The notes beneath the pieces were generated by a model. It had not been told where the DNA came from. It ran no database searches and saw only the letters and a program-made list of their open reading frames with translations. From the IMG/VR virus record IMGVR_UViG_3300048033_001096, positions 105,232-169,231 of that record: 64,000 nucleotides of DNA; one strand, written 5' to 3'. Within the stretch, counting starts at the first letter, position 1. The number at the start of each line of letters is the position of its first letter. This DNA is from a virus. This document shows, piece after piece, positions 1 through 64,000 of the stretch. Both the position numbers and the translations under genes were made by a program.

Positions 1-189
1 ATAATCACCGTGGACGCAGTGGCTCAGCCTAGCGCCCCTGGTGCATACCCAACACCAATCTACGAACATCTTATGAATGCTCGCGGAGGGTATAAGGCAT
101 ATGAATTAGCACAGGCAACAAAAGAAGATGCAAAGGCACAAAAATACTTAAAAGAATCACTGATTAACATAATCAGTCGACTCCAATAA
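1..189 (+). CDS. 21: Prohead core protease gp21, C-terminal fragment
   Basis: The window opens inside this gene, and frame 1 runs to TAA at 187-189 giving 62 residues. The fragment starts ITVDAVAQPSAPGAYPTP, which resembles the C-terminal part of T4-like prohead proteases (peptidase family U9/S78-like). These cleave scaffold and capsid precursors at (I/L)xE sites during head maturation. The catalytic residues lie upstream of the window and cannot be checked. Gene order supports the call: scaffold gp22 and capsid gp23 follow directly, exactly as in T4. It probably sits in one late operon with both, since only 14 bases separate its stop from the gp22 start and there is no terminator between them. 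Confidence 0.8.
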   Translation: MITVDAVAQPSAPGAYPTPIYEHLMNARGGYKAYELAQATKEDAKAQKYLKESLINIISRLQ

Positions 190-203
190 CAGGAGAAATG
201 ATA

Positions 204-1307
204 ATGTTGGATGCACTAAAAACACTTTTTGAAAACGATGTAGTTTCCGAAGAAGTGCGCCACGAAATCGAAGAAGCGTGGGAATCGAAGATTAAAGAAA
301 ATCGTCGAGCTGCTACTGCTGAGCTTCGTGAAGAATTTGCTAAGAAGTATGAGCACGATAAAGCAACTATGGTAGAGTCAATTGATAAACTACTAGAAGA
401 GCGTCTTGCTTCAGAAATTCAAGAATTTGCAGAAGATCGTAATCAACTAGCTGAAGCAAAAGCGAAGTATGCTGTTGCGCAACGTGAAAATGCAAAATTA
501 ATGAAAAACTTTGTTTTAGAATCACTAAAGAAAGAAGTTAGCGAATTACACGAAGATCAAAAAGCAGCAGCAACAAAATTTTCACAGCTTGAAGAATTTG
601 TGGTAGAAGCACTTGCTAAAGAAATTGCAGAGTTCTACGAAGATAAAAAAGACTTAGCTGAAACAAAGGTAAAACTTGTACGTGAAGCTAAAGACAAATT
701 TGCAGAAGTTCAAAAGACTTTTGTACAAAAAAGTGCCGCATTAGTATCCGAAACAGTTGGTAAAAATCTTAACAAAGAAATGAAACAACTTAAAGAAGAT
801 ATTGAATCAGCACGTAAAAACGACTTTGGTCGTAAACTATTCGAAGCATTTGCTTCAGAATATGCTAACAGCTACTTAAACGAAAAATCAGAAACTGCTA
901 AACTTATGAAAGTGCTTGCACTTAAAGATCAGCAAGTTAATGAGGCAAAAGCGTTAGCTGTTAAGGCTAAGACTCTAGCAGAGACAGCTGCTTCTGAAAA
1001 GAAAGCACTAGTTGAATCGGCTAGAAGAGAAAAGAAATTACACGATTTAGTTTCACCGTTAGGTAAAGCTCAGCGTGATATAATGACAGACTTACTGGAA
1101 AGCGTACAGACTGATAGACTTCAGTCATCGTTTGACAAGTATCTACCAGCAGTTATTGATGGTAACACTCCAGCTAAGAAGAAGGCAGTTTTAGCAGAAG
1201 GCAAAGAAGTTACAGGCAACCGCGAAGAATCTTCGCAAACTAACGTTAGTTCAAAAGCAGGCGTAGACGGCAATGTCGTTGACATTAAACGTCTAGCTGG
1301 ATTATAA
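204..1307 (+). CDS. 22: Prohead core scaffolding protein gp22
   Basis: This is the internal scaffold on which the capsid assembles and which gp21 later digests. The 367-residue product is charged and predicted helical or coiled coil almost throughout, very rich in Lys, Glu and Ala. It contains about four degenerate repeats of the form LxxEIxEFxEDxxxLAExK between roughly residues 65 and 200. The N-terminus (MLDALKTLFENDVVSEE) resembles gp22 of cyanophages. I chose the ATG at 204 over the in-frame ATG at 198 because the AGGAGA at 191-196 lies only one base before 198 but seven before 204. It sits between gp21 and gp23, 16 bases before gp23. The length is near that of other gp22 proteins. Confidence 0.85.
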   Translation: MLDALKTLFENDVVSEEVRHEIEEAWESKIKENRRAATAELREEFAKKYEHDKATMVESIDKLLEERLASEIQEFAEDRNQLAEAKAKYAVAQRENAKLMKNFVLESLKKEVSELHEDQKAAATKFSQLEEFVVEALAKEIAEFYEDKKDLAETKVKLVREAKDKFAEVQKTFVQKSAALVSETVGKNLNKEMKQLKEDIESARKNDFGRKLFEAFASEYANSYLNEKSETAKLMKVLALKDQQVNEAKALAVKAKTLAETAASEKKALVESARREKKLHDLVSPLGKAQRDIMTDLLESVQTDRLQSSFDKYLPAVIDGNTPAKKKAVLAEGKEVTGNREESSQTNVSSKAGVDGNVVDIKRLAGL

Positions 1308-1323
1308 TATAGGAGAAATCAAA

Positions 1324-2502
1324 ATGTCAGAACTATTAGAAAGTCGCTGGCAGGACACTAAAACTGCACTTGTAGAAGGTCTTAAAGGCAACAAGAAAGC
1401 TGTTATGGAAGCGACACTAGAAAATACTCGCAGGTATTTAAGTGAAACTGCAACAGCTGGTGCAACTTCTGCAGGTAACGTAGCTACACTTAACCGTGTT
1501 ATCCTACCAGTTATCAGACGTGTAATGCCAACAGTGATCGCAAACGAGTTGGTTGGTGTTCAGCCAATGACAGGCCCAGTGGGTCAAATTCACACACTAA
1601 GAGTACGTTATAGTGACGCATTCGACAGCACAAACGGTACAGACGTAGCTGCTGGCGAAGAAGCACTATCACCATTCAAAATTGCTGAAGGTTATTCAGG
1701 GGACGCTGCTACTGATCGTGCATCAGCTACAGCATCGCTTGAAGGACAAGCAGGCAATAGAATGTCAATCCAGATCTTGAAACAGACTGTAGAAGCTAAA
1801 ACACGCAAACTAAGCGCACGTTGGACCTTCGAAGCTGCTCAAGATGCACAATCGCAGCATGGTATTGACGTAGAAGCAGAAATCATGGCAGCACTTGCTC
1901 AAGAGATTACTGCTGAAATCGACCAAGAAGTTCTTGGTTCATTAGCTTCACTAGCAGGTAATGCTACTGAAACATACGATCAAGCAGCCGTATCAGGTAC
2001 TGCTACTTTCGTTGGTGATGAGCATGCTGCACTAGCAGTACAAATCAACCGCGTAAGTAACTTGATTGCACAGCGTACACGTAGAGGCGCAGGTAACTGG
2101 GCAGTGGTATCACCATTTGCACTAACTATCCTACAGTCAGCAACTACATCAGCGTTCGCTCGTACAACAGAAGGTACGTTTGAAGCACCAACTAACACTA
2201 AAATGGTTGGTACACTAAACAACGCAATGAAAGTATATGTTAACACATATGCAAACGATGCGTCACCAATTCTTATTGGTTACAAAGGTTCAAGTGAATC
2301 AGATGCAGCGGCATTCTACTGCCCATACATCCCACTAATGAGCTCAGGCGTTGTACTAGATCCAAGCACATTCGAGCCAACAGTTTCGTTCATGACACGT
2401 TATGGATATGTTGAGCTAACGAATACTGCTTCGTCTCTAGGTAACGCAGCTGATTACCTAGGTAAAGTTGCTATTACTAACGGTAACGTTAGCTTTAGCT
2501 AA
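1324..2502 (+). CDS. 23: Major capsid protein precursor gp23
   Basis: This is the HK97-fold major capsid protein that forms the hexamers of the head. Blocks such as VLPVIRRVMPTVIANELVG and QPMTGPVGQIHTLRVRY are typical of the gp23 family. The protein is 392 residues, clearly shorter than T4 gp23 (521) and somewhat shorter than many cyanophage versions, so surface insertions are probably missing. A gp21-type LxE site (YLSE, Glu41, then TATAG) lies near the N-terminus, predicting removal of a propeptide of about 41 residues. AGGAGA at 1312-1317 is a good ribosome site. The gene is followed by an intrinsic terminator, so it ends the 21-22-23 transcript. High expression is expected. Confidence 0.93.
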   Translation: MSELLESRWQDTKTALVEGLKGNKKAVMEATLENTRRYLSETATAGATSAGNVATLNRVILPVIRRVMPTVIANELVGVQPMTGPVGQIHTLRVRYSDAFDSTNGTDVAAGEEALSPFKIAEGYSGDAATDRASATASLEGQAGNRMSIQILKQTVEAKTRKLSARWTFEAAQDAQSQHGIDVEAEIMAALAQEITAEIDQEVLGSLASLAGNATETYDQAAVSGTATFVGDEHAALAVQINRVSNLIAQRTRRGAGNWAVVSPFALTILQSATTSAFARTTEGTFEAPTNTKMVGTLNNAMKVYVNTYANDASPILIGYKGSSESDAAAFYCPYIPLMSSGVVLDPSTFEPTVSFMTRYGYVELTNTASSLGNAADYLGKVAITNGNVSFS

Positions 2503-2525
2503 GTTTTACTTAGAAAGCAAAACAA

Positions 2526-2552
2526 AAAAGGCGGCTTATGTCGCCTTTTTTT
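2526..2552 (+). terminator. Intrinsic terminator after gp23
   Basis: AAAAGGCGGC pairs with GTCGCCTTTT (10 bp including one G-U) around a TTAT loop, and the T-run continues to 2552. It ends the capsid transcript and separates it from the RNA gene downstream. Confidence 0.85.
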
Positions 2553-2574
2553 ATGACTTTTTTTAAAAAAGTGG

Positions 2575-2602
2575 TTGACTTTTATTGTAGTGATGCTATA
2601 TT
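2575..2602 (+). promoter_or_regulatory. Sigma70-type promoter for the intergenic RNA
   Basis: TTGACT at 2575-2580, a 16-base spacer, and TATATT at 2597-2602 form a good host-type promoter directly after the gp23 terminator. Transcription should begin near 2609. The spacer end and -10 (GATGCTATATT) closely match the other strong sigma70 promoter in the window at 50256-50283 (GATGCTATAAT). Confidence 0.7.
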
Positions 2603-2606
2603 AATA

Positions 2607-2853
2607 ATATAACAAGACGTTGTTATATGGGTTGGCGCTAATAATTTCCGCTCTAGAGGAGATAAGCGCACTTGGTTAGGGGTAGTGCCCGGCGTAGAGT
2701 TTGGAGACAAGCAGTACGCACACTGCGATACTAAGCAGAACTGAGGTTCTAGGCGATAGATGAAACGGTATCTGGACGCTTAGTTGGAGGTAAACCCAAG
2801 TCCTTCACCCACCTTTATTATAAAGCCCGATGCTTAACTGTGTCGGGCTTTTT
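2607..2853 (+). ncRNA. Candidate structured non-coding RNA (no known family)
   Basis: This stretch of about 240 bases has its own sigma70-type promoter and terminator and no credible ORF. Helices visible by eye: ATATAACAA/TTGTTATAT closing a GACG loop (2607-2628); GCGCT/AGCGC (2635-2639 with 2665-2669); ACTTGG/CCAAGT (2670-2675 with 2796-2801), which would close a large multibranch domain; GCAGT/ACTGC (2711-2726); ACTAAGC/GCTTAGT (2730-2736 with 2778-2784), which encloses AGAAC-TGAG-GTTCT (2737-2750). Strand, boundaries and independence from flanking mRNAs are well supported. Function is unknown. I checked by eye for tmRNA, RNase P, 6S, SRP and tRNA hallmarks and did not see them. Confidence 0.65.
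2822..2853 (+). terminator. Intrinsic terminator of the intergenic RNA
   Basis: AAAGCCCGA (2822-2830) pairs with TCGGGCTTT (2843-2851) across a 12-base loop, followed by a short T-run. It ends the candidate ncRNA just before the next late promoter. Confidence 0.8.
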
Positions 2854-2861
2854 CTTTATTT

Positions 2862-2869
2862 GATAAATA
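2862..2869 (+). promoter_or_regulatory. T4-type late promoter GATAAATA
   Basis: GATAAATA followed by CTATT matches the late promoter form seen across the window (T4 consensus TATAAATA). With T4 geometry the start would be near 2875, giving a leader of about 90 bases before the gene at 2966. Confidence 0.7.
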
Positions 2870-2874
2870 CTATT

Positions 2875-2965
2875 GTCAGATAGTGTGCCGCAAGGCGGAC
2901 TTATGCTGTACCCACAGCGTAGCTCATAGAACGGGCATAGGACTACTTTTTATAGGAGAAAACAA
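2875..2965 (+). promoter_or_regulatory. Structured 5' leader of the 2966 gene
   Basis: This leader is much longer than the 15-30 base leaders of most late genes here. It contains two clear hairpins: CCGC-AAG-GCGG (2888-2898) and TATGCTGT-ACCC-ACAGCGTA (2902-2921, one G-U pair). AGGAG before the ATG at 2966 stays unpaired in this model. It may control translation or mRNA stability; no known riboswitch class was recognised. Confidence 0.45.
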
Positions 2966-3421
2966 ATGGGAAGACCACTCAATAAAAGATATTTCGGAAC
3001 GCCAACAGCCGGCGGCAACGAAATTAAAGTACAGTTTTGGAACGGAACTGCATCAGTAAACGGCTGGATTGTAAAGCAACTTGGAAGTAAAAAGTTTCGT
3101 TGCACAGACGGCACAGAAGTAGTAGATTGCTACCTAAGTACAAAAGCATCAGCTGACTTAGACGGTTCGCATGCTACAGTACCTAGTTTAGCTGAAATGT
3201 CTATTACAGTTAAAGACGACGGAGGCACTGCACAGCAAGTAACTAAAATTTCAGGACGCAAAGTAACACTTGAAGACGGTACAGTGATCCAGTGGAACTT
3301 CAGTGATGCTACAGATGATGGCGCAGTTGAAATGGAAGAAGCAGGCGATGATGCAGTTATGGATAACGACGATCTTGCACCAGATGCAGATGACTTCGAG
3401 TCAGACGATCCAACGGATTAA
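2966..3421 (+). CDS. Small acidic protein, probable virion component
   Basis: This 151-residue protein has no motif I recognise. Residues 1-115 are a likely all-beta domain rich in Gly, Thr and Val (MGRPLNKRYFGTPTAGGNE at the start). The last 40 residues are strongly acidic, with runs such as AGDDAVMDNDDLAPDADD. Similar small MGRPL-starting proteins occur beside structural genes of marine T4-like phages, so a head- or fibre-associated role is my inference. It has a strong ribosome site (AGGAG), its own late promoter and an unusually long structured leader, suggesting high or tightly timed expression. Confidence 0.5.
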   Translation: MGRPLNKRYFGTPTAGGNEIKVQFWNGTASVNGWIVKQLGSKKFRCTDGTEVVDCYLSTKASADLDGSHATVPSLAEMSITVKDDGGTAQQVTKISGRKVTLEDGTVIQWNFSDATDDGAVEMEEAGDDAVMDNDDLAPDADDFESDDPTD

Positions 3422-3474
3422 GATAAAAGATAAAGTAGGGGAGAAATCCCCTACTACTTTTTAAGGAATTATAA

Positions 3475-4761
3475 ATGTCAAAGATAGTAAGAACTACTGG
3501 TACAGATTATCGTATAATAACAGGTCAAGGTGGAGAAATAATACTCGACACTACTAATGGTTCTGACGATTTAAGCGGAAAAGTTATTGTTCGTGGCGAT
3601 TTACAAGTAAAAGGTGGAACGTCTACTATTGAATCTGTTGTTACTACTATTAATGATAATATAATAGTTTTAAGCGCAGGTAATGACCAACCTGGACTTC
3701 CACCAACGTTAGATAGACCTAGAAGTTCGGGTATTGAAATTGAAAGAGGATCTTTAGCAAATTCTCGTTGGGTATACGATGACGGAATATCTTGGGATTT
3801 AGGCGGACTTACTGGACTCGGTGCTTGGATAGGAACACAAGGCGATATTAACGCAGAACAAATTATTCCAATAAAAACTACAGGAATTATATCCGACGGA
3901 ACATTATATGTTGATACAAATGACGGAGTTATAAGTGTTGCTGGCACAAATAATTATGAATTAAAAATTTGGCGTTATGCAAACGGAGTAATTACTCCTG
4001 ATCCTGTAACAAACGAAATTATTCAAGACGATGACAATATTCCAAATACTAAAGCGGTTACAGATTTATTAGATTATAGATTATCTACTATTAATATTGA
4101 TACTATTAGAGAAGATAATTCGTCAGTAGAAGTTACTGATAAAAATAATATTATTAGTTCTATTTTAGAAGTTGGTACTAGAACATTGCTTAGTACACAA
4201 AACAGTCACGGTTATGCTATTAATGACACTGTTGTTATAACTGGTGTACAAAGTAGTCCAAATGATGCAATCATACAAGGACTTTTAGGCAGTTGGACTG
4301 TTACTGATGTTCCTTCTGCTACTTCATTTGAAATTGATGCTAATTCAATCGGTGCAAACATAAACAACTATGTATTAAATTCAGGAAGAACTGTATCAAC
4401 TGAATCAGAAATAAAAGTAACTGTTGAAAGTACTGAAATTGCAAGTTTCTTTAATAATAGAATAAATTTAGCTGATATTGAAATTAGAGGAACTGAAATA
4501 TTTACAGCGTCGAGTAACGACGATTTAATATTAAATGCAAATGGTGCCGGATCTGTTAAAGTTAAAGATACATTAGAGATAACAAAAACTCCAGGCGATG
4601 ACGATATTTTAATAAATCCAAATGCACCTTTAGATGGAATTAAGATTTATTCAAAAACACAAGGAACTGGTAAAACTGGTTTGTACTTCGTTAATGAAGA
4701 TAACTATCAAGACGAAATAATAAGTAAAAGTAGAGCATTGCTGTATAGCATGTTATTTTAA
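3475..4761 (+). CDS. Virion fibre-like structural protein (428 aa)
   Basis: The product is beta-rich with no catalytic motif. The N-terminal part contains GKVIVRGDLQVKGGTSTIESVVTTIND and LPPTLDRPRSSGIEIERG, a pattern shared by structural proteins of marine myoviruses. Near residue 345 it has DDLILNANGAGSVKVKDTL, one copy of the repeat that is amplified in the two long fibre genes downstream. It likely forms a trimeric shaft or a connector to the tail. The start is preceded by AAGGA at 3465-3469. It opens a tight set of three genes (10 and 0 bases apart), so the products are probably made together. Confidence 0.6.
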   Translation: MSKIVRTTGTDYRIITGQGGEIILDTTNGSDDLSGKVIVRGDLQVKGGTSTIESVVTTINDNIIVLSAGNDQPGLPPTLDRPRSSGIEIERGSLANSRWVYDDGISWDLGGLTGLGAWIGTQGDINAEQIIPIKTTGIISDGTLYVDTNDGVISVAGTNNYELKIWRYANGVITPDPVTNEIIQDDDNIPNTKAVTDLLDYRLSTINIDTIREDNSSVEVTDKNNIISSILEVGTRTLLSTQNSHGYAINDTVVITGVQSSPNDAIIQGLLGSWTVTDVPSATSFEIDANSIGANINNYVLNSGRTVSTESEIKVTVESTEIASFFNNRINLADIEIRGTEIFTASSNDDLILNANGAGSVKVKDTLEITKTPGDDDILINPNAPLDGIKIYSKTQGTGKTGLYFVNEDNYQDEIISKSRALLYSMLF

Positions 4762-4771
4762 GGAAAACAAT

Positions 4772-5119
4772 ATGGCTTTAGAAAACGCAACATTAACAAA
4801 TACACAGTTAGATGTACTTGTTGTACCTGCAAATAAAATATATGCTATAACAAGTATAATGGTGTGTAATACATACTCTCCAACTGGCACAGATCCAAAT
4901 TTAGAAACTGCTAATTTTGATATGCATTTTTGTAAAGATAATCAACCAGTTGCTAACAGTCAAACAACAGTAATTAGAGAATTAGAATTGCCTGCAGGAG
5001 AAACATTTACATTTGACAGCGAAAAGGTTGTTTTAGAAGCTGGAGAAAAGTTATCATTTGTTGGCGATAATGTAAATGCAGCTAATTTGTCAGTATCAGT
5101 GAGTTATTTGGAAGTTTAA
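4772..5119 (+). CDS. Small beta-sandwich virion protein, paralogue 1
   Basis: This 115-residue protein is predicted all beta. The layout is an N-terminal strand run, then ELPAGETFTF, then a closing VLEAGEKLSFVGDN and SVSVSYLEV. The same order of elements recurs in the proteins at 15453 and 35370, which also follow large fibre genes, so the three look like divergent paralogues. A role as a capping or decorating domain for a fibre is inferred. The stop is followed immediately by the ATG of the next gene (TAAATG), implying translational coupling. Confidence 0.5.
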   Translation: MALENATLTNTQLDVLVVPANKIYAITSIMVCNTYSPTGTDPNLETANFDMHFCKDNQPVANSQTTVIRELELPAGETFTFDSEKVVLEAGEKLSFVGDNVNAANLSVSVSYLEV

Positions 5120-5815
5120 ATGAGACTATTAAAAGCCCAAAACACCAATCTAAGAAATATTTACGGAAAAGGTGTAAAGTATGACGTAAATGGTCAAGTT
5201 ATAATGGACACTACAAATGTTATGCTTGTTCCTAAAGGAAATACTGATGAGTTTATTACATCACCTGTTGACGGGCATATAAGATATAACACTGATTTAA
5301 ATGAATTACAAGTTGTTTCTGAAAACGAATGGCGTAGTGTTAGATATAAAGAACCTAATAACGATCCGGGTATTATACAACAACCTTTAGGTAATGGTGC
5401 TGGAATTGGTACAGGAATAGTTTTATTTGGACCACTAGACAGCCAAGATCCTAATTTAGAATATACTGCTCCAGCAGCAGCGCAAAACATACTGGTGTTT
5501 GTTGAAAATGTATTTCAAATATCAACTACAAACTATACATTAGTACAAAATCCTAGCTCGACTGGAACAGGACAAGAAGTAGAATCAGGAAACTTTATTA
5601 TAGGCGAACAATATATTATTACTGCAACTGGAGTAACAGATTTTGTAACAGAACACGGTGCAGCAGACAATAATCCTGGAACAACATTTACAGCAGCAAG
5701 TGCTGGAACAAGTGATGCTACTGGTCTTGCAAGACTAACTGGGTATTACTTATCCTTTACTTCAGAACCTGATCTAAACAAACCTGTAACAGTGCTACAT
5801 AACTTCGATAAGTAA
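5120..5815 (+). CDS. Virion structural protein of unknown role (231 aa)
   Basis: The start codon directly abuts the upstream stop, and no separate Shine-Dalgarno is obvious, so translation is probably coupled. The N-terminal half has a fibre-like pattern (NVMLVPKGNTDEFITSP, then VDGHIRYNTDLNELQV), a motif often found where a phage fibre domain ends or trimerises. The C-terminal half is beta-rich with Gly and Thr. It contains EVESGNFIIGEQYIITATG, a GxxYxIxxxG-type unit also common in phage structural proteins. No enzyme motif is visible. Confidence 0.5.
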   Translation: MRLLKAQNTNLRNIYGKGVKYDVNGQVIMDTTNVMLVPKGNTDEFITSPVDGHIRYNTDLNELQVVSENEWRSVRYKEPNNDPGIIQQPLGNGAGIGTGIVLFGPLDSQDPNLEYTAPAAAQNILVFVENVFQISTTNYTLVQNPSSTGTGQEVESGNFIIGEQYIITATGVTDFVTEHGAADNNPGTTFTAASAGTSDATGLARLTGYYLSFTSEPDLNKPVTVLHNFDK

Positions 5816-5819
5816 AATC

Positions 5820-5827
5820 AATAAATA
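5820..5827 (+). promoter_or_regulatory. Late promoter AATAAATA
   Basis: AATAAATA followed by CTG lies 20 bases before the GTG start of the 1656-aa fibre gene. The predicted start near 5833 leaves a short leader carrying AAGGAG (5835-5840). Confidence 0.65.
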
Positions 5828-5847
5828 CTGTGTCAAGGAGAACATAA

Positions 5848-8800
5848 GTGGCACAAGTAGGTAGAATATCCGGACCATTACTAACAGAAAATCTAGAACG
5901 CAATGGTATAGATTTAGCATTTCGTAATGATTTAAACACAACCCAATTATTATATTTTGATGTTAATAACGGTAGAATTGCCGTTAATCATGATGTGCCG
6001 TCATACGAGTTAGATGTTATTGGGACTACCCAAACAACTAATTTAATTTCAAATTTTTCTAACGTTGCTGGCTATACTATTTCTAACTCGACTTTAAGTA
6101 CGATAGGAAACTTAAATCTTAATGCAGCAGAAGCTATTGTTATGGCTAATATGGAAAATGGAACCATCCGTATTAGTGATAATACTATTAGCACTATAAT
6201 TTCAAACGCAAATATTGATTTAACTCCTAACGGAACTGGAACTACTGAAGTAATCAATGACTTGAATGTGTTTGGCAACATTTACACACCAGGAAATATT
6301 ACATTCGATGGCACAATTACTTTAGGCGATGCAGATACAGACGATGTAACTTTTGAAACAGATGTAAACAGTGATATCATACCGGATCAAAATAATACTT
6401 ATGCTTTAGGTGCTGAAGACAGGCGCTGGGCAACTCTTTACACAAATCTAGTTAACGGTAGATCAGCAAGTGTTGACGGCTATATTCTTAATGAAGTCGA
6501 TCTTTTAACTAGACACGGCGGAATTATATATGTTGCACAAGAAGGCGATGACGCACACAGCGGCGACCATATTTTAGATCCTCTAGCAACTATTTCTGAA
6601 GCACTTTCTCGTGCAGAAGCAAGTGGTGATCAGCCATTTACAATTTTAGTAGCAGCAGGCGATTATCAAGAAGCACTTCCGTTAGTAGTACCTAACAATG
6701 TTAGTGTTATTGGACAAGATATACGTAATACTGTAATTACACCAGATACTAGCAGTCAAAGCGAAGATGTATTTCACCTAAACGATAAAACATTAATTGC
6801 AAATTTAACTATTAAAAATCATTACTATGATAGTGTAAATAACACAGGTTACGCTTTCCGTTTTGCACCAGATGCAATAATGACTGAGCGTTCACCGTAT
6901 ATTCAAAACATAACAGTAATAACAAGTGAAACAAGCGACGGAGACGGAGATGCAGGACGCGGTGCGTGGATCGACGGTGACGAGTTAAATGCAGCAACAG
7001 TGAATAAAACAATGCTGTTCCATAGTTGTACTTTTATATCTCCAGGCGCTGATGTAATTAATATGACAAACGATGTTAGAGTAGAATGGCTCAACTCGTT
7101 TACATATTATGCTAATAGAGGATTATATGCATTTGCTGGAGTAAGTGGCGGCGCAGAACTACGTTCAATTGGCTCAGCCAACGTATACGGTACATATGGT
7201 GCTGTAGCAGACGGTGCTGACACATTAATGTATCTAATACAACACAATTTTGGGTATATTGGTGCAGGTAATAAAAGCGACAATAATCAAGAAGATGCAA
7301 TACAAGCAAATGAAGTTGTTGAATTAAATTCAGGACAAATACATTTTGTTAGTACAGACCAAAAAGGCAACTTTAGAGTTGGAGACAATTTCTTTGTAGA
7401 TTTAGAATCAGGAAATTCTAGTATTAATATTGATACTGCTGATATTGAAACTTTAACAGGACTAATTATAAACACTCCTACCGGAACAACGGTTATTGAT
7501 GCGTCTTATATTACTACAGGAAATATAAGAATTTCAGATAATGAAATTCTTAGTTTTGTAGGAGATTTAAATTTAGAAGGTGCTACTAATACTATTAATA
7601 TTAGTAGTAATACTAATGTTAGCGGATCTCTTAATATTATAGATAACTTTAGTTTTGGCGGCACGTTAAACATTGCAGGAGATCAACCTGGGCGAGACAC
7701 AGCTTCAGATAGGTTAATATTCAATGTTCAATTCGAACAAAATTTTAATCCAAACTTACATTTAAAATATAGTTTAGGAGAAGTTCAACGACCGTGGCTC
7801 AATGCTTGGTTAAACAGGTTAGAAGTAGGAGACATTACTGTTGATGAAAACTATATTACTACTGATGTATCGAATGCAGATTTAGAACTACTTGCAAACG
7901 GCACTGGTATAATTAATATTCCAAACAACAATTTTGTAATTGACAATGCTCTATCAGTAAGCGGAACTACTAGTTTACAGGATGTTCCACTTACAGGAAC
8001 TTTAACTCAAACAGACGATTTTAGTATTACAGGAAATCTATTTACTACAAATGTTAATATTACAGGTAATTTAACTGCATTGTCACAACAACAATTTGAA
8101 GAAATACGGTTCGACGGCAATGTAATTACAACTACTACCTCTGATAGTAATTTAGAATTACGTGCTAGCGGGATTGGTCAAATATTATTACCTAATAATA
8201 GTGTACAAAATAATAACAATCTAAGTGCAGATAATATCTTTAACAATAGTAATATTAATATTACTTTACAAACAGAATTTGGAAGTGCTACTGTAAGCGA
8301 CATTAATATTATAGGAAATTATATTTCTACAAATAATAGCAATGCAGATTTAGAATTACGAGCCAACGGAACTGGTATTATTAGTGTTAACAATAATGTT
8401 AATATAGACAACAACTTAACTATTGGATCTAAAACATTTTTACAAGATGGTAATACAACATACGAATATGGTCCTGAGCTAGTAACTAACGGAACTTTTG
8501 ATAGTAACTTAAATGGTTGGGCACAATCAGGCGGAGGTACTGCTACTGCTACTAGCGGAAATTTAAGAATTAATTCAACAGGTGCAGCAAGAAACGTTTC
8601 TCAAGAAATTGCAGTAGTGCCGGGTAAAACATATGACTTTGAAGCACAATTTAGAAGCGTATCTAATGGAAATCCTTTTTATCTAAGAATATTTGAATCA
8701 GGAGTAGGTACATTACAGGAGTGGAACGAAACTACAGGTCTAGTACCAGATCAACTTTTAACTTTTAGCTTTGTACCGCAAACTACATCAATTGATATTA

Positions 8801-10818
8801 TTTTTCGTTCAGTAGATAATGTTATTGAATGGGATAACATATCTGCATTTGAGGATATTGGATTTGTTACTGCATTTACGCCTGTCGAAGTTGATGTAAC
8901 AGATATTACACAAACAGGAAATACTGTTAAAACCGGTGATATTGTACAAACAGGTAATACTGAAATTTTTGGAAACTTTACAGCAAATAATGATTTTTTC
9001 GGACCAGTAATTGATATTGACAATAACAAAATTATTAATACTCAAGAAGGTCTAAGAATGTCAACTAATTCTAGCGATGAATTTTCATTGCCAGAAATTG
9101 TAAAAGCTATTGTTAATGGTGCAACAGTTAATGACTATACTAATCAGCAAGAAAAAAATCTAGTAAACTTTTTAATAGATAATAATTATGTTGATGTTAA
9201 TCAAAGCGGAACACTTACAACTACAGATTATATCGCTTGGCTACAATATATAGTAAACGGATCAACTCCGGATGATAATTTTAATAATTTTTTAAAGCCA
9301 ATTATTGATGAAATAATTGCTTTAGAATATGAAACTCCAGGGTATTTTAATTTTATTTTATTCTTTGGTGATTACAATAATCCTAATTTAGAATTACGTG
9401 CTAACAGTTCGGGTCAAGTATTATTTCCAAACAATAACATCTTAATACAACAAAATTTATTCGCTTCAAGAATTATAGCACAAGACATTAATGTTGGAAG
9501 AGATTTAAATCTTAATGAAATTGTTATAACCGACAGTATAATAGAACTTGATGATAATTTTATTAGTACAACAATTTCTAATGAAAATTTAGAATTAAGG
9601 GCTAGTGAAAATAGGAATGTTACAACAAGTAATTTTTTAACTGTTAATAATACTCTAACAGTTAACAATAACAGTACAATTAAGAATTTAGATATTTTGG
9701 GAAATGTTATACAGACAGGGGACCGAAATCAAAATGGAAATTTAGCTGTTATAGGTAATGTAACAGTTAGTTCAACAAATATTGAAAGTGAAATACAATT
9801 TGACAATATTCTATTTAATGACAACTATATTACAACAACTGATTCGAATAGTAATTTAGAGTTAACAGCTAATGGATCAGGCGTTATTGATATAAATGGA
9901 ACTATTAATATTGATAACAATTTAGATGTTTTTGCAATAAATTCAGACGATATTAATAATTCATTAAACTTAGATTTTAAAAATGCCTTGATAAGTTCAA
10001 ATATTGAAATATTTGATAATGTTATTAGGACTACTGAAAGTAATTCTAATTTAGAATTAAGAACTTCTGACACTAGTAACATAAAATTATCAAATTTATA
10101 TTTTAATTTAGACACAATGTCTACACTAACGGATAATATTGTTATAACTAAAGACACGGTTCTTACGTCAAATAATAGTTTACAACTTCCAATCGGCACA
10201 ATTATTGATAGACAAAATACACCTGGTGGGTTACGATTTAATAGTGATACACAAGCATTTGAAGGGTATTATCAAAGTAATATTTCTTTAGGAGGAGTGT
10301 ATTCCGACGATAGAAGAACTAGTATTACTGCACATCCTACTAATAATACATTAATAGGTAGAACAAATAATGTTCAACGAATTGTTATCAACGATACATC
10401 TTTAAGAACACACGGATTGCAAGTTGACGATATATCAATACAAAATAATTTTATTAGTACAAATGTTTCTAATGCTGATTTAGATTTAAAAGCAGACGGC
10501 ACAGGAAAATTAATCTTAGACGACATTACAATTACAAATCAAACTATACTTAATAATTCTAATTCTGCTATTATTGTTAAAAATAATTTATACGGCAAAG
10601 CTAAGATTGCAGGTAATGCTGTTAAAATTCCATCTGGTACTGACGCTGAGCAACCGCCCTTTACTCCTGAAATTGGTATGACAAGATGGAATACTGAAAA
10701 CAATATTCTTGAAGCGTGGGATGGAAGTACATTCATAAGTGCAGCTGGTACTAGTGCATCTATCAGTGCAGAAGAAATGGACGATCTTATTTTAGAATAC
10801 ACTCTAATCTTTGGGTAA
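5848..10818 (+). CDS. Long tail fibre with beta-helix, CBM-like and dockerin-like inserts (1656 aa)
   Basis: It starts at GTG 5848, preceded by AAGGAG; the N-terminus (AQVGRISGPLLTENLERNGIDLAF) aligns well with the fibre at 10964, confirming the start. Residues about 225-490 look like a right-handed beta-helix (pectin-lyase-like; YVAQEGDDAHSGDHILDPL, then VAAGDYQEALPLVVPNNVSV). Nine copies of a unit like NSNADLELRANGTGIISV followed by NNDL form the shaft. Around 875-1005 is a CBM4/9-like domain (NGTFDSNLNGW to FEAQFRS). Around 1070-1168 is a helical insert with DVNQSGTLTTTDYIAWLQ, like a dockerin/EF-hand loop. The C-terminus has a PEIGMTRWNTENNILEAWDG trimerisation-type motif. It is a probable host-binding fibre; the glycan-binding role is inferred. 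Confidence 0.75.
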   Translation: MAQVGRISGPLLTENLERNGIDLAFRNDLNTTQLLYFDVNNGRIAVNHDVPSYELDVIGTTQTTNLISNFSNVAGYTISNSTLSTIGNLNLNAAEAIVMANMENGTIRISDNTISTIISNANIDLTPNGTGTTEVINDLNVFGNIYTPGNITFDGTITLGDADTDDVTFETDVNSDIIPDQNNTYALGAEDRRWATLYTNLVNGRSASVDGYILNEVDLLTRHGGIIYVAQEGDDAHSGDHILDPLATISEALSRAEASGDQPFTILVAAGDYQEALPLVVPNNVSVIGQDIRNTVITPDTSSQSEDVFHLNDKTLIANLTIKNHYYDSVNNTGYAFRFAPDAIMTERSPYIQNITVITSETSDGDGDAGRGAWIDGDELNAATVNKTMLFHSCTFISPGADVINMTNDVRVEWLNSFTYYANRGLYAFAGVSGGAELRSIGSANVYGTYGAVADGADTLMYLIQHNFGYIGAGNKSDNNQEDAIQANEVVELNSGQIHFVSTDQKGNFRVGDNFFVDLESGNSSINIDTADIETLTGLIINTPTGTTVIDASYITTGNIRISDNEILSFVGDLNLEGATNTINISSNTNVSGSLNIIDNFSFGGTLNIAGDQPGRDTASDRLIFNVQFEQNFNPNLHLKYSLGEVQRPWLNAWLNRLEVGDITVDENYITTDVSNADLELLANGTGIINIPNNNFVIDNALSVSGTTSLQDVPLTGTLTQTDDFSITGNLFTTNVNITGNLTALSQQQFEEIRFDGNVITTTTSDSNLELRASGIGQILLPNNSVQNNNNLSADNIFNNSNINITLQTEFGSATVSDINIIGNYISTNNSNADLELRANGTGIISVNNNVNIDNNLTIGSKTFLQDGNTTYEYGPELVTNGTFDSNLNGWAQSGGGTATATSGNLRINSTGAARNVSQEIAVVPGKTYDFEAQFRSVSNGNPFYLRIFESGVGTLQEWNETTGLVPDQLLTFSFVPQTTSIDIIFRSVDNVIEWDNISAFEDIGFVTAFTPVEVDVTDITQTGNTVKTGDIVQTGNTEIFGNFTANNDFFGPVIDIDNNKIINTQEGLRMSTNSSDEFSLPEIVKAIVNGATVNDYTNQQEKNLVNFLIDNNYVDVNQSGTLTTTDYIAWLQYIVNGSTPDDNFNNFLKPIIDEIIALEYETPGYFNFILFFGDYNNPNLELRANSSGQVLFPNNNILIQQNLFASRIIAQDINVGRDLNLNEIVITDSIIELDDNFISTTISNENLELRASENRNVTTSNFLTVNNTLTVNNNSTIKNLDILGNVIQTGDRNQNGNLAVIGNVTVSSTNIESEIQFDNILFNDNYITTTDSNSNLELTANGSGVIDINGTINIDNNLDVFAINSDDINNSLNLDFKNALISSNIEIFDNVIRTTESNSNLELRTSDTSNIKLSNLYFNLDTMSTLTDNIVITKDTVLTSNNSLQLPIGTIIDRQNTPGGLRFNSDTQAFEGYYQSNISLGGVYSDDRRTSITAHPTNNTLIGRTNNVQRIVINDTSLRTHGLQVDDISIQNNFISTNVSNADLDLKADGTGKLILDDITITNQTILNNSNSAIIVKNNLYGKAKIAGNAVKIPSGTDAEQPPFTPEIGMTRWNTENNILEAWDGSTFISAAGTSASISAEEMDDLILEYTLIFG

Positions 10819-10840
10819 TCAACCTATTTTTTAATTAATC

Positions 10841-10848
10841 GATAAATA
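10841..10848 (+). promoter_or_regulatory. Late promoter GATAAATA
   Basis: GATAAATA followed by CTATT is identical over 13 bases to the late promoter at 2862. The predicted start near 10854 gives a leader of about 110 bases. Confidence 0.7.
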
Positions 10849-10853
10849 CTATT

Positions 10854-10963
10854 AATGCAAAGTATGACCAATACTTGCAGGGTCAAACTGTGGTTAGCCA
10901 GCAAAGAACCTTAGGGGTGAAAATTCGGCTAGAGGGACAGGATCCCCGTATTGAGGAGAAAAG
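10854..10963 (+). promoter_or_regulatory. Structured 5' leader of the 1494-aa fibre
   Basis: CAATAC (10869-10874) can pair with GTATTG (10948-10953), and GGGG (10914-10917) with the adjoining CCCC (10944-10947). Inside, TTGC/GCAA (10875-10878 with 10901-10904) encloses TGG-TTAG-CCA (10891-10900). The outer stem touches the Shine-Dalgarno GAGGAG (10953-10958), so folding could limit ribosome access. It shares TTAGGGGT-N11-TAGAG (10911-10934) with the candidate ncRNA (2676-2699). No known riboswitch class was recognised. Confidence 0.5.
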
Positions 10964-13900
10964 ATGGCTGTTGGTCGCATATCCGGTCCGCTCTTAAAGT
11001 CCAATCTCATTCGTAATGGGATTGATCTAGCTTTTGAGACGGATCTACTATATCTAGATGTTAATAATCAGCACATCGGCATCAAGAATGCAACACCTCA
11101 ATACGAGTTAGATGTCCTTGGAACCACTAAAACTACAGATTTAATTGTTACTAATAGAGCAGACTTAGCAGATATTACTGTTGAAGGTAATACTATTAGT
11201 ACTACTCAACCTTATCTTAACCTTGCAACACTTGATACCGTAGTTGCACTTAATAAAATTAGAATTGACAGCATTGATATTGAAGGCAATGCTATCACAA
11301 CAAACGATTCAAACGCAAACCTAGAATTTCGTCCAAATGGCACTGGCAGTGTAGATATACACAGTGATTTAAATGTTGACGGAAATATTTACGCAAGTGG
11401 TAATATTACAGCAGACGGAAATATTACACTAGGTGATGCAGATACAGACAATGTTATCTTTAATGCAGATGTTGCATCAAACATTATTCCAGATATTGAC
11501 GATAGATATACATTAGGTAGTGACCCAGACGCTGGTGGAAAACAATGGAATGATGTATGGGTTAACAACCTACGTGCATCTAGTCTTATTGTTAGTGAAG
11601 AATTAGATGTTGGTGATATTGATTTTACACTAGTACACGGTAACACATACTATGTTGCAGTAAACGGTGACGATGCAAACGTCGGAGATCACTTCTTTGA
11701 TCCATTTGCAAGTGTAAAGCATGCACTAAGCGTAGCAGTTGTAGGCGACACTATTCTTATTAGTCCAGGTGTTTATACAGAAGAATTTCCATTAACAATT
11801 CCAGCAGGTGTTACAGTTAAAGGCGAAGGAATTCGTTCTGTAACAATAGAACCAACCTTAGCTACAAATACAAACAATGCATTTTTGCTTAATGGCGAAA
11901 CAACAGTTGAAGAATTAACAGTTAAAGGATTTTATAGTCCAGGATACGCATTTAGTTATGCACCAGGTTACACAGCAACAAGTCGCTCACCGTATATTAG
12001 AAACATTACAGTAATTACAGAAGGTAGCACAACAACAGCAGAAGATCCAAGAGGATTTAATGCAGGCGATGCAGGTAAAGGTGTGTTTTTAGATGGCGCA
12101 GTAGCAACAAGCACATCAGTTAACACAGCATTACTATTCCACTCAGTAACATTTATTACTCCAGGTGTTGATGCAGTAACTCTTACAAATGGTGCTAGAG
12201 TTGAGTGGCTAAACAGCTTTACATACTTTGCTAATCGTAGTATGTATGCATATGACAGTACACAAGGGCGTAGAGGCGCTGGTAAAACTAAGTTAACACT
12301 AAGTGGTATTACAGGAACCTTTACTCCAGGCAACACACTTACAATTACTTCAGCAGATGCATCAACTGTATTAGTAGGAACAATTGATAGTGTTGACGGT
12401 AATGATGTTTACGTTAGTAGCTATTTAGATTTTGACGGTTTTGATTTAACACCACAGAGTATTACAGATGGCACAGCAACAGCAACTACAATTGATAGTT
12501 TTGATTTAAGAGAGTTTGGTGCTGAAGTTAGACTTATTGCAAGTGCAAGTGTCTATGGTAACTTTGGGCTTGTAGGCCAAGGCCCGGGTGTTATTATGTA
12601 TGCCATTGGACACAACTTGGCATACATTGGTAACGGAAAAGAAGTTACAAACGATCCAAATACAGTTGTACAGGCAAACGAAATTGTAGAAACAGAAAGT
12701 GCAAAAATACGTTATAACTCAGTTGATCACAAAGGTGATTTTAGAGTAGGCGATTTGTTCTATGTTAATCAAGAAACAGGAAGTGTAACATTTGCTGTAA
12801 GTGATTTTGAAATTAACACTGAAAACGGTGTAACATTTACTACCGGCAGTGATACTACATTTGTAGATGGTACGAAAGTTGAAACTGGTGATTGGCGCAT
12901 TAGCGGAAACACTATTGAGACACTAACACAAGATGCTAACTTTGCAGGCGGAAGTGGAATTATTAATCTTAATTCGGATGTAAATGTAACTGGTAGTTTA
13001 GACGTAACCGGAAATGTTACAATTGGTGGTAATATTACAATCGGCGACGAAGCAACTGATACTATACAGATTATAGCAGGAATTGATTCAGACATTATTC
13101 CAAAAACTGCAAGTACTTATAGCTTAGGTACTGCAACAAAAACTTGGGCTAATTTGTTTGTTAACGAAATTAATGCAGACGATATTACTATTCGTGATAA
13201 TTTTATCGAAACAACATTATCAAACTCAGATTTAGAACTACGTGCTAACGGAACTGGTAATATTTTAATTCCAAGAAACGATGTTGTAATTAATAACGAC
13301 CTTGATGTTAATGGAACAGCAACACTTGCAAATACAAATATTACAGGAACACTTACACTCCTTGGAGATCTTAATCAAACAGGCGATTTTACTGTAACAG
13401 GTGATGTTACGGTATCACAGGATTTAGATGTTACTGGATCTGCGCAATTCGAAGAACTACTAGTTGACGATAACTTTATAACAACTACAACAAGTAATAC
13501 TGATCTTGAATTACGTGCTAATGGAACTGGTAATATTTTAATTCCAAACAATGATGTACAAATTACAAATGACTTAACTGTTGATAAAGATATTACTTCT
13601 AATAATTTAACAACTTCTGGCTTAGTTACTGCTAACAGTTTTACAACTGGCAATATTGTTATTAATGACAATTTTATAGAAACTACAGAATCAAATAGTA
13701 ATTTAGATTTACGTGCTAATGGTACAGGTAATATATATGTGCCGAACAACAATGTAGTAATTGACAATGACCTAACTGTAGACGGATCAACAAGTTTACA
13801 AGATGTTGATATCCAAGGTACAATTACACAAACTGGTAATACAACACAAACTGGTAATATTAATTTAACTGGTAACTTTGGAATTACTGGCAATATTACT

Positions 13901-15448
13901 ATTTCAGATACAGCACAATTTGAAAATATTAAAATTGAAGATAATTTTATTACAACAACTACAAGCACATCGGATTTAGAATTTCGTGCTACAGAATTTG
14001 GTGATATTGTTGTTCCTACTAACGATATGGTTGTATCAAATGATTTAATTGTAAGTGGAACAATTACTGTAGGAGATATTAATTCAGCAGGCACTATTAC
14101 TGCTAACAGATTTAGCACTGGTGATATATTAATAGACGATAACTTTATTACTACTACTTTAAGTAATTCGGATCTTGAATTACGTGCTAACGGAACTGGC
14201 AAAATATTAATTCCGAGTAATGATTTTGTTATTGATAATAATTTATCTGTTAACGGAAGTACAACATTAACTAATACCAATATTATAGGTGATATAACTC
14301 ATGTTGGTAATGTTACTCAAACTGGCGACATTAATTTAACAGGAAATTTAGATGTTACTGGTGAATTAGTTATTAGTGCTAGTGTTATACAATTTGAAGA
14401 CATTCAAGTTTCGGGAAATAAAATTACTACAACAGATAGTAATTCAAATCTTGAATTACGTGCAAACGGCTCTGGCAAAATTTATATTCCTGAAAATAAT
14501 GTTGTAATTAATAATGACCTTAATGTTAGCGGAATAATTACAGTAGAAAATATAGTTAGTACTGGAACAATAAGTTCTAATAGTTTTAGCACTGGTGATA
14601 TATTAATAGACGATAACTTTATTACTACTACTTTAAGTAATTCGGATCTTGAATTACGTGCTAACGGAACTGGTTCGATTATTATCGACGAATTTGATAT
14701 TAATGGATCAACAATAACAACTGTAAATGATTTAATATTACAACCAGGCAGCGGCAATGTTATAATAAACAGTACAGGGTCTTTAAAAATTCCAACTGGT
14801 GATACTAGCCAACGTCCTGTAGGACAAATAGGTCAAGTTAGATTTAATTCGCAACTAGAAAGATTTGAAGGGTACAACGGAACTAATTGGATTAACTTAA
14901 AAGGTGTAGAAGACCTAGATGGTGACACTAAAGTAACTGCCGAACTAACTGAAGGTGCAAATGACGGAATAATACGTTTTGATATTCAAGGTTCAACAAT
15001 TGTAACAATTAATGATACTGAATTAACAGCACCTAAATTAGTAGTTGACGATATACAAATTGACGGAAATGTTATTTCAACAACAACTACAGATACAGAT
15101 TTAATATTATCAGGTAACGGCACCGGAGAAGTAAGATTTAATAGTCTTTCTTTTAAAGGCTCTACAATTACTAACACAACTAATAACGGTATTACATTAT
15201 TTGAAAATACCGGAGACGGTTATGTTAAATTTGATGGGTCGTATGGAGTAGTAATACCGTCAGGTGCATCAGGTGATAGACCTCCAGCAGGATTTGTTGA
15301 AGTAGGACAAATGCGTTTTAATACAGACGACAGTCGTGTTGAAATTTTTGACGGAAGTAACTGGGTATCTGTTGCAGGTGCAGGTGCAGGTATTACTCGA
15401 GGCGATGCAGAAGAAATTGCACTTGCAACAGTATTGGTATTAGGATAA
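10964..15448 (+). CDS. Long tail fibre, paralogue of the 5848 gene (1494 aa)
   Basis: The N-terminus (AVGRISGPLLKSNLIRNGID) and the first 200 residues parallel the 1656-aa fibre. Residues about 226-600 form a second pectin-lyase-like beta-helix (YYVAVNGDDANVGDHFFDPF, then LISPGVYTEEFPLTIPAG). It carries the shared SVDHKGDFRVGDLFYVNQ element. The rest is a repetitive shaft with nine copies of the LELRANGTGNILIPNND-type unit, two of them encoded by an exact 89-base DNA repeat. Near the C-terminus are two RPxGQIGQVRFNSQLERFEG-type motifs, usual at the end of phage fibre segments. It lacks the CBM-like and dockerin-like inserts of its paralogue. Probable receptor-binding or side fibre. Confidence 0.75.
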   Translation: MAVGRISGPLLKSNLIRNGIDLAFETDLLYLDVNNQHIGIKNATPQYELDVLGTTKTTDLIVTNRADLADITVEGNTISTTQPYLNLATLDTVVALNKIRIDSIDIEGNAITTNDSNANLEFRPNGTGSVDIHSDLNVDGNIYASGNITADGNITLGDADTDNVIFNADVASNIIPDIDDRYTLGSDPDAGGKQWNDVWVNNLRASSLIVSEELDVGDIDFTLVHGNTYYVAVNGDDANVGDHFFDPFASVKHALSVAVVGDTILISPGVYTEEFPLTIPAGVTVKGEGIRSVTIEPTLATNTNNAFLLNGETTVEELTVKGFYSPGYAFSYAPGYTATSRSPYIRNITVITEGSTTTAEDPRGFNAGDAGKGVFLDGAVATSTSVNTALLFHSVTFITPGVDAVTLTNGARVEWLNSFTYFANRSMYAYDSTQGRRGAGKTKLTLSGITGTFTPGNTLTITSADASTVLVGTIDSVDGNDVYVSSYLDFDGFDLTPQSITDGTATATTIDSFDLREFGAEVRLIASASVYGNFGLVGQGPGVIMYAIGHNLAYIGNGKEVTNDPNTVVQANEIVETESAKIRYNSVDHKGDFRVGDLFYVNQETGSVTFAVSDFEINTENGVTFTTGSDTTFVDGTKVETGDWRISGNTIETLTQDANFAGGSGIINLNSDVNVTGSLDVTGNVTIGGNITIGDEATDTIQIIAGIDSDIIPKTASTYSLGTATKTWANLFVNEINADDITIRDNFIETTLSNSDLELRANGTGNILIPRNDVVINNDLDVNGTATLANTNITGTLTLLGDLNQTGDFTVTGDVTVSQDLDVTGSAQFEELLVDDNFITTTTSNTDLELRANGTGNILIPNNDVQITNDLTVDKDITSNNLTTSGLVTANSFTTGNIVINDNFIETTESNSNLDLRANGTGNIYVPNNNVVIDNDLTVDGSTSLQDVDIQGTITQTGNTTQTGNINLTGNFGITGNITISDTAQFENIKIEDNFITTTTSTSDLEFRATEFGDIVVPTNDMVVSNDLIVSGTITVGDINSAGTITANRFSTGDILIDDNFITTTLSNSDLELRANGTGKILIPSNDFVIDNNLSVNGSTTLTNTNIIGDITHVGNVTQTGDINLTGNLDVTGELVISASVIQFEDIQVSGNKITTTDSNSNLELRANGSGKIYIPENNVVINNDLNVSGIITVENIVSTGTISSNSFSTGDILIDDNFITTTLSNSDLELRANGTGSIIIDEFDINGSTITTVNDLILQPGSGNVIINSTGSLKIPTGDTSQRPVGQIGQVRFNSQLERFEGYNGTNWINLKGVEDLDGDTKVTAELTEGANDGIIRFDIQGSTIVTINDTELTAPKLVVDDIQIDGNVISTTTTDTDLILSGNGTGEVRFNSLSFKGSTITNTTNNGITLFENTGDGYVKFDGSYGVVIPSGASGDRPPAGFVEVGQMRFNTDDSRVEIFDGSNWVSVAGAGAGITRGDAEEIALATVLVLG
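14111..14199 (+). repeat. 89-bp direct repeat, copy 1
   Basis: These 89 bases are identical to 14585-14673 by direct reading. They encode FSTGDILIDDNFITTTLSNS followed by DLELRANGTG within the fibre shaft. The exactness contrasts with the degenerate neighbouring copies and suggests recent duplication or gene conversion. Confidence 0.9.
14585..14673 (+). repeat. 89-bp direct repeat, copy 2
   Basis: This is the second exact copy of 14111-14199, with a spacing of 474 bases (158 codons), so recombination between the copies would keep the reading frame and shorten the fibre. Confidence 0.9.
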
Positions 15449-15452
15449 AGAT

Positions 15453-15782
15453 ATGGCAACAACATTTAAAAATAAAGTAGTACCTAGTGTAGGAACAGAA
15501 AGAACAGAAGTTCTTGCTACAAATGAAAATGCAAGAGTAACTGTTGTAGGATTTAGTTTAGCAAACACTACATCAGGAACAGTACTTGTAGATGTAGAAT
15601 TACAAGATTCAGATAGTGTATCAGGTTATTACGCTAAAGAAATTGTAGTACCACCTAACTCAAGTTTAAGAGTTTTAAACGGCGGTGAAAAATTAATTTT
15701 AACACCAGAAAATAACCTATATGTAACATCAAATGTTGATGACAGTATTGACATTATTATGAGTACAGTAGAGATTGTATAA
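15453..15782 (+). CDS. Small beta-sandwich virion protein, paralogue 2
   Basis: This 109-residue, predicted all-beta protein begins five bases after the fibre stop. Its architecture matches the proteins at 4772 and 35370: a central strand run (VTVVGFSLANTTSGTVLVDV), a proline turn (EIVVPPNSSLRVL), then GGEKLILTPENNLYVTSN and a final strand. It is probably an accessory of the long fibre just upstream, with which it shares a transcript. No known family was recognised beyond this resemblance, which is to my eye remote. Confidence 0.5.
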   Translation: MATTFKNKVVPSVGTERTEVLATNENARVTVVGFSLANTTSGTVLVDVELQDSDSVSGYYAKEIVVPPNSSLRVLNGGEKLILTPENNLYVTSNVDDSIDIIMSTVEIV

Positions 15783-15792
15783 GGAGAAGTAA

Positions 15793-16167
15793 ATGGCATT
15801 TTATGTAGGCGCACAGCCAAGTATAACAGAACTATTAGGGGTTGGACAGCCAAGATACTTTTATGCTTTAAGAAGAACTGAGGACGGAACTTTATTTTTT
15901 GCTAAAATTGATCAGCTAAAAGATGTTGATTCGATTACAGTAAACAATCCTGGACCGTCTAGAGATGACTTTACAGAATTTGAATATGGTGTTGACTTCT
16001 TTGACGGAAGATTAGAAGAAGACCACAGTCGTCCATTTACAAACTTACAGTGGGATCAATATCGCTGGGATAACAAAAACATGTATTATTACGTAAACGA
16101 TGAGGGCGAACTAGTTGTTAGAATTAATCAAGCATACAATTATTTGCCATCTCAAATAGTCGAATAA
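15793..16167 (+). CDS. Conserved small structural protein (124 aa)
   Basis: Preceded by AAGGAG (15782-15787) and 10 bases after the previous gene. The product is rich in Phe, Tyr and Asp (e.g. RYFYALRRTEDGTLFFAKID, EFEYGVDFFDGRLEEDH, NMYYYVNDEGELVVRIN). It looks like a compact alpha/beta or all-beta domain without signal or membrane segments. No catalytic motif is visible. Its place between fibre genes in the late cluster suggests a baseplate- or fibre-attachment role, which is inference. Its stop codon lies inside the next late promoter. Confidence 0.5.
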   Translation: MAFYVGAQPSITELLGVGQPRYFYALRRTEDGTLFFAKIDQLKDVDSITVNNPGPSRDDFTEFEYGVDFFDGRLEEDHSRPFTNLQWDQYRWDNKNMYYYVNDEGELVVRINQAYNYLPSQIVE

Positions 16168-16170
16168 ATA
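16163..16170 (+). promoter_or_regulatory. Late promoter AATAAATA over the upstream stop
   Basis: AATAAATA overlaps the TAA at 16165-16167 of the preceding gene. The predicted start near 16176 gives a leader of about 22 bases, with TAGGA at 16183-16187 before the ATG at 16198. Confidence 0.6.
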
Positions 16171-16197
16171 TGTAAAAGAATTTAGGAAACCGCATAA

Positions 16198-19100
16198 ATG
16201 TCAGAATTTAAAATTAGTAGATTAAGATTTAGTTGGGTAGGCGAATGGAAAGACCAGTACGTTTACAATAAAGACGAAATTGTACAGTTTGAAGGTAAAG
16301 CGTATGTATGTTTAATACCTCATACATCAAACGGGTTTTACGCAGATTTAAGTAATATTGAACCAAAGTGGGAGTTAATGATGACTGGCCAGACTTGGAA
16401 AGGTCCTTGGCAACAGTTTACAAATTACGCTTTAGACAATATTGTAATTTTTGGTGGTGTTGTTTACAAATGTAACGAACAGCACCTAAGTGCAAGTATT
16501 ATTGATCCAGACATTGACAAGTGGGACGTTTATGCGGAGTCTAAAACTTGGAAAAGCGAATGGACATCTAATACAACATACGGTCCTGGTGATATTGTAA
16601 ACTATGGCGGCTCAGCTTACGAATGTATTATTGCTCATATATCTGCAGAAACAGATCTTTTAGGGTTAGAAGCTGACTATACTGATATTGACGATAGCAC
16701 AGAAAGATATTGGAAACTATCAACATACGGAGTCCAGTACAGGGGCGATTATTCTACATTTTCTGAAGACAGTACATATATTAGATATAAGTTAAATGAT
16801 GTTGTAAAATACGGGCCTAGCTTATATAAATGTATATGGGGACATTCTCCAGGCATTGCAATTGAAGATTTTTCGACTAATATGGAAATGGCCGATTCGT
16901 TTGTTCCAGAATATTGGGAAGAATGGCTACCTGGTTTAGACTTTGATAATGTATGGGATGTTGATACTTTCTATCAACCCGGTGATGTAGTACTATACGG
17001 TGGCTACTTATTCCAGAGTAAAATTATTAATAATCTTGGAAATAAACCTTCAACTACATACGGTGAAGATTCAACAGATGCTTGGGAAATTATATCAGAA
17101 GCATATAGTATTGACGGCGACTGGATAGTCGATTCTGAATATAAAGTAGGTAGTGTTGTTAGATACGGAGGCGACTTATATGTTGCCCTTACTGACAGTA
17201 TAGGTCAAAATCCAGGAAGTTTTGAAGTAACAATACCATACGAATCGGAAGGTTCGTCGGGTAATACTATCATTCTAAATGCTGAAGACTCTGTTCCGCT
17301 CGATGCAATTACTGTAGGTATGACAGTTACTGGTGAAGGGTTTGCTAGAGGTCAACAAGTTGAAGTAGTTGAAGTTGATGCCGAAACAAAACTAATTACA
17401 GTTACATTAAACTATCCGCCCGACGGAGCAATTAACGACGAAGCAGTTCTTACTCTAGCAGGAACAAATTATGCATTTTGGGAATTATTAATTCCAGGAT
17501 TCCAGTATGAAGGAAGATGGAGTGAAGGGCGTACATATAATGCAGATGACGTTGCATATTTTGGAAATGCAACATATAAGTGTACTAGAGAACATACATC
17601 TGCTCTTGTAAATAGACCTGATTTAGATTTACAAAATAATTATTGGATTATTTATTTACAGCACGATCAAAGAAATAGTCTTACAACTCCTGGGCAAATG
17701 ATTGTTTTTGATAAAGACGACGGCAACATACCTTTAGAAATCGGCGACGAAGCATCTATTTTAAAAGTTATTAACGGACTGCCAACTTGGAGTGATATTG
17801 ACTTTACACCAAATGTTTATTATGTTGCTACGAATGGTACTGATTTACCTGATAGAGGGACAACCCCCGATACAGCATGGGCATCGATTAAGTATGCATG
17901 TGAAATTATTAAAGAAGGTACTTTACAACAGAATGCTAAAGAATTAATTCAAAAAAACAAAGAGTGGATTGTGCAAGAAACATTTTATTGGTTCTTGTAT
18001 CAGCAAAATCAAGGTATAGCACCATTTGGTGACTCTTTTAATTTTGATAATGAAAAAGTTATAAGAGATTCTAGACAAATTGTAGATGCAGCAGTTAAAG
18101 ATCTTACACGCGGCGGCAATGCACAAACTGTTGCAGCAGCATTATCCTACTTTGATTTAGAAAGTACAAATAGATTTACAAATGATGAAATTGCAGCACA
18201 GGCTATATATTTTAAAATATTCTTTGTAAAACTATTTGAGCATATCGAATTTGCATTAACTAATACACCTTCAGGTACTAACTATCAACAGCTAGAAGGC
18301 GACAGACTTGGCGGCGATTTAAAACCCGGAATGATTCCATTTGCTACACAATACTTTAACACAAACTTAGTGTTGGATAGTAATACTTTAACAATAGTTA
18401 GAGCATTTGAAAGAATATATGTAGAATCGTTTACACTTGGATCACCAAATACAATTCCTCCAGCTAACGAATCAGCATACTCAACAATTAACATTAAAGC
18501 AGGTACTTATTTAGAAGAATTACCGATTGTTGTTCCTTGTAACTCAGCACTAAACGGTGACGAACTGCGTGGTACAACAGTACAGCCAGCTAATCCAGTT
18601 AACACATTATGTACAAAAACAACAGGCGATATAAATTTATTTACTGTTGGATCTACTGTTAATATGGAACATAATACTCCAGTGCAGTTTGTTTCATTAA
18701 ATCCAATAAACGAAATTAGTACCATTATTGGTGATGTAATTGCCGGACAGACATATTATGTAATTGGAGATTCAATTACGCCCACAGCATTTGCAGTTAG
18801 TGAAGAACCAGACGGTGTACCGTTTGAAATTAGAACTAACATTGGCGGAATGTATGTGTACGGCGGCAACGCACTAAGAGATATGTTCTATGTACAAAAT
18901 GCTACAGGCATACGTAATATGACTGTTAAAGGACTACGAGGAACACTAACAGTAGAAAACGAATACTTAACAAGACGCCCAACTGGCGGAGCATATGTTA
19001 GTTTAGATCCAGGCGAAGGACCGGATGACACAACAGCTTGGATTACTTATAAATCTCCATATATTCAAAACGTAACAACATTTGGTAAAGGCTGTGTTGG

Positions 19101-22100
19101 CCTTAAAATTGATAGTGATTTACATAATGGCGGTAACACTTCAGTTACATCTAATGACTTTACGCAGATTATATCTGACGGAATTGGTATTTGGGCTAAA
19201 GGCGGCGATGCATTAACAGAAGCAGTTTCGGTGTTCTCGTACTACAATTATGCAGGTTATTTTGCAGAAGATGGCGCAAAGATACGTGCAACAAATGGTA
19301 ACAGTTCTTATGGTACTTTTGGTGTTATTGCTGAAGGATTTGATGTAAATGAAGTCCCGGCAGTCGGAGTTGTAAACAACAGAGATAACGAAGCTACAGC
19401 AGAAGCAGTATCAGCATTAGGCCAAAACTCGGAAATTTTAAAAATTCAATATACACATGCAGGTGAAGAATATTACAACACTACAACAAATTTATTACGT
19501 TACTCTAACGATTTACTTGCTGATACGTTATGGCTTACTGATAGTAATTTGTCTATTACTAGAGCTGCAACAACGCCGTACGAAAACGAAGTAGCTTGGA
19601 GAGTTGTTGCAAATACATCACTTACTGATTCTTCTTACTTTTATCAAACAAGAGAAATATCTCCACAAGGAAGAACATATACTAATGTATCAGGATTTAA
19701 TATATCAGGTTCGGGTATTGAAGCTACATTTGATGTAACAGTTAACTCTGACGGATATGAAGTTTCAGTAAATAATGGCGGCAGCGGTTATGTTATTGGA
19801 AATCAAATACAATTAGACGGTAGAAGTTTTGGAGGAAGAAATCCAGAAAATGATATTATTATTACTGTTGAAGATCTAAGTATTACTTCGATATCGCAAA
19901 TACAACATGAAGGAATAGTTCCAGAAGGAAGTGCTTTACCTTATAATGTAAGTATTCATGCTAAGAAAGGTGATACACCGTATTTTGATTTAGTTACTGA
20001 ATTTTCAGGTGGCCCTACATCACAAACAAATTATGTAAGATATAATTTTGAAACTGATTTAGCTACTACAACATTTAATGGTAATACATATCCGCCTACG
20101 AACATAAAAGCTGACTTTTTAGAAGACGGATGGTATAGAATTTCTTATACAGTATTTGACGAGTCAGCATTAAACAATTTAATTACCTTTAAAATTTATC
20201 CAAGAGGTACAGATGGTATTGAAGGATTTACTAATTTTTATGGAGCTCAAATTACTATTGGTAGCGAAGATAAATTCTTTGTTAACACTAAAGATGACAC
20301 TTCTAGTGTATACGCAAATTTAAATATTTCAGGCGCAGGAACTGGTGTTGATGCTCGTGCAAACGAACTAAGAACAGGGTCAGTTTTTCAAGCAAGGCTT
20401 TTAGAAAGCGAACAGGTACGTTTAGGTGGATTAGGATATAATCTACAAACTAACAACGCACAAGCTGGTAATACTGAATATTTAACATTGGCACAGTCAG
20501 AAGTTGCAACAGCAGCTGAATACGAAGGTATGCGACTAGTTGTTAATTCTGGTAAAGGTGCAGGACAATACGGTATTATTTCAAACTATGACGAAACTAC
20601 TAAGTTTGCGTACATTGTTAAAGAATCTTTTGATCAACAAGAACTTGTTGCTGTTAATCCTGTAGAAAATTCATTAGTATTAGGATTAGATTCTGATTTT
20701 CATGGAGTTTATATAGGACAAAAAATTCAAGTTACTCCAACTTTCTACGATATTGGAGTGTCAAGTACTTCGCAAAGCGGTATTGATGTAACAGGAACAC
20801 TAGGCGATTTAAATAATTATATGTTTGTATCTAGTACAGACAGATTGCGTGTAGGACAAAAAATTAATTTTAGTGGCGTTCCTTTCGGCGGAGTTATTAT
20901 TGGATTTGACTATTATATTATTGACATCATTGACGAAAGATCAATACAGATTTCTACATCATTAGGTGGTGCAGTTTGGCCACTTACAAATGTCAATATT
21001 GAAGACCCAGATGATTCGCCAATTGTATTAACTGGAGAGGTTCCTTCGTTTACTTTAAATTATCCAGACGACACTAGCTATCTTACAGCAGATACAACTG
21101 ATAACATGCAAGTTACTTTGCCAATACAATTTACTGGTAAAGCTATTGGCGGAATTGAATTAGGTAGCGTTTATTACATTCAAGAAGTATTTAATGACAC
21201 GCAGTTTTCAATATCTGAATTTATTTTAACAGAGGACGTAACAGCAACTAACGCAGCTAACAATACTTTAATTACTCTTGATACATCAGGGCTAAATCCG
21301 TTAACTCCGATTATATTTAAAGAAGGCAATGTTTTAGGTGGGCTACAAGAAAAAACAAAATACTATGTTAACTCAATTGTAAGTGGTACTGAATTTACAT
21401 TAGCAAGTGATGTTATTACTAGAACTGCAACAGCATCAGAAGGAATTACTAACCTAATTACTGTTGATAGCACAGCAGGATTTATACCAAATTCTCCAAT
21501 AACATTTACTGGAGTAACATTTGGACAAATTGATAATGACAAAGTATACTATATTCAGGTTGTTAACGATGCAACTTCTTTTACAATCTCTGAAGCACCG
21601 GGCGGTGCAGCAGTTCCGTTAACAACAGCAGTTGGTGAAGTTTTTGTTAGGACTTCGTTAGATGAAGTTGTTATTAGCACTGATACCGGAACAATGGAAT
21701 TCCAAACAACAGGTACTAAATTTGTGTTAGATTCTGGCAGAGATATAATGGAAGGATCGTTCTTTACTGAAATATTTGCCGGACTTGAAACTGGTGTAAC
21801 TTATTATGTTGTTGATAAGTTTGATACAAATTCGTCAAAAGAAATTAAGATATCTGAAACAGAAGGTGGCGCAGCAATACTATTAACAGAAGAGTCGGGA
21901 TCAATGCAAGTTAACGAAGTTGGTTGGGATCACATTAACGCAGGAACTCCGTTAGTTACGACTTTTGATTCAACATCTGTTTATCAAATAGAACCAAGAA
22001 TAACATTTGATGCACCGCCATTTTATACAGAACTAATGCCTACCGTATCATTTGGTAACGGTAATGGTTTCTGTACAATTGTTGACGATAACGATAGTCA

Positions 22101-24072
22101 AATTCTTGCAATACCTAATGACGGCGACACTGTGCTCGGAACAACTGATTTTACAGATTGGGACGTTACATACAGATTGCCATTTGACGGTAATGACGGT
22201 ACAAATGGCGGATGGGTTGATGCTACCTACGGTAATAATACTTTCTTTATTATGTCAAAAGACGGTAGTGATTCTTTATATAGTAACTCAGCTGGGTTAA
22301 CTTGGCTTTCGGTTGATATGCCTACATTGCCTGAGGCCGGCCCTGGAGAAAAACAAGGTATTTGGAAATCAGTTGCATACGGTAATGGAAGATTTGTTGC
22401 TATTGCTAATAATGTAGAGAATAGTGCATATTCAACTAATAATTGTAATTCATGGACTGAAGTAACAGGTCCTATAGATATCGAAGGCGAAGAAGATTGG
22501 AGAGATATAGCATACGGTAACGAAATATTTGTAGCAATATCTGGATCAAGCGATACTGCAAAATATTCAACAGATGGCGGAGAAACATGGAACGCTACTG
22601 AAATCACAGGAACATCAACTGTTGATAATTGGAGAGCTATTGAATTTGGCAACGGAAGATTTGTTGCAATTTCAGAAGACGATCGTCCAGCAGTTTACAG
22701 CTTTGACGGCATTACATGGTATCCGTCAAATGTTGATGTATCTGGTAATATTTTAAAATATGCACAAGGAGTGTTTGTAGTTATTAATTCATCAACTGGA
22801 TTATGTTGTACTTCTGCAGACGGATTTACTTGGAATTTACAAACTGATACAGTAGGCGGAGACTACGATGTATGCGGATTTGGACTAGATCCAGATACGA
22901 AAAAAGGTTGGTTTATGACTATTAATGAAGTAGGTAATCAGGCATTTAAAATAAATGCAGGATGTAAAGCAATTGCTAGAGCAAGTGTTGCTAATGCAAG
23001 ACTTACAAGTATTAGCTTACTAGAACCTGGTTCGGGATACGAAGATGATAGCTTTGTTCCTAATGTAAAAATTACAGATCCAAATAATTCCGAAGAAGCT
23101 CTAATACAAGTGCGTGTCGGTAATGGAACATTAGGTGCACCAAACTTTGTAAGTTTCGGTAGTGGGTTTAATACAACGTCTACAGCTATTTCTATTAGGG
23201 GTAATGGTTTTAGTGATTCGTTCCAAACAGGTCTAACATTGATTGCAAAAGAAATTACTAGATTCCCAAGTCCAGGTGACAACTTACAGTTTGAAGGCAA
23301 TCCGGAAGTATATCGTGTTGCTAAAGCAGAAAGATTACGAGGTACCGAAATACCAAATCTTGAGACATTAATAACTTTAAGTCCACAGTTAACACAGGAA
23401 ACAGCACCAAATCATAATACGCCATTTACTATTCGTAGTAGATTTAGTCAATGTCGTATTACAAATCATGACTTCCTAAACATTGGATTTGGTAACGAAG
23501 TACAATCCAATTATCCATTCCTTCCTGAAGAGACAGGACTTGAGCCGCAAGACGAAATTCAAGAAACAAACAACGGGCGTGTGTTCTACTCAAGTACAGA
23601 CCAAGACGGTAACTTTAGAGTTGGTGACTTGTTTGCTGTAGAACAGGCAACAGGTGTCGTTACACTAAGTGCTTCAGAATTTGGACTAGAAGGTCTAACT
23701 GAATTAACAATTGGTGGTGTTGCACTTGGTGGCTCACCGGTTGTTGTTTCAGAATTTTCAACAGATGGTACATTTGTTGCTAACTCAAATAATATTGTTC
23801 CAACACAGAGAGCAATTAGAACATATTTGGCAAGTAGATTGTCACAAGGTGGTTCAGATACATTTACAGGATTGCTACAAGCAGGTACTGTTAAAGTAGG
23901 TGGACCAGACGAAATTACATCATCGGTACCAGAAGGCGGCGAGGGCTGGCAAGTTAAGATTGGTACTAAGGCAATGGTAGACGGACCATTTGCAGGTTGG
24001 AGCGGAGACGGACTAGCAATGTCTTATTTTATGAAGACATTTACCGATCCTACACGCGGCGACTTACAATAA
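16198..24072 (+). CDS. Giant virion adhesin with chitin-binding-like repeats, beta-helix and propeller (2624 aa)
   Basis: Residues about 1-490 hold seven copies of a W-x4-Y-x2-GD-x-V-x-YGG-x-x-Y-x-C-x3-H unit (e.g. GDIVNYGGSAYECIIAH), resembling carbohydrate-binding modules of family 5/12. Around 540-610 begins a pectin-lyase-like segment (YYVATNGTDLPDRG), interrupted by one copy of the helical RDSRQIVDAAVKDLTRGGN repeat, and resuming to about residue 1060. Then come six units ending in YY-x-I then F-x-IS then GGAAV, and BNR-like blades (YSTDGGETWNATEI, YGNGRFVAI) around 1990-2240. The C-terminal part has the shared SSTDQDGNFRVGDLFAV element and VPTQRAIRTYL. It is paralogous over its length to the 24106 gene. 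Glycan binding is inferred; no hydrolase residues were identified. Confidence 0.75.
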   Translation: MSEFKISRLRFSWVGEWKDQYVYNKDEIVQFEGKAYVCLIPHTSNGFYADLSNIEPKWELMMTGQTWKGPWQQFTNYALDNIVIFGGVVYKCNEQHLSASIIDPDIDKWDVYAESKTWKSEWTSNTTYGPGDIVNYGGSAYECIIAHISAETDLLGLEADYTDIDDSTERYWKLSTYGVQYRGDYSTFSEDSTYIRYKLNDVVKYGPSLYKCIWGHSPGIAIEDFSTNMEMADSFVPEYWEEWLPGLDFDNVWDVDTFYQPGDVVLYGGYLFQSKIINNLGNKPSTTYGEDSTDAWEIISEAYSIDGDWIVDSEYKVGSVVRYGGDLYVALTDSIGQNPGSFEVTIPYESEGSSGNTIILNAEDSVPLDAITVGMTVTGEGFARGQQVEVVEVDAETKLITVTLNYPPDGAINDEAVLTLAGTNYAFWELLIPGFQYEGRWSEGRTYNADDVAYFGNATYKCTREHTSALVNRPDLDLQNNYWIIYLQHDQRNSLTTPGQMIVFDKDDGNIPLEIGDEASILKVINGLPTWSDIDFTPNVYYVATNGTDLPDRGTTPDTAWASIKYACEIIKEGTLQQNAKELIQKNKEWIVQETFYWFLYQQNQGIAPFGDSFNFDNEKVIRDSRQIVDAAVKDLTRGGNAQTVAAALSYFDLESTNRFTNDEIAAQAIYFKIFFVKLFEHIEFALTNTPSGTNYQQLEGDRLGGDLKPGMIPFATQYFNTNLVLDSNTLTIVRAFERIYVESFTLGSPNTIPPANESAYSTINIKAGTYLEELPIVVPCNSALNGDELRGTTVQPANPVNTLCTKTTGDINLFTVGSTVNMEHNTPVQFVSLNPINEISTIIGDVIAGQTYYVIGDSITPTAFAVSEEPDGVPFEIRTNIGGMYVYGGNALRDMFYVQNATGIRNMTVKGLRGTLTVENEYLTRRPTGGAYVSLDPGEGPDDTTAWITYKSPYIQNVTTFGKGCVGLKIDSDLHNGGNTSVTSNDFTQIISDGIGIWAKGGDALTEAVSVFSYYNYAGYFAEDGAKIRATNGNSSYGTFGVIAEGFDVNEVPAVGVVNNRDNEATAEAVSALGQNSEILKIQYTHAGEEYYNTTTNLLRYSNDLLADTLWLTDSNLSITRAATTPYENEVAWRVVANTSLTDSSYFYQTREISPQGRTYTNVSGFNISGSGIEATFDVTVNSDGYEVSVNNGGSGYVIGNQIQLDGRSFGGRNPENDIIITVEDLSITSISQIQHEGIVPEGSALPYNVSIHAKKGDTPYFDLVTEFSGGPTSQTNYVRYNFETDLATTTFNGNTYPPTNIKADFLEDGWYRISYTVFDESALNNLITFKIYPRGTDGIEGFTNFYGAQITIGSEDKFFVNTKDDTSSVYANLNISGAGTGVDARANELRTGSVFQARLLESEQVRLGGLGYNLQTNNAQAGNTEYLTLAQSEVATAAEYEGMRLVVNSGKGAGQYGIISNYDETTKFAYIVKESFDQQELVAVNPVENSLVLGLDSDFHGVYIGQKIQVTPTFYDIGVSSTSQSGIDVTGTLGDLNNYMFVSSTDRLRVGQKINFSGVPFGGVIIGFDYYIIDIIDERSIQISTSLGGAVWPLTNVNIEDPDDSPIVLTGEVPSFTLNYPDDTSYLTADTTDNMQVTLPIQFTGKAIGGIELGSVYYIQEVFNDTQFSISEFILTEDVTATNAANNTLITLDTSGLNPLTPIIFKEGNVLGGLQEKTKYYVNSIVSGTEFTLASDVITRTATASEGITNLITVDSTAGFIPNSPITFTGVTFGQIDNDKVYYIQVVNDATSFTISEAPGGAAVPLTTAVGEVFVRTSLDEVVISTDTGTMEFQTTGTKFVLDSGRDIMEGSFFTEIFAGLETGVTYYVVDKFDTNSSKEIKISETEGGAAILLTEESGSMQVNEVGWDHINAGTPLVTTFDSTSVYQIEPRITFDAPPFYTELMPTVSFGNGNGFCTIVDDNDSQILAIPNDGDTVLGTTDFTDWDVTYRLPFDGNDGTNGGWVDATYGNNTFFIMSKDGSDSLYSNSAGLTWLSVDMPTLPEAGPGEKQGIWKSVAYGNGRFVAIANNVENSAYSTNNCNSWTEVTGPIDIEGEEDWRDIAYGNEIFVAISGSSDTAKYSTDGGETWNATEITGTSTVDNWRAIEFGNGRFVAISEDDRPAVYSFDGITWYPSNVDVSGNILKYAQGVFVVINSSTGLCCTSADGFTWNLQTDTVGGDYDVCGFGLDPDTKKGWFMTINEVGNQAFKINAGCKAIARASVANARLTSISLLEPGSGYEDDSFVPNVKITDPNNSEEALIQVRVGNGTLGAPNFVSFGSGFNTTSTAISIRGNGFSDSFQTGLTLIAKEITRFPSPGDNLQFEGNPEVYRVAKAERLRGTEIPNLETLITLSPQLTQETAPNHNTPFTIRSRFSQCRITNHDFLNIGFGNEVQSNYPFLPEETGLEPQDEIQETNNGRVFYSSTDQDGNFRVGDLFAVEQATGVVTLSASEFGLEGLTELTIGGVALGGSPVVVSEFSTDGTFVANSNNIVPTQRAIRTYLASRLSQGGSDTFTGLLQAGTVKVGGPDEITSSVPEGGEGWQVKIGTKAMVDGPFAGWSGDGLAMSYFMKTFTDPTRGDLQ

Positions 24073-24080
24073 GATAAATA
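24073..24080 (+). promoter_or_regulatory. Late promoter GATAAATA
   Basis: GATAAATA directly follows the stop (TAA 24070-24072) of the 2624-aa gene. The predicted start near 24086 leaves a 20-base leader with CGGAG before the ATG at 24106. Confidence 0.7.
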
Positions 24081-24105
24081 CATTAACACGGAGTTAAAAT
24101 AAAAA

Positions 24106-27100
24106 ATGGCAGAGTTTAAACTAGGTAGAATTAGATTTGTTTGGCAGGGCGACTGGAGTGCTGATCGAACATATGTTGCAGACGATGTTGTAAGTTTTGG
24201 TGGTAAATCATACATTTGTATTAGAAACCATACATCAACAGCATCATTCCAAAATGATTTTGATAGTGAAATCAAGAAATGGGATATTGTTTCAGATGGT
24301 ACAGCTTGGCAAGGTGATTGGGAACCAGAATTTAGTTATGCACCAGGTGACGTTGTGCGTTATGGTGCAATTGTTTACATTGCAGAAACTGGGCATGTTT
24401 CTGCAACATTTGAATCACCTGACTTCTTAGGACTAGAAGCTGACTTAGACAAATGGACACCTTTTGCTACATCCTTTGATTGGAAAAGCGATTGGGAAAC
24501 CGCAACTAGATATAAAATTAACGACCTAGTACGTTATGGTGGATTTGTTTATCTGTGTAATACTGCTCATGTTTCTGCCGCAACAGTAGCACTTGGATTA
24601 GAAAACGATCAAGGTAAATGGACTTTATTCAGTGACGGATTAGTATACTTAGGAGAATGGGTAACTGAAAATCGTTATCGTTTAAACGATGTTGTTAAGT
24701 ACGGCGGCAACGTGTTTATCTGTACTACTCCGCACACATCAAATGACTTTATAAGTGATGAAGTAAACTGGGATGTATTTATTGAAGGCTTCCAGTTTGA
24801 AGATAGTTGGAATAATTCTACTGTTTATCAAATTGGTGATACTATTACATACGGTGGTTATGTATATGTTGCTAAGACTAACAATACAAACGCACAGCCA
24901 ACAGCAAGTCCAGATGATTGGGAAGTGTTTACAACTGGATTTGCGTTTCAAGGTGATTGGAGTTCGTTAGATAGTTACAAAGTAGGCGATGTTGTACGTT
25001 TGGGAGGCAATACTTATGTAGGTATCGCCGACAGCTTAGATCAAGAACCGCCAAATGATACTTATTGGAGTAGATTAAACTCTGGCATCAATTGGACTAG
25101 AAGCGTCGAATCTTTCTCACAAGTAGCTGGTACAAATGCAGCAGGGCAGTCAGGTTCAGGAGCACGATTTGACGTTGTTAAATCAAATACAGTTTACACT
25201 GTAAGTGTTTCAACAGGCTTTACTGGTACAGGTTATGCCGAAAATGATGTTATTACATTGTCAGGCGCAGATGTAGGCGGAACAACTCCGGCTAACGATA
25301 TTGTTGTAACTGTAACAGGAGTCACAGCCGGTGCAGTTGATTCAATTACTCATACTGGATTCTCGTCCTCTTGGATTGCTGGAAAAGATTACCATGTTGG
25401 TGATGTAGTTATATATGGAGCAAGTTCGTTTATTTGTGTAACTAAAAATACTTCAGAAACTGATAATAGACCAGACAATGACACTGAAGCAGTTTACTGG
25501 AACATTTTAACAATTGGATCCGAAGCACTATCGCTTGAAGTATCTGGCGACATGGTTTACTACGGTAATAATGGTCCAACTAGACTCCCAATCGGAGTTG
25601 ACGGACAAATTTTACGTGCAACTGACGGATTTCCTGAATGGGCAAACTATGGCCTAATTGACAACGTTGTTTATGTTGGCCCACTAGGTACTGATATTCC
25701 TGCACCTGAATCAGGACTAACAATTGACAAACCTTTTGCTAGTGTACGTTATGCACTTGATCAAATTCGTAACGGATATCTAAATCCTAAGACACGAGAT
25801 GTATTAAGAAATAATAAACAGTTTTTAATCAAAGAAGCATCTGAATGGGTAAAATATAATTATAATGTGCAGATTACTGCATCGGCAAGTGGCACACGTA
25901 CATTTACTTGTAACAGTACAGAAAATTTACGTGACGGGATTCCGTTTGTGTTTAGTGGAGACGTATTTGGAGGAGTTACTGCTGGAACAACATATTACAT
26001 CGATGCTATTATAAGCTCAACTGAATTTAGAATTAGTGACACTCAAGGTGGTATATCAATAATACTTACAGACGACACTGGTACTATGGAAGGTAATGCA
26101 TCTGTAAACTTTGACAATTTAGAAGCAGACTGTGCTAGAATTGTTGATGGTATAATTTATGATGTTTCAAGAGGCGGAACATTAAAGACTACTACTGCTA
26201 CAAACTTATATTATGTGAATACATATACATTTAGTGTTGAAAGCAATAATTATGTTTCACAAGAAGTTCAAGAACAAAAAACAATTAACCAAGAAGTATA
26301 TACAAAATTAAAAGATATTATTGACGATGTTGTAAATAATAGACACCCTGTTAATTATCAAGCTCTTAATGATATTAGTGTAGAAGACAGAGCACAGCAA
26401 GTACTTGATCTTGATCTAGTTGCTGAAGACCGCGGCAAGGAAAAAGCCGGCGACCTTCTTGACATTGTTGTTAATGGTATTGTTGCAGGATCTAACACAG
26501 CAATTGCTTTACCTGTACTTCCAAATACTACAGTGTTTATCAAGACAGGTACTTATAACGAAGTATTGCCAATGATTCTTCCAGAATACACTGCGGTAGT
26601 TGGAGACGAACTACGTACAAGTGTTGTACAACCTCGACCTGCTATTGCAAAACTAGCAAACGACAAAAATAAAACAACTAGTGCATTAAACAGAATTAAA
26701 GATCTTGCTCCTAAAGTAATACAAAATATTGAAGTAGAAAAAACAGCTGGAAACACTGCTATACAACAATATGTTAACGGTTATGGCGGCACAACTACTA
26801 CAACAAATAGATTAAACAATGGTATTGAAAAACTATCTGATATTTTAGAAAAAGGATTAACAGAAGTAGACCTATTACCTAACGTAGGACCTGTTCCTAC
26901 TAGTGGATCAAATAATGCAAGTGATAGTGGCTTTGCAAATGCTATTGCACAAATTGAAGCTAACGTTGACTTTATTGTTGCAGAGCAAACTGCTTGGATC
27001 CAAGCACAAGTAGACGGCGAGATTGCACCTTTTGCATCAGACTTTACGTTTGATACTGCAAACTGTGAAAGAGATACACGTTATATCTTAGATGCACTAC

Positions 27101-30100
27101 GTTACGATTTAACTTACGGTGGCAACTTAGAAACAACGGTTGCAGCAAGAAGTTATTTTGTAGACGGAAATCCAGTATACGGTACTGGCAAAAAAGAAGA
27201 AACACTTGCAACGTATGCTCATCTAAAATTGATTGTTAGCGATATAATTATTGAAGCTGCAATTACACCAACAGTCGGCAATGATGTAACACAAAATACA
27301 GACGGCGATGCAGGTTCAGCAGCAGCAGAAACATTTGCAGATACACGTATTCAAGAAATTTATGATACTATTGACACAGACGGTACACTACCTACACCTG
27401 TATTACCTGATACAAGTTGGGTTGACGGGGTTGTAAGTTCAGTTGTGTCAGACTTTGTTGCTGTAAAAGCAGACATTCAATCTGGAGCTATTGAATGGGT
27501 AAACGAAAATTATCCAACACTTGATTATAACCAAACTAAGTGCGAACGCGATGTAGGATACTTTGTAGATGCGTTAGAATATGATATACTATTTGGAAGT
27601 ACATTCCGTTCTACTAAAGCAGGCATGTCTTATCGTAGAGCAATTAGTTCTGCAGAAGTAGTAATTGATAGTCAATTAGAACCTACAATCGGAACTGTTG
27701 ATTATACTAGAGATAGAATTAAGTATTACACTACTAGGACTGCTAAAGTTGACGAAAGTACAGATTTAATTCTTGACATTTTAGAGAATGGTTCGGGATC
27801 TATTCCGTCTAGTTATACATACACAGATCCTGCAGGTTATGATACAGGATTTTTAAATGCTAGAAGATTAATTTCAGTAAATAAAGATTTTATTGTCTCT
27901 GAAATTGATGCATTCATGACTGACAACTACGGAGCATTTTGGGTGGCTTTAGATTCAGATTCAAAGGCACAGTGGTTAGAAGATTTAGACGAACAAGTTG
28001 AAGCTCTTAAGTATGATTTAACATACAGAGGTAACTTAGCAACTATTATACAATCAAGACTGTATTATGATTTACAAGGTGCGTTTGTGAGAGGCGCTAA
28101 TGAAAAAACAGAATCTTTAGCAGCACAGCAAAGACTAATTGATATTATTTCAGATATTGCATTAGGTACATTAATTACAAAGTCAACAAGCAATGCTGAT
28201 ACACAAGACAATACTGGAACAGCTGGGTCTGCAGGTGCAGCAGCATTTGCTCAAGATAGAGCTCAAGAAATTTATGAGTCTGCTGATAGTGGATTAGAAC
28301 CTGCATTAATTAGTCCATCAACAGCATGGACTGATGCTGCATTACAAGATCTTAAAACAGTACTTGATTCTAGATCAGAAACAATACAACTAGCTGCAAC
28401 AGATTATATTGATTTCTTATATCCTACACTAGATTATGATACATCACTATGCCAACGCGATGTTGGTTATATGATTGACGGTATTGGATACGATGTTATT
28501 TTTGATAGTAATTACTTAACAGTACAAAATGCTATAGCATATCGTAGAGGAACAGTTTCAACAGAACTAGTATTAAGTTCTCAACTACAAGAAACATTGT
28601 CTACAATTAGATTTGTAAACTCAACACTTACAGAAATTACTAAAGGTGTTGTTAGCGATACTGGTACAAGAGCTGCTGGCGATGCTGCATTTAAACTAGT
28701 TAAGGACATGAATACTATTATTCAAAATGGATTAGAAGCATTGCCGCCAATTAGTTATCCAACTGCTCCAGGCTACAATACTGCTGATTTTGCAGACACT
28801 GCATATGCAACAACATCAAATACAACCGGTGCAACAACAACTTATGGTGATGCAGCGGATCAGATTGTTGCTAACTACGAGTTTATACAAGATGAAGTTC
28901 GAAAGTGGTTAGAAGATTCAAATAACGGTTATGATGTTATTTGGGGATCTATTACTCCAGATGGGCAAGACCGTTGTATACGAGATGTAGGGTATATTTT
29001 AGATGCAGTGCGTTATGATTTAACATACGGTGGCAACACACAGTCATTAATTGCAGGCAGTGCATATTATTCAAATTTTGTATTAACAATTTCAGCAGCT
29101 GAGCTTCCGGCTACACTTGCAGCATATGCAAGACTAAAAGAAGTTGTTGAAGAAGTAATTGCTGAAACTACAGTAACTACAAGTCCAGGCGTGACTGAAG
29201 TACAAGACACAAGTGGAACACCTGGTAATACATCTTCAATTGAATTTGCTGGTGATAGAATTGACGATGTTCTTGACTACATTAATAATGCAAATCCAAA
29301 TGATACTATTGAAATTGCAAATAGTTGGCAACAAAAAGGAATTACAAAATCTTATAACAGAATTAAAAATCGTAAAGATGAAATTGTTGAAGATGTTGTA
29401 TTTTATGTTGAAAAATTCCATCAAGAATTGCAATACAATCAAGATACATGTCGTAGAGATGCAGCACTAATGGTTGATGCAATTGCACGTGATCTTTATA
29501 CTGGATCAAATTTTGCTACAACTAAAGCAGGTATGAGCTATTATAGATTAATAGCAAGTGCTTTAGAAGTTGTTAATAACGAACTGTATGCAACTGTAAA
29601 TAGTGTTGAGTTCTTAGCACAAAAAATAAGAAAAGTTGCAACTGTATCAGCTAATGCATCAATTGATTTGCTGATAACTGATATTACGTCATTTATTAAC
29701 GGTGGCAAAGTTCCAATTAATAAATGGGTTATAGCTGATGATTCAGACACAGCAGATGTTGCTGCGGCATCAATTATCTGGGAAAATAAAGCATATATTG
29801 TAGCAGAAGTTATTGCATTCTTAGATGATGCATACCCAGAGTTGACATATAATAAAGATAAATGTCGTAGAGATACAGGAATGCTTGTTGATGCAGTGCG
29901 TTATGATCTAACTTATGGAAGTAACTATGCAACACAAAAATTTGCAGAATTTTATTATCAGAAAAACTTTAACGAAGAATTTGAAATTGTTATTAGTACC
30001 GACGAAAAGGCAGCTACACTTGCAGCATATGATTATGCTAAACAAATCTTAACAGGATTAGCAGTAAACGATATTACTAGCCCTGGTGCAATACAAAATA

Positions 30101-33100
30101 AAGTAACAGTTAAAAGTAGAGATTCGTTACAGCTAGTTGGTGATGCAGGTTCTTTAGCAAGAGTAGAAGAATTATTAACTGATGTTTATAATTCTTTAGA
30201 AGATTTAGAAACTCAGCGCCCGTCATTAACTGTTATAGCAACTACGGATTCTACAAACGCACTTACTACAGATGCACCGCACGGATTAGTTGAAGGCAGT
30301 TTAATTAGCTTTACAGATACATTCCAAGATGTTGATACTTATTATGTTAAAGAGGTACTTAGCTCAACACAGCTAACAATTTCAACATACTTTGGCGGAC
30401 CAGTTGTAGAAGTATCAGATCAAGTAGACTTAATAATTACTGGATATTCGTTAAAAACAGCCAGTGTAGCTGAAACACCAGCTACACTTAAACAACAGTT
30501 TACAAACTTATCTGGTTCGATTGCAGCAATCAAAGGTGCAGTTACTGATTTTATTAATGATAAGTATCCTACACTTGATTACGATGTTGCAAAGTGTGAA
30601 AGAGACGTTGGATACATTGTTGAAGCAGTTGGAAGAGACATGATGTCTAATTCTAATTACTTAACTCAAATTGCATCTCAAGCATACTTTAGAGGAACTC
30701 AAGCTGATAAAGTTTTAGGCGATCAAAAAAATGCAACTGTACAATCTTATAGAGAGCTTAAAAATGTAATTGCAACATATATTAGTGGTGTTGACTTAGC
30801 TAAAAAGCGCACAAATGCATTAATGGATATTATTATTAATATGCTTGACAAAGGTAATGGCAATACTCCGGAAATTCACGGAACTGTTACATACTTTAAT
30901 GATAAAGAAACAATTAATGCTGTTGACATACTAAAAGCTAACAAAAACTTCTTAGCAAACGAAGCAACTGCTTGGATTACTGCATCATTTGGTGGTACAG
31001 TTACTGACATTGAAGGATCGCCGGGAACTATTAGATTTGCTAATGATCATAACTTAATTGTTGGTGACCCAATTGTATTTGATGATAATGCATTTGGTGA
31101 CTTAGTAGCAGGACAAACATACTATGTTGTAAATGTAACTGACACATCAGGAGTTGAAATTTCAGACGAGGTAGACGGCGAGGCACTGGTCCTTGACGTA
31201 GCTTCAGGGTCGAGCGTAGCATTATATGATTATGATCCTGCATTGTGTCGTAGAGACATGGAGCGTTATATTGAGGCTATTGTTTATGACTTACAATATC
31301 CAGGAAATCATAAATCTTGGAAAGCAGCAGAACTTTATTTAAATGCTGTTAATGGTTCAGAAAAATCAGATATGTATCATGTACGTAATGCAACTGGTGT
31401 TCGTAATCAAACTGTTAACGGGTTGCGCGGCAACTTAACAGAGCTTAATGATTTTGGTACAAGACGCCCAACAGCTGGTGCATATGTATCACTAGATCCT
31501 GGGTTTGGTCCAAATGATACTGAAGCCTGGGTAACTAATAAATCGTGTTATGTACAAAACGTATCAACATTTGGTGTAGGATGCGTAGGTTGTAAAATTG
31601 ACGGTGCTATCCATTCAGGCGGTAACAGATCAATTGTTAGTAACGACTTTACACAGATTCTAAGTGACGGTATTGGAGTATGGTGTAGTGGTAACAACTC
31701 ACTAACAGAGCTTGTTTCAGTATTCGCATATTATAACTATTCAGGTTACTTAGCAGACTTTGGCGGAAGAATTCGTGCAACAAATGGTAACAGTTCTTAC
31801 GGTACATACGGTGTTATTGCTGAAGGTACTGACACTGGTGAAGAACCAATTACAGCAACTATTGATAACCTTTCTCAAGATGCAATAATTTACGGTGTAC
31901 CAACTGACGGTGAAGAAGAAGTACTTGGTTTTGAATTTGCAAACGTGGGTACAGGATACACTAATGCCGAAGTTGCTATTAGCGGTACTGGATTTAATGC
32001 AGCCGTTAAAGTAGACGAGTTCCGTGACCGAGCTGTTGTTGAAACACGTATTATTGATCTAAACGACGGTAACGGAATTGGCGGCTCTGATTATATTACT
32101 GCACAAAACGTTGCACAGGGCGGCAGTGCTGTACACTTGCAACTCGCTGCAACTGATTTTGCTTTAAGTACTGCATATGTAGGAATGAATGCACAAATAA
32201 CAGCAGGTACAGGAGTTGGACAATATGCTAAAATATTAGCGTTTAACAACGGTACAAAAAATGCAACAGTTTATAAACCAAGCATTGATCCGTTTACAAT
32301 TACTGGAACAACTGCAAGTACTGATATTGTTACAATTACAGGAAATTACGAGCAACTTAGTGTAAACGACCCAGTTTATGTTGCTGAAGCAGTAGGTGGA
32401 CTTGATGCAGGTACAACTCCAAGTCGCGTTTACTATGTTATTACTAATAACTTAGACGGAACTATTCAGTTAAGTGACGAAGAAGGAGGAGCAGCAGTAA
32501 CGCTTACAACTACAGTAGGACAGTCTGTTAAACTGTATGTTGCAGGATGGGACAATGTTATTCCGGGCAAGTTGGCAGAAGTTGAATTAAACTTAACAAC
32601 AGGTTATACAATTGAACCTTCGGTTCATTATACAGAGCCAGGATTTACAACTAATTCTAGTACAACAGCAGATGCCATTGGTTTTGATAGAGTTGAATAT
32701 GCTCTTGGTAGATATGTAGCATTTCCAAATAATGGTACACAAACTAACTACTCACTAGACGGTAAGACTTGGATACAAGGTGGCGTACTACCAGCAACAG
32801 GCAATTGGAGTGCAAGTGCATACGGCGGAGGCGACGGCGCAATTGCAACTGCTATTGTTGGCGGACTAGGTGGTTCGGGTGCAGTACTTGAAGCAGAACT
32901 AGGTGAGATTAATAGTATTGGTCTTCCAGGACCAACACAGATTGCAAGAATAAATGTAATTAATGGCGGAACTGGATTTGTAACTGCACCAACTATTGTG
33001 TTTACTTCAGTCCAAGGCGGCGGCGGCGCAAGTGCTGTTGCAACTGTTAAAGACGGATCGATTCAAAGCATTATTATTACAAGTACAGGAGCTGGTTACG

Positions 33101-35352
33101 CAGCAGCACCAACAGTAACAGCAGAAACTGACAGAGTTACAGAAATTATTGTAAATGCTCGCGGTAGAGGATATTTAAGTGCTCCAACAGTGACACTTTC
33201 CGGCGGTGGCGCAAGCACACAAGCTCAAGTAACTGCTATTACAGAAAATCAAGGCGTAACAATTATTAGCATTGATGAAGATGAAGATAATAATCCTTTA
33301 AGAGGCAGCGGCTACACTAGTGCTCCAACAGTAACTATTACAGATACTGATGCAAAATGGGTAGCAATAGCACCGGGTTCTATTAACAATGCATATTTGT
33401 TGCAGTCAGATGCAGCTAATGCAGTTTGGACAGTTGGCAATCCTTTACCAAACTCAGGAATAGCAGATATTGCATATGGTAATGGTACGTGGACTGTAGT
33501 TGGCGGTGCAGGAGGCACAGGAAGTGCAGGAACGTCAACTGACGGTATTACTTGGGTGTCAAGAACTAATACAACACCAGCAGCTGGTGATTTTGTAAGT
33601 GTTGCATACGGAAGTACAAGGTTTGTTGCAATTAACGACAACGGATTTACATCGTATAGTTCCAATGGTATTACTTGGACTGCAGGCGGATCACTACCTG
33701 GTACAGAAACAGATTGGAAAAAAGTTGTTTACGGTAACGGTCGATTTGTTGCAATAAGCAGCAGCGGTGACCAAGCTATAAGTTATGACTTTGGTGAAAA
33801 CTGGTTTGCAGGATCAACATCTCTTGCTAATATTTCTAGTAATCCAAATGACTGGGAAACAGTAGAATACGGACAAGGTTTATTCCTTGCAAGTGGATCA
33901 TCTGGAGGAATTTTTGCAACTTCACAAGATGGTGTAATTTGGACAGATAGAACAATTGGAGGAACAGCAGGTTATGCAGGAATAGCATTTGGTAACACAT
34001 CAAATACTCCATTATGGGTAGCTGTAACAGGAAGTGGATCTAATGACGCAAGATGGATTGAAACTGGTGCTAGACCGAATGGTAGAACTTATGTTGACGA
34101 TGATAATATTGTACAGTTTACGTTAAGAGAACCAGGCTCAGGATTCCCCGAAGGTAACATTGTAAGTACAACAGCACCAAATACTATTGAAGTAGACACA
34201 ACATCAAACTTGTTTATTGGTCAACCAATTACATTTGACGGTAGTGATATTGATGCAGTTGGATTAGATTCAGAAGTTGTGTATTATATTTCCGACATAC
34301 CAACAAGTACTACTATTGAAGTATCGTTAATTAAAGGAAGTGATCCGTTTGACATTACATCGGTTAACGCAAATAATATTGGAACAATAATATTCCAAGC
34401 AGGCCCTTCTGTAACAATTGGAGATCCAAACGCAACTGTAGAAGTAGCAGTAAATCCAAGAATTAGAAGTGGAACATTAGCACAACCGTCATTTACTAAT
34501 AGAGGTGCAGGATATACTACTGCAACTGCTGAATTAGGCGGCGACGGTAATGCTGATTTGTATCAGCCAAGTACATTTATATCATTACGTGGATTATTTG
34601 AATTACCAGAGCCAGGCTCAAACGTTGTATTTGATAATATTCTAAACAGATGGTATAAATTGGTTACAATTAGTAATGTTATTGGACAACCGGGTGAATA
34701 CACAGCAACGTTCCAAATTAGTCCAGGACTTAATACACTTAATGCTCCTAAGGACGGAACTAAAATTACAACTACTAACAAATATTCGCAAGTACGCCTA
34801 ACAGGACATGACTTCTTGTATATTGGTACAGGCAACCAAGCTAAAACAAACTATCCGTTTGTTGATATTACAACAGCAAGTATTGATAGACAACAGTTAA
34901 GCAGTGGCGGCGGACGAGTATTCTTTACAAGTACTGACCAAGATGGTAACTTTAACGTTGGTGGCTTGTTTGGAGTCCAACAGTCCACAGGTACTGCGAC
35001 ATTGGATGCTGATGCATTTAACTTAGCAGGATTGCAGTCATTGCAACTTGGTGGTATTGCTGTTGGTATTGGATCGGCTATTATTACACAGTTTAGTACA
35101 GACCCGTTCTTTACTGAAAATAGTGATAGTATTGTTCCAACACAACGTGCTATTAAGAGTTATATTACAGCACAGATTGGTGGTGGTCAGTCAAGTCTAA
35201 ACGTTAACACATTAACAGCAGGTGTTGTGTTTATTGCAAATGACGAAATTACTACAACAAGCGGCGGACAGCTAAATATTAAAGCGAAAATGAATTTTAC
35301 AGGTGGTATTGACGGAGCTCCAGTAGCACTTGGATACTTCTTATCTAGATAA
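24106..35352 (+). CDS. Giant virion protein with ten CxRD helical repeats (3748 aa)
   Basis: This is an uninterrupted frame of 11.2 kb. Residues 1-470 carry seven CBM5/12-like units, as in the 2624-aa paralogue. From about 660 to 2430 there are ten copies of a helical repeat with core C-x-RD-x5-DA-x-x-YDL-x-x-GGN (e.g. CERDTRYILDALRYDLTYGG), separated by about 130-200 residues; no known domain was recognised. A beta-helix core follows (RNATGVRNQTVNGLRG, GAYVSLDPGFGPNDTEAW), 80% or so like the 2624-aa protein by eye. Then come BNR-like blades (STDGITWVS, YGNGRFVAIS) around 2860-3310. The end repeats TSTDQDGNFNVGGLFGV and VPTQRAIKSYI. It is probably a long tail fibre or baseplate appendage. Confidence 0.75.
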   Translation: MAEFKLGRIRFVWQGDWSADRTYVADDVVSFGGKSYICIRNHTSTASFQNDFDSEIKKWDIVSDGTAWQGDWEPEFSYAPGDVVRYGAIVYIAETGHVSATFESPDFLGLEADLDKWTPFATSFDWKSDWETATRYKINDLVRYGGFVYLCNTAHVSAATVALGLENDQGKWTLFSDGLVYLGEWVTENRYRLNDVVKYGGNVFICTTPHTSNDFISDEVNWDVFIEGFQFEDSWNNSTVYQIGDTITYGGYVYVAKTNNTNAQPTASPDDWEVFTTGFAFQGDWSSLDSYKVGDVVRLGGNTYVGIADSLDQEPPNDTYWSRLNSGINWTRSVESFSQVAGTNAAGQSGSGARFDVVKSNTVYTVSVSTGFTGTGYAENDVITLSGADVGGTTPANDIVVTVTGVTAGAVDSITHTGFSSSWIAGKDYHVGDVVIYGASSFICVTKNTSETDNRPDNDTEAVYWNILTIGSEALSLEVSGDMVYYGNNGPTRLPIGVDGQILRATDGFPEWANYGLIDNVVYVGPLGTDIPAPESGLTIDKPFASVRYALDQIRNGYLNPKTRDVLRNNKQFLIKEASEWVKYNYNVQITASASGTRTFTCNSTENLRDGIPFVFSGDVFGGVTAGTTYYIDAIISSTEFRISDTQGGISIILTDDTGTMEGNASVNFDNLEADCARIVDGIIYDVSRGGTLKTTTATNLYYVNTYTFSVESNNYVSQEVQEQKTINQEVYTKLKDIIDDVVNNRHPVNYQALNDISVEDRAQQVLDLDLVAEDRGKEKAGDLLDIVVNGIVAGSNTAIALPVLPNTTVFIKTGTYNEVLPMILPEYTAVVGDELRTSVVQPRPAIAKLANDKNKTTSALNRIKDLAPKVIQNIEVEKTAGNTAIQQYVNGYGGTTTTTNRLNNGIEKLSDILEKGLTEVDLLPNVGPVPTSGSNNASDSGFANAIAQIEANVDFIVAEQTAWIQAQVDGEIAPFASDFTFDTANCERDTRYILDALRYDLTYGGNLETTVAARSYFVDGNPVYGTGKKEETLATYAHLKLIVSDIIIEAAITPTVGNDVTQNTDGDAGSAAAETFADTRIQEIYDTIDTDGTLPTPVLPDTSWVDGVVSSVVSDFVAVKADIQSGAIEWVNENYPTLDYNQTKCERDVGYFVDALEYDILFGSTFRSTKAGMSYRRAISSAEVVIDSQLEPTIGTVDYTRDRIKYYTTRTAKVDESTDLILDILENGSGSIPSSYTYTDPAGYDTGFLNARRLISVNKDFIVSEIDAFMTDNYGAFWVALDSDSKAQWLEDLDEQVEALKYDLTYRGNLATIIQSRLYYDLQGAFVRGANEKTESLAAQQRLIDIISDIALGTLITKSTSNADTQDNTGTAGSAGAAAFAQDRAQEIYESADSGLEPALISPSTAWTDAALQDLKTVLDSRSETIQLAATDYIDFLYPTLDYDTSLCQRDVGYMIDGIGYDVIFDSNYLTVQNAIAYRRGTVSTELVLSSQLQETLSTIRFVNSTLTEITKGVVSDTGTRAAGDAAFKLVKDMNTIIQNGLEALPPISYPTAPGYNTADFADTAYATTSNTTGATTTYGDAADQIVANYEFIQDEVRKWLEDSNNGYDVIWGSITPDGQDRCIRDVGYILDAVRYDLTYGGNTQSLIAGSAYYSNFVLTISAAELPATLAAYARLKEVVEEVIAETTVTTSPGVTEVQDTSGTPGNTSSIEFAGDRIDDVLDYINNANPNDTIEIANSWQQKGITKSYNRIKNRKDEIVEDVVFYVEKFHQELQYNQDTCRRDAALMVDAIARDLYTGSNFATTKAGMSYYRLIASALEVVNNELYATVNSVEFLAQKIRKVATVSANASIDLLITDITSFINGGKVPINKWVIADDSDTADVAAASIIWENKAYIVAEVIAFLDDAYPELTYNKDKCRRDTGMLVDAVRYDLTYGSNYATQKFAEFYYQKNFNEEFEIVISTDEKAATLAAYDYAKQILTGLAVNDITSPGAIQNKVTVKSRDSLQLVGDAGSLARVEELLTDVYNSLEDLETQRPSLTVIATTDSTNALTTDAPHGLVEGSLISFTDTFQDVDTYYVKEVLSSTQLTISTYFGGPVVEVSDQVDLIITGYSLKTASVAETPATLKQQFTNLSGSIAAIKGAVTDFINDKYPTLDYDVAKCERDVGYIVEAVGRDMMSNSNYLTQIASQAYFRGTQADKVLGDQKNATVQSYRELKNVIATYISGVDLAKKRTNALMDIIINMLDKGNGNTPEIHGTVTYFNDKETINAVDILKANKNFLANEATAWITASFGGTVTDIEGSPGTIRFANDHNLIVGDPIVFDDNAFGDLVAGQTYYVVNVTDTSGVEISDEVDGEALVLDVASGSSVALYDYDPALCRRDMERYIEAIVYDLQYPGNHKSWKAAELYLNAVNGSEKSDMYHVRNATGVRNQTVNGLRGNLTELNDFGTRRPTAGAYVSLDPGFGPNDTEAWVTNKSCYVQNVSTFGVGCVGCKIDGAIHSGGNRSIVSNDFTQILSDGIGVWCSGNNSLTELVSVFAYYNYSGYLADFGGRIRATNGNSSYGTYGVIAEGTDTGEEPITATIDNLSQDAIIYGVPTDGEEEVLGFEFANVGTGYTNAEVAISGTGFNAAVKVDEFRDRAVVETRIIDLNDGNGIGGSDYITAQNVAQGGSAVHLQLAATDFALSTAYVGMNAQITAGTGVGQYAKILAFNNGTKNATVYKPSIDPFTITGTTASTDIVTITGNYEQLSVNDPVYVAEAVGGLDAGTTPSRVYYVITNNLDGTIQLSDEEGGAAVTLTTTVGQSVKLYVAGWDNVIPGKLAEVELNLTTGYTIEPSVHYTEPGFTTNSSTTADAIGFDRVEYALGRYVAFPNNGTQTNYSLDGKTWIQGGVLPATGNWSASAYGGGDGAIATAIVGGLGGSGAVLEAELGEINSIGLPGPTQIARINVINGGTGFVTAPTIVFTSVQGGGGASAVATVKDGSIQSIIITSTGAGYAAAPTVTAETDRVTEIIVNARGRGYLSAPTVTLSGGGASTQAQVTAITENQGVTIISIDEDEDNNPLRGSGYTSAPTVTITDTDAKWVAIAPGSINNAYLLQSDAANAVWTVGNPLPNSGIADIAYGNGTWTVVGGAGGTGSAGTSTDGITWVSRTNTTPAAGDFVSVAYGSTRFVAINDNGFTSYSSNGITWTAGGSLPGTETDWKKVVYGNGRFVAISSSGDQAISYDFGENWFAGSTSLANISSNPNDWETVEYGQGLFLASGSSGGIFATSQDGVIWTDRTIGGTAGYAGIAFGNTSNTPLWVAVTGSGSNDARWIETGARPNGRTYVDDDNIVQFTLREPGSGFPEGNIVSTTAPNTIEVDTTSNLFIGQPITFDGSDIDAVGLDSEVVYYISDIPTSTTIEVSLIKGSDPFDITSVNANNIGTIIFQAGPSVTIGDPNATVEVAVNPRIRSGTLAQPSFTNRGAGYTTATAELGGDGNADLYQPSTFISLRGLFELPEPGSNVVFDNILNRWYKLVTISNVIGQPGEYTATFQISPGLNTLNAPKDGTKITTTNKYSQVRLTGHDFLYIGTGNQAKTNYPFVDITTASIDRQQLSSGGGRVFFTSTDQDGNFNVGGLFGVQQSTGTATLDADAFNLAGLQSLQLGGIAVGIGSAIITQFSTDPFFTENSDSIVPTQRAIKSYITAQIGGGQSSLNVNTLTAGVVFIANDEITTTSGGQLNIKAKMNFTGGIDGAPVALGYFLSR

Positions 35353-35369
35353 AAGGACGGAGATAAAAA

Positions 35370-35690
35370 ATGGCAACAGGAAGACTAGGAGTACAAGACT
35401 TAACGGCAGATACAGATACCACTGTATATACTGTTCCAGTCGGTACATATGCAGTAGCAAACGTTTCTATTACTAATAGAAATGAAGCAGCGATTTCGAT
35501 GAAATTGGCAATGGCAACAACAGGCATACCTACAGACGAAGAATGGGTCGAATGGAATACAATTATTATTCCAAACGGTGTTTTTGAACGTACAGGGTTA
35601 GTTATGCAAGGCGGGCTAAATATAGTAGTAAATACTAATGCAAGCAATGTTGGAGTAACAGTCTATGGCATCGAAACATCAACAACGTAA
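35370..35690 (+). CDS. Small beta-sandwich virion protein, paralogue 3
   Basis: This 106-residue protein starts 17 bases after the 3748-aa gene with CGGAG upstream. Predicted strands and the turn EWNTIIIPNGVFERTG followed by GGLNIVVNTNASNVGVTVYG match the layout of the proteins at 4772 and 15453. Each of the three lies near a large fibre gene, which suggests dedicated accessory subunits. A decorating or folding-aid role is inferred, and no motif gives a specific function. Confidence 0.5.
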   Translation: MATGRLGVQDLTADTDTTVYTVPVGTYAVANVSITNRNEAAISMKLAMATTGIPTDEEWVEWNTIIIPNGVFERTGLVMQGGLNIVVNTNASNVGVTVYGIETSTT

Positions 35691-35708
35691 TCGATAGGGG
35701 AATAAAGA

Positions 35709-37916
35709 ATGGCACGTTATAATACAGCACCACAAACACTGGAAGTAGATGGCGAAACTGAATTCACCTATGCGTTTACAGGTGGAATTATTAGTTTAAC
35801 TGGAACACCAGGGTATACTGTTACAATGGTAAGTCCGGTGTTCTTCCCAGGCAGTAGACAAACATTTTATAATGCTACTGCTGACATGATTACTATATCT
35901 ACATCAGCAGGACAAATTACAGGTAACGGTGTAACACTTGGATCGTCAGTAGATATTCCAACAAACTCTACATACCAATTAACTTCAGATGGTGCAAACT
36001 ACGTACTGACAAGTGCGTTAGCAGGTACTACAGTATTTGAATTACCAGTTACATTTAATGATGTACTAAATGCAGATGGCCCAGTAGAACTTAACCCAGC
36101 AGACCAAGATGTACAATTAAAACCTACAGGCACAGGTACAGTTGACATTAGTCCACAATCCTCCGTTTCAATTCAGCCAGGTGGACAAGCAACTATTCGA
36201 CCTTCAGGTAACTTAACATTAAGTTCGTCTACAGGAACACTTTCGATAGGTGATGCAGGAAAAGAAACAGCATTTCCGGGTAATATTTCTTTTACAACAA
36301 ATGGTCAAACAGTTACACTATCACCTACAGGGGCAACTAGCGCAGTTACCATTGATCCAGAAGGACCAGTTGTAATTGGCTCAGGTGATACTGTATCTAT
36401 TAGTTCGGACAGTGCAGGAACTATTGATGGATTAAATATTGGCGCAACTACTCCGGGTACAGGTAGATTTACTACATTATCAGCAAGTGGAAATACTACT
36501 TTTAGTTCTTCAACAGCAAGCTCAGGAACAGGTAGCGGAGCTGTAGTTGTTACAGGTGGAGTTGGCATTGGTGGTGCATTATATGCAGGGTCAATTGACG
36601 GCACACCAATTGGCGGAACTACAAAAGCAGCAGGCGGATTTACAACATTAACTGCAAGTGATGCAGTAACGTTTACAAAAAATACAGCATCAACTAATAC
36701 TACAAGCGGTACACTGGTCATAACAGGCGGCTTAGGTGTAAGCGGAGCACTTTATTCAGGTAGCTTTCAAGGTCCAATTGGTAACGTAAGCAGTAACACC
36801 GGCACATTTACAAGCGTTAATGCAAGTGGTGTTGTTGATATTACAGGAACAGGCGATGCAACAAATGCAACAGGCGACACAGGTCAATTGCGTTGTGAAG
36901 GCGGTGCAAGTATTGCTAAACGTGTTTACTCAGGAGGCGGCTTTGTAGGTGCAATTGGTAACATATCAAGAAGCACAGGTGCATTTACTACACTAACTGC
37001 AAACGACACAGTTACATTTAGTCCGTCAAATAAAAATGTTACACTATCGCCAACAGGAACAGGTACAGTTACAATTTCACCTGCAGGGTCTTTAACACTA
37101 AATCCAGGCAGTGGTACAATTAACAATATGTCAATTGGTGCTAGTAGTGCAAGCTCAGGTAGTTTTACATCTTTAAGTGCAAGTGGTAATTTTAGTTACA
37201 ACGGTAATGGTACACTAGGTAATGCTACAAGTGATACACATACCATGAATGGCATATTAAATATTAATAGAGGCCTTATTAACTTATACGGTACTGCTAA
37301 TCCAAGTATTACATTTAACGGATCAAGTGACGCAGGCGTTGATGCAGAAATTAGAGCAACTCCTGAAGGATTAGACTTTAGAGAGCCAGAAGATTCAAAT
37401 AAAATTTGGTTCCAAATTAAAGATGACACGGGCTGTAACATAAATGTTGGGTCATTCCAAATGGCAGGCTCAGATGTTATTGACTCATCTAAGAATATGA
37501 CAAGTATACGTTGTATTGGTGTTAACACAGCTGATCCAAACGTTGCAGGACGTATTACTGCTACTGAAAACATTATTTCAAACACGTCAGATAAAAGACT
37601 TAAGACAAATGTTAAAAACATCGATAGTGCATTGGATAAAGTTATGTCACTTAATGGTATAACATATAACTGGAACGAAACAGCAATTGCAGCCGGCTTT
37701 AACGCTGAAGTTGAAGAAGTAGGTTTAATTGCTCAAGAAGTACAAGCAATTCTTCCACAAGTAATACATGATGCACCTTTTGATAGGGGCGAAGAAGGTG
37801 AAAGTATTTCAGGCGAAAATTATATAACGCTGCAATACGAAAGAATTGTACCTTTATTAGTTGAAGCAATTAAAGAATTAAAAGAACAAATAAATACATT
37901 AAAGGGAGACAAATAA
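35709..37916 (+). CDS. Tail fibre with C-terminal S74 auto-cleaving chaperone (735 aa)
   Basis: The body is a Gly/Thr/Ser-rich beta shaft with repeats such as KPTGTGTVDISPQSSVSI and SGTGSGAVVVTGGVGIGGALY. The last 110 residues are a Peptidase_S74 intramolecular chaperone: SDKRLKTNVKNID, then LIAQEVQAILPQVI, then YERIVPLLVEAIKELKEQI. By family knowledge this domain trimerises the fibre, then cuts itself off before the Ser of SDxRxK, here Ser627. AGGGGA precedes the ATG. The next gene starts immediately after the stop and may encode the tip, echoing the T-even fibre/adhesin pair gp37-gp38. Confidence 0.85.
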   Translation: MARYNTAPQTLEVDGETEFTYAFTGGIISLTGTPGYTVTMVSPVFFPGSRQTFYNATADMITISTSAGQITGNGVTLGSSVDIPTNSTYQLTSDGANYVLTSALAGTTVFELPVTFNDVLNADGPVELNPADQDVQLKPTGTGTVDISPQSSVSIQPGGQATIRPSGNLTLSSSTGTLSIGDAGKETAFPGNISFTTNGQTVTLSPTGATSAVTIDPEGPVVIGSGDTVSISSDSAGTIDGLNIGATTPGTGRFTTLSASGNTTFSSSTASSGTGSGAVVVTGGVGIGGALYAGSIDGTPIGGTTKAAGGFTTLTASDAVTFTKNTASTNTTSGTLVITGGLGVSGALYSGSFQGPIGNVSSNTGTFTSVNASGVVDITGTGDATNATGDTGQLRCEGGASIAKRVYSGGGFVGAIGNISRSTGAFTTLTANDTVTFSPSNKNVTLSPTGTGTVTISPAGSLTLNPGSGTINNMSIGASSASSGSFTSLSASGNFSYNGNGTLGNATSDTHTMNGILNINRGLINLYGTANPSITFNGSSDAGVDAEIRATPEGLDFREPEDSNKIWFQIKDDTGCNINVGSFQMAGSDVIDSSKNMTSIRCIGVNTADPNVAGRITATENIISNTSDKRLKTNVKNIDSALDKVMSLNGITYNWNETAIAAGFNAEVEEVGLIAQEVQAILPQVIHDAPFDRGEEGESISGENYITLQYERIVPLLVEAIKELKEQINTLKGDK

Positions 37917-38780
37917 ATGGCTACTTGTTTATATGTAGATGGTATTAGGTTCCCAAACGGAACTTGCCAAAGAACACAAGGCGTCACATCGGGCGGAATG
38001 TTTCAGTGCTATAACACATGTATGGTGTGTTGCGGACCACACAGATGTAGATCACACTGCGGACGTTGTGGTACTTGGACTGCACCAACATGTGCTTCAG
38101 AAATAAAATTTGAAGTATGGAGCGGCGGCGGCAGTGGCGCTGGATTTTGTTGTAGAAACTGTTTTTGCGACATTGCTAGTTGTGGTGCGTTAAGCGGTTA
38201 TTATGGCACAAAAACTATTAGACGAATTGACGGACAGTTTGTACCGGGATGTACTTATAACTTCTGTGTAGGTGCAGGCGGTAACGGGACAACAAACAAC
38301 GGATGTGGTTGTTTTACTGCATGTTGTGATGCGCCAAGGGGTTGCACATCATGGGTTAGTGGTTCAGGATTATGTTGTACGTGTATGACAGGTGGCCGAG
38401 GTGGATATAATATCTATTGTGTATGTTACTGTATTAACCAAGGTAACAGAACAGACGGCATGTGTAACAACGGACTGTGTATTGGTTGTAAATGGGATTT
38501 CGTTGACTTAGGTAACGAACCTTATTTTAATAGATATCGATCAAATGTTAACTGTGCATCACGTTCGTCTGGTATTTCTGAATCTTGGGGTATAAAAAAC
38601 GGACATATGCATTCGATGCAAACAGGTACTAAGTACTGTGGTTGTACAAATTGCTGTAGAGGATTTAGACAAATTGCTAAAGCAGGATCTAACTTAATTA
38701 AAGCGGTATGCGGCCAAGACTTAGGAAACTGTCGTGGAACACCTGGTAACCCTGGATTAGTAAGAATTACTTGGAGATAA
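37917..38780 (+). CDS. Cysteine- and glycine-rich candidate fibre-tip adhesin (287 aa)
   Basis: By my count 38 of 287 residues are cysteine, often as CC, CxC or CxxC pairs (e.g. CVCYC, CCTC, CCGPHRC). The glycine-rich pattern W-TAPTCASEIKFEVWSGGG, then VGAGGNG and GGRGGYN, follows the layout of glycine-rich tip domains of phage fibres (WTVPAGV then VxGGGGGG). It ends in GTPGNPGLVRITWR, also typical of these domains. AAGGGAG precedes the ATG, which abuts the S74-fibre stop. I infer a receptor-binding tip stabilised by disulphides or metal. There is no signal peptide, so oxidation would have to occur after lysis or with bound metal in the cytoplasm. Confidence 0.6.
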   Translation: MATCLYVDGIRFPNGTCQRTQGVTSGGMFQCYNTCMVCCGPHRCRSHCGRCGTWTAPTCASEIKFEVWSGGGSGAGFCCRNCFCDIASCGALSGYYGTKTIRRIDGQFVPGCTYNFCVGAGGNGTTNNGCGCFTACCDAPRGCTSWVSGSGLCCTCMTGGRGGYNIYCVCYCINQGNRTDGMCNNGLCIGCKWDFVDLGNEPYFNRYRSNVNCASRSSGISESWGIKNGHMHSMQTGTKYCGCTNCCRGFRQIAKAGSNLIKAVCGQDLGNCRGTPGNPGLVRITWR

Positions 38781-39599
38781 ATGATAATGAATGATAATAT
38801 TGATAACGAAGAACTAGAAAGTGAAGTAGTTGATTATCGCACTCTCGAATTAACCGACGAACATGGTACTGAATGGGTTGAGGTTAATTACACATACGAC
38901 TGTCCTATTAGTAATTACTTAGACGGTGAAGAAACTGAAACAATTGACATGGTATATAAAGGTCCTAGATATTTGTATATGTATGTTAATAAAGACGATG
39001 AAGAGTTAGATAGAAATGGAGAGTTTGAAACGGTATTGAGAGAATTTGAAGTACGTCTCGAAACTAGTGATTTTACAAATCTTCCTGGAGAAGTAGAAAT
39101 TATTAAGTTGGATGCTACAAAGGATCCGTTAGGAGCAGAAGTATTATCTGATTATCATAATAACTATATGGACATGGAAGAATGGGAAGAAACACCTAGC
39201 GAAAAAACAATCCCAGAAACTCCAATTGACGGTTATGGCTATTTTTCATACGAATATCCAATTCATCCAGACGAGTTATATGACGATAAAAAGACACGCT
39301 GGAACTTCGAAACAGGCGAACTCGATTTATACAAAAACACTAATAGTGATGTATTAGGTGAAACACGAACTTGGAAAAGTATTAAGGTAGAGAGAAATGA
39401 AAGACTAGCCGAAGCTGATGTTCCGGCAATGACTTTTGCTGTTGTAGACCCTGATAGAGCAGCAGGTATAGAAACATATAAACAGCTTCTCAGAGATTTC
39501 CCACAAAAAATGGCAGAAGCAGGAATTGATATGATTTTTGTTGATTCATGCTGGCCTGAATGTGCAGAATTAGATGACGATTACGGTCTAGACGATTAA
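38781..39599 (+). CDS. Probable tail fibre assembly chaperone (272 aa)
   Basis: The protein is acidic. Its C-terminal 80 residues match the layout of phage tail-assembly chaperones: TWKSIKVERNERLAEADV, then GIETYKQLLRDFPQKM, then a terminal WPE, compared with the family pattern RxxRxxLLxxxDW, YRQxLRDxP and WP. The usual Trp after the Asp is replaced (ADVPAM). The N-terminal 180 residues are unrecognised. The start abuts the stop of the adhesin gene; GGAG at 38773-38776 favours the ATG at 38781, though 38787 is possible. It is the last gene before a strong terminator, so fibre, tip and chaperone form one unit. Confidence 0.55.
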   Translation: MIMNDNIDNEELESEVVDYRTLELTDEHGTEWVEVNYTYDCPISNYLDGEETETIDMVYKGPRYLYMYVNKDDEELDRNGEFETVLREFEVRLETSDFTNLPGEVEIIKLDATKDPLGAEVLSDYHNNYMDMEEWEETPSEKTIPETPIDGYGYFSYEYPIHPDELYDDKKTRWNFETGELDLYKNTNSDVLGETRTWKSIKVERNERLAEADVPAMTFAVVDPDRAAGIETYKQLLRDFPQKMAEAGIDMIFVDSCWPECAELDDDYGLDD

Positions 39600-39623
39600 T
39601 ATATAATTTAAAAATCTTACTTT

Positions 39624-39650
39624 AAAAGGCTTGGCAACAAGCCTTTTTTT
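39624..39650 (+). terminator. Intrinsic terminator closing the fibre cluster
   Basis: AAAAGGCTTG pairs perfectly with CAAGCCTTTT (10 bp) around a GCAA loop, followed by T-run to 39650. It separates the 36-kb fibre cluster from the sugar module. Confidence 0.9.
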
Positions 39651-39683
39651 GTGCCAGATCTAAATTTATTTGTAAGAAGGTAC

Positions 39684-39691
39684 TATAAATA
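39684..39691 (+). promoter_or_regulatory. Perfect T4 late promoter TATAAATA for the glycosyltransferase operon
   Basis: TATAAATA is the exact T4 consensus. A start near 39697 leaves a 22-base leader with AAAAAGG (39704-39710) before the ATG at 39719. It places the plus-strand sugar genes in the late class. Confidence 0.7.
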
Positions 39692-39718
39692 TTTTGTAAT
39701 TACAAAAAGGTATCCTTA

Positions 39719-40705
39719 ATGACAAGATCAACAGCTTTCTTTATCAACGGCGGCGCAGGCCGTGTTATAACATCAATACCAGCATTAGAACTTTACGAAA
39801 AAGAAAATCCTAACGATGATTTTATTATTGTGTGCGAGGGCGGAACTGATTTTTATAAAGGTCATCCAACTTTGCATAACCGTGCATACGATACGTGGCA
39901 TAAAGGATTATTTGAGCAATATATTAAAGACAGAAATTGTGTAAGTCCTGAGCCTTATCGTATTTGGGAATATTATAATCAAAAGTGCAGTTTAGCACAA
40001 GCATTTGATATTGAAATTAACAAACAGGGAATTAGAGAAGTACATATACCGTCTATATATCTTAACAAAGCAGAAGAATATAATGGAAAAACAGTTGTTG
40101 ATGAAGTTAAGTCTGTTACTGGATTTAATAAGGTAGTTGTAATTCAACCATTTGGTAGAGGCGTTGAAGAAACACTCATTGATCAAACATCTAGAAGTTT
40201 TAGAGCTGACGACATGTTAGATATTGCTAATCAATTAAAACAAGATTACGGTGTAATTATTATGAGTGAATTGCCATTACCTTTATATAACGAAGATGGT
40301 GATCCTACTCCTTTAGCACAGCCGCAAATACCGGATATAAGAATATGGGCCGGAGTAATTAAAGAAGCAGATCATTTCTTAGGTTGCGATAGTGTAGGGC
40401 AACATATAGCAAAGTCTCTTGGAACTACTGCTACAGTAATAACAGGTAGTACTTACCCTATTAATACATCATATGTTAACGACAAAGATGTTGACATCTT
40501 TGACGTTGGAGACGGACGACGAGTATATAGTCCAATACGTGTATCTACAGAAGAAGAGCCCGACAGGTTGAATGATAAAGCTATGAATATGAGTAAAGAA
40601 CATGTTAATGATATTGTTAAATCAATTAAAAATCGTGTAGGGAAATCAATAAAGACTACACCAAAACCACCTAACGAACAGATGAATAATGGAGGAAATC
40701 TATGA
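39719..40705 (+). CDS. GT9-like (heptosyltransferase family) glycosyltransferase
   Basis: The 328-residue product has a GT-B layout. A glycine-rich loop GGAGRVITSIPALE sits near residue 11, as in ADP-heptose:LPS heptosyltransferases. VVVIQPFGRG begins the C-terminal Rossmann half, and GCDSVGQHIAKSLGT (222-236) matches the nucleotide-sugar binding GxDSGxxHxAxxxG signature, with Val replacing the usual Gly after Ser. Such enzymes move heptose from ADP-heptose to a glycan. The facing operon makes ADP-heptose, which makes heptose the likely donor, though acceptor and donor are inferred. It overlaps the carbamoyltransferase by ATGA (40702-40705). Confidence 0.65.
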   Translation: MTRSTAFFINGGAGRVITSIPALELYEKENPNDDFIIVCEGGTDFYKGHPTLHNRAYDTWHKGLFEQYIKDRNCVSPEPYRIWEYYNQKCSLAQAFDIEINKQGIREVHIPSIYLNKAEEYNGKTVVDEVKSVTGFNKVVVIQPFGRGVEETLIDQTSRSFRADDMLDIANQLKQDYGVIIMSELPLPLYNEDGDPTPLAQPQIPDIRIWAGVIKEADHFLGCDSVGQHIAKSLGTTATVITGSTYPINTSYVNDKDVDIFDVGDGRRVYSPIRVSTEEEPDRLNDKAMNMSKEHVNDIVKSIKNRVGKSIKTTPKPPNEQMNNGGNL

Positions 40706-42501
40706 GCATGTGGATAGCAGGCCTTTCTAGAGGCCACAACGCCGGAGTATGTTTACTTAAAGACGGTGAAATTGTTTTTTCTATTGAAGAAGAACGATTA
40801 ACTCGAAAAAAATACGACGGTGGACCTCTAGCGTCTATTCTAAAAATATTAGAATATACAGACAAGCTAGATTATATGGTTATTTCACACACACAAACTA
40901 TCGAACAAACAGCAGGTAAGATTGACTACACAGCTGAAGATTATATGACTGCACTTGCTCGTAAAGTTGGATTAATTGATTATCATCCTCCATGGGAACC
41001 ACATCCGCAAGTAATTGACGTATCTAAACTTCATCATAAAATGCATGCTTCGTTAGCTTTTTATAGATCAGGTTTTGAAAAGGCTATTGCAGTTATTGTC
41101 GACGGTGCAGGTACAGAGTTTGCTATTGAAGCTGATGACCAAATAAAAAGTATGTGGGAAACAGAAACTATTTACGAATGCTCATATCCTGATAATATTA
41201 AAACACTTTTTAAGACATTAGGATGTAGAGACTATATGCCATTAATGCCTATGGATGCACCGGACCAAGATATATTTGGAAATCCAACAGGTGATAAATT
41301 TCCGTGTGCATTGCATGATAGAGCTGGAATTGTAAAGTGCTATGAAGGCGTTACTGAGTATTGTGGATGGGATGCAATTGAAGCAGGTAAAACTATGGGG
41401 TTATTTCCATACGGCAACTCTAACGATGATATTCCGCCTATCTTTGATTATCAATCAGATTTTGGTGCTCCGTTAAGTAATCGTAATTTATTTGTACCAA
41501 GATACCCAAATGGATCTATTGTAAACGAACACTATTATAGTTACTTAATTGACAAAGGCGAAGAAGACGCTACACAAGAACAAAATCGACGAGATTTAGC
41601 ATATGCTGTACAAGTTGAATCTCAAGCAGCAGTTACAAAATTAATAAAAGATGCTGTTGAAAATACTGGCATTAAAAATATTGTTGTCAGTGGAGGATAT
41701 GGATTAAATTGTGTTGCAAACTATCATTATTTAAAAGAATTAGACGATGATATAAATCTTTATGTAGAACCAGTGTCAAATGACGGTGGTACAGCTATGG
41801 GTGCAGCATTATGGTTATACAGAAGTATTACTAAGGACAGTAAAATTGAAAAACAATCAGATAATGTGTATTTAGGTCCTAAATACAATATTGTCGACAG
41901 TGATATAGAACAATTAGCAACAAAGTATAATGCTACGGTTACAGATGCAACCCATCAAGATGTAATTGATTTAATTACAAGCAAAAATATTGTTACATTG
42001 TTTCAAGGAAGATCAGAAAACGGTCCTCGTGCATTAGGTAACAGAAGTATTATGTACGATCCAACTGACCCTCATGGTAAAGATTTTGTTAATATGGTTA
42101 AGCATCGTGAATATTTTCGACCATTTGCTGGTAGTATTTTAGAAGAAGATGTACACGAATGGTTTGACTTACGTGGCATGGAAAGTTCGCCTACAATGAT
42201 GTATGCTGTTAACTGTCTACCCGGCGTTGAAGAAAAGATTCCTGCTATTATTCACGTAGACGGAACCTGTCGTATTCAAACTGTAAACAGAGAACAAAAT
42301 CCACATTACTATGATATTATTAAAACTTTTAAAGAAAAAACTGGATGTCCTATTATCTTTAATACTAGTTTTAATTTAGGAGGAGACCCATTAGTCGAAA
42401 CACTAGAAGATGCATTTATAACACTTTCAAAAAGTGACATTAACTATTTATATTTGCCAGAAAATGGTAAACTAATAAGGATAACAGCAAATGAGTCTTA
42501 A
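40702..42501 (+). CDS. Carbamoyltransferase of the NodU/CmcH family
   Basis: The 599-residue length is normal for this family, which transfers a carbamoyl group from carbamoyl phosphate through a carbamoyl-adenylate to a sugar or antibiotic hydroxyl. The N-terminal Kae1/TobZ-like domain shows GLSRGHNAGVCLL (7-19), EEERLTRKKYDGG, LHHKMHASLAFY (metal-binding histidines) and VSGGYGLNCVAN. The YrdC-like C-terminal domain shows QGRSENGPRALGNRSIM near residue 434 and IIFNTSFNLGGDPLV. AGGAGGAAA-like ribosome site (TGGAGGAAA) precedes the ATG. Coupling to a glycosyltransferase suggests it carbamoylates the sugar that enzyme adds. All key motifs look intact. Confidence 0.9.
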   Translation: MSMWIAGLSRGHNAGVCLLKDGEIVFSIEEERLTRKKYDGGPLASILKILEYTDKLDYMVISHTQTIEQTAGKIDYTAEDYMTALARKVGLIDYHPPWEPHPQVIDVSKLHHKMHASLAFYRSGFEKAIAVIVDGAGTEFAIEADDQIKSMWETETIYECSYPDNIKTLFKTLGCRDYMPLMPMDAPDQDIFGNPTGDKFPCALHDRAGIVKCYEGVTEYCGWDAIEAGKTMGLFPYGNSNDDIPPIFDYQSDFGAPLSNRNLFVPRYPNGSIVNEHYYSYLIDKGEEDATQEQNRRDLAYAVQVESQAAVTKLIKDAVENTGIKNIVVSGGYGLNCVANYHYLKELDDDINLYVEPVSNDGGTAMGAALWLYRSITKDSKIEKQSDNVYLGPKYNIVDSDIEQLATKYNATVTDATHQDVIDLITSKNIVTLFQGRSENGPRALGNRSIMYDPTDPHGKDFVNMVKHREYFRPFAGSILEEDVHEWFDLRGMESSPTMMYAVNCLPGVEEKIPAIIHVDGTCRIQTVNREQNPHYYDIIKTFKEKTGCPIIFNTSFNLGGDPLVETLEDAFITLSKSDINYLYLPENGKLIRITANES

Positions 42502-43117
42502 TCTAATATTTGGAACTCCGGTATATAAAACTAAAATGCCAAATCATGAAGAAATAGTAGAGGGGTTTATGCCCTTTATTGAAAATAAAGAAAATTTTGA
42601 CATATCAACATTTTGGGACTGTGAATGTAGAACAACTATTCAAAATGATGATAAGAATGAAAAATTTCCGTGGCAATTATTTTTTGAAAATGTATATAAA
42701 GAAGTTGATAACTATTCTGATGCAATTGGATTGTCAGAATGGGGGAAAGATAACATGTATGCCCAAGCCTGGATTAATAGATACGACGAAGGACAATATC
42801 AAGAAGTTCATTCACACGGTGGCGGCAACTTATTAATTAGTTGTGCATATATGTTAAAACTGCCCGAAGAAAGTGCAAAATTTTCTTTTTATAAATCAAA
42901 TTATGAAGAATTTCCAGTACATCTTGCACAAGCATTTACTGGTACTCCGCCATATTTTGGAAGAAGAGTTACACCACCGTTAGAAGAAGGAGATATTATA
43001 TTTTTTCCTTCAAGTCTAGATCATTATGTATCAACACATAAATCATCACAACTAAGATCAACAATTAGTGCAAATTTTGGTGTTGCTATCGAGAAGCTAA
43101 CCATTCAGCAAAGCTAG
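42491..43117 (+). CDS. 2-oxoglutarate/Fe(II) oxygenase-like protein
   Basis: This 208-residue protein matches the TIGR02466-type putative 2OG-Fe(II) oxygenases common in marine phages. AWINRYDEGQYQEVHSHGG provides His107 and His109, then a beta core (LISCAYMLKLPEESAKFSFY), then EEGDIIFFPSSLDHYV with His178 and SQLRSTISANF with Arg189. The iron ligands are therefore H-x-H and H rather than the classical HxD and H, as usual in this subgroup. The substrate is unknown; hydroxylation of a sugar, lipid or protein are all possible. It overlaps the carbamoyltransferase by 11 bases and, tail to tail, the minus-strand gmhB by 32 bases. Confidence 0.75.
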   Translation: MSLNLIFGTPVYKTKMPNHEEIVEGFMPFIENKENFDISTFWDCECRTTIQNDDKNEKFPWQLFFENVYKEVDNYSDAIGLSEWGKDNMYAQAWINRYDEGQYQEVHSHGGGNLLISCAYMLKLPEESAKFSFYKSNYEEFPVHLAQAFTGTPPYFGRRVTPPLEEGDIIFFPSSLDHYVSTHKSSQLRSTISANFGVAIEKLTIQQS

Positions 43118-43772
43118 CTAGATCGTCAAAGATAATAGTTTTTTTCTTAATTTTTTGATTACTAAATTTATTAAGTTCTTTTAATGTTTCTAACCCGTAA
43201 CCAGTTTTTACTAGTACAGGCTTTGCTCCTATTTTAAATGCAGCTTTTAAATCAGATATTTTGTCACCGACATAAAATCCTCTTTTAAATTTAATAAAAG
43301 AAAATTCTTCTTCGCATCTTTTAAACATGCCGGTATTAGGTTTTGCAAATTGATCCCATCTTGCACTTGTTTCGCTATAATATAGTGCATCAATACTAGC
43401 GCATCCGGCTTCGCCTAGTAACTCAAACATATGATTATGGACAGTGTTTACATCGTTTTGGGTATAGATACCTTTGCCTATACCTCCTTGATTAGTAATT
43501 ATAACAATTTTATGTCCTAAGCGACGAAGTTTAGCAATTGCTTCTAAACTTCCCGAAATAGGTTCGAAGTCTTCTACCTTGTAAGTGTACTCGCCTCTAT
43601 CAACATTAATAACACCGTCTCTGTCTAGACCAATCACACATTTAGGAGCAATGTTGTGTACAGTGTCATAGTAAGGAATATTGTAGTCGTCTTTTTCTTT
43701 ATCAGTACTATATTTAATTTGGGAAGTTTTAGATTTAGTAACAGGAGTATTACCCCACATATTATAACTCAT
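43086..43772 (-). CDS. gmhB: D-glycero-D-manno-heptose 1,7-bisphosphate 7-phosphatase-like HAD enzyme
   Basis: The HAD motifs are all present: CVIGLDRDGVIN with Asp50 and Asp52, IITNQGGIGKGIY (motif II), AKPNTGMF with Lys144, and YVGDKISDLKAA with Asp170 and Asp174. This order and the NQGGIGKG block are typical of GmhB, which removes the 7-phosphate between the two HldE reactions. It has an extra N-terminal stretch of about 42 residues. The usual zinc loop (CxH and CxC before the KPxxGM motif) is absent: the region reads YYSETSARWDQFAKP. The gene is last in the minus-strand heptose operon, one base after the cupin, and overlaps the facing oxygenase gene. Confidence 0.8.
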   Translation of the reverse strand: MSYNMWGNTPVTKSKTSQIKYSTDKEKDDYNIPYYDTVHNIAPKCVIGLDRDGVINVDRGEYTYKVEDFEPISGSLEAIAKLRRLGHKIVIITNQGGIGKGIYTQNDVNTVHNHMFELLGEAGCASIDALYYSETSARWDQFAKPNTGMFKRCEEEFSFIKFKRGFYVGDKISDLKAAFKIGAKPVLVKTGYGLETLKELNKFSNQKIKKKTIIFDDLASFAEWLASR

Positions 43773-43773
43773 A

Positions 43774-44166
43774 TTACTCTCCAGAGTTAACTAGTGTTTG
43801 ACTATCTCCAGCCGCAATTCTATAATTGTCTTCAACTGAATCAGGCGTACTAACTTCAGTAACACTGCCTTCTTTTGTTAAACAAATTAATTGATGTGGC
43901 TGCAATGGAGGATTACGCCACACTTCGCCTTCCTTTAATTCTTTTTCGTGTAATGTAGAATCTTTTGTATCAATATACGCAACTTTAAATTTTCCACTAT
44001 TTACAAACCAAGTTTCGTCTTTTTCTTTATGAAAGTGCATACTTGTCTTAGCCATTTCTCTAGTAAAGACCATAATTTTTCCACAGTATAAATCATTAGT
44101 TGCCCAAATCATTTCGTAGCCCCAGCCTTTTTTATCTACACCGCTTAGTCTAGTTGGTTGATCCAT
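43774..44166 (-). CDS. Small cupin protein, sugar-phosphate isomerase/epimerase type
   Basis: The 130-residue single cupin barrel shows the metal site clearly: SMHFHKEKDETWFV gives His44, His46 and Glu51, and NPPLQPHQL gives His91. The context motif KGWGYEMIWATNDLYCGKIM resembles the phosphomannose-isomerase-like or sugar-modifying cupins found in polysaccharide loci. The gene lies between hldD, overlapping it by 17 bases, and gmhB. An isomerase or epimerase acting in the heptose route, possibly filling a gap, is a guess; the fold and metal site are firm. Confidence 0.65.
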   Translation of the reverse strand: MDQPTRLSGVDKKGWGYEMIWATNDLYCGKIMVFTREMAKTSMHFHKEKDETWFVNSGKFKVAYIDTKDSTLHEKELKEGEVWRNPPLQPHQLICLTKEGSVTEVSTPDSVEDNYRIAAGDSQTLVNSGE

Positions 44167-44968
44167 TTATGTACTCCTCTACTGTTGTAAATTTTAGATC
44201 TGTAACATTACTTAATTTAGTAATATCTGCGCATGTGTATTCTTGATATTGCCCTTTTAATTTATCAGGCATTGGTATATACTTTATTTTAGCATTGTGT
44301 TTTTTAGAAATTATTTCAGCAACATCTTGAAAACTTGTAGTTTTGCCTGTTCCGATATTGTAAATGTCAGATATATCAGATTTTAGCAGTTGTTTGTGTA
44401 TTTTACAAATGTCGCCTACATATATAAAATCTCGTTTGTAATTGTCACTATCTTCAAATAACTCAATAGTACTAGTATCTTCTGCTTGTTTTGTAAATTT
44501 AGTAATAGGACTTGCTTGGTTTTCTTTGTGTTCTTCAAAAGGTCCATATGCATTAAAATATCTAAAACCTTGTACAACAACATTACGATTAGATAACCCT
44601 AGCACCCATCGATCGAATAAGTACTTACTCCATGCATATGGACTTTGCGGCTGCTTAGGGTCATCTTCGCCAAATTTTTCATATGGTCCGTATACGCTTG
44701 CACTAGAGGCATATTGAAAATTTACTCCCTTTGTATTGCATTGATTAAATAACCATTTACTAAATTCATAATTTTGTAACATAATTTTATCAACATTGTT
44801 CTCAGTAGTACTAGATATTGCACCTAAATGTATAACCCAGTCATATCCTTCTACTTCTGGAAGCATTTCATCTTGCCATTCGTACCCAAACAACTCATGT
44901 TCGTCTTGTAACGCTAAAGTTAGATTTTGTCCTATAAATCCTTTGTGACCTGTAATTAATATTTTCAT
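44150..44968 (-). CDS. hldD: ADP-L-glycero-D-manno-heptose 6-epimerase (HldD-like)
   Basis: This is an extended short-chain dehydrogenase. The NAD(P) loop GHKGFIGQNL is at 7-16, the active site has YASSASVYG (86-94) and YAWSK with Tyr111 and Lys115, and GFRYFNAYGPFEEHK is the HldD form of the substrate loop. SSTTENNVDKIMLQNYEFSKWL also resembles HldD rather than generic UDP-glucose epimerases. At 272 residues it is shorter than the E. coli enzyme (310), so some loops are trimmed. It converts the D-D to the L-D form of ADP-heptose. It overlaps hldE by ATGA (44965-44968) and the cupin by 17 bases. Confidence 0.85.
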   Translation of the reverse strand: MKILITGHKGFIGQNLTLALQDEHELFGYEWQDEMLPEVEGYDWVIHLGAISSTTENNVDKIMLQNYEFSKWLFNQCNTKGVNFQYASSASVYGPYEKFGEDDPKQPQSPYAWSKYLFDRWVLGLSNRNVVVQGFRYFNAYGPFEEHKENQASPITKFTKQAEDTSTIELFEDSDNYKRDFIYVGDICKIHKQLLKSDISDIYNIGTGKTTSFQDVAEIISKKHNAKIKYIPMPDKLKGQYQEYTCADITKLSNVTDLKFTTVEEYINGSTN

Positions 44969-46107
44969 TTTTTATTCTCTAAAATTTTTGTTGTAGAATG
45001 ACCTTCTACTGTTGGAATAATATGTACAGGCGCAATGTCATGTCCTACAACATCTCCAGCAGAATAATCACCGCCTTTTACAATTAGATCTGGTTTTAAA
45101 TTTTTAATTAATTCGTATGGTGTTTCGTCATCGAAAATTATAATTTCGTCAACATATGGAAGGAGTTCTAATTGTTCTCTTCTAACACTAACTGAATTAA
45201 ACGGACGGTCTTGCCCTTTATTTAATTGCACACTATGGTCGCTATTAAGACCGACAACTAATTTATCTCCCATGCTTTTAGCTTCTTTAAGTAGTGTAAG
45301 GTGTCCAGTATGTAATATGTCAAAACAACCGTTAGTAAAAACTGTTTTCCTACTTAAATCTTGCAAAGTTAATGTATATGTACCTACATGCTTAACACTT
45401 TCTGTCGATGCCCTATTTGCTAAATCTAATGCTTTCTGATAATCAAAATTGTTTATTAGTGCATAAACAAATGCAGCAAGAAAACAATCTCCAGCACCAG
45501 TAACATCATTTACTTCAACAGGGTCAGTAACTGATATATATCTCTTAGAGTCAAATTCAGCAGTAACAGGTTTATCGGCATTTGTAACTATAATGTTGTT
45601 ATGCCATTTATTAAACTCAAACTCGTTAAACTCTTTATTATTAGGCTTTACTAACCAAGCACCCTTATAGTGTTTTGCGTGTCTTTTTGGGTCAACAATT
45701 ACTTTACAGTCAAACTTGTTACAATGTGCAATCATTTTTTCTACATTGTCAAGTACACCTTTATTATAATCACTAAAAATTACATACTTGTATTCGGATA
45801 AATCCATTTTAACAAAGTTTTCAAGAATGTCAAAACTATCTGCAATATGATCGTCGTCAATTCTTGATATATAATGACCGTCACAAATTATACGAGTTTT
45901 TGTACATTTCGGTTGATCATAATCGAGTATATGAGCATCTACACCTAAATTTATTAGATTGTCGTATACTAGTCCTGCTCCACCTGCAATCTCATCTGTG
46001 TAAATTTGTTTAACTACAGGAACTGGAGCTTCAGGACTTAATCGATCTGAAGTTCCGTAAATGTATTTGTCATTGATAATATCTCCGAGAACTAAAACTT
46101 TATTCAT
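44965..46107 (-). CDS. hldE: Bifunctional heptose 7-phosphate kinase / heptose 1-phosphate adenylyltransferase (HldE)
   Basis: The N-terminal ribokinase-like domain (about 1-245) has LGDIINDKYIYG, SDRLSPEAPVPVV and the catalytic NDVTGAGDCFLAAF. The C-terminal nucleotidyltransferase (about 253-380) has VFTNGCFDILHTGHL with the HxGH motif, VGLNSDHSVQLNKG and EGHSTTKIL. Both activities of HldE are therefore represented. The protein is 380 residues against 477 in E. coli. The loss is mainly in the kinase half, where a segment after VDAHILDYD is missing and the GGAAN motif reads GGAGL. It is the first gene of the operon and has a sigma70-type promoter whose -10 box ends five bases before the ATG. 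Confidence 0.88.
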   Translation of the reverse strand: MNKVLVLGDIINDKYIYGTSDRLSPEAPVPVVKQIYTDEIAGGAGLVYDNLINLGVDAHILDYDQPKCTKTRIICDGHYISRIDDDHIADSFDILENFVKMDLSEYKYVIFSDYNKGVLDNVEKMIAHCNKFDCKVIVDPKRHAKHYKGAWLVKPNNKEFNEFEFNKWHNNIIVTNADKPVTAEFDSKRYISVTDPVEVNDVTGAGDCFLAAFVYALINNFDYQKALDLANRASTESVKHVGTYTLTLQDLSRKTVFTNGCFDILHTGHLTLLKEAKSMGDKLVVGLNSDHSVQLNKGQDRPFNSVSVRREQLELLPYVDEIIIFDDETPYELIKNLKPDLIVKGGDYSAGDVVGHDIAPVHIIPTVEGHSTTKILENKK

Positions 46108-46112
46108 AGTTT

Positions 46113-46141
46113 ATTATACTACCTTTATTATATCTAGTCAA
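46113..46141 (-). promoter_or_regulatory. Sigma70-type promoter of the ADP-heptose operon
   Basis: On the minus strand, TTGACT (46141-46136), a 17-base spacer and TATAAT (46118-46113) form a near-consensus promoter. AAACT then separates the -10 box from the hldE ATG, so the transcript should start at or within a base or two of the ATG. The -35 box overlaps the NUDIX stop codon. Confidence 0.75.
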
Positions 46142-46565
46142 GTAAATTTATTACGTCAATTACTGTTTTTAATTTTGTTATATTACTTTTACGAGATAGT
46201 GTACTTTGAAGACCGGAGTGTAAAGGCTTTGGCCACTTGTTGAAAGTAACCCAAGCAAAGCCGTCGTGTTCGTTGTTTAATTTTGGTATAAATGTGTTTT
46301 CAACAACACACAAATAAGTATGAAACTGAAAGTGTTCGTCGTTGCTTACAAAAGTTTCTAAAGGAATAGTTTTCTTTATATCAATTTCGCCAATTTCTTC
46401 AGATATCTCACGACGAAGACCTTCCCACGGAGTTTCTTTTCCTTCATTAGTGCCGCCAACTAACCCCCATACGTTATTTCGGCTTCCATTTGCTCTGTGC
46501 AAAAATAGAAACATTTTTGTTTTTAAAGAATATACGAGGGCTCCACTACAAACAATTTCTTTCAT
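46134..46565 (-). CDS. NUDIX hydrolase
   Basis: The NUDIX box GX5EX7REUXEEXGU is present as GTNEGKETPWEGLRREISEEIGE (residues 38-60), with one deviation: Glu at the last hydrophobic position. These enzymes hydrolyse nucleoside diphosphates linked to another group. Here dNTPs, NAD-like compounds or ADP-sugars are possible, and the sugar operon next door makes the last plausible. The start chosen is the internal ATG at 46565, after the gp15 stop, because an upstream ATG at 46604 would lie in the gp15 coding region and adds residues before the usual first strand. The sequence before the ATG is GATAATTA-TTAGT, one base from a late promoter. Confidence 0.8.
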   Translation of the reverse strand: MKEIVCSGALVYSLKTKMFLFLHRANGSRNNVWGLVGGTNEGKETPWEGLRREISEEIGEIDIKKTIPLETFVSNDEHFQFHTYLCVVENTFIPKLNNEHDGFAWVTFNKWPKPLHSGLQSTLSRKSNITKLKTVIDVINLLD

Positions 46566-46578
46566 ACTAATAATTATC

Positions 46579-48012
46579 TTAGTATGAAATCCTCCAAGAG
46601 CCATTTGGATATTCGCCTTCGTAAGAGAGTATCCAATATTCTCCAGTCCATTTATACTGTGTTTGTGTGTTTATATTTGTAACAAATTCTTCTGACAGAT
46701 TCTCACTAGCATCAAATACAATATGCCAATTTAATCCATCCCATTCGATAATATCATTTTCACTGGCAACAAAGTCTGTATTATCTGCATTTTTCCAAGC
46801 TTCAGCTCCGTTAGAATTATCAGCATTTCCAATATTTCCTAACAATAATAGTCGATTACTTGATGATGAGTCCTGTACTTGTCTTGGATCAAATCTCTGA
46901 GGATCTATAATAAAATCTACATACGTTTTATCACCGCCTGGACCGTTTATAATACTGTCAGCTGGTAATGTTTCAACATCAGGACTTTGTAATATTAATT
47001 TAGTTTCGTCTGTATTGTCAACTGAATCAATTGTAAACACAATATCTAAGTCGTTTGATCGCTGTAATCTTAATTGTGTAATTCCGGGCTCAAAAGTACT
47101 TGGATGAGCAAGAAGCCACTGTGTCCAATTAGTTTTCCCTGCAATTCCGTTTTTCATTAATCTTGCAACTCCGTCAAGTACTTCTAAATCATAATCTTGA
47201 TATGTAGTTACAACTAGTGCTGATTCGTTAGTAAGTGCTTCGTCTGGCTGAATATTTACCTTAGTAGTATCTTCATTTTCTTTAATTTTCTGTTCGACTA
47301 AACTTTGTGTGTAAGCATTTTCGTCAATATTAACTTCTAGTCCATTGTCATTAAATATTGCTGTAATAATTTTAGTTATGACTCCTAACTTTTTAACTTT
47401 TGCAGGTGGACTAATAAAAATAGGAGTAGTTAGTGAAATAGTAGCTACGTCAATTTCGGATTCGGTACCGGTTGGTATACTTCTGCTAGAAAATGTAATG
47501 TTTTCCATATTTAATACACTTAAACTTGTCCAGTCTATATAATTATCAGTAGTTTGTATTTCTAAACTTGGATTAAACAACATAAAAATTTGCTCTAATA
47601 GCTGTAGTTTTTGATCTGTGTTAGTACTCCAAATATCTACGTTAACTGTAAGTGTATAAGGTGTAGGCATTAATCGCTCAACAGTATAATTTTTTCCGCC
47701 TGCATTAAGATATTCGTCACCGTTTTCATTTAACGCACGTTCTCGTATATTCATTTTGTTAACGTAACTTGAATCAGCTAATCGTGTAGTGTCCATTTCT
47801 AAACCAGTGATATATACTGCCATCCGGGGAGCACTTGGCAACTTATTTTCCGAGTTATCTCGCATTATGCTACCAACTTGTCGAGTTAAATCACCATATG
47901 TTACTGGTACTTGTACTAACCGACCTTGTCCGTCCTTATAACTAAATTGTCCAAATAATCTAACTATTTGTGTTAAGTACCTACGTATTTGTCCGTCATA
48001 AAAATGTTGCAT
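46579..48012 (-). CDS. 15: Tail sheath stabiliser / tail completion protein gp15, extended
   Basis: The N-terminal 220 residues follow T4 gp15 closely: HFYDGQIRRYLTQIVRLFGQ parallels T4 FYNSSFRRYATLMGDLF, VQVPVTYGD parallels RVPITYAS, and later come QKLQLLEQIFMLFNP and TPIFISPP. In T4, gp15 caps the tail and joins it to the neck. The protein is 477 residues against 272 in T4. The additional C-terminal part of about 230 residues includes a beta domain near residues 290-400 and Trp/Tyr-rich repeats (KWTGEYWILSYEGEY). Its ATG overlaps the gp14 stop by one base (TAATG), so the two are translationally coupled. Confidence 0.82.
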   Translation of the reverse strand: MQHFYDGQIRRYLTQIVRLFGQFSYKDGQGRLVQVPVTYGDLTRQVGSIMRDNSENKLPSAPRMAVYITGLEMDTTRLADSSYVNKMNIRERALNENGDEYLNAGGKNYTVERLMPTPYTLTVNVDIWSTNTDQKLQLLEQIFMLFNPSLEIQTTDNYIDWTSLSVLNMENITFSSRSIPTGTESEIDVATISLTTPIFISPPAKVKKLGVITKIITAIFNDNGLEVNIDENAYTQSLVEQKIKENEDTTKVNIQPDEALTNESALVVTTYQDYDLEVLDGVARLMKNGIAGKTNWTQWLLAHPSTFEPGITQLRLQRSNDLDIVFTIDSVDNTDETKLILQSPDVETLPADSIINGPGGDKTYVDFIIDPQRFDPRQVQDSSSSNRLLLLGNIGNADNSNGAEAWKNADNTDFVASENDIIEWDGLNWHIVFDASENLSEEFVTNINTQTQYKWTGEYWILSYEGEYPNGSWRISY

Positions 48013-49115
48013 TAGTTATCTGCCTTAGGTCTAAGTGCTTTAGACAAAGACTGTCTTTCAGCTACTTCTTCACCTGCAATATTGTTTGTATTAGTGTTAT
48101 TAATAAAGTTACCTTTTTGTGTATTTGTATCGTCATCGCCGTAAACAAATGCACGTTTTACATCATATACTTTATTCCATTTATTATTTTTAAACTGAAA
48201 TAATCTGTTAGGTAAAAAATCTGTTCTTAAAAAATAATCATTACTTTCAGGGTCTGCTGGAAATTGTGTTCCAAAGCCAAAAGTTCCGCCATTAGGTGCA
48301 ATTGAGTCGCCTATTATATAACCTTTATAACCGGCTCTGTCCGGTGCAGCCATTGTCGACAATCCGTCTACATCTTTAACTTGAGATAGTTCGACAATAC
48401 CATCGTCGTCGACAGCAACAGAAAAATAATGACTAACATCATAACCGCTTTTATCTAATTCATCTGTTGCTTCTTGTATAACACCTGTTGTAATATTCAT
48501 TTCTCTTTCATAAGTAGATAATATATCTCTCAAACTATCGCCTTCTGGCTCTTCTTCGTTAGCAGGCAAATCTAATATATCTTTAAATTCTTGTCCGTCG
48601 TATATTTGTTTTAATTTAACACGATATAGATGCGGATACCAAGTATGACTAAATCCTTCTGCTGCCCTATTAATATCTTCTACAACATAAAATCTTTTTA
48701 ATGCAACACTAGCATCATTTTCAGCATATTCGTCTATTAAATGCGGTAGTTCAAAAACGTCCCCAGGCATAATTTTTCGCCCAATTGTTTTAACACTACT
48801 TCGAATATGTATAGTCATAAACAATGTGTCATTTGATAAAAACAAACCAAATTGGCTTAAGTCAAAATCAATGTCTTGCACATTGTATATTCCTCTAAGT
48901 CGATAAATATCTGGATCGTACTTTCTGTCTCTATTTTCTAGAAACATTAGATCTTGTATCTGGGTATGATCTTTTACTGTTGTTCCGTCGTCGGTACCTA
49001 TATACTTGTATATGTGTATATCAGTCCCGCCAATAGTAAACATTTCTAGAATTTGTTTATCTAGAAATTCATAATCATTACCGCGCTCTGGTTTGTATAA
49101 ACTTAATCTTGGCAT
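48012..49115 (-). CDS. 14: Neck protein gp14
   Basis: Identification rests on position (between gp13 and gp15) and on features of marine gp14: a start PRLSLYKPERGNDYEFLD, then MTIHIRSSVKTIGRKIMPGD followed by VFELPHL, the counterpart of the T4 gp14 GDLIYFP segment. In T4, gp13 and gp14 close the filled head and form the tail joining site. I start it at the ATG at 49115 rather than 49121 because 49121 lies inside the minus-strand late promoter; with T4 geometry the transcript would begin at the A of the 49115 ATG. The product is 367 residues, larger than T4 gp14 (256), with a variable C-terminus. Confidence 0.72.
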   Translation of the reverse strand: MPRLSLYKPERGNDYEFLDKQILEMFTIGGTDIHIYKYIGTDDGTTVKDHTQIQDLMFLENRDRKYDPDIYRLRGIYNVQDIDFDLSQFGLFLSNDTLFMTIHIRSSVKTIGRKIMPGDVFELPHLIDEYAENDASVALKRFYVVEDINRAAEGFSHTWYPHLYRVKLKQIYDGQEFKDILDLPANEEEPEGDSLRDILSTYEREMNITTGVIQEATDELDKSGYDVSHYFSVAVDDDGIVELSQVKDVDGLSTMAAPDRAGYKGYIIGDSIAPNGGTFGFGTQFPADPESNDYFLRTDFLPNRLFQFKNNKWNKVYDVKRAFVYGDDDTNTQKGNFINNTNTNNIAGEEVAERQSLSKALRPKADN

Positions 49116-49120
49116 ATACA

Positions 49121-49140
49121 TATTTATCGAAAGATAAATA
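49121..49140. promoter_or_regulatory. Palindromic pair of divergent late promoters (gp14 / gp13)
   Basis: GATAAATA on the plus strand (49133-49140) and GATAAATA on the minus strand (49128-49121) are separated by only GAAA, giving a perfect 8-bp inverted repeat. The plus promoter serves gp13, with a short leader and CGGAGA before the ATG at 49159. The minus promoter lies exactly five bases before the gp14 ATG. Confidence 0.75.
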
Positions 49141-49158
49141 CTATACGGAGAATAAATT

Positions 49159-49908
49159 ATGGCAACACAAACACAAGAAATTTTTGACTATGTTAATGCA
49201 ATGTTAGGCGGCGGCATGGTTGATGTTGAGCTAGATCCAATACATTATAATACTGCATTAGAGAAAGCACTATCTAAATTTCGTCAACGTTCTGATAACA
49301 GTGTCGAAGAATCATATATATTTTTAGATACTGACAAAGATCAAAATGAATATACATTGCCAAACGAAGTAATTGAAGTTCGTAAAATTTTCCGTAGATC
49401 GATTGGATCACGCACAGGCGGCGGCGATGGCGGTACACTATTCGAACCGTTTAACCTTGCATACACAAACACTTATTTACTATCAAGCAGTAACATGGGC
49501 GGCCTAGCAACATATGATATGTTTAGTCAATATCAAGAATTAGTAGGGCGCATGTTTGGATCGTTTATTGAATTTAAATGGAATTCAGCAACACATAAAT
49601 TAACATTATTACAGCGTCCAAGAACTAACGAAACATTATTGATGATGTGTTATAATTATAGACCTGACGAACAATTATTAAGTGATTATCTAGCAAAGCA
49701 ATGGATTAAAGACTACACACTTGCAACCTGCAAATATATGTTAGGTGAAGCACGTAGTAAGTTTGCTACTATTGCAGGCCCACAAGGCGGATCAACACTT
49801 AACGGAAATGATTTAAAAAACGAAGCTATGGCAGAGATTGAAAAACTTGAAAAAGATGTTATCGAGCAAGTTTCGGGCGGTATTGGTTACGGATTTACTA
49901 TCGGCTAA
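49159..49908 (+). CDS. 13: Neck protein gp13
   Basis: The 249-residue product resembles the gp13 neck proteins of marine T4-like phages. The N-terminal helix MATQTQEIFDYVNAMLGGG is followed by VDVELDPIHYNTALEKALSKFRQRSDN and a beta segment DKDQNEYTLPNEVIEVRKIFR, a layout common to head-tail connector proteins. Later come EFKWNSATHKLTLLQRP and a helical C-terminus with LAKQWIKDYTLATCKYMLGE. In T4, gp13 joins gp14 at the portal after DNA packaging. The length is somewhat below T4 (309). It is divergent from gp14, whereas in T4 the two lie on the same strand. Confidence 0.72.
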   Translation: MATQTQEIFDYVNAMLGGGMVDVELDPIHYNTALEKALSKFRQRSDNSVEESYIFLDTDKDQNEYTLPNEVIEVRKIFRRSIGSRTGGGDGGTLFEPFNLAYTNTYLLSSSNMGGLATYDMFSQYQELVGRMFGSFIEFKWNSATHKLTLLQRPRTNETLLMMCYNYRPDEQLLSDYLAKQWIKDYTLATCKYMLGEARSKFATIAGPQGGSTLNGNDLKNEAMAEIEKLEKDVIEQVSGGIGYGFTIG

Positions 49909-49980
49909 CTTATTGAAATCATTAAAAAAAATAATCTAATAATTTCAATGACTTAAAAACACCTTGAGTTTACGCTAACA

Positions 49981-49999
49981 TTTACATATGTTGTAAATA
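49981..49999 (+). promoter_or_regulatory. Late-type promoter with inverted repeat upstream of the 50023 gene
   Basis: GTAAATA at 49993-49999 resembles the gp18 promoter (GGTAAATAC) and would start transcription near 50005, leaving AAGGAGG (50009-50015) in the leader. It is the right arm of TTTACA-TATGT-TGTAAA (49981-49997), an inverted repeat that could be an operator. A weaker sigma70 reading (TTTACA, 16 bases, TATAAC) is also possible but would start within the Shine-Dalgarno. Confidence 0.4.
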
Positions 50000-50022
50000 C
50001 AATATAACAAGGAGGTCCCACC

Positions 50023-50253
50023 ATGTGCAGTCCATTTGTACGTAAAGAAGCCAACCGCTTTTACTGGATAGTAAAAGGTTCATTAATCCCCCAATCATGG
50101 TCAGATAAAGATGTAGAAGGAATATACGATTCGTATATGAAACGCATCTGGGGCAACCACGAAAACTGTGTGCATGAAAGAGGATTTCCTGCTGCATGGG
50201 CAGAGCGAGAAGCAGAAGAAATAAACAAAGTTGCTGTTTTAGGTTACGATTAA
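50023..50253 (+). CDS. Small hypothetical protein (76 aa)
   Basis: It has the strongest ribosome site in the window (AAGGAGG, seven bases before the ATG), so it is very likely translated. The protein is soluble and rich in aromatic and charged residues (KEANRFYWIVKGSLIPQSW, YDSYMKRIWGNHENCVHERG, AAWAEREAEEINKVAV) and is predicted mostly helical. No family was recognised. It stands alone between gp13 and the sigma70-driven kinase gene and may be an accessory or host-takeover protein; that role is a guess. Confidence 0.6.
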   Translation: MCSPFVRKEANRFYWIVKGSLIPQSWSDKDVEGIYDSYMKRIWGNHENCVHERGFPAAWAEREAEEINKVAVLGYD

Positions 50254-50255
50254 GG

Positions 50256-50283
50256 TTGACAAGCTAAACTAAGATGCTATAAT
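50256..50283 (+). promoter_or_regulatory. Consensus sigma70 promoter for the kinase gene
   Basis: TTGACA (50256-50261), 16 bases, TATAAT (50278-50283): both boxes match consensus exactly. A start near 50290 and AGAGGAG at 50296-50302 serve the ATG at 50308. The gene should be early, transcribed by unmodified host polymerase. Confidence 0.85.
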
Positions 50284-50307
50284 ATATATATTCTTAGAGG
50301 AGTTTGT

Positions 50308-50868
50308 ATGTTACCTAAATTGTTAGTTGTAGGACACGGCCGTCACGGCAAAGATACTGTATGCGAGATGTTAGAAGCATACGGATATAAATTCCAATCT
50401 AGTTCTAAGTTTTGTTCTGAGCTGTTTATATTCGACGAGCTAAAAGACAAGTATGGTTATGCAGACGAAGAAGCATGTTATGCAGATCGACATAATCATC
50501 GTACACTATGGTACAACATGATTCACGATTATTGTAAAGATGACCTAGCACGCCTCGGACGTAACTTATTTGCAGAACACAATATCTATTGCGGATTACG
50601 TAATAAACGTGAATACTTTGCTATGAAAAATGAGCAAATTTTTGATTATGCTATTTGGGTGGATCGTACAGATCATTTGCCTAAAGAAGATCCTGACTCG
50701 ATGAGCATCGAACAATGGATGTGTGATTATACTATTGACAACAATGGCGATTTAGTTCGTCTTGAAAAGAACGTAGCAATCCTTATGCGTACTATCTTTA
50801 GAAATCAGGGACTAAGTCTCCCTGCTTCCACTTCACCCCTGTTTTTTGAAGAATCCTTTGACAGTTAG
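50308..50868 (+). CDS. P-loop deoxynucleoside monophosphate kinase-like protein
   Basis: The P-loop GHGRHGKDT (residues 9-17) has the G-x4-GKDT form of T4 gp1-type dNMP kinases (T4: SGVKRSGKDT). It is followed by the family-like Asp/Glu-rich helix and RDHNHRTLWYNMIH-type segment (here DRHNHRTLWYNMIH). Such enzymes phosphorylate dNMPs for phage DNA synthesis, often including modified nucleotides. At 186 residues it is shorter than T4 gp1 (241), and the last 24 residues are encoded within the overlap with the HNH gene on the other strand. The consensus sigma70 promoter fits an early nucleotide-metabolism role. Confidence 0.65.
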   Translation: MLPKLLVVGHGRHGKDTVCEMLEAYGYKFQSSSKFCSELFIFDELKDKYGYADEEACYADRHNHRTLWYNMIHDYCKDDLARLGRNLFAEHNIYCGLRNKREYFAMKNEQIFDYAIWVDRTDHLPKEDPDSMSIEQWMCDYTIDNNGDLVRLEKNVAILMRTIFRNQGLSLPASTSPLFFEESFDS

Positions 50869-51133
50869 CACATATAGTTTTTAAATTACTAGGCCGACAA
50901 TTAGTTAGATCACCGTCTATGTGAAATACATTAAACTGTTCGGAATAATTTGAGCGATACCCACATTTTTCGCATGTGGTTTTCTTTTCATATCCTGCTT
51001 GCTTCCATTTAGGAATACCATGTCCGACTCCATTACGTAAACACGTTTCGCAAAGTTTACGATAGTAAGTTTTTTTTCCTTTTTTATAATTTATAGCTGC
51101 TGGACGTTGTCCGCACTTGCATAATGGTCTCAT
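50798..51133 (-). CDS. HNH-type endonuclease with two zinc-binding motifs
   Basis: This 111-residue basic protein has an N-terminal zinc ribbon (CKCG near residue 5, CETC near 28-31), then CEKCGYRSNY, FNVFHIDGDLTNCRPSNLKTIC and ANCQ. The last two are the HNH core, with His, the Asn of the SNL block and the second CxxC. Free-standing HNH genes of this size are common in T4-like phages, often as homing endonucleases near conserved genes. It lies opposite and overlapping the 3' end of the kinase gene by 71 bases, tail to tail. Its ATG is preceded by CTAAATACAAT, the same sequence as before gp17 and close to a late promoter, with no good Shine-Dalgarno. Confidence 0.8.
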   Translation of the reverse strand: MRPLCKCGQRPAAINYKKGKKTYYRKLCETCLRNGVGHGIPKWKQAGYEKKTTCEKCGYRSNYSEQFNVFHIDGDLTNCRPSNLKTICANCQRILQKTGVKWKQGDLVPDF

Positions 51134-51137
51134 ATTG

Positions 51138-51145
51138 TATTTAGC
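51138..51145 (-). promoter_or_regulatory. Late-like promoter GCTAAATA immediately before the HNH gene
   Basis: On the minus strand GCTAAATA then CAAT then ATG. The string TAAATACAATATG is identical to that at the gp17 start (63394-63406). The predicted start lies at or next to the ATG. Confidence 0.45.
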
Positions 51146-51200
51146 TCACCTTTTCGGTCCCTTTTTTACCGGTATTTGTGTAGAGTTTTTTCTTTTAATT

Positions 51201-51208
51201 GGTAAATA
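51201..51208 (+). promoter_or_regulatory. Late promoter GGTAAATA for the sheath gene
   Basis: GGTAAATA followed by C lies 39 bases before the gp18 ATG at 51248. The start near 51214 gives a leader with ATAGGAG at 51234-51240. Confidence 0.55.
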
Positions 51209-51247
51209 CATGTAATAAACAATACACTATCCAATAGGAGAAATAGA

Positions 51248-54200
51248 ATGGCATTAGTATCACCAGGTGTACAAGTTAGCGTTATAGATGAGAGTTTTTA
51301 TACTCCAGCTGAACCGGGAACTGTACCAGTAATTTTTGTTGCATCACAGGAGAACAAACTAAATGCTTCAGGCTCAGGAACAGCAATAGGAACACTAGCA
51401 GAAAATGTTGGTAAACCTTATTTACTGACATCTCAAAGAGATCTAGCTGAAACATTTGGCGACCCAGCATTTCAAACAGATGCAAGCAACAATCCAATTC
51501 ATGGATCAGAATTAAATGAGTATGGATTACAAGCAGCTTACTCGTTCTTAGGAGTAAGTAACAGAGCATACGTTGTAAGAGCAGGGGTTGATTTAGGACA
51601 GCTTGTTCCACGTTCGTCAACACCAACAGCATATCCAAATGAAGGGGCATATTGGTTAGATACAGCATCATCTGTATTTGGTATTCAGCAATGGAATAAC
51701 GCAGATGAGAGCGTTTCAGGTGGCCAAACATTTGTTGCAAAAACTCCTATTGTAATTGAAGATAAAACACAAGTTGTTGATTATGATAACAGCGATTATA
51801 CTCCACTAGGGTCAATTGGTGTAATAGGCGACTATGCAATGGTTTCAGTTACTACTTTAAACACTATTTGGTATAGATCAACATTAGGGTGGTTAGAACT
51901 AGGTTCTGAAGAATGGAAAGGATCAATTCCAACTATTACTAGCTCTAAGACAGGAACAGTATTTGGTGACGATTCAACTGACGAAGGATCAGATGTATTT
52001 TTATTAAACGGTACTGTAGTCACTGTTGCAGTTGACGACGATATTGCAGCAATTGCTCAATCAATTAACGATCTTGGTATATCAGGAGTTAGTGCAGCAG
52101 TAGCTAGCGGAGAACTTGTTGTTTACAATAATGGTTCGACAACAACAAGTCTTACATTTGCACCAGGACCGAATAGTTCGACAAAGGTATTAGAATTTTT
52201 AGGAATTTCCGAAGGGCAATATTTAATTCCAGCAGTGCAAGTTAGCAAACATACTGAAATTCCTGATACGTTTAAAACAGGCACAGGATACAACGGACGT
52301 CCAACAGGAAGTATTTGGTTAAAAACAACTACACCAAATGGCGGCGCACGTTGGAGAGTAAAGCGTTGGAACAACGAGTCAAAACTTTGGGATTCTGTTG
52401 AAGCACCGATTTATCCAACAGCGGAAGAAGCACTTGTATCATTAGACAGAACAGGCGGCGGAAAAAACCTACAATTAGGTGATTTGTTTATTCAAAGTAA
52501 TGTTGCTGGAGATTCAAATCCATTAGGAACATTTAAAATCTTCCAAAGAGCAAAAGTAGGTACAACTGCTATTACAAGTTCTCCTGTTACTTCATCAAAC
52601 TTTGTTGACGGCAATAACTATCAAATGGTTATTACATCAACAACTCCAGGTTCGGCTGTGTTTAGTAGTGATGTTTCTGGATTAATTAGTGTTGAAGGGA
52701 AATCTTTAGCAGCTGATACTGCAATCGCAATTGCTGCAAAAATTACAGACGCAAACATTCCGTATGTAAGTGCAACTGTAAATGACAACAATGCTGTTGT
52801 TATTACACACAGCGAAGGTGGCGAAATGAAACTAGTTACAGTCCCTGGAGAAGGTGACATGCTACTTGGTTTAGGAATTACACCTTATGTTATGATGTCG
52901 GGCGCAGGTACAAGATTTGTAAGTTACGAACCAGGTACTGGCGAAGGTACAAGTCCTTTACAATACAGAGCAAGTAATTGGGAAGTATTAAATTATACTG
53001 CATCAAACGACGAATTAACAAATACTGCTGATGCAGGAACATTATGGTATAACTCAATTGTTGACGAAGCTGATATTATGATCAATAACGGCAACATTTG
53101 GGTTGGCTATCATAATTTTGATAATTATAGTTCGTGTGACATAGCAGGACCTATTGTTAGTGCTACGAAACCAACCAAGCAATCAAATGGCGACGACTTA
53201 GTAGCTGGTGATCTTTGGATTGATACTAGCGATTTAGAAAATTATCCAGTAATTTATAAGTACAGAGGTCCGTTACTTGATCGTTGGGATTTAGTTGATA
53301 ATACTGACCAAACTTCAGAAAATGGTATTGTATTTGCAGATGCACGTTATGGTTCGTCTGGCGCAACAGGAAATACAGCAGCAACAATTAGTTCTCTACT
53401 TACAACTAACTTTGTAGACCCAGATTGTCCAGATCCAGCATTATATCCAAAAGGTACGTTACTGTTTAACACACGTAGGAGCGGTTTTAATGTTAAACGT
53501 TTTGAAGTTAATTACATTGATAATACTGATGTTAACTTACGTTTTGGTGACGAAGATATGTCAACATATGCTAGAGATCGTTGGGTTACTGAATCAGCTA
53601 ATAACGAAGACGGTTCTGGAACATTTGGACGTAACGCACAACGTAAAGTTGTTATACAAAAATTACAAGCAGTAGTTAACAGCAATGATGATATTCGTAA
53701 TGAAGATGCACGTAGATTTAATTTAATTGCATGTCCAGGATATCCAGAACTTATTGGTGAAATGGTTATACTTAATGCTGATAGAGGTCTAACAGCATTT
53801 GTATTAGGCGACTCGCCAGCAAGATTAACACCAGATGCTACATCACTAAATGAATGGGCAACTAACGTTCGCTCGGCAGTAGAAGATAATGACAACGGTC
53901 TTGTTACTAATGACGAATATTTAGGAGTATTTTATCCATGGGGCTTTACAAGTGATAACTTTGGTAACAATGTAGTTATTCCACCAAGTCACATGATGCT
54001 ACGCACTATTGCACTAAGCGATCAAGTTAGCTATCCGTGGTTTGCACCAGCAGGCACAAGACGCGGCGGAGTTAACAATGCAAGTTCGACAGGTTATATT
54101 AATAACGAAGGAGAATTTGTTGCAACATCGCTTAACGAAGGACAAAGAGATACATTGTATGCACAAGGTGTAAACCCAATTACGTTTATTACTGGTGCAG

Positions 54201-54568
54201 GTCTTGTTAACTTTGGACAAAAAACTCGTGCAAGAGGTGCAAGTTCGCTAGATAGAATTAACGTTGCAAGACTTGTTGTATACTTACGTTCGCAACTTAG
54301 TCAGCTTGCTAAGCCTTACATCTTTGAACCTAATGATAAAATCACTAGAGACGAGATGAAACAGCAAGTAGAAAGTTTACTACTAGAGCTTGTTGGACAA
54401 AGAGCACTATATGACTTCTTAGTTGTATGTGACGAAACGAACAATACTCCGTCAAGAATTGATCGCAATGAGCTTTATGTTGACATTGCTATCGAACCAG
54501 TTAAGTCAATTGAATTTATTTACATTCCATTGAGACTTAAGAACACTGGCGAAATAGCAGGAACATAA
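51248..54568 (+). CDS. 18: Contractile tail sheath protein gp18, enlarged
   Basis: Sheath features are clear at both ends. The start is ALVSPGVQVSVIDESFYTPA. The C-terminus has the conserved core SLDRINVARLVVYLRSQL, then KITRDEMKQQVESLLLELV and the final IEPVKSIEFIYIPLRLK strand that links subunits. The protein has 1106 residues against 659 in T4, so about 450 residues are inserted. Most of the excess lies between roughly 130 and 730 and consists of beta-rich domains (e.g. TGSIWLKTTTPNGG and NNAVVITHSEGGEMKL, the latter a recurring unit). The inserts probably form outward-facing domains of the sheath. AGGAG precedes the ATG. Confidence 0.92.
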   Translation: MALVSPGVQVSVIDESFYTPAEPGTVPVIFVASQENKLNASGSGTAIGTLAENVGKPYLLTSQRDLAETFGDPAFQTDASNNPIHGSELNEYGLQAAYSFLGVSNRAYVVRAGVDLGQLVPRSSTPTAYPNEGAYWLDTASSVFGIQQWNNADESVSGGQTFVAKTPIVIEDKTQVVDYDNSDYTPLGSIGVIGDYAMVSVTTLNTIWYRSTLGWLELGSEEWKGSIPTITSSKTGTVFGDDSTDEGSDVFLLNGTVVTVAVDDDIAAIAQSINDLGISGVSAAVASGELVVYNNGSTTTSLTFAPGPNSSTKVLEFLGISEGQYLIPAVQVSKHTEIPDTFKTGTGYNGRPTGSIWLKTTTPNGGARWRVKRWNNESKLWDSVEAPIYPTAEEALVSLDRTGGGKNLQLGDLFIQSNVAGDSNPLGTFKIFQRAKVGTTAITSSPVTSSNFVDGNNYQMVITSTTPGSAVFSSDVSGLISVEGKSLAADTAIAIAAKITDANIPYVSATVNDNNAVVITHSEGGEMKLVTVPGEGDMLLGLGITPYVMMSGAGTRFVSYEPGTGEGTSPLQYRASNWEVLNYTASNDELTNTADAGTLWYNSIVDEADIMINNGNIWVGYHNFDNYSSCDIAGPIVSATKPTKQSNGDDLVAGDLWIDTSDLENYPVIYKYRGPLLDRWDLVDNTDQTSENGIVFADARYGSSGATGNTAATISSLLTTNFVDPDCPDPALYPKGTLLFNTRRSGFNVKRFEVNYIDNTDVNLRFGDEDMSTYARDRWVTESANNEDGSGTFGRNAQRKVVIQKLQAVVNSNDDIRNEDARRFNLIACPGYPELIGEMVILNADRGLTAFVLGDSPARLTPDATSLNEWATNVRSAVEDNDNGLVTNDEYLGVFYPWGFTSDNFGNNVVIPPSHMMLRTIALSDQVSYPWFAPAGTRRGGVNNASSTGYINNEGEFVATSLNEGQRDTLYAQGVNPITFITGAGLVNFGQKTRARGASSLDRINVARLVVYLRSQLSQLAKPYIFEPNDKITRDEMKQQVESLLLELVGQRALYDFLVVCDETNNTPSRIDRNELYVDIAIEPVKSIEFIYIPLRLKNTGEIAGT

Positions 54569-54571
54569 AAT

Positions 54572-54579
54572 GATAAATA
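54572..54579 (+). promoter_or_regulatory. Late promoter GATAAATA for the tube gene
   Basis: GATAAATA followed by CTACT begins four bases after the gp18 stop (TAA 54566-54568). A start near 54585 leaves an 18-base leader with TAGGAG (54589-54594) before the ATG at 54603. Confidence 0.7.
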
Positions 54580-54602
54580 CTACTGAACTAGGAGCAAACT
54601 AA

Positions 54603-55229
54603 ATGGCAATTTCATCATTATCAAAAATTACAGTTCCATTAGCTAGCGGCGACTCAGCTGCTAGCCAGGGATTGTTGATGCCAAAGCTCCAGTACCGCTT
54701 TAGGGTGTCGCTGGAAAACTTTGGTGTGTCGACACCAACAACGGAACTAACGAAACAAGTTGTAGATGTTACTCGTCCAACGGTTGCATTTGAACCAATG
54801 GAAATACATGCATACAACTCAAAAGCATACTTAGCAGGTAAGCATACTTGGTCACCAATTACACTTAACTTACGCGAAGATGTAAACAATGCTGTACAAA
54901 AACTTGTAGGCGAGCAGCTACAGAAGCAGTTTGACTTTATGGAACAATCAAGTCCAGTATCAGGACAAGATTACAAGTTTACAACACGTATTGAGATCTT
55001 AGACGGTGGTAACGGTGTATACACACCGAATGTACTTGAAACATTCGAACTTTATGGATGTTTTATTACTAATGCTAACTATAATACGCTAGCATACCAA
55101 ACTAACGAACCTGTAACTGTTACACTTGAAATCCAATACGATAACGCTATTCAAACAGACACAGACGGCGGCATTGGTGTACAAGTACCAAGAGGCAACG
55201 GCAGCTTAATTACAGGCGGCGGTTCTTAA
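54603..55229 (+). CDS. 19: Tail tube protein gp19
   Basis: The inner tail tube subunit follows the sheath gene, as in T4. PKLQYRFRVSLENFGV, VEPMEIHAYNSKAYLAGKHT-like text (here FEPMEIHAYNSKAYLAGKH), then WSPITLNLREDVNNAV and TFELYGCFITNANYNTLAYQ are the typical gp19 landmarks. At 208 residues it is somewhat longer than T4 (163). It has its own late promoter plus read-through from gp18, and a strong terminator downstream, which fits its need for many copies. Confidence 0.92.
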   Translation: MAISSLSKITVPLASGDSAASQGLLMPKLQYRFRVSLENFGVSTPTTELTKQVVDVTRPTVAFEPMEIHAYNSKAYLAGKHTWSPITLNLREDVNNAVQKLVGEQLQKQFDFMEQSSPVSGQDYKFTTRIEILDGGNGVYTPNVLETFELYGCFITNANYNTLAYQTNEPVTVTLEIQYDNAIQTDTDGGIGVQVPRGNGSLITGGGS

Positions 55230-55251
55230 AAAGTCTTAAAATTTTAAAAAC

Positions 55252-55279
55252 AAAAAGGGGGCATAATGCCTCCTTTTTT
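55252..55279 (+). terminator. Intrinsic terminator after gp19
   Basis: AAAAAGGGGGCA pairs with TGCCTCCTTTTT (12 bp, one G-U) around a TAA loop and ends in a T-run. It closes the sheath-tube transcript. Confidence 0.9.
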
Positions 55280-55304
55280 ATTATCTACGCACATAAAAGA
55301 TATA

Positions 55305-55312
55305 GATAAATA
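55305..55312 (+). promoter_or_regulatory. Late promoter GATAAATA placed for a leaderless start
   Basis: GATAAATA, then TTAGT, then ATG at 55318. By T4 geometry (last base of the box at -6) the +1 is the A of the ATG. No Shine-Dalgarno is present in the preceding 20 bases. Confidence 0.7.
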
Positions 55313-55317
55313 TTAGT

Positions 55318-56574
55318 ATGACAAACAGTTACGGCAATAATTTAAACTCAGCTCAAGACAAGATTACACTTGTTGATTATAATCATGCGTCTAGGCTATA
55401 TGTTGATCAAAACTTTAAGTTTGCACCAAAAACTAAATTTCTTTATCACTGTTATTTTTCAATTGATCCTGGTATTAAGGATATTGCAAAAACTTTAACA
55501 GAAAAGTATGGAACAGAAATTGGTTTACTAGTAAAGCAAGCCGACTTACCTAAGTTTTCTGCTACTGTTGAAACTAGAAAAAAATATAACAGAACGAAAA
55601 ATATTCAAACAGCTATACAGTATAATCCAATAACAATTACATTTCATGACGACAATCATGGAGTAACTACAGCATTGTTAGAATCTTATTATAGATGGTA
55701 CTACGCTGATGGTTGGTATGGTGATACTAGCTCTAGTGTAGGTGCCTATAATAAAGCAGGCGACGGAGATAATACGTATAAGGGTAGAGGACGAAATCAA
55801 TATAGATTTGGTTTAGACAACAATCTAAGTGTACCATTTTTTAAAAATATACAAATATCACAATTAGCTCGTACAAATTATACAACATATACAATAGTTA
55901 ATCCTATTATTACAGATTGGCAACACGATAGTGTTGATAATTCAGACGGAAATGGCATGATGCAAAATACAATAACTTTGCAATATGAGGCTGTACATTA
56001 TTCGCGTGGTATCATTGAAGCAGGCAGTGACGGAGAACCAACAGCATTTGGTGCAGCACATTATGACTATTATCCAAGTCCGATTGCTCCTGCTGATTCT
56101 TCAGCGCCGTCAGCTTCTAATGGAACTAACAGTAGCGCCGAGTTATCAAATTCTCGACCAACATCTAATACTAGCACACCGCCAGATCAACAATCAGTAA
56201 CATCAAATTATCAAAGCTCTAGCGCAAATCCTAATTATTCAGCAATATCATTAATTGATAATGGTGATAATTTAGGAGGATTGGCAAATATCATAATTCC
56301 AAAAACACGCGGCCGTGGCGGAAATCAAAGTCAAACAGTTTCTACGCCAACAACTATTACTACTAGATCAAATATTGGTTTACAAACTGAATATGCTTTA
56401 AATTTACAAAGTAATCCAGAAAAATTAGAATCATTAGCAAAGTCTTTATATAAAAGCGATTTTTTATTAAATGGCGGAAATGGTGGAATTAACGGTTTAA
56501 GCACTGCTTGGGATAATTTATCTGAAGTGCAAAAAGAGTTATATAGAAAACAAATATTGGAAAATGCAAAATGA
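55318..56574 (+). CDS. Second tail-tube-fold protein (418 aa)
   Basis: The first 250 residues follow the gp19 layout: KTKFLYHCYFSIDPG, then GLLVKQADLPKFSATVETRK, then QTAIQYNPITITFHDD and a late LQYEAVHYSRG strand. This parallels gp19's FEPMEIHAYNSK and SPITLNLRED. T4 has several tube-fold proteins beyond gp19 (gp48 and gp54 start the tube, gp3 ends it), so a tube-initiator or terminator role is plausible. The C-terminal 170 residues are Ser/Asn/Pro-rich and low in complexity. The gene appears leaderless from its late promoter. It overlaps the next gene by ATGA. Confidence 0.6.
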   Translation: MTNSYGNNLNSAQDKITLVDYNHASRLYVDQNFKFAPKTKFLYHCYFSIDPGIKDIAKTLTEKYGTEIGLLVKQADLPKFSATVETRKKYNRTKNIQTAIQYNPITITFHDDNHGVTTALLESYYRWYYADGWYGDTSSSVGAYNKAGDGDNTYKGRGRNQYRFGLDNNLSVPFFKNIQISQLARTNYTTYTIVNPIITDWQHDSVDNSDGNGMMQNTITLQYEAVHYSRGIIEAGSDGEPTAFGAAHYDYYPSPIAPADSSAPSASNGTNSSAELSNSRPTSNTSTPPDQQSVTSNYQSSSANPNYSAISLIDNGDNLGGLANIIIPKTRGRGGNQSQTVSTPTTITTRSNIGLQTEYALNLQSNPEKLESLAKSLYKSDFLLNGGNGGINGLSTAWDNLSEVQKELYRKQILENAK

Positions 56575-57041
56575 GCGGATTACCTTTAAGAAATATTTCA
56601 AAAAATACAAATAATAAAACTACACAATACTTTGATACATATTATACAACACCAATAAATTTATCTGATAATGATTTAAATAGTGTAGTATCATTTTTTG
56701 AAAGAAGAGGATTTGAAAAAACAGCAGCAATTGCAGTTGCAAATGTATTATTACAACAAGCAAAACTCGAAAATATAAAAATATATAAATTAATTGATAC
56801 ACTTAAGAGTTACGATTCAGGTAATAAATTAAGCTCAGTAGTTGCAGAAATATTAAATTATAATAGAAAACGAACAAGTGTTATTGGATATAAAACAACA
56901 CGCCAAAAGAAAACACTAGAATCAAGAAATATAATCGAAGGAAACCCAATTAGTACACTTGATGTGCTGACTAATTTATTAGATTTAAGCAGTACAGAAT
57001 ATACTATGGACAGCGGTTCGCAAACATTAGACGGAGAGTAA
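56571..57041 (+). CDS. Hypothetical structural protein (156 aa)
   Basis: The start overlaps the upstream stop (56571-56574), indicating coupled translation. The product is basic and mostly helical after residue 30: NDLNSVVSFFERRGFEKTAA, then IAVANVLLQQAKLENIKIYK, then DTLKSYDSGNKLSSVVAEIL. The C-terminus has GNPISTLDVLTNLLDL. No enzyme motif, signal or membrane segment is visible. The tight link to the tube-fold protein suggests an assembly partner or a small baseplate/tail component, which is inference. Confidence 0.5.
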   Translation: MSGLPLRNISKNTNNKTTQYFDTYYTTPINLSDNDLNSVVSFFERRGFEKTAAIAVANVLLQQAKLENIKIYKLIDTLKSYDSGNKLSSVVAEILNYNRKRTSVIGYKTTRQKKTLESRNIIEGNPISTLDVLTNLLDLSSTEYTMDSGSQTLDGE

Positions 57042-57042
57042 C

Positions 57043-58416
57043 ATGGCAAAAGAAGTCCTTAATAGAGGTACTAATCCAAATGACGGATCGGGAGATTCAC
57101 TAAGATTAGCATCAGGAAAAATTAATAATAACTTTGATGAATTATATAACGCTTTAGGCGACGGGTCGTCATTATTAAGTTCTAATATTGATTTTGGTAA
57201 TAAAAAACTTTACTTTAGTAATACAGTAGAAACATTTTCTGATTTAGCAAATATATCAACCTCAACTTATGAAGGATTAATTCTACATGTACACGACGAA
57301 GGATCATTATATTTTGCTCATTCTGGGTCATGGCACAAATTATTATTAGATACTTCTGTAACTACTCCATCTAATTATGAAACACCGTTATCAAATTCTG
57401 CATATTCAGGTAGCTGGGACGACTTAGAAGACAAACCAACTATTGCTACTACTATTTTAGATTTAGGAATAGATGACGGTCTCGCTGGACAATATCTAGT
57501 AACTGACGGATTTGGTAACTTTACATTTGTTAATCCGCTGCCAGGCAGCTATAATGATTTAACTGACAAGCCTAATTTGTTTGATGGTAATTATGAAAGT
57601 TTGTCTAACACTCCAGATTTATCTGTATATCAATTACAAGACGATGCGTTTGATGGAGACTATTTTAGTTTAACAGGCCGTCCAAATATTCCAGGAGATG
57701 TTAACGAACTTGAAGATGTAAATAATTTGTTAGCAGGATTTAGTGGCGATTATAGTGACTTAATTAATACTCCTGATTTATCACAATATGCTACGGAATC
57801 ATTTGTGACAGGCCAAGATTATGCTACGGAATCATTTGTGACAGGCCAAGGATATATAACTCCTGGAGATTTATCATCGTATGCAACACAATCGTATGTA
57901 CAAAGCCAAGGATTTATCACTAGCGAAACTGACAGTCAAACATTAACCTTAGCTGGAAATAATTTGTCTATTACTAATGGCAATACTGTTGATTTGTCAT
58001 CTATTGTAGGTGATAGTGTAGGTAACTTTACATTTGCATCAAGTATTATTAATACTTCTGATAATTCTGCAATTACAATAACACCAGCAGTTACAACAAC
58101 TTCAACTCTAACTGTTGGAACTGATTTAACTGTTAATAACGATGTTACTATTACTAATGATTTAACTGTTAACGGAGAAATAAACACCGCCGGAGCAGGA
58201 GATCCAGAATTATTTTCTGAATCAGATATTTTATTAACAGCTACTGACCGAGTATCGATAACACAAAGTCCATTTAAATTGGCAAGTTTTACTGACGCTG
58301 AGAGAGATGCACTAACTGCTGAAAATGGCGATATGATATATAACACAGATAATAATAGAATTGAAGCATACATAAACGGTGCTTGGAGAATTCTAGATAC
58401 AAGTCCAATAGTTTAA
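57043..58416 (+). CDS. Fibre or baseplate-wedge structural protein (457 aa)
   Basis: The N-terminus MAKEVLNRGTNPNDGSGDSL, then LRLASGKINNNFDELYNALG, is a common attachment motif of phage structural proteins (gp10/gp12-like and marine fibres). YNDLTDKPNLFDG-type repeats (DLxxKPxL) occur several times around 125-235, followed by tandem YATESFVTGQ units and a beta shaft. The C-terminal ERDALTAENGDMIYNTDNNR and IEAYINGAWR form is a familiar fibre trimerisation end. CGGAGAG precedes the ATG. It probably forms a short fibre or tail pin. Confidence 0.65.
   Translation: MAKEVLNRGTNPNDGSGDSLRLASGKINNNFDELYNALGDGSSLLSSNIDFGNKKLYFSNTVETFSDLANISTSTYEGLILHVHDEGSLYFAHSGSWHKLLLDTSVTTPSNYETPLSNSAYSGSWDDLEDKPTIATTILDLGIDDGLAGQYLVTDGFGNFTFVNPLPGSYNDLTDKPNLFDGNYESLSNTPDLSVYQLQDDAFDGDYFSLTGRPNIPGDVNELEDVNNLLAGFSGDYSDLINTPDLSQYATESFVTGQDYATESFVTGQGYITPGDLSSYATQSYVQSQGFITSETDSQTLTLAGNNLSITNGNTVDLSSIVGDSVGNFTFASSIINTSDNSAITITPAVTTTSTLTVGTDLTVNNDVTITNDLTVNGEINTAGAGDPELFSESDILLTATDRVSITQSPFKLASFTDAERDALTAENGDMIYNTDNNRIEAYINGAWRILDTSPIV
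57787..57850 (+). repeat. Tandem 33-bp repeat within the fibre gene
   Basis: TATGCTACGGAATCATTTGT and its continuation occurs at 57787 and again at 57820 with a period of 33 bases. It encodes YATESFVTGQD and YATESFVTGQG; weaker copies follow (YATQSYVQSQG). Confidence 0.85.
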
Positions 58417-58424
58417 GGTGATTC

Positions 58425-60485
58425 ATGAGCGAAAGATATTATACATTAAGTACACATACTGCCGAACAGTTTGAACAAATTCATAATGAATTAGTTGACC
58501 CAAACGGATTAGGTGCTGTACCGGTTAGATCAGTAGAATGTACAAATTATACTTTACACAGTCTAACTAGAGGCGAATATCTGTTACTTGACGAAGAAGC
58601 TGAAGATTTAAAATTAGACAATCGTATAAAATTTATAAACTTAACACCAAGTCGATATCCAGAAATTTTTAATGCTACAGAAGACGACTTACGTATGGAT
58701 GTAGCTGTTACTGATACTAGATACGATAATACAACTGTTAAGAACTGGCAGTATTGGGCAAACAATGGAGCTATACTAGGATCGTTTACAGAAGATACAG
58801 CAGCTGATGTAGGTCGTGCAAGTAATCAGTTATTACGCTGCAAACAAAAAAGAAATCCTTGGATTAGTGGCGGACTAACTAATTTTGATGTTATTGAAGA
58901 AAATCCAGCCAAGGCCGGAGCAGGAGAAAACGTAGATGTTATTTGTATGGATAACGGAACCTGGATAGGACACGTAGAATTTATTAATCCTAACAGAGTA
59001 AACTACGATGCCGGTGCTACAATAAGTCCAAAAGATTATATCGGAGGGAATGTTTTACCAGGTGAAGGATACTGTGACGTATTAGATGTTATCTTAGATA
59101 GTCCTTACTATATCGATCCAGACTGGTTTAATGCTGATCCTGATAATAGACTTACTACAAGATGGGATGGTACTATTGTTCCGGTAGAAAGTGAAGTTCG
59201 TAACTGGTGGCGCATTACATCAAACAGAAGTTCTCAGTTTGCAGCATTTGGTAGTATCTTTATTTCTAGCTCGTATACCCGCACAGGTGTCCACGGATCT
59301 AATACAACACATCCTACAACTGCTAGTGCAACACACGGCACTCAGTGTGGTAGTTTAATATACGGACGTACACACGGATGGGCATATAATGCTAACAAGT
59401 GGCATCTAAACTTGTATGGCGGTGGCTCTAATAGTATTGAAACAGGGTTTGATGTATGTAAAATATTCCATCAGTACAAACCAGTTAATTCTATTTATGG
59501 TACACAAGATCCTACAATAGGATCTAACAGCTGGGGGTTTAGAGCAAGTAAAAGCTCCTCAAATTATTTTTTCCAAAGCGCAACAGGTACACCTTATTCG
59601 GGCTCGTCTAACGAACCAGAGTTTATGAGATATATGGGCGCAGACGGTGATCAAGGAAGATGGAAATCAGAAATGTTTGACAATTCTATGACACAAGCTG
59701 GCGAAGAACTTGTAAACAGTGGATTTATCTTTGTAGCTGCCGCTGGTAATAGCGGACAAATGCAAACAAACCCAAATGATCCTAATTATGATAATCACAT
59801 TGGTCCAAATACAGATGACGGAGTTTACGATACTACATTTTTTGAATTTGGATATGAAGTTACTGGCTCAACAAATAGACGAGGATTCCCTCAACATGTT
59901 GGTAAAACTGAATCACAAATTTTTCAAGGAAATACAACTGCAGAATTTCCTGTTATTAACATTGGCGCACTAGACGATGCGTTTGCTTCTGGTAATAAAG
60001 AGCGTAAAGTAAATTATAGTGATATGGGAAATGCTATTGATTTATATGCACCAGCAGACGGCACGTTAGCCGCAACTGTAGGATCGTATGGTACCGACGT
60101 TGCACGTTATGATGATAGTTATATAGGACTAACAACAACTGATTGTAGAGACACGCGGTTTAGTGGAACTTCGGCTGCATGCCCGGTAGCAGCTGGCTTC
60201 TTGGCAACTATTGTACAATATAATCGAAACTGGACTTATAATGACTTACGAAACTGGATTCAAACAAGTGTAGAAATACAAGACAGCGACGACTTCTATG
60301 ATGATACAAGAGGTACTACAGCAAGCGGCCCGGAATGGAGTGATCGTAATAGACTGCAAGGCGGTGTTGCTAGGGTAGCCTATGCAACTAGTGTTCCGGT
60401 ATCAACGCCAGTACCGGGAACAGCTTTAACTATATCAGGATCCTTAATTTTTAAAAACGGATTGTTATTAAAACGAAATGCCTAG
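58425..60485 (+). CDS. Subtilisin-like serine protease (S8 family) in the structural cluster
   Basis: The S8 motifs are in order in this 686-residue protein: Asp176 in VICMDNGTW, His304 in HGTQCGSLIYG, oxyanion Asn442 in FVAAAGNSGQ and Ser583 in FSGTSAACPVAAGF. All catalytic positions are present. About 165 residues precede the domain, and an insert of about 100 residues lies between Asp and His. The C-terminus ends in a fibre-like motif (TALTISGSLIFKNGLLLK). No signal peptide is visible. It may be a virion-bound protease acting on host surface proteins, or a maturation protease; the location beside tail genes favours the former. It overlaps gp4 by 8 bases. Confidence 0.85.
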   Translation: MSERYYTLSTHTAEQFEQIHNELVDPNGLGAVPVRSVECTNYTLHSLTRGEYLLLDEEAEDLKLDNRIKFINLTPSRYPEIFNATEDDLRMDVAVTDTRYDNTTVKNWQYWANNGAILGSFTEDTAADVGRASNQLLRCKQKRNPWISGGLTNFDVIEENPAKAGAGENVDVICMDNGTWIGHVEFINPNRVNYDAGATISPKDYIGGNVLPGEGYCDVLDVILDSPYYIDPDWFNADPDNRLTTRWDGTIVPVESEVRNWWRITSNRSSQFAAFGSIFISSSYTRTGVHGSNTTHPTTASATHGTQCGSLIYGRTHGWAYNANKWHLNLYGGGSNSIETGFDVCKIFHQYKPVNSIYGTQDPTIGSNSWGFRASKSSSNYFFQSATGTPYSGSSNEPEFMRYMGADGDQGRWKSEMFDNSMTQAGEELVNSGFIFVAAAGNSGQMQTNPNDPNYDNHIGPNTDDGVYDTTFFEFGYEVTGSTNRRGFPQHVGKTESQIFQGNTTAEFPVINIGALDDAFASGNKERKVNYSDMGNAIDLYAPADGTLAATVGSYGTDVARYDDSYIGLTTTDCRDTRFSGTSAACPVAAGFLATIVQYNRNWTYNDLRNWIQTSVEIQDSDDFYDDTRGTTASGPEWSDRNRLQGGVARVAYATSVPVSTPVPGTALTISGSLIFKNGLLLKRNA

Positions 60486-60915
60486 ATTTGCCCAAGGAAA
60501 GTTTACACCAAAAAACCCAGCAAAGTATGTAGGCAATAAAACACCTACATACAGGAGTAGTTGGGAGTTTGCATTTATGAGATTTTGTGACGAGCATAGT
60601 AGTGTAAGTCAATGGGCAAGCGAAGCAATACGTATACCTTATCGAAATCCATTAACAGGCAAACACACAATTTATGTGCCTGATTTTTTTATTGTATATA
60701 GTGATAAACTTGGAAAGCAGCGGGTAGAACTTATTGAAGTAAAACCAGCCAATCAAACAATAAAAGAAAAGTTAGGCCGAAGTAGAGCAAACCAAGTACA
60801 CTATGTTGTTAATCAAGCAAAATGGGAAGCTGCTAGGATTTGGTGTAAACAAAAAGGAATATATTTTCGTATAGTAAATGAAGGAGACATGTTCCATCAA
60901 GGTCGCAAGAGATGA
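60478..60915 (+). CDS. 4: Head completion protein gp4
   Basis: The 145-residue product matches the T4 gp4 (gp50/65) family, which is needed to finish packaged heads. FTPKNPAKYVGNKTPTYRSS, then WEFAFMRFCDEH, then IYVPDFFIVY and LIEVKP are the typical blocks. Asp69 and Glu87-x-Lys89, with Glu30, form a PD-(D/E)xK-nuclease-like constellation, as known for the family. The length matches T4 (about 150). It starts inside the protease gene and its stop overlaps the next start (ATGA, 60912-60915). Confidence 0.88.
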   Translation: MPRFAQGKFTPKNPAKYVGNKTPTYRSSWEFAFMRFCDEHSSVSQWASEAIRIPYRNPLTGKHTIYVPDFFIVYSDKLGKQRVELIEVKPANQTIKEKLGRSRANQVHYVVNQAKWEAARIWCKQKGIYFRIVNEGDMFHQGRKR

Positions 60916-61478
60916 ATATAGCATTTGTACATATTCCTAAAACAGGTGGAGGCAGTGTTATTGAGTGGTTTAATAAAAATAATTTAAACAATCATTTAAT
61001 ATTTTACGGACATAAAAATCTTAATCAGATAAAAAATTTAACTACAAAAAAAATAGATACTAGTTTTTGTGTAGTGCGTAATACGTATGAAAGACTTATA
61101 AGTGCATATACATTTACACACAATAAAGTAAAAAAGAAAATCTCAAAAAATGAAAATATAGAAATTAATCAAGCTATCTTAAATACTTATAATAGTGGAA
61201 TAGTTTCATTTATAGAATACATGCATTCTATTAATCATGTTACAACAGCTAATCAATTAGAATTTAGTAATGGTGTTGACTTTGTTTTGCAAAGTGATCA
61301 ACTGTGTTCTATTAATAAATTAAATCATCTATTTAATACTAATATATTAATAGAAAAAGAACGTAGAGTACGCAAATACAATGATAAAAAATATTATACA
61401 AAAGATTTTATAGATGTTGTAAATGACCTTTATCAAAACGAAATTAATTATTTTAACTTCACACCAAAATATAGATAA
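60912..61478 (+). CDS. Sulfotransferase family protein
   Basis: The PAPS-binding motifs are clear: HIPKTGGGSVIEWF near residue 7 (5'-phosphosulfate loop) and CVVRNTYERLISAY near residue 53 (3'-phosphate motif, RNPYERLVSAY in relatives). The 188-residue length suits small Sulfotransfer_2-type enzymes, which move sulfate from PAPS to a sugar or other hydroxyl. No membrane anchor is present. It sits between gp4 and gp16, two conserved head genes, and is visibly more AT-rich than either, which suggests acquisition. It could modify the same surface glycan as the heptose module; that link is inference. Confidence 0.8.
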   Translation: MNIAFVHIPKTGGGSVIEWFNKNNLNNHLIFYGHKNLNQIKNLTTKKIDTSFCVVRNTYERLISAYTFTHNKVKKKISKNENIEINQAILNTYNSGIVSFIEYMHSINHVTTANQLEFSNGVDFVLQSDQLCSINKLNHLFNTNILIEKERRVRKYNDKKYYTKDFIDVVNDLYQNEINYFNFTPKYR

Positions 61479-61481
61479 ATA
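61474..61481 (+). promoter_or_regulatory. Late promoter GATAAATA over the sulfotransferase stop
   Basis: GATAAATA includes the TAA stop at 61476-61478. A start near 61487 gives a leader with TATAGGAACA before the gp16 ATG at 61509. Confidence 0.65.
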
Positions 61482-61508
61482 ATACTAGCATATAATGGTA
61501 TAGGAACA

Positions 61509-62012
61509 ATGACCAAAAAATTAGAAGAATTATTAAATTTGCCAGAAAGCAAAGAAATTATTGATAAAGCTGAAGAACAAGAACAGCAGCAACACTCTCA
61601 TGAATTAGAGCGCCAACAAGAAACAATGAGAGACATTGCTGAATTTGATAAAATTTCAAGTGCATTGCCGCACGTCAAGGGCCTAGGCGACATGGCAGAT
61701 AAAGAACTTAATGAAGTTGCAGACAAAGCAATGCAAGCATATGAAGAATTATTTGACTTAGGTATGAATGTTGAAAGCCGTTATAGTGGAAGAGTTTTTG
61801 AAACTGCAAGCACTATGTTAAAAACATCGTTAGATGCTAAAGTAGCTAAATTAGACAAAAAACTTAAAATGGTTGAACTACAACTTAAAAAAGAAAAGCA
61901 AGACAAAGATTCTAAGCCACAAGGCGACGGTATGATAGAAGGCGAAGGCTACGTTGTAACTGATCGTAATAGTCTACTTGAGAGGCTTAAAGGTCTAGAT
62001 AAAGATAAATAA
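61509..62012 (+). CDS. 16: Small terminase subunit gp16
   Basis: The 167-residue length is nearly that of T4 gp16 (164). The protein is helical, with coiled-coil segments (EELFDLGMNVESRYSGRVFE, TASTMLKTSLDAKVAKLDKK, LKMVELQLKKEK), typical of the ring-forming small terminase that regulates gp17. The N-terminal KKLEELLNLPES matches cyanophage gp16 starts, and the C-terminal tail is charged. It lies two genes before gp17, close to the T4 order. Its stop lies inside the next late promoter. Confidence 0.75.
   Translation: MTKKLEELLNLPESKEIIDKAEEQEQQQHSHELERQQETMRDIAEFDKISSALPHVKGLGDMADKELNEVADKAMQAYEELFDLGMNVESRYSGRVFETASTMLKTSLDAKVAKLDKKLKMVELQLKKEKQDKDSKPQGDGMIEGEGYVVTDRNSLLERLKGLDKDK
62004..62011 (+). 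promoter_or_regulatory. Late promoter GATAAATA over the gp16 stop
   Basis: GATAAATA overlaps the TAA at 62010-62012. A start near 62017 gives a leader of about 16 bases before the ATG at 62033; the Shine-Dalgarno is weak (ACGGGA). Confidence 0.6.
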
Positions 62013-62032
62013 CATATAACGGGATAACAAAC

Positions 62033-62590
62033 ATGCGTACATTTACTGATATTTTAACAGAATCTAAAAAAACTTATAATTTTATTATTAGAGTTGCAGG
62101 AGACCTACCAGAAGGTTGCGAACAGACTATGAAAACTAGTTTGGAGAAGTTTAATTTAATTAGTTTTAATGGTCCAAAAAGATCACCTATTCAAGAAACA
62201 CCGATGGATTTCCCGCAGTTACAAAATATGGAAGTACATACTTTTGAAGCAGAAGTAGGTTATCCAACAGTTGGACATATTTTAGAGCGTTATCTCGTAG
62301 ATTGTTGCTGTATCGATCATACTCATTTAAATGTTAGAGTTCCGGGCGAACCAGTAGAGCTAGAACAACAAGAAGAAACTAGTGAAGTATACACTCCGGT
62401 AATAGGTAATGACGACATGGGCGGTGAAAGCGCACAAGAATCAGTAGGCGAAAATAGAGTAATGGATCTACTTAAAGAACTAGAAGTTGCCCGTAAAGAA
62501 AGAGGTTACGATCCAATCGACGGAATAGAGCCAGGAACATCTAAAGATATAGACAACACAGAAAACAGTGCAAGTACTGTAGGGAGTTAA
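62033..62590 (+). CDS. Conserved hypothetical protein (185 aa), late
   Basis: Residues 1-105 look like a compact alpha/beta domain (MRTFTDILTESKKTYNFIIR, VAGDLPEGCEQTMKTSLEKF, VGYPTVGHILERYLVDCCC). The rest is acidic and low in complexity. N-termini of the form MxTFxxxLxES and the VAGDLP block recur in marine T4-like phages to my memory, without a known function. It lies between the two terminase subunits and is coupled to the next gene by a 2-base gap, so a role in packaging or the head core is conceivable, though unproven. Confidence 0.5.
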   Translation: MRTFTDILTESKKTYNFIIRVAGDLPEGCEQTMKTSLEKFNLISFNGPKRSPIQETPMDFPQLQNMEVHTFEAEVGYPTVGHILERYLVDCCCIDHTHLNVRVPGEPVELEQQEETSEVYTPVIGNDDMGGESAQESVGENRVMDLLKELEVARKERGYDPIDGIEPGTSKDIDNTENSASTVGS

Positions 62591-62592
62591 AA

Positions 62593-63339
62593 ATGAGCAA
62601 CAGCATGCTAGACATATTAAAGAACTTTGATTCGGCTGAAAAAGGCAATGCTCCGAGCGTTGCTAGAGAATCAACAAATGAAATGAAAACTATTTTAGAG
62701 TCTTTTAATAGTATTCAAGAATGTGGTATGGAAGGCATGGAAATGTCTGAACCAACACAAGAAGGACATCCAGTTACTGTAAGTGTAACAGCATCAGGAA
62801 AAGAAAATGTTTCTGACCTAATTGCATTAATGCAACAAGCGGCTGGAATTGAACAGCATGTTGATATGCCAATGGCTCATGATGCACATATTGACAAAGA
62901 TTCGCATAATGATACCGGTGAGCCAGATATGGCAGCTATGAAAAGAGCTATTCTAGGACCAATGGAAGAAGACGAGGACGAGGACGAGGATTTTGCAAAC
63001 TCACCAGAAGATTCTGAAGGTTCTCCAGAATACATAGATCATAATTTTATGACTAAAGATTTAAGTGGCGGGATTAATAGACAAAAACCAAAAGGTTCTG
63101 AGCGTGTTAAAGATCCAGCAGTTGAGTCAATTAAAGAACAATTGATGAAAGCACTTGAAGGAAAATATGCTAACGATGCACAGCGTAAAGCAGTACACGC
63201 AGCAAAGTCAAAAAAAAAGAATGAGTCAGACGTAGACGAAGCACACGGTAACAGTAAAAAGTATGACGATTGCTGGGATGGATATGAAAGAGTGCCAGGC
63301 ACAACAAGAGGCGAGCCAGGCTCTTGCAGAAAAAAATAA
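62593..63339 (+). CDS. Acidic hypothetical protein with C-terminal YERVPGT tail (248 aa)
   Basis: The product has a helical N-terminus (SNSMLDILKNFDSAEKGN), a Met- and His-rich middle, an acidic run EEDEDEDEDF near residue 131, and a basic C-terminal third. It ends with the motif DDCWDGYERVPGTTRGEPGS then CRKK. A similar short CW-x-GY-x-x-VPGT-x-x-G-x-x-GSC tail recurs at the ends of otherwise unrelated marine phage proteins. It may be a sorting or interaction tag, for example to the prohead core. Preceded by AGGGAG and followed by a strong terminator. Confidence 0.5.
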   Translation: MSNSMLDILKNFDSAEKGNAPSVARESTNEMKTILESFNSIQECGMEGMEMSEPTQEGHPVTVSVTASGKENVSDLIALMQQAAGIEQHVDMPMAHDAHIDKDSHNDTGEPDMAAMKRAILGPMEEDEDEDEDFANSPEDSEGSPEYIDHNFMTKDLSGGINRQKPKGSERVKDPAVESIKEQLMKALEGKYANDAQRKAVHAAKSKKKNESDVDEAHGNSKKYDDCWDGYERVPGTTRGEPGSCRKK

Positions 63340-63362
63340 AATAGCTACGATGGGGTAGTATC

Positions 63363-63390
63363 AAATAGGACCTTCGGGTCCTATTTTTTT
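63363..63390 (+). terminator. Intrinsic terminator before gp17
   Basis: AAATAGGACC pairs perfectly with GGTCCTATTT around a TTCG tetraloop, followed by a T-run to 63390. It isolates gp17 from the gp16 transcript. Confidence 0.92.
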
Positions 63391-63391
63391 G

Positions 63392-63399
63392 GTTAAATA
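63392..63399 (+). promoter_or_regulatory. Late-like promoter GTTAAATA immediately before gp17
   Basis: GTTAAATA starts two bases after the terminator's T-run; CAAT separates it from the gp17 ATG at 63404. The transcript would start at or within one base of the ATG. No Shine-Dalgarno is present. Confidence 0.55.
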
Positions 63400-63403
63400 C
63401 AAT

Positions 63404-64000
63404 ATGGCAGCATCATTAGACGGCGTCTTAATTAAAAAGGCGAATAAACAAGAAACATATACAGAAGCACAGATGCAGGACTTAATGCAGTGTATGGATC
63501 CTGACGAAGGGTACCTACACTTTGCAAAACACTTTGCATTTATTCAGCATCCTGTAAAAGGCAAACTATTGTTTGATCCTTACGAGTATCAGTTACGCTT
63601 AATGCACAGTTATCATAACTATCGCTTTAACATTAATATGATGCCTAGACAAACAGGCAAGACTACGTGTGCTAGTATCTATCTAGCATGGTATGCAATG
63701 TTTAATCCAGACCAAACTATTCTTGTTGCTGCACACAAGTACACAGGCGCACAAGAGATTATGTCACGTATACGCTTTGTGTATGAAACTTGTCCAGATC
63801 ATATTAGAGCAGGTGTTACTAGTTACAACAAACAGTCCATTGAGTTTGAAAACGGTTCACGTATTGTAGCACAGACTACAACGGGCAACACAGGACGTGG
63901 TATGAGTATCTCGCTACTATACTGTGACGAGTTTGCATTTGTGCAACCCAACATTGCTGAAGAGTTTTGGACTTCAATATCACCTACACTAGCAACAGGT
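63404..64000 (+). CDS. 17: Large terminase subunit gp17, N-terminal part
   Basis: The DNA-packaging ATPase is cut by the window end; 199 residues are visible. FDPYEYQ (57-63) is the adenine-binding Q-motif-like block, RQTGKTT (82-88) the Walker A, and SLLYCDEF (170-177) the Walker B with catalytic Glu176. GNTGRGMS is also typical of T4-like large terminases. The nuclease domain lies beyond the window. The ATG follows a late-like box by four bases with no ribosome site, pointing to a leaderless mRNA. A strong terminator just upstream implies gp17 depends on this promoter. Confidence 0.93.
   Translation, partial: MAASLDGVLIKKANKQETYTEAQMQDLMQCMDPDEGYLHFAKHFAFIQHPVKGKLLFDPYEYQLRLMHSYHNYRFNINMMPRQTGKTTCASIYLAWYAMFNPDQTILVAAHKYTGAQEIMSRIRFVYETCPDHIRAGVTSYNKQSIEFENGSRIVAQTTTGNTGRGMSISLLYCDEFAFVQPNIAEEFWTSISPTLATG

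Follow-up and report, generated by a model that had tools for sequence, protein, structure and literature searches.

Why would a phage make a protein with 38 cysteines inside a reducing cytoplasm? The question is raised by one gene of a marine phage. It lies in the window, which is the 64-kb stretch of DNA analysed here and the last part of a 169-kb IMG/VR record. The host range of a phage is decided by its fibre tips, about which little is known for marine cyanophages. A first-pass annotation, made from the letters of the DNA alone, had read this gene (37917..38780, + strand) as a candidate glycine-rich fibre tip, perhaps locked by disulphides or metal. The ORF starts with ATG and encodes 287 aa, of which 48 are glycine; the cysteine count of 38/287, or 13.2%, agrees with the 38 and about 13% given in that annotation. 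The mean cysteine content of the window's forward ORFs of at least 100 aa is 0.75%, and the next forward ORF reaches 3.2%. The ORF was confirmed as genuine, being neither a chance nor a spurious frame. Its placement directly 3′ of an S74 fibre gene and 5′ of a chaperone-like gene also held up. The upstream gene (35709..37916, +) ends one base before the ORF starts at 37917, and encodes a 735-aa fibre protein with a C-terminal intramolecular chaperone domain (Peptidase_S74, Pfam E = 2.4e-17). The downstream gene (38781..39599, +) encodes a predicted fibre-tip assembly chaperone of 272 aa with a Phage_tail_APC match (PF16778, E = 1.3e-7, above the cut-off).

In a profile search, residues 32–286 of the window protein matched positions 30–284 of the 287 positions of phrog_4205 (E = 1.8e-16), a family annotated as "unknown function", whose genes in cultured phages are labelled "hypothetical protein". 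This places the window protein, which is divergent and encoded by a single copy, in a family that exists already but is uncharacterised. Profile searches found three genes of this type in each of S-SSM7, Sf-FS3, S-CAM1 and S-CAM3 and two in P-SSM2, with 24–36 cysteines per protein. The cyanophage proteins (S-SSM7 SSSM7_114–116, S-CAM3 gp156–158, P-SSM2 PSSM2_304/306) resemble the window protein in their full-length profile match, their cysteine- and glycine-rich architecture and their gene neighbourhood. However, they are only 21–32% identical to the window type, which is encoded by a single copy and not a trio, has its own cysteine-bearing N-terminus, and belongs to a virus with a jumbo-phage-type capsid. 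When an S-SSM7 protein was used as the query against 50,697 phage records, 21 records were matched: 19 are Synechococcus or Prochlorococcus phages and the other two are marine single-cell virus fragments with no host given. A tblastn search of the same 50,697 records with the window protein and its relative L010 gave no match; this is a false negative, because both the PHROG profile and the cyanophage query reach the family. Further scans of IMG/VR added about a hundred loci of the cysteine-rich family, carried by metagenomic viruses, and the 246 distinct cysteine-rich proteins collected have a median cysteine content of about 10%. Our literature search found no paper joining the terms cysteine-rich, tail fiber and cyanophage.

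The first-pass annotation had named conservation of the cysteines among homologues as a check, and absence of such conservation as evidence against it. Two IMG/VR scans gave twelve loci with full-length relatives, 62–86% identical to the window protein. In an alignment of nine window-type sequences, 37 of the 38 cysteines are invariant, compared with 112 of the 249 other residues (Fisher P = 5.6e-11), making cysteine the most conserved residue. Between the window gene and each relative, 8–14 cysteine codons differ silently (TGT/TGC) with the cysteine kept. This combination of invariant residues and silent codon changes indicates that the cysteines are under strong purifying selection. The broader alignment of 115 sequences, most of them 21–32% identical to the window protein, includes 108 relatives outside the window's clade; about 16 cysteine positions are common to the clade and these relatives, and the family-wide cysteines 52, 140, 181 and 237 are missing from the clade.

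An AlphaFold2 model of the window protein was built from the 115-sequence alignment. It is nearly all-beta with glycine/cysteine loops and is of moderate confidence (pLDDT 68, pTM 0.72). The predicted TNF-like/glycine-rich domain (residues 31–287; 38007..38777, +) consists of beta strands linked by Gly/Cys-rich loops and ends in the strand PGLVRITW. Alignment and model together define a first Gly-Cys loop at residues 69–86 (SGGGSGAGFCCRNCFCDI; 38121..38174, +), in which C78 and C84 are kept in practically all 115 family members, and a second at residues 118–144 (38268..38348, +), in which C132, C137 and C143 are kept throughout the same alignment. The preceding segment, residues 1–30 (37917..38006, +), is modelled with low confidence, carries two cysteines specific to the window's clade (C4 and C17), and is presumed to serve for attachment.

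Structure prediction was the other computational check proposed. The top Foldseek matches in the PDB are to the fibre of cyanophage Pam3 (7ypx, E = 3.4e-5; 7yfw, E = 4.5e-5; probability 1.00), followed by tail-tip chains of mycobacteriophage Bxb1 and then, more weakly, by the glycine-rich domains of ALK/LTK. TM-scores to the Pam3 fibre are modest (0.36–0.47), so that the match is at the level of the fold and the superposition is loose. Predicted viral structures of S-CAM3, P-SSM2 and syn9 gp38 were matched as well. A sequence search of the PDB gave no match. With the Gly_rich_2 profile (PF21722) the window protein scores 23.1 bits, below the gathering cut-off of 24.3, and 62 of the 115 family members match at E ≤ 0.01.

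The Pam3 fibre protein gp24 forms a trimeric adhesin of the TNF-like plus glycine-rich kind; it resembles S16 gp38 and requires the neighbouring chaperone gp25 (PMC9608196). The window locus is like gp24/gp25 (7ypx; PMC9608196) in its predicted TNF-like and glycine-rich domain, in its G-rich loops, and in the adjacent chaperone with C-terminal helices. The model of the window's chaperone-like protein (pLDDT 85) has a beta-rich N-terminal part followed by a pair of long helices at the C-terminus, a predicted layout resembling gp25, although a Foldseek search with this model returned no significant PDB match, gp25 included. Among the relatives, 45 of 55 have a neighbouring gene with the Phage_tail_APC domain. 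The two proteins also differ: gp24 has an N-terminal helical docking domain, whereas residues 1–30 of the window protein are non-helical in the low-confidence part of the AlphaFold2 model, and the main text of the Pam3 fibre paper (PMC9608196) does not mention cysteine, of which the window protein has 38. The tip protein gp38 of T4-type long tail fibres (S16, PP01) is likewise a glycine-rich distal adhesin made with the fibre, but the PDB sequence search gave no match and S16 gp38 lies outside the top Foldseek hits. The Pam3 fold match, the chaperone neighbour and the family, including the Gly_rich_2 matches, together make the reading of the window protein as a fibre-tip adhesin of the TNF-like plus glycine-rich type well supported, in line with the first-pass reading of a glycine-rich tip beside a chaperone.

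Could the protein instead remain inside the cell, as a cysteine-rich factor that acts in host take-over, as a metal buffer or as a further chaperone, and whose gene lies in the fibre operon by chance? It is unseen in virion proteomes, as such a protein would be, but the three published virion proteomes examined (S-SM1, syn9 and S-PM2) are all of phages without the phrog_4205 family. The fold matches to solved phage fibre and tail-tip proteins, the adjoining chaperone gene and the poly-glycine tips that stand at the equivalent place in syn9 all speak for a tip, and we consider a non-virion role very unlikely.

The comparison with syn9 also bears on whether the fold needs its cysteines. This phage lacks phrog_4205, and the genes after its tail-fibre gene encode gp36 (35% Gly, 8 Cys; L149:4856-5806), a poly-glycine tip at the equivalent place, and gp38 (22% Gly, 2 Cys). 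Relatives of syn9 gp38 have 0–5 cysteines (median 1) and about 25% glycine, versus a median of 28 cysteines and 17% glycine in the cysteine-rich family. The gp38-type and cysteine-rich profiles nevertheless align over a shared WxxPxGV...GGGG motif (hhalign, probability 84.5, over 43 columns only). Since syn9-type tips are cysteine-poor and carry the same motif, the sequence comparison indicates that the fold does not need cysteine and that cysteine density is a variant. The window protein is a cysteine-dense form of a phage adhesin type that is already known. The cysteine-rich family seems to be a derived form, cysteine having assumed some of glycine's structural function.

Most carriers have the cysteine-rich gene as tandem paralogues (L037–L140; for example the trio at L103:3001-5405). 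Exactly three copies are present in 86 loci for which both flanks are visible. A single copy, and no tandem trio, is seen in the window and in its close relatives, and P-SSM2 has two, so the trio is a common but not a required trait of phrog_4205. In a tree made with the cysteines masked, the first, second and third copies fall largely in separate clades. This positional orthology indicates that the trio is old and that each copy has been retained. Because TNF-like folds trimerise, a natural reading is that the cyanophage trio possibly forms a heterotrimeric fibre tip.

What, then, would the cysteines do in such a tip? When a protein destined for the outside of the cell keeps so many conserved cysteines, the most probable purpose is disulphide formation, and a disulphide or metal lock is plausible. 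For the window protein we infer presence in the virion, a trimeric state, receptor binding and an oxidised state, and on balance we favour a distal adhesin, folded as a trimer by its chaperone, whose loops would be stapled by disulphides after lysis. In ordinary members of this adhesin kind, the long stem loops of the tip would be held by poly-glycine packing; in the cysteine-dense variant much of the glycine would be gone, and cysteines would occupy loops and strand ends instead. The protein would be made reduced, held by the chaperone in the reducing cytoplasm and then mounted on the fibre. Lysis into oxygenated water would allow the cysteines to pair as disulphides inside each chain and perhaps across chains. 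The tip would then be rigid and resist proteases, and its variable distal face would bind the host surface. The three orthologous copies of most cyanophage relatives would probably give either a 1:1:1 heterotrimer or three tips, and the single copy of the window virus a homotrimer. If the cysteines do oxidise after lysis, this would be a natural, covalently stapled and stable adhesin whose synthesis takes place under reducing conditions. Such a case would bear on how phages stay stable in sunlit, oxygenated water and on how robust binding proteins may be designed.

In nature, a network of tail disulphides is known from Agrobacterium phage Milano (PMC10811340), which serves as a precedent. Like the window case, it has cysteine-enriched tail proteins, with disulphides formed in the virion (PMC10811340), but its structural proteins contain 2.1% cysteine and are bonded in the sheath and baseplate, compared with 13% in a fibre tip here, and the proteins are unrelated. 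In the AlphaFold2 model of the window protein, cysteines are not enriched in loops over strands (P = 0.44). Neither glutaredoxin nor thioredoxin turned up in the 169-kb record, though that record may be fragmentary.

If every cysteine were bonded within its own chain, cysteines should be gained and lost in pairs. Within the window's clade the variable cysteines tend to change jointly: C53 goes with C113, and C211 with both C270 and C57. On the tree of 246 proteins, paired gains or losses are few (109+150 together four times) and changes are mostly single, on 87 of the 156 branches with changes, a weak pairing signal. The parity of cysteine counts is near random, both per chain (138 even, 108 odd) and per trio (20 even, 22 odd). 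The single changes and random parity argue against strict intrachain pairing of every cysteine, and a fully paired intrachain set is not supported by these counts. The unpaired pattern could reflect bonding between chains, a number of free thiols, or metal.

Free thiols are the basis of one alternative, a reactive-thiol adhesin whose unpaired cysteines form mixed disulphides with the host, or whose disulphides act as a redox trigger reduced at the host, as has been proposed for Milano. The odd cysteine numbers in many chains and trios imply that some cysteines are unpaired, and clade-specific cysteines do occur in variable regions. Most of the cysteines, however, occupy invariant scaffold positions and not variable tip positions, and we regard this alternative as improbable.

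Iron holds some phage fibres in shape, and the same tip could in principle have its loops held by cysteine-bound metal (Zn, Fe, Cu or Fe-S). The window protein has five CxxC pairs (35/38, 48/51, 79/82, 188/191 and 243/246), and unpaired gain or loss of single cysteines would fit flexible metal ligation equally well. These CxxC pairs are mostly unconserved, however, positions 35, 38, 79, 82, 191 and 246 being cysteine in few relatives, and no zinc-ribbon or metallothionein Pfam match was found. An HxH iron motif, of the T4 gp37 type of iron-binding fibre, was considered and rejected: there is a single HxH (230/232), and its second histidine is lost in relatives. That CxxC and HxH are for the most part not kept across the family speaks against metal motifs of the known types. 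Potential iron-binding domains have been described for one phage fibre (PMC11705849). Overall, a metal-held tip seems unlikely, though less so than a reactive-thiol one, and disulphide stapling remains our preferred reading.

The tip gene is inherited as part of a module. Upstream in the window lies a very long tail-fibre-like protein of 3748 aa (24106..35352, +). It contains RDxGYxxDAxxYDLTYGGN-like repeat units, and a search with 600 aa of it gave weak matches, all to fibres of Synechococcus phages. Between it and the S74 fibre gene, a 106-aa protein (35370..35690, +) with a weak match to a tail-fibre family (phrog_11338) resembles S-CAM3 BOW87_gp160, which has the equivalent position. Downstream of the chaperone-like gene are a phrog_8954 protein (39719..40705, +; E = 2.1e-132), which also follows the tip module in cyanophages, and a Nol-like carbamoyltransferase (40702..42501, +), a conserved neighbour in an order shared with S-SSM7, Sf-FS3, S-CAM1, S-CAM3 and P-SSM2. 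The usual cyanophage order is long tail-fibre gene, cysteine-rich gene or genes, chaperone-like gene, phrog_8954, Nol-like carbamoyltransferase and sugar genes, with a 2OG oxygenase between the chaperone-like gene and phrog_8954 in some carriers. The window follows this general order, but with one cysteine-rich gene and an inserted S74 fibre. After the module the window has the carbamoyltransferase together with a 2OG-Fe(II) oxygenase (40702-43117), and cyanophages with the same arrangement of these two also carry heptose/LPS-type sugar genes. P-SSM2 departs from the usual order in having a cysteine-free gene between its two cysteine-rich genes (L141:4261-7127); the intervening gene resembles the chaperone-like gene, which suggests duplication or rearrangement of the tip genes. 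The chaperone-like gene is co-inherited with the cysteine-rich gene and is homologous between the window's group and the cyanophage group (E down to 2e-13). As this homology is free of cysteine bias, it gives independent support for common descent of the module.

The virus itself is of another kind. Its major capsid protein is 67–72% identical to those of the jumbo phages Phosso (469 kb), Vibrio 2.275.O (349 kb) and PA5oct (287 kb), and another structural protein likewise matches the jumbo-phage group (window 1324-2499 and 48012-49121, with Phosso, PA5oct and Atu_ph07 as the jumbo-phage types). A placement of the virus in Kyanoviridae was dropped, as the capsid matches jumbo phages. Contigs with cysteine-rich genes include some with jumbo-type capsids, 95% (L002) and 87% (L103) identical to that of the window, and others with cyanophage-type capsids, 36–38% identical. 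The tip module is thus present in two phage lineages and, judging from these sequences, was probably transferred from one to the other. No convincing cysteine-rich copies were seen in the four jumbo phages tested, the only hits being short ones in Phosso, within a 3182-aa frame.

Every cultured carrier found is a phage of picocyanobacteria, which makes a cyanobacterial host a reasonable guess, and no more, for the window virus; psbA was not found in the 169-kb record, which is possibly incomplete. The shared module suggests a host clue for this uncultivated jumbo-lineage virus, and provides a concrete candidate adhesin family and chaperone for cultured phages such as S-SSM7, S-CAM1, S-CAM3 and P-SSM2. 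A more tentative, and by our estimate doubtful, generalisation is that these proteins form an adhesin class in which a poly-glycine stem gave way to a cysteine lattice, soft and chaperone-held in the cell and set by oxidation only after release into oxygen-rich water. In cyanophages such an adhesin would be obligately heterotrimeric, built from three ancient paralogues, and in the jumbo lineage it would be a single chain; its module would have been passed between unrelated phage lineages for use on what are probably cyanobacteria. Cysteine-rich trios also occur on contigs (L214, L215 and L216) assigned to MAGs of Actinomycetota, Rhodobacteraceae and Flavobacteriales, and these are probably mis-binned phage contigs.
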